A stretch of 41,635 bases of DNA, taken from the IMG/VR virus record IMGVR_UViG_3300010375_000030, positions 1 to 41,635 of that record. One strand, given 5' to 3'. Both the position numbers and the translations under genes were made by a program. Every line of letters begins with the position of its first letter. Positions within the stretch are counted from its first letter, which is position 1. The stretch comes from a virus. A model generated the notes under the pieces. That model saw nothing but the letters and a program-made list of their open reading frames with translations, had not been told where the DNA came from and ran no database searches. Below, piece after piece: positions 1 to 41,635 of this stretch.

Positions 1-2
1 GC

Positions 3-1373
3 ACGGTCACGTCGGTCACGTCGGCGAACGCGATGCTGACGATCGCGAACACGACCACGACGCCGGTGATCACGGTTGTCCCGTCGGCGATCACCGGAAT
101 CCCCGAGACGAACGTCACGAACCTTACGAGCGACCTCGCGGCGCTCTCGGCCGGCATCCTCGCGCGTGTCCCGACGACGAGGACTCTCAACGCGACGGCC
201 CCGCTCCGCGTGAACGCTGGCGCGTCGGCGGATCTATCCGCGGATCAGACGTGGTCAATCTCGAACAACGGGATCACGAATGCGCTGCTCGCCCAGGCCC
301 CCGCGCGGAGCGTCGTCGCGAACATCACCGGCGGCACCGCGAATCGCTCTGACCTTGCAGCGACGGCCGATGGTCAGGTTCTCGCGAGCGTCAGCGGTGG
401 GCTCGCCTTCAACGATCTCGTCACGCTCGGCCTGATCCCGTTCATGGGTTTCTTCGGGCTCGGTGTCGACGGAGCTGTCACGTTTGACGGCGCCTCGACC
501 GTGCTCGGATTCGTGCCGACGGCGAACCGCTACGTGGTCAACCGCGACCTGTTCAATACCGACTGCACCGTCAACCCAGGCGTCACCGTCGTGCTCGCGC
601 CCGACAACGAGACGACGAATGCCGGCGGTACGAACGCGCGCCGCATGTTCGGCACCGGGACGCTTACGAACAACGGCCGGATCATCAGCAATGGTTCGCT
701 CGGCGCGAACGCGAGCGCGACGAACCGCGTTGGAGGTGCGCCCAACTACGGCACCCTCGGCACAGCAGCGAGCACAGGCGGGGCGACCGGGACAGCGGCC
801 AATGCCGCGGCCGTGAACAATCACTTCTGGCAGACCGCTGCGGCCGTGGCCGGTGGCGCGGCGGGCGTTGCAGGCACGAGCGCGACTACCGGTAACTATC
901 GCGGCGGCGGCGGTGGGGGTGGTGGAACGGGTGCCGGCGGCAACGGTGCGGCCGTGAACGCGATGGCAGCCGCGAATATGGGCCTCTACGACTTCCGCGC
1001 GATCAGCACCGGCCTATCGATCACCAACGTACAGATCTTCTTCGGCGGTTCCGGCGGTGGCGGTGGCGGCGGCGACGGCACGAACTTCGGCGGTAGCGGC
1101 GGCGGCCCGGGCGGTCTAGTGTTCACGTGTTTCCGGATCGTCACGGGCTCCGGCACGTGGGAAGCGATCGGCCGCAACGGTGGCAGCGGGATCGCCGGTA
1201 ACACCGGCGGCGGAGCTGGCGGCGGCGGCGGCACGATCTTCAACTGCGCCGCGCTGTTCTCTGGCGTCACGATTGCGCAGTGTCTCGTCACGGGTGGGAC
1301 AGGCGGCGGCAGCTCGGGCACTGGCAGGGGTGGCGGCAATGGCGCTCCTGGGAAGGCTTTTCTGATCAGCTGA
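3..1373 (+). CDS. Glycine-rich tail fibre/adhesin, 5' truncated by window
   Basis: The frame is open to the first base, so the true start lies outside the window; the ATG at 33 is probably internal. The N-terminal half is Thr/Val/Ala-rich fibre-shaft sequence with a short motif common in phage fibres (ADGQVL). From about codon 200 it becomes a glycine-rich domain with N-x-G-x-I turns and long GGGGG runs, like polyglycine adhesin tips (T-even gp38 is the known example). It sits directly upstream of gp46/gp47/gp48-like baseplate genes, which fits a receptor-binding fibre. It ends at TGA 1371-1373, and the same frame stays open beyond it. Function by composition and context; family membership not proven. 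Confidence 0.7.
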   Translation, partial: TVTSVTSANAMLTIANTTTTPVITVVPSAITGIPETNVTNLTSDLAALSAGILARVPTTRTLNATAPLRVNAGASADLSADQTWSISNNGITNALLAQAPARSVVANITGGTANRSDLAATADGQVLASVSGGLAFNDLVTLGLIPFMGFFGLGVDGAVTFDGASTVLGFVPTANRYVVNRDLFNTDCTVNPGVTVVLAPDNETTNAGGTNARRMFGTGTLTNNGRIISNGSLGANASATNRVGGAPNYGTLGTAASTGGATGTAANAAAVNNHFWQTAAAVAGGAAGVAGTSATTGNYRGGGGGGGGTGAGGNGAAVNAMAAANMGLYDFRAISTGLSITNVQIFFGGSGGGGGGGDGTNFGGSGGGPGGLVFTCFRIVTGSGTWEAIGRNGGSGIAGNTGGGAGGGGGTIFNCAALFSGVTIAQCLVTGGTGGGSSGTGRGGGNGAPGKAFLIS

Positions 1374-1397
1374 TGTGTCGACGCCAGCGACGCCGCC

Positions 1398-2147
1398 TTG
1401 GGGTCACGCTCGCTGGCCGGAACAGCACGACTGATCAACAACGGGCGCGGTGGCGTCGCGGGCGTGGCGACAGCGAATGCCGGAGGCCCGACGTGCTTTG
1501 CCGCGACCGGCCCCGCGTCGGGCGGTGGCGGCGCCATTGGTGCCGGTGCTGCCGGTGGTAACACCGGAACGCATATTTGGGGCGCCCAGACCGCAACGGC
1601 CGGCGTAGCCGCGCTCACCGTCGGAAACAATGCGGTCGGTCACTACCTCGGCGGAAGCGGTGGCGGCGGCGGCACGGGCGCTGGCGGCGCGGGTGGCTCC
1701 ACGGCTGCGCTGAGTGGCGCAAGCCAGCTCGGCGTGCACCACAGCGATGCGCTTGCCTCCGGGGTGCTCGTCGGCGGCACGACGCCGTTTGCCCAGGGTG
1801 GATCCGGCGGTGGCGCGGGCGGCGGCGATGGTACGCGCCAAGGTGGCGCCGGTGGCGGCCCGGGCGGCGTCTCTTTTGTGCGGTTCCGATTCATCACTGG
1901 CACGGGGTCGATCGAGGCGAAGGGCGGCAACGGCAATACCGGAGTCGCCCTCGGGAACACCGGTGGCGGCGGTGGCGGCGGTGGCGGCACGCTCACGATC
2001 ACGACGGCGACGCAGCAGTCGTCGTCGGTGCTCCTCGCGTCCGGCGTGTCCCTGATCTACACCGGAGGCCTTGGCGCGGCCGGAACCGGAACCGGGAAGG
2101 CCGGCGGCAACGGCTCGGATGGGTTCCTGTTCTTCGCGAATCCGTAG
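1398..2147 (+). CDS. Second glycine-rich tip domain, paralogue of upstream fibre C-terminus
   Basis: Same reading frame as the upstream fibre, separated from it by one TGA. The first recognisable residues (TARLINNGR) match TGTLTNNGR of the upstream tip, and the rest follows the same order: Gly block, GGxGTGAGG, GGGxGG(V/L)xFxxFR(F/I)xTG, then a final Gly block. The only early start is a TTG at 1398 with no Shine-Dalgarno sequence. There is no shaft or attachment domain. It could be a readthrough extension, a tip-only protein, a silent exchange cassette, or a fibre broken by mutation. Real coding homology is likely; how it is expressed is open. Confidence 0.55.
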   Translation: MGSRSLAGTARLINNGRGGVAGVATANAGGPTCFAATGPASGGGGAIGAGAAGGNTGTHIWGAQTATAGVAALTVGNNAVGHYLGGSGGGGGTGAGGAGGSTAALSGASQLGVHHSDALASGVLVGGTTPFAQGGSGGGAGGGDGTRQGGAGGGPGGVSFVRFRFITGTGSIEAKGGNGNTGVALGNTGGGGGGGGGTLTITTATQQSSSVLLASGVSLIYTGGLGAAGTGTGKAGGNGSDGFLFFANP

Positions 2148-2159
2148 CAGACTCGGTCC

Positions 2160-2534
2160 ATGCTCAGCATCGTGATCGATCCAGTCACGAAAGATTTCGT
2201 CGACGACGGCAAGGGCGGGTGGCTCGAAACGAACCAGGTGTCGACGGCCGTGATGTGTCAGCTCGAAGGTGAAGAGGACGCGTGGCCATTCGATCCAGCG
2301 AGCGGATCTCGGAACCACGAGATCATGCACTCCGAGGTGCCAGAGGCGATCATGCTCGTCGACTCGACGAGGCGGGCGATGTCTGCGCTCCTCACGGCCG
2401 GCCTGATCGATCAGCTCTCCGTGTCGATCCTCGCGAGCGACGAGCTGTCCGGTCAGGTGTCGATCCTGATCCAATACCTGGATCTCTCCTCGAACACGGC
2501 CGTTGACATGGCCTATCCGTCGAGCGCGCAATAG
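2160..2534 (+). CDS. Mu gp46-like baseplate protein
   Basis: 124 aa, the usual size for the phage GP46 family, and immediately before a baseplate J-like gene as in Mu. The N-terminus (SIVIDPVTKDFV) and the following V-x-x-A-V-M-C-Q-L segment fit the small wedge-type protein that joins tail tip and baseplate. The start ATG lacks a Shine-Dalgarno sequence; a CAGACT hexamer lies 6 nt upstream, a weak version of the leaderless box seen elsewhere. Assignment rests mainly on synteny and size. Confidence 0.6.
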   Translation: MLSIVIDPVTKDFVDDGKGGWLETNQVSTAVMCQLEGEEDAWPFDPASGSRNHEIMHSEVPEAIMLVDSTRRAMSALLTAGLIDQLSVSILASDELSGQVSILIQYLDLSSNTAVDMAYPSSAQ

Positions 2535-2539
2535 CCGTC

Positions 2540-4057
2540 GTGTCCTACCCGGTTCCATCGCTCGAAAAGATCCACCGGTTCGCGATCAGTTTCTGGAAGT
2601 CGCTCAACCCGACGTCGGATGTCCTGATCAAGTTCTCGTATCACTGGAAGCGACTCCTCGCGTACGCGGCGGTGCAGGCCGATCAGCACGCGCATGTACT
2701 CGCGGCGCAAGATGACGTCATGCCGGACACGGCGCTTGGCTCGACGTTGCTGCGCTGGTCGAAGGCCGTCGGGATCAAGCAGCGCGGCGCGACCGGCGCG
2801 CGCAAGGCGAAGGCGCTCCGCGTGACGGGTACGGCGGCGACGCCCGTCGCGAACCTTGCGCAGCTCATCGATCCGATCACCGGGAACCTGTTCCAGATCG
2901 TCAACGGTCCGTTTGCGATCGGTGCCGGCGGTACCGTCGACTGCGATATCGCGGCGATCTCAACCGGCTCGTCGACGCGGCTTCTCGTCGGAGCGTCGCT
3001 GAGCTTCGTGACGCCGATCCCGTTCGTGAAGTCCACCGCGACGATCGTGCTCCCAGTCGATCAGGACGGCTTCGATATCGAGCAAGAGCCATCGCTCTCG
3101 AATCGAATGCAGGACGCGTTCGCCGATCCTGGCACCGGGGCATCAGCGGCTGACTTCGAGAAATGGACTCTCGACACGTCGACGAGGGATATCGTCAACC
3201 CGGTCACGGTGGCGAGCTGCTACGTGTACGCGAGCCGACAGGGGCTCGGATCTGTCGACATCGCGGCGTTTCATAGCGGCACGGGAGCGGAGAGAAACCT
3301 CATCGGCACGGAACCGACTCTCCTGCTCGGTTACCTGCAACAGCTCGTGCCGATCCAGCTCGGGGCGAACGGTGGCGCGCTTCGCGTGCTGACGACGGTT
3401 ATCGAAACGAAGGCGGTCGAGATCACGTTCACGACGAACGGCGATCCCGCCGTTGCATGGGATTGGGACGATTCGGCACCGCCCGTCGTGCTCGCGTACA
3501 ACGCGACGACGAAGGCGCTCCAATTCACCGGTCCCGTACCGACGACGATGATCGCCGGGAAGCGCTTCGTTGTGCGCGGTGTCGGCTCGGCGCAGGATGG
3601 CGCCGTGTTCACCGTCGACACCGTATCAGCCAGCGATACGATCCTCGTGCGCGAAACGCCGACCGTGAATTTCGCGGCCACGGATGTGCTCTACGCGGCG
3701 AGTCCGATCACGGCGTCGCTACGCGATGCGATCATCGGCTACATGTCCGGTGACGACATCTACGCCGACACGAACGGACCGATTCGGGCGTCGACGGCAG
3801 GTACGCGCGCGATCAGCTCGAAGCTACGCGTGCTGGTCTACGGGCTAGGCCCATCGAATCCGATCGGCGCGTACGGTCAATGGAACGGGACGCTGTCGCG
3901 CACTGACCTCAGTGCGATCGTGAACTACGCCGCTGGCGTTCGGAAGCCAACGATCGTCACGCCGGCGACCGACGTCGACTCGACCGACTACCTCGCGCCG
4001 AACGACACGCAGATCGGATACATCGGCCCTGGCGCCATCCTTCTTCGTCGAGGCTAA
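2540..4057 (+). CDS. Baseplate J-like protein (Mu gp47 type)
   Basis: 505 aa. Residues near 60-75 carry the family signature in which an untwisted start (PDTALGSTLLRWSKAVGI) precedes the first beta domain, followed by G-T-A-(A)-T-P-V and an I-x-(D)-x-I-T-G-N-L-F segment typical of baseplate assembly protein J/gp47. The C-terminal third (residues about 420-500) reads as a wedge-like DUF2612/J tail. It forms the wedge around the central spike in contractile tails. GTG start; the stop at 4055-4057 is 2 nt before the next gene. Translationally continuous with gp46 upstream. Confidence 0.8.
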   Translation: MSYPVPSLEKIHRFAISFWKSLNPTSDVLIKFSYHWKRLLAYAAVQADQHAHVLAAQDDVMPDTALGSTLLRWSKAVGIKQRGATGARKAKALRVTGTAATPVANLAQLIDPITGNLFQIVNGPFAIGAGGTVDCDIAAISTGSSTRLLVGASLSFVTPIPFVKSTATIVLPVDQDGFDIEQEPSLSNRMQDAFADPGTGASAADFEKWTLDTSTRDIVNPVTVASCYVYASRQGLGSVDIAAFHSGTGAERNLIGTEPTLLLGYLQQLVPIQLGANGGALRVLTTVIETKAVEITFTTNGDPAVAWDWDDSAPPVVLAYNATTKALQFTGPVPTTMIAGKRFVVRGVGSAQDGAVFTVDTVSASDTILVRETPTVNFAATDVLYAASPITASLRDAIIGYMSGDDIYADTNGPIRASTAGTRAISSKLRVLVYGLGPSNPIGAYGQWNGTLSRTDLSAIVNYAAGVRKPTIVTPATDVDSTDYLAPNDTQIGYIGPGAILLRRG

Positions 4058-4059
4058 CC

Positions 4060-4809
4060 ATGCCGCCCGTCTCGTTCATCGAAGCCACCGGCCTCTCCGA
4101 GTTGACCGCATCGACGTTCGGCGGTGCCACGCCGGCGCACGCGCGGACCGGCGACGTGCTGCTTGCCGTCGTCGGGTGCTACGACTCGCGCGACTGGAAC
4201 CAGGCGACCGTTGGCCCGATCGTCGCGTCCGGGATCACGTACACGATCGACGCGACGCGATGGTCGATGTTGTCGCGTCAGGTTCTGACATCTGGCGTTC
4301 TGATGCTCATGCGGCACATCGTCGACGACACGGAACCAGGAGCGTGGGCATTCGGGCTGACTCTCGCGAGCACGAAGAAGCTCCAGGGCGCGCTCCTGCT
4401 CTATCGCGGCGTGGACAAAGAGTCGGCGATCGGTAGCACGTCGATCGCCACCGTGACCTCTGCTGCGTCTGTCCTGTTGCCGTCGAGGACGCTCGCGAAG
4501 TACTCGGACCTCTACCTCGGCGCCGCGTACTGCGTGACCAGCAACCCGGCGCAGTCGTCGGTCCAAGCGTCGGCGCGCTACACGGCGCAGGATCCAGGCG
4601 GCACGTCGTCGATCGGCGTGTTCGACTACCGCCCGGACGTCGCCGGCGCTACAGGATCGGTGAGCACTGCCGCGGCGACATCGCAGACGTTTCGTGTCGC
4701 CTCGTGGTCGCTGTCGTCGGACGCGGTTCCGGTTCCGAACGGTCTAGATCCAGGCGTGACGCCAGGCTCGATCGGCTTCTTCGGACCGACGCTCGCGGAT
4801 CCGACGTAG
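4060..4809 (+). CDS. Hypothetical virion/tail protein
   Basis: 249 aa, predicted beta-rich, with a segment (TGDVLLAVVG) seen in many secreted or virion beta-sandwich proteins and a low-complexity Ser/Ala/Thr middle. It follows the baseplate J gene by 2 nt, and GAGG upstream of the ATG is a usable ribosome site. Its position between gp47 and gp48 homologues suggests an inserted baseplate or fibre accessory protein. I do not recognise the family. Confidence 0.65.
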   Translation: MPPVSFIEATGLSELTASTFGGATPAHARTGDVLLAVVGCYDSRDWNQATVGPIVASGITYTIDATRWSMLSRQVLTSGVLMLMRHIVDDTEPGAWAFGLTLASTKKLQGALLLYRGVDKESAIGSTSIATVTSAASVLLPSRTLAKYSDLYLGAAYCVTSNPAQSSVQASARYTAQDPGGTSSIGVFDYRPDVAGATGSVSTAAATSQTFRVASWSLSSDAVPVPNGLDPGVTPGSIGFFGPTLADPT

Positions 4810-4812
4810 TCT
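4807..4812 (+). promoter_or_regulatory. TAnnnT box (TAGTCT) before 4819 gene
   Basis: TAGTCT ends 6 nt before the ATG at 4819. Its TAG is also the stop codon of the preceding gene. The gene has no Shine-Dalgarno sequence, so the box may be a -10 element for a leaderless transcript. Confidence 0.4.
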
Positions 4813-4818
4813 CGCAGT

Positions 4819-6798
4819 ATGACGGATCTGATTCGCGTGCTCGTGCGGTTCGAGGAGCCGGTGGATACCGCGTTGTCCGACGAGGCCGGTGGTCTGCTGC
4901 CGCTCGTTCCTGCGATCGATCCGGACACCACGGCGACGGCGCCCGGTATCGCGGGCACAGCTCGCGTATTCGACGCGTCCCTACCCTGTCAGCCGTTCGT
5001 CGCCCAGGATGCGGTCGTGGGAGCCTCGCTGCTAAACCGTGACGTAACGGTTCAAGCGATCATTGCGTGGGATCTCGCCAACTGGCCAGGTGCCATGAAT
5101 CCTCAGGGGCTGATCGCGCGCGGGAAGGGAGACGTAGTCGCGGAGTACTCGCCGTTCGTGATCAACCTGGAGGTGGTCGACGCAGCCACGTCGATCGGGC
5201 GCGTGTTCATGTCATGGAACGACTCAACAGGCGCCGAGGTGGCGGACGTCGGCGCGGACTTCGTGGTGCCCAGCTCTGACATCTTCGCAGGGTCGCTCCG
5301 CTTCTTTCTTCTGACGAGCGTGCGCCATTGGGTCTCGTCGACGGAGAGCGTCGTACGTCACTACGTGAACGATCGGCTCATCGCGGACAACGTTGTTGCA
5401 AGCGGAAATATCGCAGGCTCGACGACGGGGACCACGTCGATCGGATCGCGATTCGTCGGTGGCACGTTCGACAACAACGGATTCAACGGCGCGATCGACG
5501 AGATCATGGTCACGGACTACGAGATGTCGCCCGAAGAGATCCAGGCGACGTGGCTCCGGTTGTCGCTGTATCAGCCCGATGGCTATCGGCAGATCCGCGA
5601 GGCGATGCAGCCAGGCCTGATCGGCGACGTGATCAGCGACGATCCGCAGTCGGGCGCGCAGCAAGATCTGCGATCGATCGGCGTGCTCGCTGGTCTTGGT
5701 GATGCGCTCGTCGAGAACATGCGCGCGAACATCATGCCGGACCGAGCGTACGGTCAGGTGCTCCGGCGCTGGGAGCGCGTGCTTCGTGTGCCCCCTGGAC
5801 CGTCGGACTCGATCGACCAGAGACGCGCCCGCGTGATGGGGCAGATCGGCAAGCGCGCAGGCATCTCGATCCCTGGCGTCGACGCGGCGATCGCGCCCGT
5901 GCTCGTGAAGGCCGACAAGACACAGCTCCAGCACATCGCGTTCTCGAACACGATCCAAGACACGTGGGCGACGCTCGACGCGCAACGGTGGTTCACGGAG
6001 GCCGAGTCGCCATTCGTGAGCTGGGCCGCGACGGGGACGCAACTCCGGTTCCAGATGAACGCGGCCTCGAACTACACCTATTCTGGCGCCCGGCCAGCGA
6101 GCGGATACTTCCTGCGATGCCTCACACCGAACGATGGATCCGCAGCGTCGGTCGCGTTCGCGAAGGTGATCCCGACGTCGCTCCCTACCAACCTGGAGAT
6201 CGGGATCTGTTTCTTCTCGTGGGTCGATTGGAGGACGTTCCTGCTCGGCGTGCGGAACAACGGCGGCGCGATCGAGGTGGTGTATCAGCGCTACCAGCGA
6301 GGAGCGGCAGTCGATGGCGCATCAGTCGTGCTCGCGACAACCTCTGCGGTTCCACACTGGCTCCGGATCCGCGATCAGCGACTCGTCAGTGGCTCAGCTC
6401 CATTCAGCGTCGGAGCGATCGACGACTCCAAGTACTCCGTGTCGTATTCGACGGTGGGATCCAGCGAGGCTCAGCTCGTGACAACGCCTGACCTCGAATG
6501 GGCGGCTGACTTCACCGAGATGGGATTCTATGCGCGCACGCTCGGGCCGACTGGAGGAGCGAGCGACATCCGCTTTGACCCGTCGTCGCTATTCCGATCG
6601 GGGCGTGGCCGGCGGCCGTTCGTCGCCTACGTGTACAGAGATCCAGCGCTACCTGGCCTGCCGGATGTCGTGGGAGCAAACGGCGTGATCGGCCGGATGA
6701 AACATGCCTACACTCGCGTGGCCGTGACGACCTCGAAGTCTTTTCTTTGCGACTCGTCGCGCTCGCTGTGCGATCGCGACCCGATGGGAGCGATCTGA
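4819..6798 (+). CDS. gp48/DUF2313-like baseplate protein fused to LamG-type domain
   Basis: 659 aa, far longer than Mu gp48. Residues about 1-250 look like a concanavalin/LamG beta-sandwich (a pattern ending NGAIDEIMVTDYEMSPEEI). Residues about 290-355 match DUF2313: LPDRAYG-like entry, RWERVLRVPP, then a QRRARVMGQI helix and a G-I-S-I-P segment. A further beta domain follows. DUF2313 proteins cap the baseplate wedge, and the LamG part may bind carbohydrate. It starts after a TAnnnT box with no Shine-Dalgarno sequence. Fusion of a putative glycan-binding domain onto gp48 is unusual but fits host-surface recognition. Confidence 0.7.
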   Translation: MTDLIRVLVRFEEPVDTALSDEAGGLLPLVPAIDPDTTATAPGIAGTARVFDASLPCQPFVAQDAVVGASLLNRDVTVQAIIAWDLANWPGAMNPQGLIARGKGDVVAEYSPFVINLEVVDAATSIGRVFMSWNDSTGAEVADVGADFVVPSSDIFAGSLRFFLLTSVRHWVSSTESVVRHYVNDRLIADNVVASGNIAGSTTGTTSIGSRFVGGTFDNNGFNGAIDEIMVTDYEMSPEEIQATWLRLSLYQPDGYRQIREAMQPGLIGDVISDDPQSGAQQDLRSIGVLAGLGDALVENMRANIMPDRAYGQVLRRWERVLRVPPGPSDSIDQRRARVMGQIGKRAGISIPGVDAAIAPVLVKADKTQLQHIAFSNTIQDTWATLDAQRWFTEAESPFVSWAATGTQLRFQMNAASNYTYSGARPASGYFLRCLTPNDGSAASVAFAKVIPTSLPTNLEIGICFFSWVDWRTFLLGVRNNGGAIEVVYQRYQRGAAVDGASVVLATTSAVPHWLRIRDQRLVSGSAPFSVGAIDDSKYSVSYSTVGSSEAQLVTTPDLEWAADFTEMGFYARTLGPTGGASDIRFDPSSLFRSGRGRRPFVAYVYRDPALPGLPDVVGANGVIGRMKHAYTRVAVTTSKSFLCDSSRSLCDRDPMGAI

Positions 6799-7304
6799 TG
6801 GCCCTTCCGAGTTCACGCAACACGACGTACACGCCGGGCTCGACGGTGCTCGCGGCGGACCTCAACGCCCTGCAGGACTGCGTCATCGGCGGGAAGCTCG
6901 CCCCGACGACGATCGAGATCGGAGGGATGGCGTGGACGCCGGCGGCTGCTATGACGCCGTTCTACTCTCTCGTCGGCGGACTCGAAGGACCGATCTTCAA
7001 CGCCTTTTGGGCGCTCCCATTGCCGATCGGTGTTCGCATTACGGCTGTACGCTGGTACGTCCGAGACAACGTTACCGGGCCAACGACGTTGCAGGCGTTC
7101 TTTGGCTACGGCAATCGCGCCGGCGTGCAGACGATCGTGTCGACGTCGGCCGTATCTGCAGGGACGGCCGCGAACCAGACGCTCTCGGTCGCGCCGAACC
7201 ACACGATCACGGCGGGTAGAAGCTACGGCCTGATCGTCAACACAGCCGCTGGATCAGCGTCGTGTCGCCTCTACGGCGCCGAGATCGACATCGACAGGCT
7301 CTGA
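6798..7304 (+). CDS. Hypothetical virion-associated protein
   Basis: 168 aa. The ATG at 6798 overlaps the upstream stop (TGATG), so it is preferred over an in-frame start 51 nt earlier inside gp48. The N-terminus (TTYTPGSTVLAADLNALQD) matches a short segment often found at the head of phage tail or fibre accessory proteins. The remainder looks like a single beta-sandwich. Probably an exposed virion decoration or fibre component; no firm family. Confidence 0.65.
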   Translation: MALPSSRNTTYTPGSTVLAADLNALQDCVIGGKLAPTTIEIGGMAWTPAAAMTPFYSLVGGLEGPIFNAFWALPLPIGVRITAVRWYVRDNVTGPTTLQAFFGYGNRAGVQTIVSTSAVSAGTAANQTLSVAPNHTITAGRSYGLIVNTAAGSASCRLYGAEIDIDRL

Positions 7305-7319
7305 TCGAAAGGGATCGCC

Positions 7320-7787
7320 ATGGAGCTAATCTCAGCACTGGTACAGAACGAAAGCACCCGCGCCACCGTCGGCGCGCGACCCACCACGCTAGCGCACGGC
7401 GTCGATCTCACGGCCGCTCGACAGGGCGCGTTCTCGTTCTCGTCGATGCTCGTGCACATCGTTGCCGGCCCAGGCGCCGGGGTGTTCACCGATGCGGACA
7501 CGACGATCGCTGGACCTGGCGGCGCGTCGGGCGGGCTCGGCGTCGAGGTGTGGATGCTCAAGCGATCGAATAGCGGTCCGCTCGGCACGAGCACGAAGTA
7601 CATCTGGGAGCTGACCGGCTACCTCAACGGTGGCGCGGCGGTGCCCGTGCTCTCCGGCTACGGCACGTCGTACGTGATCACGGCCGGCACGATCGGTGAG
7701 CGGATCGCGATCGCCGGCCTACCTGGCGCAGGGACGCCACAGTACTACGTCGAGCCGATCGAGCGCTCCGTTTCCGAGCTGCGGTAG
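7320..7787 (+). CDS. Hypothetical virion-associated protein
   Basis: 155 aa, rich in Gly, Ala and beta-branched residues, with no membrane segment. AAAGGGAT upstream of the ATG is a good ribosome site, unlike several neighbours. Lies among tail and fibre accessory genes on the same strand. Family not recognised. Confidence 0.65.
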   Translation: MELISALVQNESTRATVGARPTTLAHGVDLTAARQGAFSFSSMLVHIVAGPGAGVFTDADTTIAGPGGASGGLGVEVWMLKRSNSGPLGTSTKYIWELTGYLNGGAAVPVLSGYGTSYVITAGTIGERIAIAGLPGAGTPQYYVEPIERSVSELR

Positions 7788-7802
7788 TGCACACTCGGGT
7801 GC

Positions 7803-8423
7803 ATGCAACAGGTCAAGCAGGGCGAGGCGACGGCCACCCGTAAGCGGCTCTGGTTCGACTGCCTCGACGCGACGGTTCCGAACCTCTACCTCAACATTGC
7901 CGCGATCGGCTTCGTCGTCACGGTGTACGTGATCAAGGCCGACGGATCGGTGGTGCTCGGCGTTGGCGCCGTCGTGCAACCCGACCTGGTACACGCGCCT
8001 GGCGCTGGCTACTACGTCCCCGACGCGACCGAGATCGACACGCTCGGCGTCGCACGCTTCGTGATCACCGGGACGGGCGCAGGTCAGACGATGCTGCGTC
8101 GCGACGTCGACGTGTCCGTGGTCGCGTTCGATCCGTACCTGCAGTCGTCGCAGTCGATCAGCGTCGGCGACATCTCGTCGATCATCGTCGAGGGGCCCGA
8201 TCAGATCGACGGCGGCGGCGAGACGCAGACGCCGGTGGCAACGCCGGCGACGAACGTAACGCTGGTGCAGATCCTTCGAGAGATCTGGGCGGGTGTCGTC
8301 GGGGATGCCGTCGGTCTCAAGGGCACCGTGGCGCAATTCAAGTCGCGCGCTGGCGGGCGCAATCGAGCTGTCGCGCAGTTGAACAACGGCAACCGTACCG
8401 CGACGTCACGAGACGGGTCATGA
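7803..8423 (+). CDS. Hypothetical tail accessory protein, BppU-like N-terminus possible
   Basis: 206 aa. Residues about 15-115 read like the small beta-sandwich at the N-terminus of upper-baseplate/receptor-binding proteins (VTVYVIKADGSVV, then APGAGYYVPDATEID). The C-terminus has a basic, Asn/Arg-rich tail. The start lacks a Shine-Dalgarno sequence; CACACT lies 7 nt upstream. Structural role inferred from context only. Confidence 0.6.
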   Translation: MQQVKQGEATATRKRLWFDCLDATVPNLYLNIAAIGFVVTVYVIKADGSVVLGVGAVVQPDLVHAPGAGYYVPDATEIDTLGVARFVITGTGAGQTMLRRDVDVSVVAFDPYLQSSQSISVGDISSIIVEGPDQIDGGGETQTPVATPATNVTLVQILREIWAGVVGDAVGLKGTVAQFKSRAGGRNRAVAQLNNGNRTATSRDGS

Positions 8424-8626
8424 CGAGGGCCAAGGGTAAGACAGAGGCGCCGATAGACGCCGTGCGCGAAGAGGCCTACACGCAGGGCTTCGTTGCCGGT
8501 CGTGGCGGTCATGAGAAGTTCACGGACGATGAACTTCTCAAGGTGGCGACCGAAGCACAGCGCGCCTACGACGCCTGGCGAAAAGCGCGACGAGCGCACG
8601 CCCAGGGATCTCGACCACTCAGATGA
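8420..8626 (+). CDS. Small hypothetical protein
   Basis: 68 aa, charged and mainly helical. The start overlaps the upstream stop as ATGA, so it is translationally coupled. Family not recognised. Confidence 0.5.
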   Translation: MTRAKGKTEAPIDAVREEAYTQGFVAGRGGHEKFTDDELLKVATEAQRAYDAWRKARRAHAQGSRPLR

Positions 8627-8638
8627 CCTCGGCGGGGC

Positions 8639-8644
8639 TATCCT
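8639..8644 (+). promoter_or_regulatory. TAnnnT box (TATCCT) before 8652 gene
   Basis: TATCCT ends 7 nt before the ATG at 8652, with no Shine-Dalgarno sequence between them. Candidate leaderless promoter. Confidence 0.45.
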
Positions 8645-8651
8645 TCGGGCC

Positions 8652-9248
8652 ATGTCCGAGAAGCCACGCTATCCGACGCCGGCGAGCGGCGTAGCACCAC
8701 GAAAGCCACCGCCACGCGCGAGCACCGGGACCGAGCTGATCGGCGAGACGTTCGGAGAGCGTGAGCCCACGGCAGTCCGCGAGATCCGCGAGTCGAAGGA
8801 GGATCGCCAGCGGCTCGCCCGACTGTCACAGGGATACGACAAGCTGATCACCGAGACGCTCCCACAGCTGTCCTCGAAGATCGGTGAGACGCAGGTCGGG
8901 ATCGCCGAGGTCAAGGGCAACGTCGAGGGAATCCAAGGCGTCGTCGAGGCGATCAAGGAGATCAATGATCGGCAGACCGGCCTGCTCGATCGGCAGACTG
9001 GTCTGCTCGAAAAGGCGCTCGGTGCGCACGTCGACACGACGCTCTTGGTGAACCACGCGAATATCGACCTCGGGCGCAAGCGCGCGGAGACCGAGATGGG
9101 CGAGCAACAGGCGACGGCCGCACTCCAGCGCCAGGAGCTACAGCTCGCGTCGGCGCTCAAGCGAGACGCGATCCGCACGGCCATCAGCTGGCTATTCGGC
9201 GGCGCAGGGCTGACCGCAGCGATCGCGTATCTTGTGCAGCACTGCTAG
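8652..9248 (+). CDS. Coiled-coil protein with C-terminal membrane anchor
   Basis: 198 aa from the ATG at 8652. A Pro-rich N-terminus is followed by a long coiled coil (about residues 40-165) containing a tandem DRQTGLL repeat, then one C-terminal hydrophobic segment (about 175-195). This is the topology of XhlA/haemolysin-type lysis accessory proteins, although it is longer. It lies 1.3-2.2 kb before the candidate holin and endolysin, which supports a lysis or membrane-associated role. No enzymatic motif seen. Confidence 0.6.
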   Translation: MSEKPRYPTPASGVAPRKPPPRASTGTELIGETFGEREPTAVREIRESKEDRQRLARLSQGYDKLITETLPQLSSKIGETQVGIAEVKGNVEGIQGVVEAIKEINDRQTGLLDRQTGLLEKALGAHVDTTLLVNHANIDLGRKRAETEMGEQQATAALQRQELQLASALKRDAIRTAISWLFGGAGLTAAIAYLVQHC

Positions 9249-9266
9249 ATCGGCGACGCTCGGCGC

Positions 9267-9761
9267 ATGGCGCGCTACCAGTACGACGCATCTCCGCTGT
9301 CCAACGATCTGGCCACCGCGATCAACGAGCACTCGGCGGCGCTCGACAAGCTGATCGCTGCGGGCTCAGCGGTCCCATCGGTGGCATATGCCGACGGTAC
9401 CTTGACCGGCGTGGATCCAGTCGAGATGACAATCGTCATCCCAGATCACGCGACGCAGGATCTGGACTTCGTGTTGCCGTTCAAGGGTGAGCTGATCGAC
9501 GCGTACGTGAAGAAGATCACCGCGGCCGGCGGCTCGTTCGCGAACACGATCCAGGTCAAGACGGCGCTCGGCGCGGCCGTGATCACCGATGCGATGTCCC
9601 TCAACGGCGTCGCCCAGGGCGGGATCGTTCGGGCCGCGAATATCAGCGACACGGCAGGTGCGGCGGTCGTGAACGCCACCGGGGCGTTTCGCGTGACCCA
9701 GACGAAGGCCGGCGGCGACGCGTCGGCCCGCCTGCATCTTCGCTGGCTCGTGCGCGCCTGA
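9267..9761 (+). CDS. Virion decoration-like protein
   Basis: 164 aa. A helical N-terminus (residues 1-35) is followed by a compact beta domain containing DLDFVLPFKGELIDAYVKK and an I-x-V-K-T-A-x-G-A segment. I associate this pattern with small phage head-fibre or decoration proteins. No Shine-Dalgarno sequence; GACGCT lies 6 nt before the ATG. Assigned as structural with moderate confidence. Confidence 0.55.
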   Translation: MARYQYDASPLSNDLATAINEHSAALDKLIAAGSAVPSVAYADGTLTGVDPVEMTIVIPDHATQDLDFVLPFKGELIDAYVKKITAAGGSFANTIQVKTALGAAVITDAMSLNGVAQGGIVRAANISDTAGAAVVNATGAFRVTQTKAGGDASARLHLRWLVRA

Positions 9762-9769
9762 TCGCGTGA

Positions 9770-9775
9770 TAGCGT
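9770..9775 (+). promoter_or_regulatory. TAnnnT box (TAGCGT) before lipoprotein gene
   Basis: TAGCGT with a 6-nt spacer to the ATG at 9782 and no Shine-Dalgarno sequence. The same hexamer and spacing recur before 10592. Confidence 0.5.
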
Positions 9776-9781
9776 CGGCGC

Positions 9782-10126
9782 ATGCGTAACGCGCTGGTGC
9801 TCCTGTTTCTGGTCGCGTGTGCGGCCTCCACTCGTCAGAAAACGATCAACGCCACGTTGGCGGCTACCGATGCGGCCGCAGCTGCGTTCGTGACATGGGA
9901 CGCGCAGCACCAGATCGAGATCGCCAAGACGGCACCCGATCGACCGGCGGCCGAAGAGAAGCTGGCCGCGTGGCGCAAGACGGTCGACGTCGTCGAGCAC
10001 GCCACGATCGACCTCTACCGAGCCATCGCGATCGCTGCCGTCGCGAACGATGATCGCAGTGTGACCGCGATGCTCAAGCTCGCGGCCGACCTCGCAGCCA
10101 CCCTTAAGACAGTAGGAGTTCCGTGA
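9782..10126 (+). CDS. Small putative lipoprotein
   Basis: 114 aa. MRN then a hydrophobic run ending in the lipobox LVAC (Cys13), so export and lipidation by the host are likely. The mature part is a long Ala-rich helix. It lies before the lysis genes, where an outer spanin would be expected in a Gram-negative phage, but no paired inner spanin is evident. A surface-exclusion role is the alternative. Confidence 0.6.
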   Translation: MRNALVLLFLVACAASTRQKTINATLAATDAAAAAFVTWDAQHQIEIAKTAPDRPAAEEKLAAWRKTVDVVEHATIDLYRAIAIAAVANDDRSVTAMLKLAADLAATLKTVGVP

Positions 10127-10308
10127 TGCCGGAGATCGCAGCCGCTGCTATTAACCTGATCGCACAGATCGTCGCCATCGTCGAAGATGCGAACGCCGGC
10201 AGGCTCGACCCCCATGTGGCGCTCAGCCGGATCGAGGGGCTTCACGCCTCGCTGGCGGCGAACCGGGCCGCGGCCGATGCCATCGTCGACCAGCGATTCC
10301 CGCGCTAG
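10126..10308 (+). CDS. Small hypothetical helical protein
   Basis: 60 aa. AGTAGGAG upstream favours the ATG at 10126, which overlaps the upstream stop by one base, over a GTG at 10123. Ala-rich and amphipathic. Ends in a 4-nt overlap with an opposite-strand gene. Family not recognised. Confidence 0.5.
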   Translation: MPEIAAAAINLIAQIVAIVEDANAGRLDPHVALSRIEGLHASLAANRAAADAIVDQRFPR

Positions 10309-10532
10309 ATCGCGAGCACGTCGATCGCGTCGAGGCCGGCCACGTCGCGCTGCTCCTCGGCGGCAAGCTCTCGCTCGTTCATGACAACGCACACGATGTT
10401 GTTCGCGCGCTCGCGGGCAAACTGATCGATCGAGCCGGCGCCTGGCTTCGTGGCGACCCAGCCATCGCGGCGCAGGCCGTCAGCAACCATCTTCTCGATC
10501 AGGTCCCGGAGTGCTTTCTCGTTCGCGTTCAT
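10305..10532 (-). CDS. Small hypothetical protein on minus strand
   Basis: 75 aa, acidic and helical, with a plausible N-terminus (NANEKALRDLIEKMVADGL). It fills an otherwise non-coding stretch between two plus-strand blocks. Its ribosome site is poor. Plausible but unproven; if it is not real, 10309-10591 contains nothing else I can support except the box at 10580. Confidence 0.45.
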   Translation of the reverse strand: MNANEKALRDLIEKMVADGLRRDGWVATKPGAGSIDQFARERANNIVCVVMNERELAAEEQRDVAGLDAIDVLAI

Positions 10533-10579
10533 GACTAGAGGTTCGGCGAATCCCGCTACCTCTCCAGGTACGCCTCGGG

Positions 10580-10585
10580 TAGCGT
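10580..10585 (+). promoter_or_regulatory. TAnnnT box (TAGCGT) before holin candidate
   Basis: TAGCGT, then 6 nt (GGGGCG), then the ATG at 10592. Candidate leaderless promoter for the lysis pair. Confidence 0.5.
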
Positions 10586-10591
10586 GGGGCG

Positions 10592-10873
10592 ATGCCAGAC
10601 CCAGCCACGAGCACTACGACAACGTCGACGAGCGCCGGCGATCTAGGTCCCGGTCCCGCCATGACCGAGGCGACGACCACAACCACGGTCAAGCCCGGCC
10701 ACCAGACGACAGAGTTCTACCTCTCCGTACTCGTCGCCCTGCTCGGCGCGTTCATGGCGAGCGGTCTCGTCGCCGACGGATCGACCGCGATGCGGATCGC
10801 CGGCATGGCAATGGCCACGCTCGCGTCGCTCGGCTACACGGCGTCGCGTGCGTCCGTGAAAAAGGCGGCGTGA
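10592..10873 (+). CDS. Candidate holin
   Basis: 93 aa. A Thr/Ser-rich soluble N-terminus (about 40 aa) is followed by two hydrophobic segments (about 43-62 and 67-84) and a basic C-terminus (SRASVKKAA). Size, topology and position directly before the endolysin are those of a two-segment holin, which would make inner-membrane lesions to release the amidase. No family signature beyond topology. Its stop is 1 nt before the endolysin start. Confidence 0.65.
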   Translation: MPDPATSTTTTSTSAGDLGPGPAMTEATTTTTVKPGHQTTEFYLSVLVALLGAFMASGLVADGSTAMRIAGMAMATLASLGYTASRASVKKAA

Positions 10874-10874
10874 C

Positions 10875-11672
10875 ATGCCCGGCCTGCTCGTCAACGGCAA
10901 GGAGATCGAGGTCCCGTACGTTCGTGTCCTGAACGCGCGAGACGTCGGCTGGGCCCACCTGTCGCGCGAGGATGCGATCCCGAGGACGCGCGCACCGCAG
11001 ATGGGGATCCTTCACAAGACGAAGGCGGACGATCCCGAGAAGGTGATCGACTCGCTCGCCGGCGCGAAGCCCGACGAGTGCAAGATCGTGGCGGACTACT
11101 GGGCCAGCGATCCGAAACCGTCGGCCGCGCAGCTCGTCGTCAGCTGGGACTACGCGGTGTGTCTCGCCGATCTGTCGACGTGGTGCGCGTGGGACGCTCG
11201 CGCGGCGAATGCTCGCTCGTTCGGAATCGAGCACTACGAAGAAGCCGGCGGCCTCGTGCGCAGGCAGACGCTGATCAGCGGCGCGCTGATCATCAAGACC
11301 GCGTGCGGAGCGCTCGGGATCCAGTATCAGATCCCGACGTCATACAAGGCGCCGCTCTCGCGGTTCCGAGATGGCGGCTCGACGCTCGTCGGTCTCTTCG
11401 GTCATCGCGACGTCGACGACACGCGCAACCGGTGGGACCCCGGCGATGCGATCTTCTCACTGCACGCGTCACTCGGTGCGGAGCGCTTCGACTTCGAGAC
11501 AGGCGAGGACCTGACCGCGTGGCGCGAGCGACAGCGGTGGCTGAACACGCGCGGTCACAAGCTCGTCGTCGACGGAATCCCGGGACCGATGACGACGGCG
11601 GCGCTCAAGGCGGAAGGCTACCGCGACGGGATATGGGCGTTCGGTCTCGTCCGGTCGCGACCGACGAGCTAG
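10875..11672 (+). CDS. Endolysin: N-acetylmuramoyl-L-alanine amidase with peptidoglycan-binding domain
   Basis: 265 aa. Amidase_2/PGRP fold: GILHKT supplies the first zinc His (about H47), SFGIE the core strand, and GHRDV with WDPGD the second His (about H177) and Asp (about D188), so all three metal ligands are present. Residues about 210-248 (RQRWLNTRGHKLVVDG, then PGPMTTAAL) form a C-terminal PG_binding_1 domain. It cleaves the amide between muramic acid and the stem peptide. No signal peptide, so release depends on the adjacent holin. It converges with the minus-strand operon with a 4-nt overlap and no room for a terminator. Confidence 0.88.
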   Translation: MPGLLVNGKEIEVPYVRVLNARDVGWAHLSREDAIPRTRAPQMGILHKTKADDPEKVIDSLAGAKPDECKIVADYWASDPKPSAAQLVVSWDYAVCLADLSTWCAWDARAANARSFGIEHYEEAGGLVRRQTLISGALIIKTACGALGIQYQIPTSYKAPLSRFRDGGSTLVGLFGHRDVDDTRNRWDPGDAIFSLHASLGAERFDFETGEDLTAWRERQRWLNTRGHKLVVDGIPGPMTTAALKAEGYRDGIWAFGLVRSRPTS

Positions 11673-11920
11673 GACGCAGACGGGAACTCGGCCTCGATCA
11701 TGGCGCCGAGTCGGGTAATATCGGCGAGCACGCGCTCGAACTCTGCGAGCCGGTTCTCGTCTGGCACCAGGCCTAGCGTGAAGCCCAGTGCGCGAACTAG
11801 AACGTCGACGCCGTCGGTGATTGACGGCGTCCGGCTCGCTACCAACCTGACCGCCGCGACGGCGACAGGGTCGATTGTCTCGAACGCGGCCATCGCATCG
11901 TCGAAAGTGACAAGCGCCAT
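11669..11920 (-). CDS. Hypothetical protein, end of leftward operon
   Basis: 83 aa from an ATG preceded by AAGGAG (minus strand). Helical and acidic, no recognised domain. A longer in-frame extension upstream is Arg-rich shadow sequence and was not used. Confidence 0.6.
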   Translation of the reverse strand: MALVTFDDAMAAFETIDPVAVAAVRLVASRTPSITDGVDVLVRALGFTLGLVPDENRLAEFERVLADITRLGAMIEAEFPSAS

Positions 11921-11922
11921 GG

Positions 11923-12273
11923 CTAGCTCTCCTTGTTCTCGGTTGACGCGGTCGACGCGATCGCCGCGTGCGCGATCGCCTTCGATAGCGCACGGCCGAC
12001 GACCTTGGAGATCAAGATCCGATACATACCGCCGAGCCGCACGAACGCGTAGGTCAACCCGCGCCTGTCGTCGAGTCCGAGCAGATCCCCGGACACGAAC
12101 GCGCTCTCGATCGAGTCGCCGAACGTGTCGCCGGGCGTCGTCATGATCACCGTGAGCTGGACGATCACGGCGTTGTTCGCCTGTACGATCTTGTGCAGGC
12201 GCGTGACGCCCAGGAGATCGGGTAGGAGCGCGATCGCGCGCGTGAACAGCTCTTCGATCTTCGTCGGCGTCAT
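11923..12273 (-). CDS. Hypothetical protein
   Basis: 116 aa from an ATG preceded by GGAGG. Residues 40-60 are hydrophobic (AVIVQLTVIMTT) but too short for a confident membrane span. Gap of 2 nt to the next gene. Family not recognised. Confidence 0.6.
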   Translation of the reverse strand: MTPTKIEELFTRAIALLPDLLGVTRLHKIVQANNAVIVQLTVIMTTPGDTFGDSIESAFVSGDLLGLDDRRGLTYAFVRLGGMYRILISKVVGRALSKAIAHAAIASTASTENKES

Positions 12274-12557
12274 TGTGATCCTCCGTCGGTAGTGGTGCAT
12301 GGTGCGGCGCAGAACACGAAGGGGCATCGGCCCTCGACGACCTCACGATGCGCGAGCACACCGCACGCGTTCGTCCAGTCGTTCGCGATCTGCGCCATGG
12401 TCGCCGCGGTCGTGTCGTCGAAATCGATCAGCTCGCCGGTGCCCTGCGGTCCGCACGCCCAGATGAATTCGCATGTCCAGGAGCGCGGACCCTGCGGATC
12501 GGGTGGCGCCCCAAGGCACCCGACGAGCGCAAGCAGAAGCACGGCGCGCGTCGTCAT
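12270..12557 (-). CDS. Small Cys-containing lipoprotein
   Basis: 95 aa. MTTRAVLLLALVGC is a complete lipoprotein signal with the lipidation Cys at 14. The mature part has five further Cys, suggesting disulfides outside the cytoplasm. GAGGT precedes the ATG. It overlaps the next gene by 4 nt. A phage lipoprotein in a non-virion operon is a candidate superinfection-exclusion or host-surface factor. Confidence 0.65.
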   Translation of the reverse strand: MTTRAVLLLALVGCLGAPPDPQGPRSWTCEFIWACGPQGTGELIDFDDTTAATMAQIANDWTNACGVLAHREVVEGRCPFVFCAAPCTTTDGGSQ

Positions 12558-12760
12558 CGCCACACCTCGCGCCAGAACGCTTCGGTTTGCATCCTGTCGG
12601 TGTCGATCGCCTCGGGCTCCGGTGGCGCGATGGCGGCGGCGATCTTCTCTCTCAGGGACTGCCGTGCGCCGTACGCGCGACGCGGCTCGGGCTCGCGCAT
12701 CGACCAGCGATCGGCGAGCGGCTCGGCGTGGCGGCCAGCTCCTGCCCTGCGCCACCTCAC
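12554..12760 (-). CDS. Small hypothetical protein
   Basis: 68 aa. The GTG at 12760 overlaps the upstream stop (GTGA), implying translational coupling. Basic N-terminus, Pro/Glu-rich middle, acidic end. Not recognised. Confidence 0.45.
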   Translation of the reverse strand: MRWRRAGAGRHAEPLADRWSMREPEPRRAYGARQSLREKIAAAIAPPEPEAIDTDRMQTEAFWREVWR

Positions 12761-12969
12761 AGGATCGGCTCGTCCGTGTGGAGGCACATGACCTGCTCGG
12801 GCTTGCCGTCGACGAACAGGTCGCAGGCGCATTCGTTCGTGTCCTGGAAGTCGGTGCAGTCGTAGAAGTTGCAACCGATCTCCTTGCAGGTCTTCTCGCC
12901 GTCGTCGGGCTTGTCGACACCACAGGCTGCGAGCGTTGCGATGATCAGGGCGATGAGTTTGTTGCGCAT
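12757..12969 (-). CDS. Small Cys-rich lipoprotein
   Basis: 70 aa. Signal peptide MRNKLIALIIATLAAC has a lipobox (Cys16); the mature part carries seven more Cys in C-x4-C-x4-C-type spacing (CKEIGCNFYDC, ECAC). AAGGA precedes the ATG. Disulfide-rich lipoproteins are frequent in large-genome delta-group bacteria, so this could be host-acquired. Role unknown; see the lipoprotein finding. Confidence 0.65.
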   Translation of the reverse strand: MRNKLIALIIATLAACGVDKPDDGEKTCKEIGCNFYDCTDFQDTNECACDLFVDGKPEQVMCLHTDEPIL

Positions 12970-12982
12970 GATGATCCTTGTA

Positions 12983-12991
12983 TCGGTCGGT
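12983..12991 (-). repeat. Leader repeat TCGGTCGGT, copy 1
   Basis: Plus-strand TCGGTCGGT followed by CGTCG after 2 nt, located 14 nt upstream of the minus-strand start at 12969. Related copies precede 15219 and 17281. Confidence 0.4.
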
Positions 12992-13003
12992 CGCGTCGAT
13001 TGA

Positions 13004-13378
13004 TCAGTTGTTGGTGGGGTAGCTGGGGAAGTCGTTCGTCACGGACCACACGTCGAGAGAAAGGCGCCATCGGCCGATCGCGTCCTCCGGGATCGAGCAC
13101 CAGGCCGCGCCGTCCGTCGTCATGCGCATCCCGGTGACCACGACGGTCCCGACGATCACGTGTCCGTCGGTGGGCCGGCGCACACACGGAAGCTTGTCGG
13201 GCTTGAGCAGGCCTTCCTCGTCGCACCACATCGCGCACCACACGGTGTCACTCGGTCCCTCTCGGTCGTTGAGCGCGACCTCGACGTAGCCGCCGATCAC
13301 TGCCTGCATCGTTTCGAGTGACTCGCCGATCTCGGCACGTTCGGCGAGCTGGCCCGGGCGTTTGATCACGACGATCAT
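13004..13378 (-). CDS. DUF3846-like protein
   Basis: 124 aa. The N-terminus (MIVVIKRPG), the LETMQAVIGGYVEV helix-strand and the late GHVIVGTVVVTG segment are the pattern of DUF3846, a small protein family common on phages and plasmids with no established activity. The start overlaps the upstream stop as ATGA. Confidence 0.65.
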   Translation of the reverse strand: MIVVIKRPGQLAERAEIGESLETMQAVIGGYVEVALNDREGPSDTVWCAMWCDEEGLLKPDKLPCVRRPTDGHVIVGTVVVTGMRMTTDGAAWCSIPEDAIGRWRLSLDVWSVTNDFPSYPTNN

Positions 13379-13533
13379 CGACGTGCCAGCTCCTCGATCG
13401 CCTCGGCGACTCGCACGATGGAGTGGTCGATCTTGCGGAGGGTGTCGTTGATCTCGACGAGGAACGTCGAGATCCGACTGACTTGACTGTCGAGAATCCG
13501 CTCTAGACTCGCTGGTTCGTTTCGTTCGAACAT
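13375..13533 (-). CDS. Small coiled-coil protein
   Basis: 52 aa from an ATG preceded by GGAG. Predicted as one amphipathic helix (heptads from about residue 15). Coupled by ATGA to the DUF3846 gene. Not recognised. Confidence 0.5.
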   Translation of the reverse strand: MFERNEPASLERILDSQVSRISTFLVEINDTLRKIDHSIVRVAEAIEELARR

Positions 13534-13590
13534 GATCACTCCATGGGTGGATAGCGTTCTCATTCAGGTCGGGATCGCTACTTCCCGACG

Positions 13591-13619
13591 ACACACGGCG
13601 AGATGACGGCGCCGTGTGT
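13591..13619 (-). terminator. Perfect 10-bp hairpin between minus-strand genes
   Basis: ACACACGGCG, 9-nt loop, CGCCGTGTGT: a perfect inverted repeat just after the stop of the Toprim gene on the minus strand. Stable and GC-rich but without a T-tract, so it may be a pause, processing site or protein-binding site rather than an intrinsic terminator. Confidence 0.45.
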
Positions 13620-13635
13620 TTCGCCCACCCCTGGG

Positions 13636-14679
13636 CTACCGCGTTCGACGCGGATTCCTTTTCCTGGGCGATCGCCGCGGTTTTGCGTCGATCGCCTCAG
13701 CGGCGACGAGCAGCGACTCAAGGGTTGCGCGCTGGCGATCTTCCTCGACGATGACCAGTGCCATTTTCTCTGCGTCGACGATCTCCGAGATCGCTGCCTG
13801 AACCAGGCGGTTTAGCTCGCGCGGCGGAAGGGCGTCTAGTTCCCAGCTCTGGTCACCGTGACGAGCGATATAGCCGGCCGCACGCGAGTCGGTGATCTTG
13901 GCTGGGTTTGGTGGCGGGTTGAACGTCCGAATCTGCGCCATCGTCAAGGCGAGCTTGCGGACATCGATTCCATCACACCCGAACTCAACGAGCCGATCGC
14001 GTATGTCGCGAACCATGTCCTCGCCGCTCGGATCGTGGTCGCCCAGATAGAGCACGATCGGCAACACGTCGCCGTCGTCGGTTCGCCTCGCAATCGGCGA
14101 CACCTTGCCTTCACATGCTCCGCATCGACCATCACACTGATCGTCAGCGAACGCGCCGCAGTGGTCGCAGACGATCTCGATCTGCCACCCGCATGCGTCG
14201 ATGATCCGATCGGCCGCAGCCTTCATCGCGCTAGCCGAGCTATAGCCCTTGTTGACCATGAGCGTTACGTGGTTACGGGAAGCGATCGGCTCCAGCACGC
14301 CGGCGAGGGCTTGCTTCTCGACCCACAGCTCCACGTAGTGATCCTGTCCGCGCCAGCGTGGGAGACGGAAACCGCGAGCTGCTGCCCGCGCGATCTCGCC
14401 GATAGAGTTCCACTCAGAGGGTGAGTCGGGCTCGCGGCCGCGATCCTCAATCGCCGACCAGGAGACCAGGCCGGCGTATCGAGCGTCCGTGAGAAGCGAC
14501 GTCAGATTTTGGTAGCTGCGCGGTGTGTTCTCCAGCCACCCGCGCGCGACGAATTGATAGTAGACCTGGCGCGCGGTCAGTCGCTGGCCGTCGTACTCAT
14601 CAAGGATCGCATTGATACGTCGGATGCGTTCGAGTGAGTCGGCGCGGAAGTTCGTCGCGCGATACTGCTGGGTGGTCAC
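13636..14679 (-). CDS. Topo VI A/Spo11-like (Mini-A type) Toprim protein with zinc insertion
   Basis: 347 aa from a GTG overlapping the upstream stop. Residues 34-43 (LTARQVYYQF) match the winged-helix catalytic motif of Topo VI A/Spo11 (T-x-R-x-I-Y-Y; Tyr40/Tyr41 here). The Toprim half has the glutamate motif ELWVEK (E121) and the DxD motif LGDHDPSG (D214, D216) for Mg. Between them lies an insertion with CDHC, QC, RC and AC (Cys171-189), probably a zinc ribbon. The family makes or seals protein-linked double-strand breaks. No Topo VI B ATPase is seen, so it resembles the stand-alone Mini-A proteins described in mobile elements. It lies in the recombination operon with RecT and a nuclease. 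The fold call is strong; activity is unknown. Confidence 0.72.
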   Translation of the reverse strand: MTTQQYRATNFRADSLERIRRINAILDEYDGQRLTARQVYYQFVARGWLENTPRSYQNLTSLLTDARYAGLVSWSAIEDRGREPDSPSEWNSIGEIARAAARGFRLPRWRGQDHYVELWVEKQALAGVLEPIASRNHVTLMVNKGYSSASAMKAAADRIIDACGWQIEIVCDHCGAFADDQCDGRCGACEGKVSPIARRTDDGDVLPIVLYLGDHDPSGEDMVRDIRDRLVEFGCDGIDVRKLALTMAQIRTFNPPPNPAKITDSRAAGYIARHGDQSWELDALPPRELNRLVQAAISEIVDAEKMALVIVEEDRQRATLESLLVAAEAIDAKPRRSPRKRNPRRTR

Positions 14680-14882
14680 GACTTGCCCTCGGCGCGAGCG
14701 TTGAGGATCTCGGCGCAGCGAGCGCGGGCGTAGTGCGTCGTGCTGCCGTGGAGGTGGAGTTCTCCGAGAGCGGCACGGCACAGCGTCGCGACGGTATGAC
14801 CCGCGTACATCTCGATCGTGTTCACGCTGCCTAGCAGCTCGCGGATCTGCTCGTCGGTGATCGTCTCGCCGGTGAGCTTCAC
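14676..14882 (-). CDS. Small hypothetical protein
   Basis: 68 aa, GTG start overlapping the upstream stop. The N-terminus (TGETITDEQIRELL) is a common phage early-protein opening. Helical, no catalytic motif. Coupled to the Toprim gene by a GTGA overlap. Confidence 0.5.
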   Translation of the reverse strand: MKLTGETITDEQIRELLGSVNTIEMYAGHTVATLCRAALGELHLHGSTTHYARARCAEILNARAEGKS

Positions 14883-15016
14883 GACTGCACCGCCTTCGTG
14901 TGGTTCACTTCGATCACGACGACGCCAGTGTCGCGCCGCACGAGGGCGCGAGCGGACTGCACGTAGCCGGCACGGGCGAGACGCTCTGCCAGGCGAAGCT
15001 CGGCCGGCCGGGTCAC
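14879..15016 (-). CDS. Very small hypothetical protein
   Basis: 45 aa, GTG start overlapping the upstream stop. An Arg/Ala/Leu helix followed by a GVVVIEV strand. Kept because it fits the chain of coupled starts; otherwise weak. Confidence 0.4.
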   Translation of the reverse strand: MTRPAELRLAERLARAGYVQSARALVRRDTGVVVIEVNHTKAVQS

Positions 15017-15219
15017 GACGCACCCGATTCGGTGACCTGCGTGGCGATCGTGCGAATGCGGAACGTTGTGCCGCGCGTGAACCGCACCTTCAGCTCGGCA
15101 GGTGCGTCCTCGGCGTCGTCGCGGCACACGAACGGGCCGACTTCTTCACGGATGGTCCCGGTGTCGCGGTCGAGCGCGCGGGCGAAGTGTTCGACGGTCA
15201 TTTTCTCGGCGGTGATCAT
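15013..15219 (-). CDS. Small hypothetical protein
   Basis: 68 aa with AGGAG before its ATG; first gene of a four-gene coupled run ending with the Toprim gene. Mixed alpha/beta, not recognised. Confidence 0.5.
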   Translation of the reverse strand: MITAEKMTVEHFARALDRDTGTIREEVGPFVCRDDAEDAPAELKVRFTRGTTFRIRTIATQVTESGAS

Positions 15220-15243
15220 CTCGGTCTCCTGGGGTGGTGACTA

Positions 15244-15257
15244 CTGGTTCGGTCGGT
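15244..15257 (-). repeat. Leader repeat CTGGTTCGGTCGGT, copy 2
   Basis: 14 nt identical to 17290-17303, each just upstream of a minus-strand start codon. Possibly a promoter part, processing site or recombination boundary. Confidence 0.45.
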
Positions 15258-15287
15258 CTCGTCGTTCGTTCGGGTGTCGATGGGGTA

Positions 15288-15758
15288 TTACGCAGACTCC
15301 TTGCGATGGTTGGAGAGCGGGCACGCGTAACGATGCACCGGGGCGTTAGGTAGACCGCCGGTCGCTCCGCCGCTCGCGAGGCCATCAACGCGGTCGTAAT
15401 AGCCGCGGCGTGCCGCGAACTCGCCGTCCATCGCGTACTTGGCACATTCGCATCCTGGCTCGGCGAGCAGTGCGAGCGCGATCGCTGTATTGCGGTCCTC
15501 ACGCTCGGCGACCTTCTTGGCGTGCTCGATCTTCTCGACGGCCTCGCGCTTCTTAATCACCCTGCCCTTGCTTTTGCGCAGGGTCGACACGACCAGCTCC
15601 GTCTTTGAACCGCATGCCGAGCACGGAAACTGACACACGGCCTTCTCACGCAGCGCGCGACCAGACCTCGCCGACGTCGTGAGATCAAAGCTCGCGTGTT
15701 CGAGTCGAAGATTGTTGATGCGCCCACAGTACGAGCACGCGACCGCCACCGAGAGCAT
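15288..15758 (-). CDS. Zinc-ribbon hypothetical protein
   Basis: 156 aa from an ATG (a GTG 3 nt earlier is equally possible; GGAGG serves either). Cys pairs CSYC near the N-terminus and CSAC near residue 45, then a lysine-rich helix and CECAKY, suggesting one or two zinc sites. Likely nucleic-acid binding; family unknown. Overlaps the DUF6744-like gene. Confidence 0.55.
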   Translation of the reverse strand: MLSVAVACSYCGRINNLRLEHASFDLTTSARSGRALREKAVCQFPCSACGSKTELVVSTLRKSKGRVIKKREAVEKIEHAKKVAEREDRNTAIALALLAEPGCECAKYAMDGEFAARRGYYDRVDGLASGGATGGLPNAPVHRYACPLSNHRKESA

Positions 15759-16942
15759 CACCGTGCACCTCCGGCCTCGCGCGCAAGCTCGTCGAAGATC
15801 AGCTCAAAACGCTGGGTCATTCCGTCGAGCGATTCGGCGATCTCGTTCGCAGCCGCCGACAGTACCGAGCGGAGATTCCTCAGGCCGGAATGCTCGGAGA
15901 ACAGCGACGAGAACTCGACGGCGCGTTCGGCGAGCGTGGTTATCTCCGACCACAGCGGACGAGCGGCACGAGACGAGATCCGATCCCCGCCGCGCTTGCG
16001 TGCTGCGTCTAGGGACTCGCGGTACGACGCGAGCACGATCTCGGCCTCGGCGGTGAAGTTTTTAACCAGGCCCTGGCACAGCTCGTCGGACGTCGCGACG
16101 GGGAGTGGTGGGAGGAGCCACTCCTTGCCCCAACCCTGCGCGAAGCATCGGAGCAAGCGCTCGCAGCGCTCGGCGTGCTCGCGACGCACGTACCAGTTTC
16201 CGCCGAGACGCGCGCCGCGGTAGCGCTCGACGATCGTCGAGGAGATCCAGGAGCTGACGTCGACGGCCTGGTAGACGCTCGACGCCATCGCCGACTGGAA
16301 CTCCAGTGTGATCTTGGCGTAGAGATCGGCGTCGCTGGACTCGACCGTGATCGTATCGTTCTCGTTGAGCGTGACCGTGCAGACGATCTCGCCGAACGCG
16401 CCACCGACCGAACCGGTGCGAGACGTGCGGGCGATCTGGTAGCGAGCGGTCCAGGTCGGGACCGGCAACGCGCTCTGGTGATGGCCGGGCCGGTTCGGTC
16501 GAGCCGCGATCGCGCGCTGGGCCTTCGTCTTGTCGGCGCGAGCCACGAAGCCGAGGTTGTTCAGGCCCTGGACGATGCGACCGATCTGCGCGTGCGCGGT
16601 CTTCGGCGTCATGCGCCAATCCGCCGGGATGGCGGCCGTATCGCACAAGGTGGTGTACTCGGCGTGCGTCATGGTTCCGCGACCCGAGAAGCCGACCAGG
16701 ACGCCGTGACCGGACGCCGCTGCCCCAGCGACCATCGCATTTGCCCGAATTGGGGCCTGGCGTGGCGCTGGAGCGACGATCTCGGCCGGGCCAGACAATC
16801 CGGCGGCCCGAGCGATCGGCATCGCCTGGACCGGGACAGGGCGTGATTGCACCGGGGTCCGGGTGTTCGTGGTGACGATGGGCGCGATGGGGTCTGGGGT
16901 GCCGTAGATCGAGCCATCGAATTCATCGGTGGGGATGGTCAT
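15758..16942 (-). CDS. DUF6744-like phage protein
   Basis: 394 aa. A Pro/Ala-rich N-terminus (to about 75), then a domain beginning GVLVGFSGRGTMTHAEY and a basic-helical region with R-x-x-R-A clusters, ending in a coiled coil. I recognise the overall pattern as a phage family of unknown function (DUF6744). Often found with RecT/exonuclease genes, so a DNA-transaction role is possible. GGAG precedes the ATG. Confidence 0.5.
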   Translation of the reverse strand: MTIPTDEFDGSIYGTPDPIAPIVTTNTRTPVQSRPVPVQAMPIARAAGLSGPAEIVAPAPRQAPIRANAMVAGAAASGHGVLVGFSGRGTMTHAEYTTLCDTAAIPADWRMTPKTAHAQIGRIVQGLNNLGFVARADKTKAQRAIAARPNRPGHHQSALPVPTWTARYQIARTSRTGSVGGAFGEIVCTVTLNENDTITVESSDADLYAKITLEFQSAMASSVYQAVDVSSWISSTIVERYRGARLGGNWYVRREHAERCERLLRCFAQGWGKEWLLPPLPVATSDELCQGLVKNFTAEAEIVLASYRESLDAARKRGGDRISSRAARPLWSEITTLAERAVEFSSLFSEHSGLRNLRSVLSAAANEIAESLDGMTQRFELIFDELAREAGGAR

Positions 16943-16993
16943 CTTGATTCTCCGTGGTGGGGTGGGTCGGGGTGGTGTTGAGGTACGGGGCGG

Positions 16994-17281
16994 TTAGCCG
17001 GCAGAGAGCCACGCGATCGACGGGACCGCAGTGCGGAGCGCGAACCGGGGACAGGCGCGGATATCGCCGATGCGTTCCGCCATGTACGACGCGCGCAGGT
17101 CGGCAAGGTCCATCGCGCGGACCTGCGAGAGCTTCGAGGTCAGCCACGAGATCGTAGCCGCGGTCTGCGCACCGTCGATGCGGCGCTGTAGGGCGCGGAT
17201 CTGCTCGCGTTTGTACCAGAGGAGAGAGGAGCGGAGGGCCGGTAGGGCCCTGAGGGCGGTCTTCGTTGCGGTCTTCGTCAT
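16994..17281 (-). CDS. Small hypothetical basic protein
   Basis: 95 aa, basic helical N-terminus. The leader repeat CTGGTTCGGTCGGT lies 8 nt upstream of its start. Function unknown. Confidence 0.5.
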   Translation of the reverse strand: MTKTATKTALRALPALRSSLLWYKREQIRALQRRIDGAQTAATISWLTSKLSQVRAMDLADLRASYMAERIGDIRACPRFALRTAVPSIAWLSAG

Positions 17282-17289
17282 GATGATCT

Positions 17290-17303
17290 CTGGTTCGGTC
17301 GGT
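17290..17303 (-). repeat. Leader repeat CTGGTTCGGTCGGT, copy 3
   Basis: Identical 14-mer to 15244-15257; see the finding on shared leaders. Confidence 0.45.
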
Positions 17304-17356
17304 TGTCGTCGGCGTTCAGGTAGCGGCGGGGATGCGGGACGCCGCGCCCGTCCGGG

Positions 17357-17524
17357 CTATCCCCGCTCGACCACCACCGCCTGTCCGCTCATCCGGCAGT
17401 GCATCTCGGCGATCTCGATCGCCTCGGCCTTCGGGCCTTCGATTCCCTCGAAGAGGCGGGTGCCATCCGCGCGGTCGATGTTCCAGGTTCCGATCTCCGA
17501 CTTGGTGAGTTCCGTGTTTGCCAT
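17357..17524 (-). CDS. Small protein under operator-like promoter
   Basis: 55 aa: begins MANTELTKSEIGTWNIDR and ends VVVERG. Clean alpha/beta composition, in contrast to the Arg-rich frames overlapping it. Its ribosome site is poor. A promoter (TTGTGT, 17 nt, TACCTT) and a CAAG-N7-CTTG site lie upstream, so it is probably independently repressed by the HTH regulator. Function unknown. Confidence 0.55.
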   Translation of the reverse strand: MANTELTKSEIGTWNIDRADGTRLFEGIEGPKAEAIEIAEMHCRMSGQAVVVERG

Positions 17525-17533
17525 CTTGATAAC

Positions 17534-17562
17534 AAGGTACGGCCATTCTTAGAATCACACAA
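17534..17562 (-). promoter_or_regulatory. Promoter before 17524 gene
   Basis: Minus-strand -35 TTGTGT (17562-17557) and -10 TACCTT (17539-17534), spacer exactly 17 nt. The -35 lies in the left half of operator O3, as in the recT promoter. Confidence 0.5.
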
Positions 17563-17574
17563 GGGGCGATCTTG
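17560..17574. promoter_or_regulatory. Operator O3 (CAAG-N7-CTTG)
   Basis: CAAG GGGCGAT CTTG, with arms extended to ACAAG/CTTGT. Read on the minus strand the ends are CAAGAT and CTTGTG, identical to O1. Confidence 0.55.
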
Positions 17575-17581
17575 TTTTATT

Positions 17582-19006
17582 TTACAAGTTCGCGAAACCG
17601 CAGGAGCATTGGGAGCCTCGAATCCAGATTGAGCAGTCGCTCTCGTGACCCGGAGTGTCGTGCGGCAACGGCGGTAGGTCGGGCTCAGGCTGATCGAGCG
17701 GCGGAACCGTCGGCTCCGGCAGCTCCGGCAGGGACTTGCGTAGCTGGTCGGCGATCCGCTCGGCCAGCTCGCGCTCCTCTGTGGAGTTTACGTCTGCCGG
17801 CTTCTCGCCGACGGGGAGCGAGAACACAGTAGGGCCGGTGTTCAGCTTGCGGTGCACGTGACCCGAGGCGCGCAGCTCGTCGAGAACTTTGCGCATGGCC
17901 GCGGCCTTCTGTCCTCGCGGCACGGCGGCCTTGATCGCGGCGTCGAGCTTCTTCTTCGACGAAACGACCTCGGTCGCGGCCGTCGCTGCTTCGTCTCCGT
18001 ACTCGCGCGCTACGACGTCGTACACGGCCTCGCCGTCGAGCTTCTCATTGCCGTCGCGGATCAGGCGACCGATCCAGCGCTCGCTCTTGCCGTCCGGCTC
18101 CAGCCCGAGCGATACCGTGCGCTGCGCCGCGATACCCCACAGCTTGGACTTCGCGAACTTCAGTGCAGACTCCGCGCGCTCGATGTCCTCGTACAGCTCC
18201 GCGAGCGCCGAATCCGGGATCGGACTCATTCGCATGATCCCGTCGAACGTGTCGCCGGCGATTAGCGCGCGAATCTGTGACGTCTGCGCTGGGCAGAACT
18301 CGCGCGCCGAGCACCCATCACACCACGGACCGGTCGAGTACTCGCGCGGCATGTCACCGCCGAGCACGCGAGCGCGCAGTGCCTTCCATCTCGCGTGATG
18401 CTCGCGCAGCTCGTCACGGTAGAAGTCCAACTCCCATCGCTCGTACACGATCCGCTGCACGTACGGGGGGAGATCCTCGTGCACGTGGATCAGCTGGCCG
18501 TCGACGACATCACAGTCGTACGCGCGCGAGATGCACAGCGCGCCGAATGCGATCTGATCATTGCCGGCGATCTTTCGGGCGCGCCAGCCTGACTTCCAGT
18601 CCGCGTAGAACCCTCGCGTGATGTCGCTGATCTTACGAACGCCGACGACATCGAGCGTGCACGGCACCTCGTCGATCCCGACCGTATCGTAGGCGCGCCC
18701 GACGCCACGCCCAAGCTCACGGCACGTGTCCGTCTCCAGGTTGTAGGCGAAGGCGATCTCGGCGCCGAGTGACAGCTGCGCGTCGAGGCCTTCTAGGTTC
18801 AAGTTCTCACATGCTTCGCGGTACTCGTCTGGCATGGCGGCCAGCGCGGTCTCTCGATCGAAGTTCACGACGGCTTCGAGAAATTCGTGAAGTACCGTAC
18901 CGCGCTCGGTCCATTCGGTCTGATGGTTCGCGTGCGGCAAGGCGACCGACAGCGCGCACCGCTTCGCACGCTCGATCGCGCTCCCGCTCGACAAGAATTC
19001 AGCCAC
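17582..19006 (-). CDS. Cas4/RecB-type PD-(D/E)XK nuclease with Fe-S cluster motif
   Basis: 474 aa, GTG start with GGGGG upstream. Motifs: GTVLHE (H40, E41), TLDVVG (D119), YADWKSG (D136, K138) and a downstream Q151, the PD-(D/E)XK core. Cys17 plus C229, C232 and C238 (CDGCSAREFCPA) give the four-cysteine pattern that holds an Fe-S cluster in Cas4 and AddB. The C-terminus is Pro/Glu-rich with a CSIWIRGSQCSC tail. It resects DNA ends to give single strands for the adjacent RecT. It overlaps the neighbouring small gene by 8 nt. Confidence 0.8.
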   Translation of the reverse strand: MAEFLSSGSAIERAKRCALSVALPHANHQTEWTERGTVLHEFLEAVVNFDRETALAAMPDEYREACENLNLEGLDAQLSLGAEIAFAYNLETDTCRELGRGVGRAYDTVGIDEVPCTLDVVGVRKISDITRGFYADWKSGWRARKIAGNDQIAFGALCISRAYDCDVVDGQLIHVHEDLPPYVQRIVYERWELDFYRDELREHHARWKALRARVLGGDMPREYSTGPWCDGCSAREFCPAQTSQIRALIAGDTFDGIMRMSPIPDSALAELYEDIERAESALKFAKSKLWGIAAQRTVSLGLEPDGKSERWIGRLIRDGNEKLDGEAVYDVVAREYGDEAATAATEVVSSKKKLDAAIKAAVPRGQKAAAMRKVLDELRASGHVHRKLNTGPTVFSLPVGEKPADVNSTEERELAERIADQLRKSLPELPEPTVPPLDQPEPDLPPLPHDTPGHESDCSIWIRGSQCSCGFANL

Positions 19007-19229
19007 GACGAACCCCCGCGATCAGGTGCTGCGCGTATTCGAGGCAGCCCGAGCACACCAGCTCGGCCGCGCCCGCTGGCTTGTCGGCCTCCGGGATCGC
19101 GTCGATGTTCCCGCACCCCTTGAGCCCGTCGTCGAGGTGACCGGTCAGGTCGAAGATCAGGTGTACGAGCGTGAATGGCGCTCGCCCGCCCGGGACCGGA
19201 TGCAGGCACGAGAACCATTTCCACGCCAC
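18999..19229 (-). CDS. Small zinc-site protein between recT and nuclease genes
   Basis: 76 aa from a GTG 2 nt after the recT stop, with AAGGGGG upstream. Cys at FSC, GCG and CSGC could form a metal site. Coupled into the recombination cassette. Family not recognised; an upstream start inside recT is possible. Confidence 0.45.
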   Translation of the reverse strand: MAWKWFSCLHPVPGGRAPFTLVHLIFDLTGHLDDGLKGCGNIDAIPEADKPAGAAELVCSGCLEYAQHLIAGVRRG

Positions 19230-19231
19230 GA

Positions 19232-20344
19232 CTATCGCCCCCTTGTCGGCTGCGGCATGAGCTTGATCCACAGCGCGCGCAGCTCGCCATCTAGCGACGC
19301 GATCGCCCGGTCCATCGCGTCGGCGATCTCCGGTTGCTTCGCGAGCCGCTTTTTCGCGATCGACACGGCATCGCCGACCTTCTTGAGATCGTCGCGCGAC
19401 ACCGCCTTTGCCATCATCGTGCGCAGGCCGGCGAGGTCAGCTTGCTGTTCCTCGGTCAGCGCATCTGGCGCAGGAACTCGCGGCTCCGTCCGGGGCTCGG
19501 CCGAATCGATCGGCGCATCGACACGCTCGCTCGGACGCTCGGGCATGACGCGCGAGAGCTGGGCGACGTCGGGCGCAGCTGGCTTCGCGACCTCACGCGC
19601 GATCTCTGCGTCGCGCGCCAGCTCTCCGATCTTGGCGGTCGCCGACTCGCCTTGCTGCGGCGGTAGCGGCGGTGCCGAGAACGCAGCGACGGCGGATGAT
19701 GCGGCTGCGTCGACGTGCTCCATTTCGGCGTCGATGCGAACTCCGGCGAAGAGACCAGGGAAGCCCTTTCGGAATGCGAGCGCCTCGACGCATTTTTCGA
19801 TCTGCGCAACGCCTCGCTTCGCCCACATCTCAGGCACGTACGATCCGGTCTTGGTCTTGTAGACTGGGCAGTACTCGCGGAACAGACCGACAGCGACGAT
19901 GGGCGTCTTGCGGCCCTTGCGGTACAGCGTGATCCGACACGCGTGCGGCGGCTTCTCGTCGAGCCATACGAGGTACTCCTTGCCGACGTTGTCGATCCAA
20001 ACGGTCGGATCCTGGCCATCCATCTCGCCGGAGCGCTCCGCGATCGCCCGGTAGCCGTCAATGCCGGTCTCGGGCCTACCGACGTCGATCCATTCGTCGT
20101 CGCCTCGCTCGTTCTGGCGCTTCTGCTTGCGCTTGACGAACCAGATCTGTCGAGCGAACGGATCGAGGTCGAGCCGTCGCGCGGTGGCGAGAAAGAATTC
20201 AAGCTCAGGGTCGGTCGCGCCGACACAGATTGCGTTTCGCATCACGTCGACCTGTGGTTCGGTCAGGCCGTATTGCTGTGATAGGTACTTCGTGCGCTCG
20301 GCGCGAGCGATCGCATGTTGCTGTGGGGTCAGTGCTGTGGACAT
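19232..20344 (-). CDS. recT: RecT-family single-strand annealing protein
   Basis: 370 aa from ATG 20344, the start supported by a leaderless-type promoter upstream. RecT core: IxVGATDPELEFFLATARRL, DPFARQIWFVKR, GIDGYRAIAERS, PPHACRITLYRKGR, EMWAKRGVAQIEKCVEALAFRKGFP and a FAGV end at about residue 200. The remaining third is low-complexity and helical. Pairs complementary DNA strands; works with the downstream nuclease in phage recombination. First gene of the leftward operon. Confidence 0.9.
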   Translation of the reverse strand: MSTALTPQQHAIARAERTKYLSQQYGLTEPQVDVMRNAICVGATDPELEFFLATARRLDLDPFARQIWFVKRKQKRQNERGDDEWIDVGRPETGIDGYRAIAERSGEMDGQDPTVWIDNVGKEYLVWLDEKPPHACRITLYRKGRKTPIVAVGLFREYCPVYKTKTGSYVPEMWAKRGVAQIEKCVEALAFRKGFPGLFAGVRIDAEMEHVDAAASSAVAAFSAPPLPPQQGESATAKIGELARDAEIAREVAKPAAPDVAQLSRVMPERPSERVDAPIDSAEPRTEPRVPAPDALTEEQQADLAGLRTMMAKAVSRDDLKKVGDAVSIAKKRLAKQPEIADAMDRAIASLDGELRALWIKLMPQPTRGR

Positions 20345-20351
20345 GGGCCAC

Positions 20352-20380
20352 AGCGTTACCACGAGAGTCTGACGTCACAA
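20352..20380 (-). promoter_or_regulatory. recT promoter
   Basis: Minus strand: -35 TTGTGA (20380-20375), 17-nt spacer, -10 AACGCT (20357-20352), then 7 nt to the ATG at 20344, so the transcript is probably leaderless. The -35 overlaps operator O1. Confidence 0.55.
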
Positions 20381-20392
20381 GCTGGCATCTTG
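20378..20392. promoter_or_regulatory. Operator O1 (CAAG-N7-CTTG)
   Basis: CAAG CTGGCAT CTTG. Overlaps the -35 of recT (20375-20380) and the -35 candidate of the HTH gene (20390-20395). Its centre is 27 bp from the O2 centre. Confidence 0.6.
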
Positions 20393-20418
20393 CTTTCGTG
20401 CGAGCAAGGTACTAGCTT
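20390..20418 (+). promoter_or_regulatory. HTH-gene promoter
   Basis: -35 TTGCTT (20390-20395), 17-nt spacer, -10 TAGCTT (20413-20418), then 6 nt to the ATG at 20425. No Shine-Dalgarno sequence, consistent with a leaderless transcript. Confidence 0.5.
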
Positions 20419-20419
20419 G
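20405..20419. promoter_or_regulatory. Operator O2 (CAAG-N7-CTTG)
   Basis: CAAG GTACTAG CTTG, arms extendable to GCAAG/CTTGC. It covers the -10 of the HTH gene, so binding would block that promoter. Confidence 0.6.
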
Positions 20420-20424
20420 CGTTC

Positions 20425-20640
20425 ATGCCGAAGATCAGACCGCCCAAGGGGGCGAACGCATTCTGGCGCTGGATCGACCGCGAGAAGGTCAAGATGGAGC
20501 CGCTCGCGAAGCGCCTGCGCGTAACACCTCAGCACCTCAGCGAGGTCAAGCGCGGGAACACGATGCCGAGCCTGGCGCTCGCGCAACGCATCGCGAGGCT
20601 CACCAAAGGCGAGGTCGACGCGAATAGCTGGGCGCCATGA
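20425..20640 (+). CDS. Cro/CI (YdaS-like) HTH regulator
   Basis: 71 aa, the size of a Cro-like repressor. The helix-turn-helix is PLAKRLRVTPQHLSEVKRGN (about residues 26-45), followed by PSLALAQRIARLTKGEV as the packing helix. It probably dimerises on the CAAG-N7-CTTG sites next to it and regulates both its own gene and recT. The start has no Shine-Dalgarno sequence; O2 ends 5 nt before it. No longer CI-like partner is seen in the window. Confidence 0.8.
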   Translation: MPKIRPPKGANAFWRWIDREKVKMEPLAKRLRVTPQHLSEVKRGNTMPSLALAQRIARLTKGEVDANSWAP

Positions 20641-20653
20641 GCTGGGCGCCATG
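20626..20653 (+). repeat. 14-bp tandem duplication at gene junction
   Basis: AGCTGGGCGCCATG occurs twice head to tail (20626-20639, 20640-20653). It duplicates the ATG of the next gene and sits on the stop of the HTH gene. Confidence 0.75.
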
Positions 20654-20932
20654 AGCCTGATCAGGTTCCAGACCGACTGGCTCTCGGACGCCGAGAAGCT
20701 TGGCAAGGTGCGCGAGCTGGCCGAGCGGATCGCCAAGCTGATCCCACACGACAAGCAATGCGACGAAGAACACGGCGCGATGTTGGTGTTCGCGTGCGCG
20801 ATCGTGCTCCAAGCGACGCTTGGAGCAATCGAGAACAGCGAATTGCCGACGCCGTCATCGTGCGAACTCGCGACGGTCATCGTCGATCTAGTCGGCCACA
20901 TCCTCGTAACAGAACCACCGGCGGTGCACTGA
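20651..20932 (+). CDS. Hypothetical early protein
   Basis: 93 aa, helical. Residues 44-62 (AMLVFACAIVLQATLGAI) are hydrophobic enough for a possible membrane segment, although Cys/Ala-rich helix packing is an alternative. Its start lies in the 14-bp tandem repeat. Coupled to the next gene by TGATG. Family not recognised. Confidence 0.55.
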   Translation: MSLIRFQTDWLSDAEKLGKVRELAERIAKLIPHDKQCDEEHGAMLVFACAIVLQATLGAIENSELPTPSSCELATVIVDLVGHILVTEPPAVH

Positions 20933-21210
20933 TGACGTCGAAGCAATACAGCGCAATCGTGATGTGGATCTGCATCGCGCTCGGCTTCGGTACGGCGCTC
21001 TGGAGCTACCTCGCCAGCGCGTCTACGGCGCTGACCATCGAGCGCGCACTCTGGACCCTCGCCATCGAACAGGCGGCCCTGCGGACCCTGTACATCAGCC
21101 GCCATCACCTGGAGCCGCCACCGACCTGGATCAGGCGCGCCGATCTGATCGCTCGGATAGACCGCCTCAAGGTCGAGGTCGAGGTCGAGAGACAAGCGAG
21201 GCTAAATTGA
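20932..21210 (+). CDS. Small membrane protein
   Basis: 92 aa. One clear membrane segment at about residues 7-27 (YSAIVMWICIALGFGTALWSYL), then a basic, charged cytoplasmic helix. Starts at an ATG overlapping the upstream stop. Possibly a host-membrane early protein; function unknown. Confidence 0.6.
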   Translation: MTSKQYSAIVMWICIALGFGTALWSYLASASTALTIERALWTLAIEQAALRTLYISRHHLEPPPTWIRRADLIARIDRLKVEVEVERQARLN

Positions 21211-21629
21211 GCGACGGCTACACCAACCCGCACGCCGGTACGCCGTGCAACAAGAGCGGCCCGAACAAGTCCTGTTCGCACTGCTACGAGCACGCGCGGA
21301 AGGTGCTCAAGCAACAGCATGACGCCGACGTGCGCGCGCATGGATCGACGAAGGCGCGCGAGACGCTCGCGAACCAGGAGGCCTACGAGGCATCGCTCCG
21401 CAAGAGCCGCAGCGGATCGGCAACGTGCCGGACGTGCGGCCAACCGGTGGAGTGGTCGCGCTGGGCGAAGTCCGGGAGGCCGGTTCTTTTGGACGTGGCC
21501 CCGCGCGAGCTAGGCAAGGGAGAGCGTCTACTCGTGCTGATCGCTGGCTCGGTCAGGCACTACGAACCGCAGGACGAACAGCTCCATCGCGAGAAGCGGA
21601 CGTGTCATTGGGAGGCCTGCAAGCGATGA
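21207..21629 (+). CDS. Zinc-finger-containing early protein
   Basis: 140 aa with a TTG start overlapping the upstream stop (TTGA) and GAGG upstream. Three Cys sites: PCNKSGPNKSCSHC near the N-terminus, CRTCG in the middle and CHWEAC at the end. Likely one or two zinc ribbons for nucleic-acid or protein binding. Function unknown. Confidence 0.6.
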   Translation: MSDGYTNPHAGTPCNKSGPNKSCSHCYEHARKVLKQQHDADVRAHGSTKARETLANQEAYEASLRKSRSGSATCRTCGQPVEWSRWAKSGRPVLLDVAPRELGKGERLLVLIAGSVRHYEPQDEQLHREKRTCHWEACKR

Positions 21630-21685
21630 GAGTCGCTGATGAACTCCTCCGGCTCAGGCGAGGTCGAGACCTCAAGACCAGATAG
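21626..21685 (+). CDS. Possible 19-aa leader peptide
   Basis: ATG overlaps the upstream stop (ATGA) and the frame ends after MRVADELLRLRRGRDLKTR. Too short to be sure. The following 130 nt to 21817 hold no other gene I can support, only a weak dyad (CGGGTC/GACCCG). Confidence 0.25.
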   Translation: MRVADELLRLRRGRDLKTR

Positions 21686-21817
21686 CCACCCGGGTCTAGG
21701 TCGCTCCGCGAGAAGCATCGGGACCCGTCACCAAAGAACCGATTACTGCTCTTAAGGAGAGCTTGTACCTAGGGTCAATACTGAACAGCCCTGAACACGA
21801 CGCGAGGGAGGTCGCTA

Positions 21818-22330
21818 GTGGCACGAAAGTCAAGACACACAACAGATGGTGCCCTGCAGCTAGGGCTCGCAGAAATTGCGACACCACAGGTAGCGCGGGC
21901 ACCACTGGTAGCGCACGAAAAAAATGCAGCACTACAGATGGAGCTGATACCTCCGGTCGACTCCGACGTAGACGGTCCGCTCGTGACCGGCGGTGGCAAG
22001 TCGGCGGTCGTCAGTTGCATCCAGGCCTTCGATACGGCCTACAGGCTCGCGTATGCCGGCGAGAGACCGACTTGGGGTGCCAAGCAGGCGGCCATGATCA
22101 AGCGGCTCTTGGCGAGCCACGGAGAGGCCGTGGTGCGAGAGCGGATCGAGTCGCTGTTCCGCGACGGCCCCAGGGTGCTGCGCTGGATCTCCGGGAAGTA
22201 CGACCTCGGTACCCTGGTCGCACACTTCGACAAGCTCGGGGCCGCGCCGGCCGGTCGTGGGATGACGGCGGCGGACCTGATGCGCCGAGCCGAGGAGCTA
22301 CGGCGCGCCGAGGGTGGGGGCGATCAGTGA
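21818..22330 (+). CDS. Replisome-organiser-like protein
   Basis: 170 aa, GTG start with GGGAGG upstream. The C-terminal half (residues about 65-140: AFDTAYRLAYAGERPTWGAKQ, then IKRLLASHG, then WISGKYDLGTLVAHFDKL) matches the C-terminal domain found in phage replication initiators and DnaT-like proteins. It is followed by a helicase-loader-like gene, as in phage replication modules. Probably recognises the replication origin or recruits helicase. The N-terminus lacks an obvious HTH. Confidence 0.6.
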   Translation: MARKSRHTTDGALQLGLAEIATPQVARAPLVAHEKNAALQMELIPPVDSDVDGPLVTGGGKSAVVSCIQAFDTAYRLAYAGERPTWGAKQAAMIKRLLASHGEAVVRERIESLFRDGPRVLRWISGKYDLGTLVAHFDKLGAAPAGRGMTAADLMRRAEELRRAEGGGDQ

Positions 22331-22842
22331 CGCCATCCGAAGTGACGACGTGTCTCGCTGCCCTCGTCGCGGCTTACCCACCCGTCACGATGAGCGCGGA
22401 GACCGAGGCGATCTACACGACATTCCTCCGTGACGTCGACGCCAAGACTGGATACGAAGCCGTCGCGACGTGGATCGCCACATCCGATCCGGCTCGGTTC
22501 CCACGGATCTCCGAGCTGCGAAAGGCGTGCGAACGGATCGCCGGCAACGGGCCACCCGATGTCGATCGCGTGCTCGCTGAAGTACAGCGCGCCGTGCACA
22601 AGTTCGGTGCGTACCGTGTTCCGCATTGGAGTCATCCAGCTATCGCCGATGCCGTCGAGGCGATCGGGTGGTCTAGCATCTGCGCGAGCGAGGAGCCCGA
22701 AATTCTCCGGGCGCAGTTTCGTCGCGCGTACGAGGGTGCATCGCAACGCCACAGAGATCCAGCGGCCCGTGCGTTGGCCAAAGAAATCGCCGGCTCCGGT
22801 CCGGTGCTGAAACAACTCACGAACGGAAAGAAGAAGTCATGA
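22327..22842 (+). CDS. Helicase-loader/replisome (G39P-like) protein
   Basis: 171 aa, GTG start overlapping the upstream stop. The start (EVTTCLAALVAAYP, then ETEAIYTTFL, then YEAVATWIATSDPARFPRISEL) is the fold pattern of the small G39P-type loader that bridges the phage initiator and DnaB. The C-terminal half is charged and helical. Position after an initiator-like gene supports the role. Confidence 0.55.
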   Translation: MTPSEVTTCLAALVAAYPPVTMSAETEAIYTTFLRDVDAKTGYEAVATWIATSDPARFPRISELRKACERIAGNGPPDVDRVLAEVQRAVHKFGAYRVPHWSHPAIADAVEAIGWSSICASEEPEILRAQFRRAYEGASQRHRDPAARALAKEIAGSGPVLKQLTNGKKKS

Positions 22843-23108
22843 GCATCACGAGAGAAGAAGCGGACGAGCGCGTTGCGGCCGAGGTGTCTGCACGCGAGAA
22901 CGACGAGGACGAGAGCGCGATCGAGCACGCGTCGGAAGCCGCGATCTCGGCCGTGATCAAGGCGTACGAGGACGGCTTCACGGCCGGCGACGCCGCTGGT
23001 CGCAAGTCGCAGCACGAGCTGTCCACGAAGGCCGAGCGCGATCGATGCGCGCACGTGGTCGGCGTGAACGCGCTGGAACTCCAGTCGCGGATCGCGAGCG
23101 GCCAGTGA
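22839..23108 (+). CDS. Small acidic helical protein
   Basis: 89 aa, ATGA-coupled. Strongly acidic N-terminal helix (residues 1-30) and a K-AERDRC-type helix later. No domain recognised. Confidence 0.5.
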   Translation: MSITREEADERVAAEVSARENDEDESAIEHASEAAISAVIKAYEDGFTAGDAAGRKSQHELSTKAERDRCAHVVGVNALELQSRIASGQ

Positions 23109-23374
23109 TGACGTCACGAGAGCTACGACAGCTGGCCGATGACATCGACGCTGGTCGCGCTCGCATCGCGAGCGTTAACTACACGTTCGAGGACAAAGAG
23201 TACCTGCTCGGAATCGATGTCGAGGGCCGTCCGATGCGACGTCGCGACGAGAAGATGATCCGCATCGAAGCGACCTACTTCGGACCCGTCGAAGTGCTGG
23301 TCACCACGGCGAATGAACGGGTGTGGGCCGATGATAACTCGCCTCTAGCCGATCGCGAGCGGAGCGGCCGATGA
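23108..23374 (+). CDS. Small hypothetical protein
   Basis: 88 aa, ATG overlapping the upstream stop. TSRELRQLADDIDAGR opens as a helix, then a small beta region (YTFEDKEYLLGIDVEGRPM). Unknown; may bind nucleic acid. Confidence 0.5.
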   Translation: MTSRELRQLADDIDAGRARIASVNYTFEDKEYLLGIDVEGRPMRRRDEKMIRIEATYFGPVEVLVTTANERVWADDNSPLADRERSGR

Positions 23375-23682
23375 CGACGCCAAAGCAGATCGACGACGCG
23401 GCCATGCGCATCGCCGGTGCGCCGATCCAGTCGGCTGCGATGGACGCGATCGAGCGGCTGATCAGGTCCGGCTACGACCGCGATCAGTCGCGTGGCGCAG
23501 TCGGCGTGTGCCTCGTTCACGCAGCCTCGATCGTGTTCGAGTCGCCAGACACCGAGATGTCGAAGCTGCGCACCGCGAGCATCCAGCTCGCGCATGAGGT
23601 CGCGGTGCTTCGTCGTGACCTCGACGCGGCGACGAATCTGCTGTCGCCGGAGGCGCGCGAAGAGTTGAGGCTTCGTGGATAG
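23371..23682 (+). CDS. Small hypothetical protein
   Basis: 103 aa, ATGA-coupled, nearly all helical, with a coiled-coil-like C-terminus. Not recognised. Confidence 0.5.
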   Translation: MTTPKQIDDAAMRIAGAPIQSAAMDAIERLIRSGYDRDQSRGAVGVCLVHAASIVFESPDTEMSKLRTASIQLAHEVAVLRRDLDAATNLLSPEAREELRLRG

Positions 23683-24067
23683 CGTCGGATCCCTGATCGG
23701 GTTCGACGACGCCGACAGCACGCGCGACGTGCCGTGCCGGCGCTGTCGCCGGATGGTCCCGTGTCCAGAGATGATCTTGGAGCTGATCCGCGACTGGAAC
23801 AAACGCGAGATGTCTTTGTGTGACGAGCGTGGCCGCATGCCCGCGCTGATCACGGACGGCGAGATCTGGTTCTGTCACGGGTGCATGCTGATCGAGCGCG
23901 CGAACCGCCACGCCGAGAACGCGCGCGAGCTGGAGATCACGGGGATCTGCTATCGCGATCTCGTGGTGAACAACATCTACACCGCCGACTCACTCGCGTG
24001 GCTTCGGTCGCACGGGTGCGCGGAGAAGGTCGCCGAGGTACTCGGCAGAAAAGAGGCGACGACATGA
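23675..24067 (+). CDS. Zinc-finger early protein
   Basis: 130 aa, GTG start, overlapping the previous gene by 8 nt. CRRCRRMVPC near residue 21 and CHGC near residue 68 form Cys pairs, with a further helical C-terminus. Probably a metal-binding adaptor; no family known to me. Confidence 0.55.
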   Translation: MDSVGSLIGFDDADSTRDVPCRRCRRMVPCPEMILELIRDWNKREMSLCDERGRMPALITDGEIWFCHGCMLIERANRHAENARELEITGICYRDLVVNNIYTADSLAWLRSHGCAEKVAEVLGRKEATT

Positions 24068-24441
24068 CGACGAAGCCGAGTAACGACGTCCAAGACGCAG
24101 AGATCGAGCTGGTGCAGACCGGCGGGACGATCGCTATCCATACGCGCGAACCGATCAGGCGTGCTGTCATTGTGGCCGCGGAGTACTCGGACACGCGACT
24201 CGCGAACGCGCACGAGCAACTCGAAAATACCGAGCGAAAGATCCGGGCGCTCTACGAACAACACGAGCACGAGCTTCGTGTGCATGGGCAGGCGATCGCG
24301 AAGGCCGAGCAGACGAGACGCCGCGCCGACGAGTGCCAGGCGATCGTCAAGACGTCCGAGGTCAGGCTGCGCGCGATCGAGCAGGAGCTGCGCGCGCTGT
24401 CGGTCCAGCTGTACACGACGGAGAGCGTGCGGCGTGGCTAA
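24064..24441 (+). CDS. Coiled-coil protein
   Basis: 125 aa, ATGA-coupled. From about residue 40 it is one continuous amphipathic helix with heptads to the end. It sits before RusA. Unknown. Confidence 0.5.
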   Translation: MTTKPSNDVQDAEIELVQTGGTIAIHTREPIRRAVIVAAEYSDTRLANAHEQLENTERKIRALYEQHEHELRVHGQAIAKAEQTRRRADECQAIVKTSEVRLRAIEQELRALSVQLYTTESVRRG

Positions 24442-24988
24442 GTCGAAGATCACGCGCACGCCTGGACGATGGGAGATCGGCGCGTCGTTCGTCGTCGATG
24501 TCATCGGCGCCACGCCGGTACAGAAGGGCAACATGCGAGCGTTCATGCCGAAGGGTTGGACGCGGCCGGTGATCACCGACTCGGGCGGCAAGGAGCTGCG
24601 AGCGTGGGAATCCGAGATCCGTACGGTCGTCGCCAATCACCTCGACGCTCGCGGGATCCCGTGCGCGCAAGAGCAGGCGCTATCCGTCGAGATCGTGTTC
24701 TACCTCGGGCGCGCGAAAGGCGACTTCGGCAAGGCCGGCCTGGTGCCCAAGGCGCGCACGGCGCCGAGCACGAAGCCCGACATCGACAAGCTCACCCGCA
24801 GCGTGCTCGACGCATGCACCGGCGTGGCATGGGATGACGACGCCCGCATCGTGCGCCTCGTGGTCGAGAAGCGGTACGCCACGGCAGATCGCGACGTCGG
24901 CATCTGGTTACGCGTCACGTCACGACCGAGCACGATCGCGGAATATGCAAAACACCAACAGAACACACTTGCGCTAGTGCGCGAGTAG
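24434..24988 (+). CDS. rusA: RusA-type Holliday junction resolvase
   Basis: 184 aa, GTG start overlapping the upstream gene by 8 nt. RusA core KPDIDKLTRSVLDACTG (D116, D118) and VAWDDDARIV (D134-D136) followed by VEKRYA gives the three catalytic aspartates and conserved lysine. It cuts branched intermediates left by RecT-mediated recombination and replication before packaging. Both ends have modest extensions relative to E. coli RusA. Confidence 0.85.
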   Translation: MAKSKITRTPGRWEIGASFVVDVIGATPVQKGNMRAFMPKGWTRPVITDSGGKELRAWESEIRTVVANHLDARGIPCAQEQALSVEIVFYLGRAKGDFGKAGLVPKARTAPSTKPDIDKLTRSVLDACTGVAWDDDARIVRLVVEKRYATADRDVGIWLRVTSRPSTIAEYAKHQQNTLALVRE

Positions 24989-25005
24989 TGGGAAGGATGA
25001 TCGCA

Positions 25006-25881
25006 ATGCGAGACGACAAGATGCGTGCGCCATCGGCGCTCGCGACGGAGATCTACGAGCTGACCGTGGTGGCTTGCAGCCATGCGGACATCGCGGCACT
25101 CGGCGATGGTGAAGTCCCCACCGGCGTAACAGCTACCGTGCTGTGCGAGGGGCTTCCCGACACGGACGGGCTGACGAGGTTCATCGAGCAACGGGGGGCG
25201 ACGGTGATCCGAGTTACGACGGTGCAGCGGTTTCTCGAACCGAACTCCGGCATGGGTGCGATCAACGCGCAACTCCGCGATGGCGGCGCGTTCGATGCGA
25301 CTCCGATCATCGAATCGAGTCAGGAGTCACAGCGCCTCAACGAGGTCGAGCGCGACCTGCACAACCTCCGGCGCGAGGTGTCGAGCGGGTTCGATCGGCT
25401 CGCGTCGCTGATCGAGCACAGGATCGGTCCGGGCGATACGGCTCCGCTGACCGCAAGGGCGGCGACGCGAGCACCGATCCGGTCCCGCAACTCGCCGAGC
25501 GGCTTCGTCGCCGATCGCGCAGATCCGAACCGCGTCGAGGCCGAGTACGACCCGCGAGCGCCGATGCAGGTAGACGAGATCGATCTACCTCGCGCGTCGC
25601 CGGACGTTCGAATCGGCGGTGGCGCGGCCGTCGAGGTCCGTCCGGCAAAGCCGGCTCGCGGCGATGCCGGTGCCGATGTGCCATTCCAATCCCGTCGTCG
25701 TGATCGCCCAGGCGCCACCGCCGAGATGAGCAACGGCGAGATGTCGATCATCGGCCGCGGCGCGTCGTCGACGGTGCTCGTGATCGGGAACGGTCTCGAT
25801 CAGGACGGCAATCCGCGAGTCGTCGAGGCCGGCCTTCCGGCCGTCGGAGACACGCTCAACCATGGCACCCGCGTCGACTGA
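25006..25881 (+). CDS. Hypothetical early protein with coiled coil
   Basis: 291 aa from an ATG with GGAAGG 9 nt upstream; GTG 24988 and ATG 24997 are less favoured. N-terminal third alpha/beta (ELTVVACSHADIAALGDG, a Thr-rich strand), then a coiled coil at about 100-135 (RLNEVERDLHNLRREVSSGF), then a disordered Arg/Pro linker and a short beta end. Not recognised; may be a scaffold for the early complexes. Confidence 0.5.
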   Translation: MRDDKMRAPSALATEIYELTVVACSHADIAALGDGEVPTGVTATVLCEGLPDTDGLTRFIEQRGATVIRVTTVQRFLEPNSGMGAINAQLRDGGAFDATPIIESSQESQRLNEVERDLHNLRREVSSGFDRLASLIEHRIGPGDTAPLTARAATRAPIRSRNSPSGFVADRADPNRVEAEYDPRAPMQVDEIDLPRASPDVRIGGGAAVEVRPAKPARGDAGADVPFQSRRRDRPGATAEMSNGEMSIIGRGASSTVLVIGNGLDQDGNPRVVEAGLPAVGDTLNHGTRVD

Positions 25882-26486
25882 TGCGCGCGGTTGAGTTCAT
25901 CGTCGAGAAGGGCGATCCCGTCAGGCTCGTGGAGACGTGGCGGGCGCAGTTTCATCTCGACAACGTGTTCTATGCCGGCTCAGGCGCCACGGCATGGGAG
26001 GCGATCGCCTGGGCGCTCGACGAGTACCAGTGGCGCGCGCTTCTCGGCATGGGGCCATCGACGACGAGATCAGGCAAGCCGGGCGACGCATGGAGGCGAG
26101 CGCGTGAACAGCTGTCCGAGTTCTCGATCCCGGTCGTCACAGGTACTGCTGAGTCGATCGAGTTCTCGATCCCTGTCGTCGTTGGCCCGGTTGTGGAGTT
26201 CGTGCACACCGTGCAAGTCGAGCCGCGCAAGCTTCAGATCGCCGACGTGTCGCGCGCGCGTCGTGACCTGCTACCGAAGTACAACGGCGAGAGCGACACG
26301 GGCTGCAACGGCTCGTGTTTCTCGTCGGCCTGCACGTGTCGACGTCGTGCGGAGTCGCGGACCGGTGATCACGAAAGCGAGGCCTCGCCCGCGATCGATC
26401 CCGCGATTCCCCAGGGCGCCGAAAGCGCAGCATCGAGACGCGCTCGCACTCGCGAGCGCCTTGCCAAGAAAGGGACGAGACCGTGA
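25881..26486 (+). CDS. Hypothetical protein with internal repeat
   Basis: 201 aa, start overlapping the upstream stop. Contains a tandem EFSIPVV repeat at about residues 79-100 and a Cys cluster (CNGSCFSSACTC). C-terminal third basic and disordered. No domain found. Confidence 0.45.
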   Translation: MRAVEFIVEKGDPVRLVETWRAQFHLDNVFYAGSGATAWEAIAWALDEYQWRALLGMGPSTTRSGKPGDAWRRAREQLSEFSIPVVTGTAESIEFSIPVVVGPVVEFVHTVQVEPRKLQIADVSRARRDLLPKYNGESDTGCNGSCFSSACTCRRRAESRTGDHESEASPAIDPAIPQGAESAASRRARTRERLAKKGTRP

Positions 26487-27415
26487 ACGCACCGAACGAG
26501 GAGTACGGGAAGGAATTCCAGCGAGAGCTACCGGTCGCGCTGACCGACATCGAGTTGCAGATGCAGGGCAAGATCCTCGCCGACAAGGTCCGCGAGAAGG
26601 AGTTTCTCGTCGAGAAACGCAAGCAGCTAAACAGCGAGTTCGCGACGAAGATCAAGGCCGTCGATCTGCAGATCAAGCGGATCGCCGACGCGCGCAGCAA
26701 GGGCCAGGAGCTGCGCCCGGTGCAGTGCCGCGAGCGCTTCCATAGCGGAACGATCGAGGTCGTGCGCCTCGACACGAAAGAGGTCGTCGACTCGCGCCCG
26801 GCCGAGCTTCGCGATCTCCAGACGTCGCTACCAGGGACCGGCGTGCCGGAGATCCCGGAGGACTTCGACGCTGGATCGAGCGATGACATCGGTACGGGCT
26901 CCAAGTCGATCGAGAACGAACAGACCGACGTTACGTCCAGCTCCGGCGACACCGTGTCCGTCGGTGCCCAGGGAGCAGACGCGGAGGCCGTGTTCTGTCC
27001 AGGATGCGGCGACGTGATCGATCTCGACGTCGCCGACGACAACGATCCAGACAACTCGATCGTCGCGCACGACGGGTCGCATTGGCACGCTGGCTGTGCC
27101 GCGGAAGCGAAAGACGGAGAGGTGAAGTTCGAGGACGATCAACCGTCGGCGCCTGTCGAAGGCGCGGATCCCGTCTACGAGTACGAGCCGGCCATCATCG
27201 AGACCGAGGATGAGCGCCTCGATCGCATGGTGCGCGAGCGCGAGGGCGACACGTCGTATCAGCCACCGGCGGGTCACGTACAGCGCGATCGCGACATCGC
27301 CCAGCGCGAGAAGGAGATCGCGGCCGAGAAGTCGAACGGCGCGAAGAAGCGCGAGCGCTCGAAGGCGAAGAACGACGCGAAGAAGCCGGCCGCGAAGCCG
27401 ACGAAAAAGAGGTAG
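26483..27415 (+). CDS. Coiled-coil/zinc-motif protein with Lys/Ala tail
   Basis: 310 aa, GTG start. N-terminal coiled coil (residues about 15-75), acidic linker, then CPGCGDVIDL and a downstream HWHAGC that could bind zinc (about 172-206), then a charged region ending in a Lys/Ala/Pro-rich tail (PAAKPTKKR). The basic tail suggests nucleic-acid contact. Ends 2 nt before the next gene. Unknown. Confidence 0.5.
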   Translation: MNAPNEEYGKEFQRELPVALTDIELQMQGKILADKVREKEFLVEKRKQLNSEFATKIKAVDLQIKRIADARSKGQELRPVQCRERFHSGTIEVVRLDTKEVVDSRPAELRDLQTSLPGTGVPEIPEDFDAGSSDDIGTGSKSIENEQTDVTSSSGDTVSVGAQGADAEAVFCPGCGDVIDLDVADDNDPDNSIVAHDGSHWHAGCAAEAKDGEVKFEDDQPSAPVEGADPVYEYEPAIIETEDERLDRMVREREGDTSYQPPAGHVQRDRDIAQREKEIAAEKSNGAKKRERSKAKNDAKKPAAKPTKKR

Positions 27416-27417
27416 CC

Positions 27418-27864
27418 ATGGGGCGAACGAAGTCATCGGCGACCGATCGCAAGCTCGCAGAGATCGAGCATCGCGGTCGTCCGGCGTACCGGATCGTTCT
27501 CGCGCTTTCGCACTTCGAAGGTGATTGGCCCGAGGGATCGGAGATCCTGATGGCCGCGGGGTTTCCCGACGCCGAGTGTGCGGAGCGTGCAGCGGCGACC
27601 AGCGCCCTCAGCCGTCTCGTCAAGGCCGGCATCGTTACGCGCGAGCGACGTCCGAATGCGAACTCGCTCAAGGGCGAGGTTCACGCCTTCCAGCACACCT
27701 TCCAGTATCAGCTCGCGATGCCAGTCGACGTCGCGCTCCGCTCGTTCGGTTACAAGAATCGGTGGCGCACACACGCGAACCGTAAGCGCGCGGCAGAGCG
27801 TGCGGCATGCGATCTGGTACACGCAACGATCGCGGCGCGCATCGAGGAGAGGAAGGCGGCGTGA
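27418..27864 (+). CDS. Putative winged-helix-like DNA-binding protein
   Basis: 148 aa with AGAGGT upstream of the ATG. Residues about 20-75 fit a winged helix (RIVLALSHFEGDW, then AATSALSRLVKAGIVTRERR). Basic C-terminal half. The winged-helix call is from secondary-structure pattern only. Confidence 0.45.
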   Translation: MGRTKSSATDRKLAEIEHRGRPAYRIVLALSHFEGDWPEGSEILMAAGFPDAECAERAAATSALSRLVKAGIVTRERRPNANSLKGEVHAFQHTFQYQLAMPVDVALRSFGYKNRWRTHANRKRAAERAACDLVHATIAARIEERKAA

Positions 27865-28154
27865 CGTACGACTACATCCGCCGCATGCTCGTCGACAAGC
27901 AGGCATCGTCGATCATCGGCGACGACGAGAAGCGCAAAGCCACGAGCGACGACGAGCGTGCGCAGTCGTTCGCGATCGCGAAGTTCACGCAGGAGTGCTT
28001 CGACGCGGGATTCGATCCGGTGAACCAGATCCGGATGTATCTCATCGGTGCCATCTGGCTCGCCGATCAGTGCGGCGTGTCGCGCGAGCAGATGATCGAA
28101 GTCCTGCGTGTCGCGAGGGCGCCCGACGTCGAGACGGCGATCAAGCCCAGATGA
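27861..28154 (+). CDS. Small hypothetical protein
   Basis: 97 aa, GTG start overlapping the upstream stop. Mostly helical. Immediately upstream of the methyltransferase-like gene, overlapping it as ATGA. Unknown. Confidence 0.45.
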   Translation: MTYDYIRRMLVDKQASSIIGDDEKRKATSDDERAQSFAIAKFTQECFDAGFDPVNQIRMYLIGAIWLADQCGVSREQMIEVLRVARAPDVETAIKPR

Positions 28155-28720
28155 GGGGGACGCTGGTCAGCTCCGAGACGTGCGAGCACGGGACGCCTCC
28201 AGAGTACGTCGAGATGGGTCGCGATCTGACCGGAGCGATCGATCTCGATCCGTTCTCGTCGAGCTACTGGAACACGTACCTCGTGAAGGCGACGCGGTTC
28301 TACGACGAGCGCGACAACGGATTCGATCAGCCGTGGTACGGCCGCATGTTCGTCAATCACCCCGGCGTTGCTCGCTCGGGAAACTGTCGGCGCTCATGGG
28401 ATAAACTGATCTCCGGGTGGATGGGCGGCCAGATCGAAACTGCCGTGTGGGTCGGCTTCAACTTGAACCAGCTGTCAGATCTACAAGGCGCGGCGCACCA
28501 CCCGCTTCAACTCTTCAACCTGTTCCCGCGTGAGCGGATGTGCTTCATGGTCCGCAACGGAGGCTCGCCACCGGTGCGATCGAATCAGCCGATGCACGGG
28601 AATTACATCACGCTGCTACCGACGAGAAAGTCAGCATCGCAGGCGCGCGAGCAGATCTCGAAGTTCGCGCGCTACGGCGAGTCGCTGACGATCGGCGGGG
28701 CGGTAACGAGGCCCATATGA
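28151..28720 (+). CDS. Phage adenine-methyltransferase-like protein, altered catalytic motif
   Basis: 189 aa. The sequence follows the phage N6-adenine methyltransferase layout: TPPEYVE, then AIDLDPFSS (residues 30-38), then RFYDERDNGFDQPWYGRMFVN. Where the family has NPPGG/NPPY it has N69-H70-P71-G72, so the second proline of the catalytic D/N-P-P loop is replaced by His. AVWVGFNLNQL follows as expected. If the fold is right, activity may be lost, or shifted to a related chemistry. The start overlaps the upstream stop. Confidence 0.65.
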   Translation: MRGTLVSSETCEHGTPPEYVEMGRDLTGAIDLDPFSSSYWNTYLVKATRFYDERDNGFDQPWYGRMFVNHPGVARSGNCRRSWDKLISGWMGGQIETAVWVGFNLNQLSDLQGAAHHPLQLFNLFPRERMCFMVRNGGSPPVRSNQPMHGNYITLLPTRKSASQAREQISKFARYGESLTIGGAVTRPI

Positions 28721-28998
28721 CCGATGACAACGAAAGCGAACGCGCGCTCTGTCAGCACACGGACGTGAAGCCGTGCCTGTCGACCGACGACGAGATCCAA
28801 GAGGCGATGGCCGCGCTGATCCAGGAGATCATTCGGACGGCGCTCCGGTCGCCGCTCTGCCCTGAGCATTCTGTCCAAGCGCTGATGGTCTCGCTCGTCG
28901 CGACGGCGAGCCAATTCGAGTTCAATCGGCTGTCTATCGTCCAGGCGCTGATCTCGTGCATGCAGAGCGTGACGAACGAGACCGGGACGATCCAGTGA
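28717..28998 (+). CDS. Small hypothetical protein
   Basis: 93 aa, ATGA-coupled. Acidic N-terminus then two long amphipathic helices. No recognised domain. Confidence 0.45.
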   Translation: MTDDNESERALCQHTDVKPCLSTDDEIQEAMAALIQEIIRTALRSPLCPEHSVQALMVSLVATASQFEFNRLSIVQALISCMQSVTNETGTIQ

Positions 28999-29150
28999 TG
29001 TGCGCCCGCGATCCATGGTGCGTGCTCTGGTTCGGTCACCACGGCGAGTGTCAACGCGTCGGCGGTGATCGCTTCGAGTACCCACTCCCTGCCGTCGACT
29101 ACAAGCATCGGAGGTGTACGTGTCCTCAGTGCGTAGGAGCAAAGAAGTGA
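28998..29150 (+). CDS. Small Cys-rich protein
   Basis: 50 aa, ATG overlapping the upstream stop. CARDPWC near the N-terminus and CTCPQC near the end, with HHGEC between, make a compact zinc-binding layout likely. Unknown role. Confidence 0.5.
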   Translation: MCARDPWCVLWFGHHGECQRVGGDRFEYPLPAVDYKHRRCTCPQCVGAKK

Positions 29151-29455
29151 TCGAGCCCGTCGAGCTGGTCATCGGGATCGCGATCGGTGTGCTGTGCGCG
29201 GCCATCGTTCACGTCGTCGCTCCGTCGAATCACATGTGCCTCGCCGGCTTCTATCTCGAAGGCGTGCGGCCAGACGGGCGCTACACGTGTCGGCGCTCGC
29301 CGGCGAACGACGAGGATCGGCGACCGTTCGTGCACGTGCTCGATGACCTCGAATACCCCGGCTTCGTGACGTGCACGGGCGGCACCGAGCCGATCGTCGT
29401 CAACTACCGCACGGTCGGCTGTCAGCCAGGAGGATGGAACCGTGACGCGCGCTGA
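29147..29455 (+). CDS. Small membrane protein
   Basis: 102 aa, GTG start overlapping the upstream stop with AGGAG upstream. N-terminal hydrophobic segment (about residues 4-26), then a Cys-containing soluble domain with four Cys (MCLAGF, YTCRR, TCTGG, GCQPGG), likely periplasmic if the first segment is a signal anchor. Unknown. Confidence 0.5.
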   Translation: MIEPVELVIGIAIGVLCAAIVHVVAPSNHMCLAGFYLEGVRPDGRYTCRRSPANDEDRRPFVHVLDDLEYPGFVTCTGGTEPIVVNYRTVGCQPGGWNRDAR

Positions 29456-29484
29456 CGCACGTTGGGACGATCCCGCGCGTGAGA

Positions 29485-29490
29485 TATTCT
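29485..29490 (+). promoter_or_regulatory. Promoter TTGGGA-N17-TATTCT
   Basis: -35 TTGGGA at 29462-29467, 17-nt spacer, -10 TATTCT. The -10 ends 6 nt before a GTG at 29497 (ATG at 29494 is 3 nt away), so GTG 29497 may be the real leaderless start of the next gene. Confidence 0.5.
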
Positions 29491-29493
29491 CTC

Positions 29494-29997
29494 ATGGTGA
29501 CGAAGGATGTACCGCCGCTCCCGCAATGGCCCGAGTCGCCGATCGCCCGCGTACCACGCGAGCGGCCGAAGCTGATCGGCTACCTCACGCATCCTCTCGG
29601 CCCGAAGGACGATATCGGCGAGATGATTCGTCGACAGGACAACATTTCGAACGCGGTCGACTGGTTCAGGTTCCTCGTCGAGGTCACACCCTGGGCAATC
29701 GATGCGCCGTGGCTCGGCTACTTGATCGCGATCGACGAGGAAGCGTGGAAAAAGCGAGCGCTCATGGATCAGCAGGCGATCCTACGGCGCTGCGACTTCG
29801 TGATCGCGTGCGGGCATACCGTGGAGCGCGGGCTACGCGGGCACATGCGTGGCGACGTCGAGCATGCGAGAAATCGACACATCCCCGTCGTGGACTGCGC
29901 CGAGCTTGGGCGGTCACCTCCGTACGAGCGATCGGGCATCGACTGGCACGGGTGGCTCGTGCGCCATGCGAGCGCTCCGCTGGATCCGCTTGCCTAG
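29494..29997 (+). CDS. SLOG/DUF4406-like nucleotide-processing candidate
   Basis: About 167 aa. The layout fits the deoxyribosyltransferase/SLOG superfamily: LIGYLTHPLG near the start, a helix with N-A-x-x-W, D-x-x-W..MDQQAILRRCDFVIAC, and EHARNRHIPVV. Such proteins hydrolyse or sense nucleotide derivatives. The start may be GTG 29497. It is followed by leader-driven zinc proteins. Family-level call only. Confidence 0.5.
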   Translation: MVTKDVPPLPQWPESPIARVPRERPKLIGYLTHPLGPKDDIGEMIRRQDNISNAVDWFRFLVEVTPWAIDAPWLGYLIAIDEEAWKKRALMDQQAILRRCDFVIACGHTVERGLRGHMRGDVEHARNRHIPVVDCAELGRSPPYERSGIDWHGWLVRHASAPLDPLA

Positions 29998-30014
29998 AAA
30001 AAGCTCGCGGGGGA

Positions 30015-30020
30015 TACGAT
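30015..30020 (+). promoter_or_regulatory. TAnnnT box (TACGAT) before 30027 gene
   Basis: TACGAT with 6 nt to the ATG at 30027 and no clear Shine-Dalgarno sequence. Confidence 0.45.
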
Positions 30021-30026
30021 GGCCAC

Positions 30027-30173
30027 ATGCAACGCGAGACGACCCGCACATCCTCCAGCATCACCAAGCTCCGTTGCTCGTGCGGAGGTCGACCAGCTGG
30101 CGCTCACACCGACGGCCTCTGTATGGAGTGCTGGATCGCGATCTGGTTCGGTCGGGGGAAGTCGACCGAATGA
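30027..30173 (+). CDS. Small four-Cys protein
   Basis: 48 aa. CSCGG and CMEC form a zinc-ribbon pair. Overlaps the NrdR-like gene as ATGA, so the two are coupled. Unknown role. Confidence 0.45.
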   Translation: MQRETTRTSSSITKLRCSCGGRPAGAHTDGLCMECWIAIWFGRGKSTE

Positions 30174-30376
30174 AGTGCCCGGCGTGCGGTAGCGAGAAGT
30201 CGAGGGTGTACGAGACGCGTCGCTCCCAGGGTGGACTCGCGAAGAAGCGACGGCATCGGTGCGAGCAATGCGACGAGCGCTTCACGACGCTCGAGGTGAT
30301 GATCGACGCGGGCGATCGACTGATCAAGCTGCGCCCGGGATACGGCGAGACGTACTACCTCAACAGACTGAAGTGA
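30170..30376 (+). CDS. NrdR-type zinc ribbon without ATP cone
   Basis: 68 aa. CPACGSEKSRVYETR, then RRHRCEQCDERFTTLEV reproduces the N-terminal zinc ribbon of the ribonucleotide-reductase repressor NrdR (C3, C6, C31, C34; RRR-type basic stretch before the second pair). Full NrdR is about 150 aa with an ATP-cone, which is absent here. It could be a DNA-binding mimic or antagonist of host NrdR, or a phage activator of Ogr type; NrdR is the better match. Confidence 0.65.
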   Translation: MKCPACGSEKSRVYETRRSQGGLAKKRRHRCEQCDERFTTLEVMIDAGDRLIKLRPGYGETYYLNRLK

Positions 30377-30413
30377 TGAACCCGGCGCATGCGAGCGCCA
30401 AGGAGAGATCGAG

Positions 30414-30617
30414 ATGTCCAAGACGAAGAACGGCGAGCGAGCGCCAAAGCGAAACATGCGCGCGCTGGTCGAGAAGCTCCATGCCGCCAGCGATGCGCTG
30501 ATCGTGCAAGCATACGCGGTCGTGGGCGCGGAGGCCGGCGATGACACCGCGAAGGAAGAAGCGGAGCTGCGCGTTCTCGCGCTCGCGTACGCCGATGCGG
30601 TCGAGGCGCTGTCGTGA
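30414..30617 (+). CDS. Small helical protein
   Basis: 67 aa, AAGGAGAG before the ATG. Basic N-terminus then two helices. GTGA-coupled to the HNH gene. Not recognised. Confidence 0.5.
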   Translation: MSKTKNGERAPKRNMRALVEKLHAASDALIVQAYAVVGAEAGDDTAKEEAELRVLALAYADAVEALS

Positions 30618-30988
30618 AGCGCTCGCCGCCCAAGCGCTCGAAGTCGATGCGTCGGCTCACTCGCTCAACGAAGTACTCGCGACGCAAGCGAGGCACCGAG
30701 TACATGCGGTGGGTCAAGACGCTGCCTTGCGTGCTGGCGGGCGTAGCGTCGGCAGGCGTGTGCGACGGTCCAGTAGAGGCCGATCACGCGGGCTCGCGTG
30801 GCGTCGGTCAGAAGGCGCCAGACAGCACATGCATCCCGTTGTGCTCGAAGCATCACCGCGATCGAACCGATATGCGCGGCGCGTTCGGCGCATTCTTCGC
30901 TCGCGAAATGCGGTCGTGGTGCGACGCGATGATCACGCGAACGCAGGAGACCGCGAGGCTGCGCGGGATCGAAGTGCCGTCATGCTGA
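30614..30988 (+). CDS. HNH/DUF968-like nuclease
   Basis: 124 aa, GTG start overlapping the upstream stop. Basic N-terminus, then LPCVLAG with CDGPVEADHAGSRGVGQ, then IPLCSKHHRDRTD: His in DHAGS and the H-H-x-D-R of the second half fit an HNH/His-Me finger endonuclease of the DUF968 type found beside phage recombination and replication genes. Likely structure-specific or nicking; the target is unknown. Confidence 0.7.
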   Translation: MKRSPPKRSKSMRRLTRSTKYSRRKRGTEYMRWVKTLPCVLAGVASAGVCDGPVEADHAGSRGVGQKAPDSTCIPLCSKHHRDRTDMRGAFGAFFAREMRSWCDAMITRTQETARLRGIEVPSC

Positions 30989-31032
30989 TCCAATCCCCGA
31001 AGGATGCGGAGCGACCGGAGGTGCCGTCATGA
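30982..31032 (+). CDS. Possible 16-aa peptide
   Basis: Begins at an ATG overlapping the HNH stop region, ends EVPS then a TGA overlapping the next ATG. The closing GAGGTGCC doubles as the ribosome site for the next gene. Low confidence. Confidence 0.2.
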   Translation: MLIQSPKDAERPEVPS

Positions 31033-31304
31033 CCGACGAAGAACTAGCAGCGGCGAGAGCGCTGGTCGAAGCGGCGACGCCTGGTCACTGGATCTCGCGA
31101 CACGGGATCGCACGTTCCGACGTGCTCGCTCTTGACGGCACGCTGGTGACCCAATCCACCCGAGCGCGCGCGGGAAGCATCGCATCCCAGAGGGCGCGGA
31201 GATCAAGGCGTGGCCGCTATGAGGATCGACGGCATCGACATCCTCGTGGATCCGCGCGCGAGCATCGTGTGGTACTTCGCCGAGTGCTTCATAGGCATCA
31301 GTAG
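31029..31304 (+). CDS. Early protein, probably frameshifted
   Basis: Opens well (TDEELAAARALVEAATPGHW, a frequent phage early-protein N-terminus), then from about codon 43 turns Arg-rich and overlaps the next gene by 86 nt. In the -1 frame the sequence ends cleanly (EGAEIKAWPL) with a TGA overlapping the ATG at 31219, the junction type used throughout this operon. A single indel or slip between 31136 and about 31160 would restore that. The annotated extent is the undisturbed frame. Confidence 0.4.
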   Translation: MTDEELAAARALVEAATPGHWISRHGIARSDVLALDGTLVTQSTRARAGSIASQRARRSRRGRYEDRRHRHPRGSAREHRVVLRRVLHRHQ

Positions 31305-31401
31305 CCGGACGCGACCGAAGTTGATGGGCAGCGTCGGCGCGTTCGGTGAGTACTTCGCTCGCAACCTCGCCGAGGCGTATCGGCCGGAGGTGCCGCGATG
31401 A
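31219..31401 (+). CDS. Small hypothetical protein
   Basis: 60 aa from ATG 31219 (GTG 31210 possible). Alpha/beta with IVWYFAECFIGI near the middle; ends PEVPR with GAGGTGCC serving as the ribosome site of the next gene. Unknown. Confidence 0.5.
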   Translation: MRIDGIDILVDPRASIVWYFAECFIGISSRTRPKLMGSVGAFGEYFARNLAEAYRPEVPR

Positions 31402-31595
31402 GGCTCTCGTCTAGGCTTGAGGTCGAGCGCGACGAGCTGATCGGAATCGCCGATCGACTGATAGGGATGCTTGATCGCGCTACCCACCACGCGTCCAGCT
31501 TGCCGGAGGCTGTCCGTGACACCACGATCGCCGCGTACCTGCAGACGTCCATCGCTCACGAAGCCGAGCTGATCCGACGACTCGCCACTCGCTGA
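31398..31595 (+). CDS. Small helical protein
   Basis: 65 aa, ATGA-coupled, helical throughout. Not recognised. Confidence 0.5.
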   Translation: MRLSSRLEVERDELIGIADRLIGMLDRATHHASSLPEAVRDTTIAAYLQTSIAHEAELIRRLATR

Positions 31596-31637
31596 CCGAG
31601 CCGGCGCATCGCGTGCTAGCCCGTCAACCTCGCATGC

Positions 31638-31643
31638 TACCGT
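31638..31643 (+). promoter_or_regulatory. TAnnnT box (TACCGT) before 31651 gene
   Basis: TACCGT with 7 nt to the ATG at 31651; no other promoter seen. Confidence 0.45.
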
Positions 31644-31650
31644 GGGGTCA

Positions 31651-32100
31651 ATGCGAGACCCCGACGACCTCGATCCGCCGACCGATCGTATCCCGAAGGA
31701 TGCGACTCCATCCGCGGCGAGCACGCTCTCCGTGATCCGGCCCGGCATCACCCGGCTCGTGATCGTCGAATCGCCATTCGCGGGTGACGTAGATAGGAAC
31801 CTCGCCTACTGCCGCGCAGCCATGGCGGACTGCCTGCGGAGGAACGAGGCGCCCTTTGCCTCCCACGCCCTCTACACGCAGCCCGGGGTACTCGACGACC
31901 AGGACGAGGATCAGCGCGCACGCGGCATCCTGGCTGGCTTCTCGTGGCGCTCGTGTGCAGATGCCACCGTGGTGTACTGCGACCGAGGTATCAGCACCGG
32001 CATGGCCAAGGGCATCGACCACGCACGCTCTATAGGCTCACCCCTGGAGTACAGGTGGCTAGGCGCACCATGGAGCCACCCACTAGGGGAGCGCTTCTAG
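31651..32100 (+). CDS. DUF7768/SLOG-like protein
   Basis: 149 aa. A disordered 35-aa N-terminus, then VIVESPFAGDVDRNLAYCR, EAPFASHALYTQPG, ADATVVYCDRGISTGM and SIGSPLEYR, which is the DUF7768 pattern (SLOG superfamily, related to nucleoside 2-deoxyribosyltransferases). Likely handles a nucleotide or sugar-nucleotide. Standalone promoter-like box upstream. Last gene before the AT-rich island; its 3' end carries a GGTGGCT/AGCCACC hairpin (32054-32080). Confidence 0.7.
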   Translation: MRDPDDLDPPTDRIPKDATPSAASTLSVIRPGITRLVIVESPFAGDVDRNLAYCRAAMADCLRRNEAPFASHALYTQPGVLDDQDEDQRARGILAGFSWRSCADATVVYCDRGISTGMAKGIDHARSIGSPLEYRWLGAPWSHPLGERF

Positions 32101-32399
32101 GCACGCCACCATGCACACGCACGCAGTACAGCACAGCACGCACGGACCATACAGAGGGGTGGGTAGCAGCACGCACTCAGGTGGGTATGGCACTATGACA
32201 TGCGTGACATATGGTAACTATTCATCAATGGTGATGAGTAGTTGGCGTGCTAATGATAGCAACAGGTTGCAGATGTGGGATACGGGGGGATGTCGCGATT
32301 TTGTGGGGCGCAATAAGAACAGCGGATGCGATCGTCTCCAAAAAAAATCGCTACTTACCCCTCTAAAAATCGACCAAAAATCAGCTATTTGGAGGGCTT
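32101..32399. other. AT-rich non-coding island before terminase genes
   Basis: About 300 nt without a convincing gene. The first 100 nt are rich in GCACGC-type repeats; from 32200 the composition is much more AT-rich than the rest of the window. It contains a long hairpin (32216-32243), dyads TGCTA/TAGCA (32248-32261) and GCAAC/GTTGC (32259-32270), the pair GCGATTTT/AAAATCGC (32295-32302, 32344-32351), and three AAAAATC repeats (32343, 32365, 32376). Candidate packaging site, late promoter or replication site. Open frames through it are compositionally unconvincing. Confidence 0.6.
32216..32243 (+). repeat. 12-bp hairpin with tetraloop in AT-rich island
   Basis: AACTATTCATCA, loop ATGG, TGATGAGTAGTT. 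As RNA it forms a 12-bp stem with one G-U pair; as DNA it has one mismatch. Confidence 0.6.
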
Positions 32400-32930
32400 G
32401 TGGATGGCTCCGAATCGACCAAAATGAGCGAGTCGGCGACGCCTGGTCACTCTCGGCACCGACGAGCACGGAAGCCGTCGCGCCCGAAGGCGAGGCGACC
32501 AGCGAAAACGAAGCGCCGGCGACGTGGCCGACCTCGCAAGATCAAGCCCGCGCCACGCGCCGACGTGTTCGCAGCGCTCGCCGAATCACTTGCCGGGATC
32601 GATTGGGACGATCCGGTTCAGCGCGACAACGAGATCGGCAAGGCGATCGGAAAGATGATCGTGCTCGTCGCGTCAACGCCCGACATGACGCACGCCGAGC
32701 GCACGCGGGTGCAGACGATCATCAACCTGGCGGCGCAGCTCAAGTCGTTCCGCGACGTCGACGGCATGACGGCCGAGATCGAGCGGCTCAAGGCGAAGCA
32801 ACGCGCAGCGATCGGTGGGCCAGCGGGGCCGACGCTCGAACCACGACGCCATGACCCTGGTACCCAAGACGGCGCGGAGGCAGAGCCGCTCCGCGGGCGG
32901 CCGCGTCGGACCGGACTCGTTCGAGCTTGA
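32400..32930 (+). CDS. Candidate small terminase subunit with AT-hook
   Basis: 176 aa from GTG 32400 with GGAGG upstream (ATG 32424 possible). Residues 19-50 are highly basic and include RGRPRK (42-47), a canonical AT-hook minor-groove binder. The rest is helical (FAALAESLAGIDWDD, then TPDMTHAERTRVQTIINLAAQL), like small terminases, and it lies directly before the large subunit. It should select the packaging site; the AT-hook suggests AT-rich target DNA, which lies immediately upstream. The C-terminus overlaps the large subunit. Confidence 0.6.
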   Translation: MDGSESTKMSESATPGHSRHRRARKPSRPKARRPAKTKRRRRGRPRKIKPAPRADVFAALAESLAGIDWDDPVQRDNEIGKAIGKMIVLVASTPDMTHAERTRVQTIINLAAQLKSFRDVDGMTAEIERLKAKQRAAIGGPAGPTLEPRRHDPGTQDGAEAEPLRGRPRRTGLVRA

Positions 32931-34464
32931 GGTCCATTTTTGGGACGAGACGTCAGGGCGGCGGCTCGGGATGTTCGGCGGCCGGTGGGATCCCGAGTTG
33001 CACTGCTACACGGGCGACGCCGCCAAGACGCTGAATCTCGCCTTCCACCCCGGTCAGCTCGATGCCGTCGAGGCCTTCGTGGACTGGCTGCGCGGCTACC
33101 TGCGTGGCGACGTGCCGCCCAGCGAGAAGATCTACGACATGATCATGGCGGGCGGCCGACGCGGTGGAAAGTCGGCGACGCTCTTCGCTTGCGTCGTCGC
33201 GTTCGCTCTCGCGGTGCCGAGTGCCAACATCGTGATCCTCGTGCCGTCGGAGAGCTTCCTGGCCGAGCCGATCGCGTACCTGCAATCGATCATGCCGGAG
33301 GAGTGGTACTACCAGCTCAACGCGCCGCACTGGTCGTTCACGCTGCACAACGGAAGCACGATCCGGATCGTGCCCGGTCACTCGCCGCGGTTGATGAAGC
33401 AGGGCCGCGTTGACCTGATCGCGATCAACGAGGGCCAGTCGATCCCGGTGCAGAGCTACACGCACGCGTCGGCTGGCATCGTCGACAGCGGCGGCATCAT
33501 CCTGACCGCGGCGAACCCGCCAGACGTCGGCGACGTTGGCGAATGGGTCGTCGATCTCGCGATGGGTGCCGAGCGCGGCTCGCTACCGAACGCGCGCTTC
33601 TTCTTCTTCGATCCAGAGAACAACCCGCACATCGATCAGCACGCGCTGCGGGCGATGGCGCTCAAGATGGATCAGCACACGTACGACGTGCAGATCCGCG
33701 GCATGTTCCTCAACCGCCCGGACACGGTGCTCCACACGTGGGACCGCCGAGAGAACGAGCGGCCGATGCCACAACTCGGCGACTGCACGCGCGAGTTCCT
33801 CAAGTACTACGAGGGCTGGGCGCTCACCGATATCGGCGCCGTCGACGTGCAGAACTTCCCGTGGATCGCGGCGACGCGCTTCCGTGCGTTCCGTGATCAC
33901 CTCGCGCCCGACGACATGGACAAAGCGTTGCTGTGGGGCATCGGCGAGGCCTTCATCGACCAGGGCGACGAGATCCAGTGCGCGCGCCAGCTCAAGAGCG
34001 ACGGTTGCGATCCCGGATCCACGCTGATGGTGATGGACGCGTCGTGCGACTGGCAACAGATGGAGCGCCAGGAGGGCAAGCAGCGCGACCGATTCAAAGG
34101 CGCGGGCTCGATGGACATGTTCCGCGCCGAGGGCTTCCGCTACGTCGTGCCGCCCGATCGTCAGATGGAGTCGAATCCGAACGTGTCCGATCGCGTGCGG
34201 GCGGCGAACGCGCGGATCTGCTCGGCCTCGAAGGTGCGACGCGTGTTCGTGGATCCGAGTCGGTGCCCGCGGACCGTCGACTCGATCAGGAAATGGAAAA
34301 CGAAGCCGGATGGCACGCCGTCGCGGAAGTCGCGGTTCGCGCATGCCGGCGACGTCGTGAGCTACGCGGTCTGGCGCTTCTTTCCGCGGCGCTCTGACAA
34401 GACGGAGATCAACGTGGAGACGATTAAGCGGTTCGCCGGTCGCGATCGTGTGCGAGGTTACTAG
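32851..34464 (+). CDS. Terminase large subunit
   Basis: About 537 aa (ATG 32851; GTG 32815 possible). Walker A GGRRGGKSA, a Walker B-type segment LIAINEGQ with the catalytic Glu, coupling motif LTAANPPD, then an RNase H-like nuclease domain with VMDAS, FVDPSRCP and SRFAHAGDVVSYAVWRF providing acidic residues. It powers DNA translocation and cleaves the concatemer. The atypical Walker B (NE in place of DE) is worth noting. Start choice uncertain because it overlaps the small-subunit gene. Confidence 0.9.
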   Translation: MTLVPKTARRQSRSAGGRVGPDSFELEVHFWDETSGRRLGMFGGRWDPELHCYTGDAAKTLNLAFHPGQLDAVEAFVDWLRGYLRGDVPPSEKIYDMIMAGGRRGGKSATLFACVVAFALAVPSANIVILVPSESFLAEPIAYLQSIMPEEWYYQLNAPHWSFTLHNGSTIRIVPGHSPRLMKQGRVDLIAINEGQSIPVQSYTHASAGIVDSGGIILTAANPPDVGDVGEWVVDLAMGAERGSLPNARFFFFDPENNPHIDQHALRAMALKMDQHTYDVQIRGMFLNRPDTVLHTWDRRENERPMPQLGDCTREFLKYYEGWALTDIGAVDVQNFPWIAATRFRAFRDHLAPDDMDKALLWGIGEAFIDQGDEIQCARQLKSDGCDPGSTLMVMDASCDWQQMERQEGKQRDRFKGAGSMDMFRAEGFRYVVPPDRQMESNPNVSDRVRAANARICSASKVRRVFVDPSRCPRTVDSIRKWKTKPDGTPSRKSRFAHAGDVVSYAVWRFFPRRSDKTEINVETIKRFAGRDRVRGY

Positions 34465-34466
34465 CG

Positions 34467-35843
34467 ATGGTGCCTGTTCACTCGCTTGCCGGAACCGGGA
34501 TGGAGATGCCGTCACCGACGAGGCTCGGTCGGCCCTACAAGCCCTGGCGCATGACCGATGGGATGTCGCTTCGCCCCGGCTATCACCTCACGCCTCAGAA
34601 GATCGTCGCGGCGTTTCGTCAGGCCGAGATGGGCGAAATGACGATGCAGAGCGATCTTTTCGAGGACATCGAAGAGAACGACGGCCACCTACGCTCGCAG
34701 TACGAGGCGCGGCTCGAAAAGGTTGCGTATCGGCCTTGGTTCCTGAAGCCCGGCGGCAAGGATGCGCTGTCGATCGAGTGCGCGGCGCGGCTCTCCGAGG
34801 CGCTCAAGAGCTGCAACGTGATGGATGCGTTGTGGCACCTGCTCGAAGCGATCGGTCATGGCTTCTCGTTGATCAACACGGCGTGGCGGCTCGACGAGAC
34901 CGATATGACGATCGTGCCGTACTGGTTCCTTCGTGCTCCGCATCGGCGCTGTCGCTTCGACGAGTCAGGAACCGGACCGATCTTGTTCCGCACCGAGCAA
35001 AACCAGTACCCCGGCGAGCCGATCATTCCAGGGCAGTTCATCCTCGCGTATCGGATCCATCGACTGCTTGCGCGCGCTGGCGCGTTTCGCACCACGACGT
35101 GGTGGGCCTACTTCAAACGGATGAGCGTCGCCGACTGGATCGTGTTCGCCGAGAAGTTTGGGATCCCGTACGTGCTCGGCTACTACCAGGAGAACGCGAG
35201 CGACGAGTCACGTGCTGCGCTCCTTCGTGCCGTGTCGGAGATCGGAAGCGACGGCCAGGCCGTTTTGTCGAAGGCTACCGACATCGTGGTCAAGTCGGAG
35301 GCCGTGCGCGGCGGCGATCTGTCGTCGCTGCACCCGATGATCGCGCAGATGTGCAACGCCGAGATCTCGAAGGTGATCACGGGCTCGACGCTGACGACGG
35401 ACAACGCCGGCGGCAATGGCTCCTATGGCCTCGGCAAGGAGCATGCGAACGTCGCCGGCGCACGCGTGCTCGGTGACGCGTTCTGGATCGGCGAGGTGAT
35501 GCGGATCGGGCTGATCCGACCGTTCATCGACGCGAATCCGCGGTTCGCGAAGGCGCGATCGCCCGAGTTCATGATCCGCCTGCAACCCGATCAGACCGGA
35601 CTACAGAAGGCAGAGACGTACGAGAAGCTCCAGGCGATGGGCGTCGATATCGAGGGCGAGCAGATGTACGAGGAATTTGGCTTGCGGCGTCCAGAGGCGG
35701 GTGATGCACTCAAGCCGATCTATGACGCTACTCCACCCGGACCGACGTCTCTTGCTCCCTCGCACCCTCGCGGCCGTTTCCTCAGCGACGCCGACCTTGC
35801 GCGGCTCGAAGCTCGGCTCTCGGCCGTCGAAAGCCGATCTTAG
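34467..35843 (+). CDS. Portal protein (DUF935, Mu gp29-like)
   Basis: 458 aa. DUF935 features: LRSQYEARLEKVAYRPWFL, YRIHRLLARAGAFRTTTWWAYFKRMSVADWIVFAEKFGIPYVLG, and an AEISKVITGSTLTTD segment. Forms the dodecameric portal at the capsid vertex. Starts 2 nt after the terminase stop; the next gene's likely start lies inside it. Confidence 0.9.
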   Translation: MVPVHSLAGTGMEMPSPTRLGRPYKPWRMTDGMSLRPGYHLTPQKIVAAFRQAEMGEMTMQSDLFEDIEENDGHLRSQYEARLEKVAYRPWFLKPGGKDALSIECAARLSEALKSCNVMDALWHLLEAIGHGFSLINTAWRLDETDMTIVPYWFLRAPHRRCRFDESGTGPILFRTEQNQYPGEPIIPGQFILAYRIHRLLARAGAFRTTTWWAYFKRMSVADWIVFAEKFGIPYVLGYYQENASDESRAALLRAVSEIGSDGQAVLSKATDIVVKSEAVRGGDLSSLHPMIAQMCNAEISKVITGSTLTTDNAGGNGSYGLGKEHANVAGARVLGDAFWIGEVMRIGLIRPFIDANPRFAKARSPEFMIRLQPDQTGLQKAETYEKLQAMGVDIEGEQMYEEFGLRRPEAGDALKPIYDATPPGPTSLAPSHPRGRFLSDADLARLEARLSAVESRS

Positions 35844-37062
35844 TCATCTGCACCGGTTCGCGACGACTACCCCGCGCGATGACTTCGCGCTCTACACGGG
35901 CGGCTCGGGCTCGCCGATCACGGCGGGCGAGCGTGCCGATCTCCTCAAGGCCGCGCGCGCTGGCGAGGTGATCGAGCTGGAGCTGGAGGCCGACACGTTC
36001 ATTCAGCGCGACGAGCCGAACCGGAACTTCGTCCGCTTCAAGCCCGGCATCATGGCGACGTTCGCGAAGTCGTTCGAGGGCCAGCCCGTGTTGCGCGACC
36101 ACAACTCGTACGAGCTGCTTGCGCGCGGCGGCACGATTCGGGCGTCGAAGCTGATCCACAACGAGGACGGATCCAAGACGATCCGTATGCGACTCCGGCT
36201 CGTGAAGCCGTGGGCGGTCGAGGCCGCTCTTGACGGCACGCTCGATCGCTTCTCGATCGGGTGGTCGCGAGGAAACTCCACAGTCGAATGTTCGATCTGC
36301 GAAGCCGACTGGATGAAGTGCTCGCACTATCCCGGAGACAAGGTCGAAGGGCAGGTGATGCAGCTCGTTTTCACGGGCGCGACGGGCACCGAAGTCTCTG
36401 CCGTGAACGTTCCGGCGGTGGTCGGGACCGGTATCTCTTCGATCTCGCAGCTGTCTACGCTTGACCCGGCGGTGCTCACCGATATCCTCGATTCACTGCC
36501 GGGAGTGCCGGCGGTCCACAAGGAAAGCGAAATGGACCCGAAAATTCTTGAAGCTCTCGGCCTCCCCTCCAACGCCACAGCGGCCGACGTCGCCGCGGCC
36601 ATCGCTGCACAGAAGTCGCAGCTCGCGATCGCCACGGAAGCGAACGCGGCCAACGCAGCCGCCCTCGCGAAACAGGCGATCGCCGACGAGACGCGTCGTC
36701 TCGCCGAAGAGACCGCGACGATCGAGGATCGCATCACGCGACTGATCGCGACCGGCAAGATCGCCCCTAAGGGCAAGGGCGAGGAGTCGCTACGCGCGAC
36801 GGCGAAGCTCTCGTTCGCCGCGTTCAAGGGCGTTGCTGACGAGATGCTCGCGAACGGCCCACAGGTGACGCCGGCGGGCGCGCCGCTCCCAGCGCTCACA
36901 GCGGACCCCGCGCCCTCGTCGCTTCCGAGCGGCAAGGCCTTTCTCGCGTCCAATCCCGTCGCGGCGAGCTGGCTCAAGACGGCCGGGGTCACCGAGGAGC
37001 AATTCGAGAAGCACGGAGCCGGCGCGCGCGAGCGCATCGAGTTCATGCAGGCGAATCGCTAA
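35722..37062 (+). CDS. Prohead protease with scaffold C-terminus (Mu gpI-like)
   Basis: 446 aa from ATG 35722, inside the portal gene in another frame. The start is uncertain; a later non-ATG start is possible. Residues about 50-245: PVLRDHN (H127) and LDRFSIGW (S178) as expected for a prohead serine protease, then a Cys-His group (CSICEADWMKCSH). The remaining half is helical and Ala-rich like the Mu I/Z scaffold. It trims the scaffold inside the prohead. See the nested scaffold. Confidence 0.75.
   Translation: MTLLHPDRRLLLPRTLAAVSSATPTLRGSKLGSRPSKADLSHLHRFATTTPRDDFALYTGGSGSPITAGERADLLKAARAGEVIELELEADTFIQRDEPNRNFVRFKPGIMATFAKSFEGQPVLRDHNSYELLARGGTIRASKLIHNEDGSKTIRMRLRLVKPWAVEAALDGTLDRFSIGWSRGNSTVECSICEADWMKCSHYPGDKVEGQVMQLVFTGATGTEVSAVNVPAVVGTGISSISQLSTLDPAVLTDILDSLPGVPAVHKESEMDPKILEALGLPSNATAADVAAAIAAQKSQLAIATEANAANAAALAKQAIADETRRLAEETATIEDRITRLIATGKIAPKGKGEESLRATAKLSFAAFKGVADEMLANGPQVTPAGAPLPALTADPAPSSLPSGKAFLASNPVAASWLKTAGVTEEQFEKHGAGARERIEFMQANR
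36532..37062 (+). CDS. Nested scaffold protein (Mu gpZ-like), internal start
   Basis: 176 aa in frame with the protease. AAGGA lies 7 nt before the ATG (MDPKILEALGLP), much better than anything at the protease start. In Mu the scaffold Z is made from an internal start in gene I; the same layout here suggests a separate scaffold product. The sequence is coiled-coil and Ala/Glu-rich. Confidence 0.6.
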   Translation: MDPKILEALGLPSNATAADVAAAIAAQKSQLAIATEANAANAAALAKQAIADETRRLAEETATIEDRITRLIATGKIAPKGKGEESLRATAKLSFAAFKGVADEMLANGPQVTPAGAPLPALTADPAPSSLPSGKAFLASNPVAASWLKTAGVTEEQFEKHGAGARERIEFMQANR

Positions 37063-37100
37063 CCACTCTCCACTCAACTCCGACGACAAAGGACTAGATC

Positions 37101-37568
37101 ATGGCTGCACTGACTGGAGAGCGCGACACGCCAAAGCGCCTCACTGACTTCGTGTACGTGTACAAGCAGGCGACGCTCACCACGATTCGTGGCGGTGGCC
37201 TCGTGAACACGAACGCGGCCGGCTACGCGGTTCCCGCGAGCGACACCGCAAACCACAAGTGCGTCGGTCGCGCGAACGCGACTCGCGACACCACCGCCGC
37301 TGGACCGGATGGCGTTCTCGCCGATGGTGTCGCCGGCAAGCTCTCCGGTGACGGCGTCGAAGTCGACATCGGAATTTTCCAGTACGACAACCCGGCCACC
37401 GCGAACCAGCTCACGCAGGCCGACATCGGCAAGCTCTGCTACGTGCTCACCGATCACGAGGTCACTCGTGCCGCGGGCACCACGAACTCCGTGATCGCTG
37501 GCAAGGTGCTGGAGGTCGATGTGGTCGCTAACACGGCGTGGATCGATGTCCGCGTCAAGGCCGTCTAA
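37101..37568 (+). CDS. Capsid decoration/cement protein
   Basis: 155 aa with AAGGA before the ATG. A beta-rich domain with KQATLTTIRGGGLVNTN, then GVLADGVAGKLSGDG, matching the small head-stabilising proteins located between protease and major capsid protein in Mu-like phages. Two Cys only. Confidence 0.7.
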   Translation: MAALTGERDTPKRLTDFVYVYKQATLTTIRGGGLVNTNAAGYAVPASDTANHKCVGRANATRDTTAAGPDGVLADGVAGKLSGDGVEVDIGIFQYDNPATANQLTQADIGKLCYVLTDHEVTRAAGTTNSVIAGKVLEVDVVANTAWIDVRVKAV

Positions 37569-37595
37569 CCCCGCGCCGTCGTCGGAGACAACGCT

Positions 37596-38522
37596 ATGAA
37601 TCAAGGAATGAAGCTGCTCGATCGCGGCAAGCTGGAAGCCGCGTACATCACCTACTCCACGATCTTCGATCAGGAGTTGGTGAACACGAAGGTGATCTAT
37701 CCAGAGATCGCCACCGTCATCCCGAACGCGGGACCCGTGAACCAGTTCAACTGGCTCGGCGACGTTCCCACGATGCAGAAGTGGGTCGGGATGCGGATCA
37801 TCAACCGGCTCCGCGCAGAGAAGCACACGCTCGTGACCGACTGGTACGCGAACGGCATCGAGCTGGACTACGACGATCTCGCCGAGGATAAGCTCGGGAT
37901 CGTTCGTCCTCGGATCGCCGACCTCGCGAAGATGGGGCCGAAGAAGATCGACGCGATCACGATCGATATGTACACGAACGGTTTCGGCGGCACGCTCGGA
38001 ACCACGTACGACGGCCAGTACCTGTTCGACGTCGATCACACGGCCGATGGCGCAGGCCAGGGGGTGAGTCAGAGCAACTACGCCGGCGCGGTTCCTCTGA
38101 CGTCTGCGAGCTACAACGCCGCGATCGCCCAGATGATGGGCTTCGTCGGTACGAACGGCGAGCCGCTGGAGATCACGCCGAAGACAATCCTTGTCGGCAT
38201 CGGCAATCAACTCGCGGTCCGTCAGCTGCTGCAAGCGCAGTACGGCGCGGCGGGCGCGACGAACGTCGACGCGGGGACGTCCCGAGCGATCGTGAACGCC
38301 CGCATCGCCGGCGCGAAAAAGAACTACTGGTTCCTGATCGCGACGGACCACAGCGTGCGCCCGGTACTCGTCGGCGTCGAAGTACCACCGATGTTCGCCG
38401 AGCTGTCGGGCTGGGAGCAGTACCACGTGTTCATGCACCGCGCGATCATGGCCGGCGCGCACATGAAGGTCGGGTTCGCGTACGGCATGTGGCAATGTTG
38501 CGTCGGCGCGAACCCGCCGTGA
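37596..38522 (+). CDS. Major capsid protein (Mu gpT-like)
   Basis: 308 aa, the size of Mu gpT. FNWLGDVPTMQKWVGMRIINRL, then GIELDYDDLAEDKLGIVRPRI are diagnostic of the gpT family; a C-terminal SGWEQYHVFMHRAIMAGAHMKVGFAYGMWQ segment closes the HK97-type fold. Forms the icosahedral shell. Confidence 0.9.
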   Translation: MNQGMKLLDRGKLEAAYITYSTIFDQELVNTKVIYPEIATVIPNAGPVNQFNWLGDVPTMQKWVGMRIINRLRAEKHTLVTDWYANGIELDYDDLAEDKLGIVRPRIADLAKMGPKKIDAITIDMYTNGFGGTLGTTYDGQYLFDVDHTADGAGQGVSQSNYAGAVPLTSASYNAAIAQMMGFVGTNGEPLEITPKTILVGIGNQLAVRQLLQAQYGAAGATNVDAGTSRAIVNARIAGAKKNYWFLIATDHSVRPVLVGVEVPPMFAELSGWEQYHVFMHRAIMAGAHMKVGFAYGMWQCCVGANPP

Positions 38523-38528
38523 TCGTAA

Positions 38529-38570
38529 GGACGGTTCGAGCGTCGCGCGGACATCTGGCGCTCACCGTCC
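38529..38570 (+). terminator. Hairpin after major capsid gene
   Basis: GGACGGT/ACCGTCC outer stem, then GAGCG/CGCTC inner stem with a 2-nt bulge. No T-tract. May attenuate or process mRNA to favour the capsid gene. The rest of 38523-38656 holds only the box at 38644. Confidence 0.45.
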
Positions 38571-38643
38571 CTAGGTAGCTCGCCCGAGCACCTTGCCGGC
38601 AACCGCCTCGCATCGGTCGCTGGCTAAATTTCAGGACCGCCCT

Positions 38644-38649
38644 TAGAGT
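38644..38649 (+). promoter_or_regulatory. TAnnnT box (TAGAGT) before gp35-like gene
   Basis: TAGAGT with 7 nt to the ATG at 38657; lies after the capsid hairpin, so the downstream block may have its own promoter. Confidence 0.45.
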
Positions 38650-38656
38650 TCACCGT

Positions 38657-39328
38657 ATGGCGAACGACAAGAACGCGGACCAGAAGACAGACGCCGCAAA
38701 GGCCGAGGCAGAGCGCATCGCCCTCGAAAATGCGAAGCGCGCGAACGATGGCGGCGAGGAGGCCTCGAAAGCCGAGGGCGTTCGTCGTGCTCGCCAGGAG
38801 GCGGATACCTACCGTCATGGCGATCGCCCGGCCGCGAGGCCGGCGCATGGCACACAGGCCGGCATCGGCGCCGATCGTCGGCCGGCTCGCGGCCCCCGTG
38901 ACGATGACGACGAGTACGATCGCGAGCTGGATGGCACGTACGGCGACCTCGATGCTCGTCGAGACGACGGCCGCACGCACCTGCTCGTGAAGTCGCGCCG
39001 CTCTCCGGGCTTCCGTCGCGCAGGCCTGTCGTTCTCGTCGGACCGCTACACGGTGCTCGATATCGCCGACCTCACGCCCGAGACGATCCGCGCTCTCGAA
39101 GCCGAGGAGTCCCTGAGCGTGCGTCGCATCTCGGCGGCCGATGCGAGGAACTACACCGACGCAGCAGCGATCGTCACGCAGGAGATGTCGCCGGCGGCGA
39201 TGGCTCAGGCGCTCGTGCGGATGGATCAGGAGATCCGGGCGCTGCGCGAGCAGATCGAACAGCGCGATCGTGCCGCCGGCGATCGTCCGCCGGTCCGCCC
39301 AGACGCGCGCAACCCGCTCCTCGGCTAG
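38657..39328 (+). CDS. Mu gp35-like protein
   Basis: 223 aa. A charged N-terminus of about 110 aa, then HLLVKSRRSPGFRRAGLSFS with LTPETIRALEAEESLSVRRI as the Mu gp35/FluMu-type core, then a coiled coil. Position between gpT and gp36 matches Mu. Function unknown in Mu. Confidence 0.65.
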   Translation: MANDKNADQKTDAAKAEAERIALENAKRANDGGEEASKAEGVRRARQEADTYRHGDRPAARPAHGTQAGIGADRRPARGPRDDDDEYDRELDGTYGDLDARRDDGRTHLLVKSRRSPGFRRAGLSFSSDRYTVLDIADLTPETIRALEAEESLSVRRISAADARNYTDAAAIVTQEMSPAAMAQALVRMDQEIRALREQIEQRDRAAGDRPPVRPDARNPLLG

Positions 39329-39394
39329 CTTCGCGGGCGACCGGCGTTCGCGGTCCCAACTACGGCGCCGGTCGATCCCGCACTTGTTCTCGCG

Positions 39395-39400
39395 TAGCCT
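39395..39400 (+). promoter_or_regulatory. TAnnnT box (TAGCCT) before gp36-like gene
   Basis: TAGCCT with 6 nt to the ATG at 39407. Confidence 0.45.
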
Positions 39401-39406
39401 GATCGC

Positions 39407-39880
39407 ATGGGATACGCGAACGACGACGACCTCGTGGTGGTGTGCTCTGGCGACAAGGGGTTCGTCCAGGCCTTCGACTACGACGGCGACGGCAAGATCG
39501 GTCCGCGCGATCGCGAGATCCTGACGCGGCTCCAGGCGCAAACGGATCGGTGGCTAGACACCTACTTCGTCAAGATGTACCGGGTTCCGCTCTTGCCGGT
39601 CGATCCGTTGTCGCCGCTGCTACCAGACGAGGTCCGCGGGCTGTCGGCTCGCATGATCTTGTGGCGCCGGATGTCGACCGGCGGGATGGCGACCTCGGGC
39701 GCGGCCGATCACATCACGTACGAGGCTGACGTGAAGTGGCTAGAGGCCGTCGCGAAGGGAGATATCGCGCTCGCCCTGTGTCCCCAGCCCGCGCCTACGT
39801 CGATGCGCGCGGTCGACGGACCGACGGACCGCCCGGGTCTCAAAGACATCTCCAGGCGCAAGCTGTGGGGCTTCTCGTAG
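39407..39880 (+). CDS. Mu gp36-like (DUF1320) protein with EF-hand
   Basis: 157 aa. The DUF1320 arrangement (short beta start, long helices LQAQTDRWLDTYFVKMY, then DEVRGLSARMILWRRMS) identifies the head-tail adaptor-like gp36 family. Residues 24-35 (DYDGDGKIGPRD) form a canonical EF-hand loop with Asp at 1, 3, 5 and Asp at 12, suggesting a calcium-stabilised connector. No Shine-Dalgarno sequence. Confidence 0.75.
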   Translation: MGYANDDDLVVVCSGDKGFVQAFDYDGDGKIGPRDREILTRLQAQTDRWLDTYFVKMYRVPLLPVDPLSPLLPDEVRGLSARMILWRRMSTGGMATSGAADHITYEADVKWLEAVAKGDIALALCPQPAPTSMRAVDGPTDRPGLKDISRRKLWGFS

Positions 39881-40396
39881 GTGTCAGGGCTCAAGGTCGA
39901 CCTGCGTACGCTCCATCGCGAGATCGAGCACTCGCTCTACGCACTCCAGGCGCGCGGGCATGACCTTAAGCCGGTGTTCTTGAAGGCCAGGAAGTACCTC
40001 AGGCGCGACACCTCGGACCATCAGAAGAAGCTCGAAGGCCCAACCGGGCGCTGGAAGGGCCTCGCGCCGTCGACGATCGCCCAGCGAATGCAGCGCGCGG
40101 GAAAGCAGGGCCGCGCTCGCCGAGCGCACCGCGTAGGTCCGATCAGGCGTCCGCGCGGCGCGATCCTTGGCCGCAAGCTCACGAACGCCTATCAGGTGTT
40201 CATCTGGGACGAGAAAATGATCGCGAAGTCGCGCGTCGCATGGTCCGGCGTGCAGGCGTACGGCGGACGAGCTGGCAAGGGAGCGGTCATCCCGGGTCGC
40301 GATTGGCTGTGGGTCGACGACACGTTCTTGCAGGCGGTCCTCAACATCTGCTCGGTTCGGTACGGCGAGCTATGGCGAAAGATCGGCGTGAAGTAG
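39881..40396 (+). CDS. gpG-like virion morphogenesis protein
   Basis: 171 aa, GTG immediately after the upstream stop. The family pattern WKGLAPSTIAQRMQR, ILGRKLTNAYQV, VAWSGVQAYGGRAG and IPGRDWLWVDD matches phage virion morphogenesis proteins (Mu gpG, P2 gpS), which join head to tail. In Mu, G precedes the protease; here it follows gp36. Confidence 0.75.
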   Translation: MSGLKVDLRTLHREIEHSLYALQARGHDLKPVFLKARKYLRRDTSDHQKKLEGPTGRWKGLAPSTIAQRMQRAGKQGRARRAHRVGPIRRPRGAILGRKLTNAYQVFIWDEKMIAKSRVAWSGVQAYGGRAGKGAVIPGRDWLWVDDTFLQAVLNICSVRYGELWRKIGVK

Positions 40397-40399
40397 CAT
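40394..40399 (+). promoter_or_regulatory. TAnnnT box (TAGCAT) before gp37-like gene
   Basis: TAGCAT with 7 nt to the GTG at 40407; overlaps the preceding stop. Confidence 0.4.
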
Positions 40400-40406
40400 C
40401 GCCTTC

Positions 40407-41153
40407 GTGAGCTACCGCGCTGACTACGATGGCGACTTTGCCGGCGACTGGTTCGGTGGCCCATCGCCGCTCGCGCCGATGCCGGCGACGAACTTCGAGG
40501 GCGGCCTTGGTGAGAGCACGCGCGGGATCGTGCTCTCCGGCGTGTGCACGTTGCTGTCGAGGCTCTTGCGCGCGAACGGCGGGTACCTCACGGCGATCGA
40601 GCCGCTCTCCCTCCAGGTCGACGGCCGCGGGTCCGATGAGGATCTCGCGATCGTGTACGACATCCTCAAGGGCCGGCAACCGGCGATCTGCGTCGCGATC
40701 GGCGACGGGACTGGTTTTTTCGCGCCCGGTGACATCGCTTCGAGGTGGGCGTACACGCTGGAGGTCCACGTGTTCTTCGTCGCCCGTTCGCTGCGGTCCC
40801 ATCTCGCGGCGCACACGGGTGACGCGACGAGTAAGGCCGACAAGACGGCCGATCCGGGGCTCCTCGCGATGCTCCAGCACGCGCGTCAGCTCCTCGCCGG
40901 CCAGCGCCCAGGCGTGAACAAAGGCGGCGCGAAGGAGCTACGGCCGGTAGATGAGCGCCAGCTCCTAGCCGATCAGCTCGAAGAGGTCTGGAAACAGAGC
41001 TACTCGGTTGTGGTCGATGAGACGCTGCGGCCAAAGCGAGACTTGACCCAGCGCGCTACCAAGATCAACGCTAGGCATCGACTGTCGTCGCAATCGCTCG
41101 GAGATCCGCCGATCGTCACGACAGTCACGGAACTTGACGACGAGGACGCATGA
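40407..41153 (+). CDS. Mu gp37-like (DUF1834) protein
   Basis: 248 aa from GTG. GFF-type core (AICVAIGDGTGFF, then YTLEVHVFFVARSLRSH, then LAMLQHARQLLAGQ) fits Gp37, a tail-completion protein. Order gp36, gpG-like, gp37, gp38, sheath mirrors Mu apart from G. Confidence 0.7.
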   Translation: MSYRADYDGDFAGDWFGGPSPLAPMPATNFEGGLGESTRGIVLSGVCTLLSRLLRANGGYLTAIEPLSLQVDGRGSDEDLAIVYDILKGRQPAICVAIGDGTGFFAPGDIASRWAYTLEVHVFFVARSLRSHLAAHTGDATSKADKTADPGLLAMLQHARQLLAGQRPGVNKGGAKELRPVDERQLLADQLEEVWKQSYSVVVDETLRPKRDLTQRATKINARHRLSSQSLGDPPIVTTVTELDDEDA

Positions 41154-41500
41154 ACAAAACACTGTGGGTCGAAGCTGTCGAGGGGCGCACCGTCCCCCTA
41201 CATCCGAGCGTGCACACCGAAGGCCTCGGCGTCCACGTGCTCAAGCCCGGCGAGCGCGCACGCGTAGCCGACGGGCCTCTCATTCGTCGCTCGGTTCGCT
41301 CCGGCGATCTCCGTGTGCTCGACAAAGACGAGGTCTCGAAGCACGAGACCTCGGTCAAGACGCGAGACGCGGAGGCCGATGCCAAGCGCAGGACCGAGCA
41401 CGATGCCGCGCAGGCGGCGGCGAAGAGGGCGCTCGAAGATCGCGGCTACCCACTCGCTAGCGGGATTGTGAAGCCCGCACCGAAGGGAGATCAGTCGTGA
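41150..41500 (+). CDS. DUF2635 (Mu gp38-like) protein
   Basis: 116 aa, ATGA-coupled. The first half fits DUF2635 (KTLWVEAVEGRTVPLHP, then RRSVRSGDLRVL); the second half is a charged extension longer than usual for the family. Precedes the tail sheath as in Mu. Confidence 0.65.
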   Translation: MNKTLWVEAVEGRTVPLHPSVHTEGLGVHVLKPGERARVADGPLIRRSVRSGDLRVLDKDEVSKHETSVKTRDAEADAKRRTEHDAAQAAAKRALEDRGYPLASGIVKPAPKGDQS

Positions 41501-41635
41501 CCATCATCACCGGCATCGATCCGAGCAAGCTCACGCCGGGCTCGGCGCACGTGATCAACTACCTGCAGGGTGGTCGGTCGCTGACCTCGCTCCCCCAGCG
41601 GCTGTTGCTGATCGGCGTGCAGTCGGCGGCGGCCA
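41497..41635 (+). CDS. Tail sheath protein (Mu gpL-like), 3' truncated
   Basis: Starts at GTG overlapping the upstream stop and is open at the window edge. The first 46 codons (TITGIDPSKLTPGS, then YLQGGRSLTSLPQRLLLIG) fit the N-terminus of Mu-type sheath. Indicates that sheath, tube and tape-measure genes lie just outside the window. Confidence 0.7.
   Translation, partial: MTIITGIDPSKLTPGSAHVINYLQGGRSLTSLPQRLLLIGVQSAAA

Follow-up and report, generated by a model that had tools for sequence, protein, structure and literature searches.

Layout and promoters of the early region

The window analysed here is the whole of the viral record IMGVR_UViG_3300010375_000030, 41,635 bases from a phage (called G000 here) that we have from IMG/VR sequence only. 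Structural genes stand at both of its ends, tail genes on the left and terminase, portal and capsid genes on the right (1-9000 and 32815-41500), and given this split the record probably represents a circular or permuted genome that was cut inside the structural module. Two long stretches free of called genes (12328-12756 and 12970-13635) separate the late region from the leftward arm. The early arms diverge at 20345-20424, an 80-bp gap between recT and the gene of a 71-aa helix-turn-helix (HTH) protein; the leftward arm carries recT, an exonuclease-like gene and a topoisomerase-like gene, and the rightward arm the HTH gene, a helicase-loader-like gene and a RusA-like gene (Table 1). The sole close relative found, IMGVR_UViG_3300025924_000037 (G001), has an HTH protein 97% identical and a RecT 83% identical to those of the window. 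Searches of viral contigs with the HTH protein, RecT and the exonuclease found nothing beyond G001, and a search of genome contigs and plasmids with the HTH protein gave no match.

Table 1 Features of the early control region (window coordinates)
Feature	Position	Strand	Remarks
Cro/YdaS-like HTH protein, 71 aa, presumed ligand	20425..20640	+	PF01381 E=8e-7; phrog_35 transcriptional repressor; four-helix model, pLDDT 81
RecT/Bet-type single-strand annealing protein, first leftward early gene	19232..20344	-	PF03837 E=7.8e-19; phrog_2780 E=8.7e-43
Exonuclease-like gene, recT arm	17582..19006	-	phrog_69 E=4.5e-12
55-aa ORF of unknown function behind O3 (17524 gene)	17357..17524	-	no PHROGs match
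O1 (ACAAGCTGGCATCTTGC with flanks)	20378..20392	.	exact dyad; identical in G001
O2 (GCAAGGTACTAGCTTGC with flanks)	20405..20419	.	exact dyad; identical in G001; 5-N7-5 form as in homologous cro operators
O3, between exonuclease gene and next leftward gene	17560..17574	.	exact dyad; arms kept in G001
HTH promoter	20390..20418	+	TTGCTT 20390-20395, 17 nt, TAGCTT 20413-20418, 6 nt, ATG 20425
recT promoter	20352..20380	-	TTGTGA 20380-20375, 17 nt, AACGCT 20357-20352, 7 nt, ATG 20344
17524-gene promoter	17534..17562	-	TTGTGT-17-TACCTT, 9 nt to ATG 17524

A sequence-only reading of the gap had described two exact CAAG-N7-CTTG dyads with centres 27 bp apart, O1 and O2, whose coordinates we could verify. 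The centre of O1 lies at -40 from the HTH start codon and at -41 from that of recT, and the centre of O2 at -13 from the HTH start codon; a further site, O3, is centred at -43 from the start codon of the 17524 gene. Both -35 elements that O1 had been said to overlap, TTGTGA of recT and TTGCTT of the regulator, stand, and the coordinates bear out that O2 covers the regulator's -10, TAGCTT. Of the claim that both promoters have 17-nt spacers and reach the ATG in 6-7 nt, the distances hold as read and the recT -10 is uncertain: AACGCT is weak, with 2 of 6 consensus bases, and the alternative TAACGC, read with a 16-nt spacer, brings no improvement. The minus-strand pair TTGCTC/CAGCTT is a further candidate for recT, which would go with a leader of 20 nt or more. 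None of the three promoters is called in a sigma-70 consensus scan, and the -35 and -10 hexamers are weaker than those of the homologues (TTGCTT versus TTGAC). The recT promoter stretch is unchanged in G001, where the -10 of the 17524-gene promoter reads TATCTT.

In all three promoters the CTTG arm provides the TTG of the -35 element, at 35 nt (HTH), 36 nt (recT) and 38 nt (17524 gene) before the AUG. Since a -35 hexamer usually begins about 36 nt before the transcription start, this geometry suggests that each of the three transcripts probably has its 5' end on the AUG or only a few bases away from it. A clear Shine-Dalgarno sequence is absent from all three genes, as it is from many phage genes, so that this absence is weak evidence for leaderless transcripts. 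For PY54, the cro and cI transcripts have been mapped by RACE and begin at the AUG (PMC4488713).

Occurrence and conservation of the CAAG-N7-CTTG sites

The motif search over the whole phage that had been proposed in the sequence-only reading found four exact CAAG-N7-CTTG sites in the window, against 0.17 expected from dinucleotide shuffles and 0.47 from word counts. Because the word was picked after the sequence had been seen, we ranked all 3584 dyads of the 4-Nk-4 form, among which it is the third most over-represented, the top row of this ranking being a rounding artefact from a zero expectation. Three of the four sites lie in noncoding DNA, which by our own gene calls makes up 7% of the window, against a noncoding expectation of 0.025, from which a value of about 0.005 follows after a rough correction for the post-hoc choice of the word; the same noncoding part holds no site with one mismatch. 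In shuffled noncoding DNA other, G+C-rich dyads also get to three by chance, and the site count alone is therefore not decisive. The two-operator account of the region is right for O1 and O2 and incomplete, the third candidate operator at 17560 having been overlooked. The fourth exact site (O4, 30715) was rejected as an operator: it lies inside an ORF (30541-31032), its conservation is that of a 97.6% identical region, and it is probably due to chance.

O1 and O2 are letter for letter the same in G001, and of the six differences between the two 80-bp gaps five fall between them; O3 has both arms intact there, with one inner base changed. Read from two sequences, the window and G001, this conservation is a stronger argument than the site count for the dyads being real.

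Two further kinds of repeat were seen. At 17525-17536 the half-sites recur in the short inverted repeat CTTGATAACAAG, which overlaps both the end of the -10 and the 17524-gene leader and differs in its middle in G001. In viral contigs, the double site CAAG-N7-CTTG-N12-CAAG-N7-CTTG occurs in 19 stretches, of which only G001 is related to the phage. In eight of them a tandem dyad of another kind lies next to a capsid-like gene, and the remaining unrelated ones look like chance or repeats, mostly within ORFs. Tandem dyads like CAAGTCCGTGACTTG, 27 bp apart, are found in the AT-rich viral contigs L017 (2439-2480), L019, L022, L025, L030, L033, L034 and L035, which are unrelated to this phage, and have there a major-capsid-like gene (PF25209 in L017) on one side and a neighbouring 236-aa or scaffold-like ORF on the other.

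The HTH protein, its homologues and the place of CI

No protein of the window or G001 other than the 71-aa one matches HTH_3 (PF01381, Cro/CI-type; 29.4 bits against a cut-off of 23), a domain that fills this small protein. The profile of its family matches 8co2 and 8c7k, the structures named antirepressor Cro, and its predicted model matches YdaS of the cryptic prophage CP-933P (8co2) with Z 7.5 at 30% identity; many HTH proteins give a similar Z, and the fold match therefore shows class only. With domain, family profile and structure-model matches in agreement, the earlier assignment to the Cro type holds.

Homologues of the protein, at 27-44% identity, were collected by alignment-based searches into a family of 30 non-redundant members, window and G001 included; members of known source are mostly alphaproteobacterial prophages or phages. 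Two Chlamydiota profile matches (L058 and L065), where the layout is absent, were omitted from the statistics. Start codons were chosen, with preference for ATG, from the alignment with the family model and are thus independent of the promoters. In 29 of the 30 members a TTGA or TTGC precedes the start codon by 35-38 nt, and an exact 17-bp palindrome of the 5-N7-5 form lies in the last 45 nt before the start in 16 of 30 (shuffle mean 0.84, maximum 4), several members being mutually close so that the counts are not all independent. The apparently leaderless arrangement that had been proposed for the regulator gene thus recurs, at predicted starts, across its protein family, and we predict near-leaderless transcription as a trait of these Cro/YdaS-like proteins.

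A second copy of the operator lies upstream in 10 of 17 members, with eight copies at -51 to -53 (shuffle maximum for this band, 2). The sites of the phage have the same form and lie at -13 and -40, those of most homologues at -17 and -52. O2 would represent the palindromic operator in the protein's own promoter, with the 5-N7-5 pattern of the family. Among the 24 members with a clear operator, the distance between operators tracks the distance between recognition helices once the rest of the protein is corrected for (partial Mantel, partial r 0.41, p 0.0002). That the HTH protein is the ligand had been offered as an inference; family palindromes whose letters track the recognition helix, together with the shared layout, now back it, and argue that the 71-aa protein is very probably the ligand of the dyads.

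The family also shows what usually stands across the gap. In seven of the seven homologues tested by Pfam, and by eye in most of the others, the divergent gene encodes a CI-like HTH protein, whereas in this phage it is recT. Neither a further HTH_3 match nor any Peptidase_S24 match was found in the window or G001, a result with which a repressor of an unknown family may still be compatible, and neither record, both of which may be incomplete, has a match to the tyrosine or serine recombinases (PF00589, PF00239) that would indicate an integrase. The description of the locus as a lambda-like circuit is therefore not supported as it stands: with recT divergent, and CI and integrase undetected, it corresponds to the Cro half of the lambda switch and not to a lambda-type lysogeny switch. 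The region is best read as controlled by Cro alone, an autorepressor that acts on two or three early promoters, and as incomplete for a lambda switch.

Proposed control and comparison with known systems

We consider it likely that the 71-aa protein is an autorepressor of the Cro/YdaS type, acting through O1, O2 and O3 on recT-exo, on its own operon and on the 17524 gene, with no CI. The basis is at the level of sequence, namely the sites, their conservation, the family layout and the covariation of helix and operator, and from it we infer dimer binding, the direction of regulation and the transcription starts. A dimer would bind the 17-bp operators GCAAG-N7-CTTGC at O1, O2 and O3; its presence at O1 would cover both divergent -35 elements, at O2 the -10 of the HTH gene's own promoter, and at O3 the -35 of the 17524 gene. 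With rising amounts of the protein, the leftward recT-exo transcription and the rightward transcription of its own operon, including the helicase-loader-like gene, would be shut down, with transcripts presumably beginning at or a few bases from the AUG. Such a shutdown would resemble the lowering of PL and PR by lambda Cro, but without an opposing CI.

One could also speculate, with some likelihood if not much, that the protein is a dual regulator, which activates the weak promoters from O1 (-40/-41) and O3 (-43) and represses its own gene at O2 once its level is high. The class II activator position is known from lambda CI at OR2 and from CRP, and repression of the own gene at high level from the C proteins of restriction-modification systems and from lambda CI at PRM. 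The centres of O1 and O3 indeed lie near -41 from the start codons, where activators also bind, all three promoters are weak by consensus, and the best Foldseek matches to the model include C.BclI and C.AhdI, though no E-value passes 0.001. Against this stands the Cro-like nature of the relatives, whose own promoters carry an operator near -17, and the HTH gene does not adjoin a methylase or endonuclease gene in the manner of the C proteins. In addition, the residue that we take to correspond to the activating Asp38 of lambda CI, by alignment to CI, is a lysine. It seems improbable, too, that the locus represents a virulent lineage in which Cro and its operators have been retained without CI, the recombination operon has been fused into the place of CI, and a single small protein works, according to its concentration, as a switch (activating at O1 and O3, repressing at O2) of three near-leaderless early promoters.

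It is very improbable that the sites are operators of a host protein or of another phage protein; their positions depart from the family norm, but helix and operator covary across the family, and neither phage has another HTH_3 match. Similarly improbable is that the dyads are a by-product of CTTG-containing -35 and -10 elements in back-to-back promoters with no bound regulator, for while the CTTG arm does form the first -35 bases in all three promoters and an arm of O2 lies inside a -10, in O2 and O3 the CAAG arm, which is the one facing away from the promoter element, fits no needed element and is nevertheless exact and conserved, and CAAG-N7-CTTG is in excess in noncoding DNA.

If the region is read as under Cro-type autorepression, several known systems come close to it. 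Lambda has its recombination genes in one early arm and its replication genes in the other, with operators inside the promoters. The control of PL and PR by Cro shares with the present region a Cro-type protein, these two kinds of arm and the placing of the operators, and differs in that here no CI is detected, there is no separate immunity region, and both early arms meet at one 80-bp region. The C proteins are autoregulatory HTH proteins with paired operators, their C-box sequences being unlike the sites described here. C.AhdI and C.BclI belong to the same fold class, whereas no restriction-modification genes adjoin the present locus, the nearest methylase-like ORF lying about 7 kb away at 27578. 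Paracoccus phage Pthi1 and Nostoc phage Nsp-JY21 (L013 and L011) encode Cro-like homologues that are 36-44% identical over the aligned part, from genes with the same distance between -35 and start codon; their divergent gene, in contrast, is CI-like, and their operator sequence is another one.

YdaS of CP-933P binds its own promoter region with footprints over both divergent promoters, and has been argued to be a Cro analogue (PMC8630535). Like the present protein it is a small HTH protein encoded first in an early operon, with operators that overlap divergent promoters, there in a 97-bp gap; its divergent partner, however, is the CI analogue PaaR2 with a toxin-antitoxin pair, and its operators are 18 bp long and of other sequence (PMC8630535). 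Since 8co2 is described as an N-terminal domain, YdaS also has a further part. The PY54 region has a leaderless cro mRNA and a palindromic Cro operator in the gap between the regulators, but there Cro binds a single operator, close to cI, and is not believed to repress its own gene, and CI is present (PMC4488713).

It is very likely that the small Cro-type protein controls the two divergent early gene sets through the short palindromic sites within their promoters. Such control is of a kind already known; the variant lies in the missing lysogeny repressor, with a recombination gene in its place. The phage, known only from IMG/VR sequence, offers a minimal early-control region, and near-leaderless cro promoters may be a trait of the whole Cro/YdaS-like family, in which operator letters that track the recognition helices would make operators predictable and checkable. 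It would also be an example of the way in which a Cro module may survive in the absence of CI.
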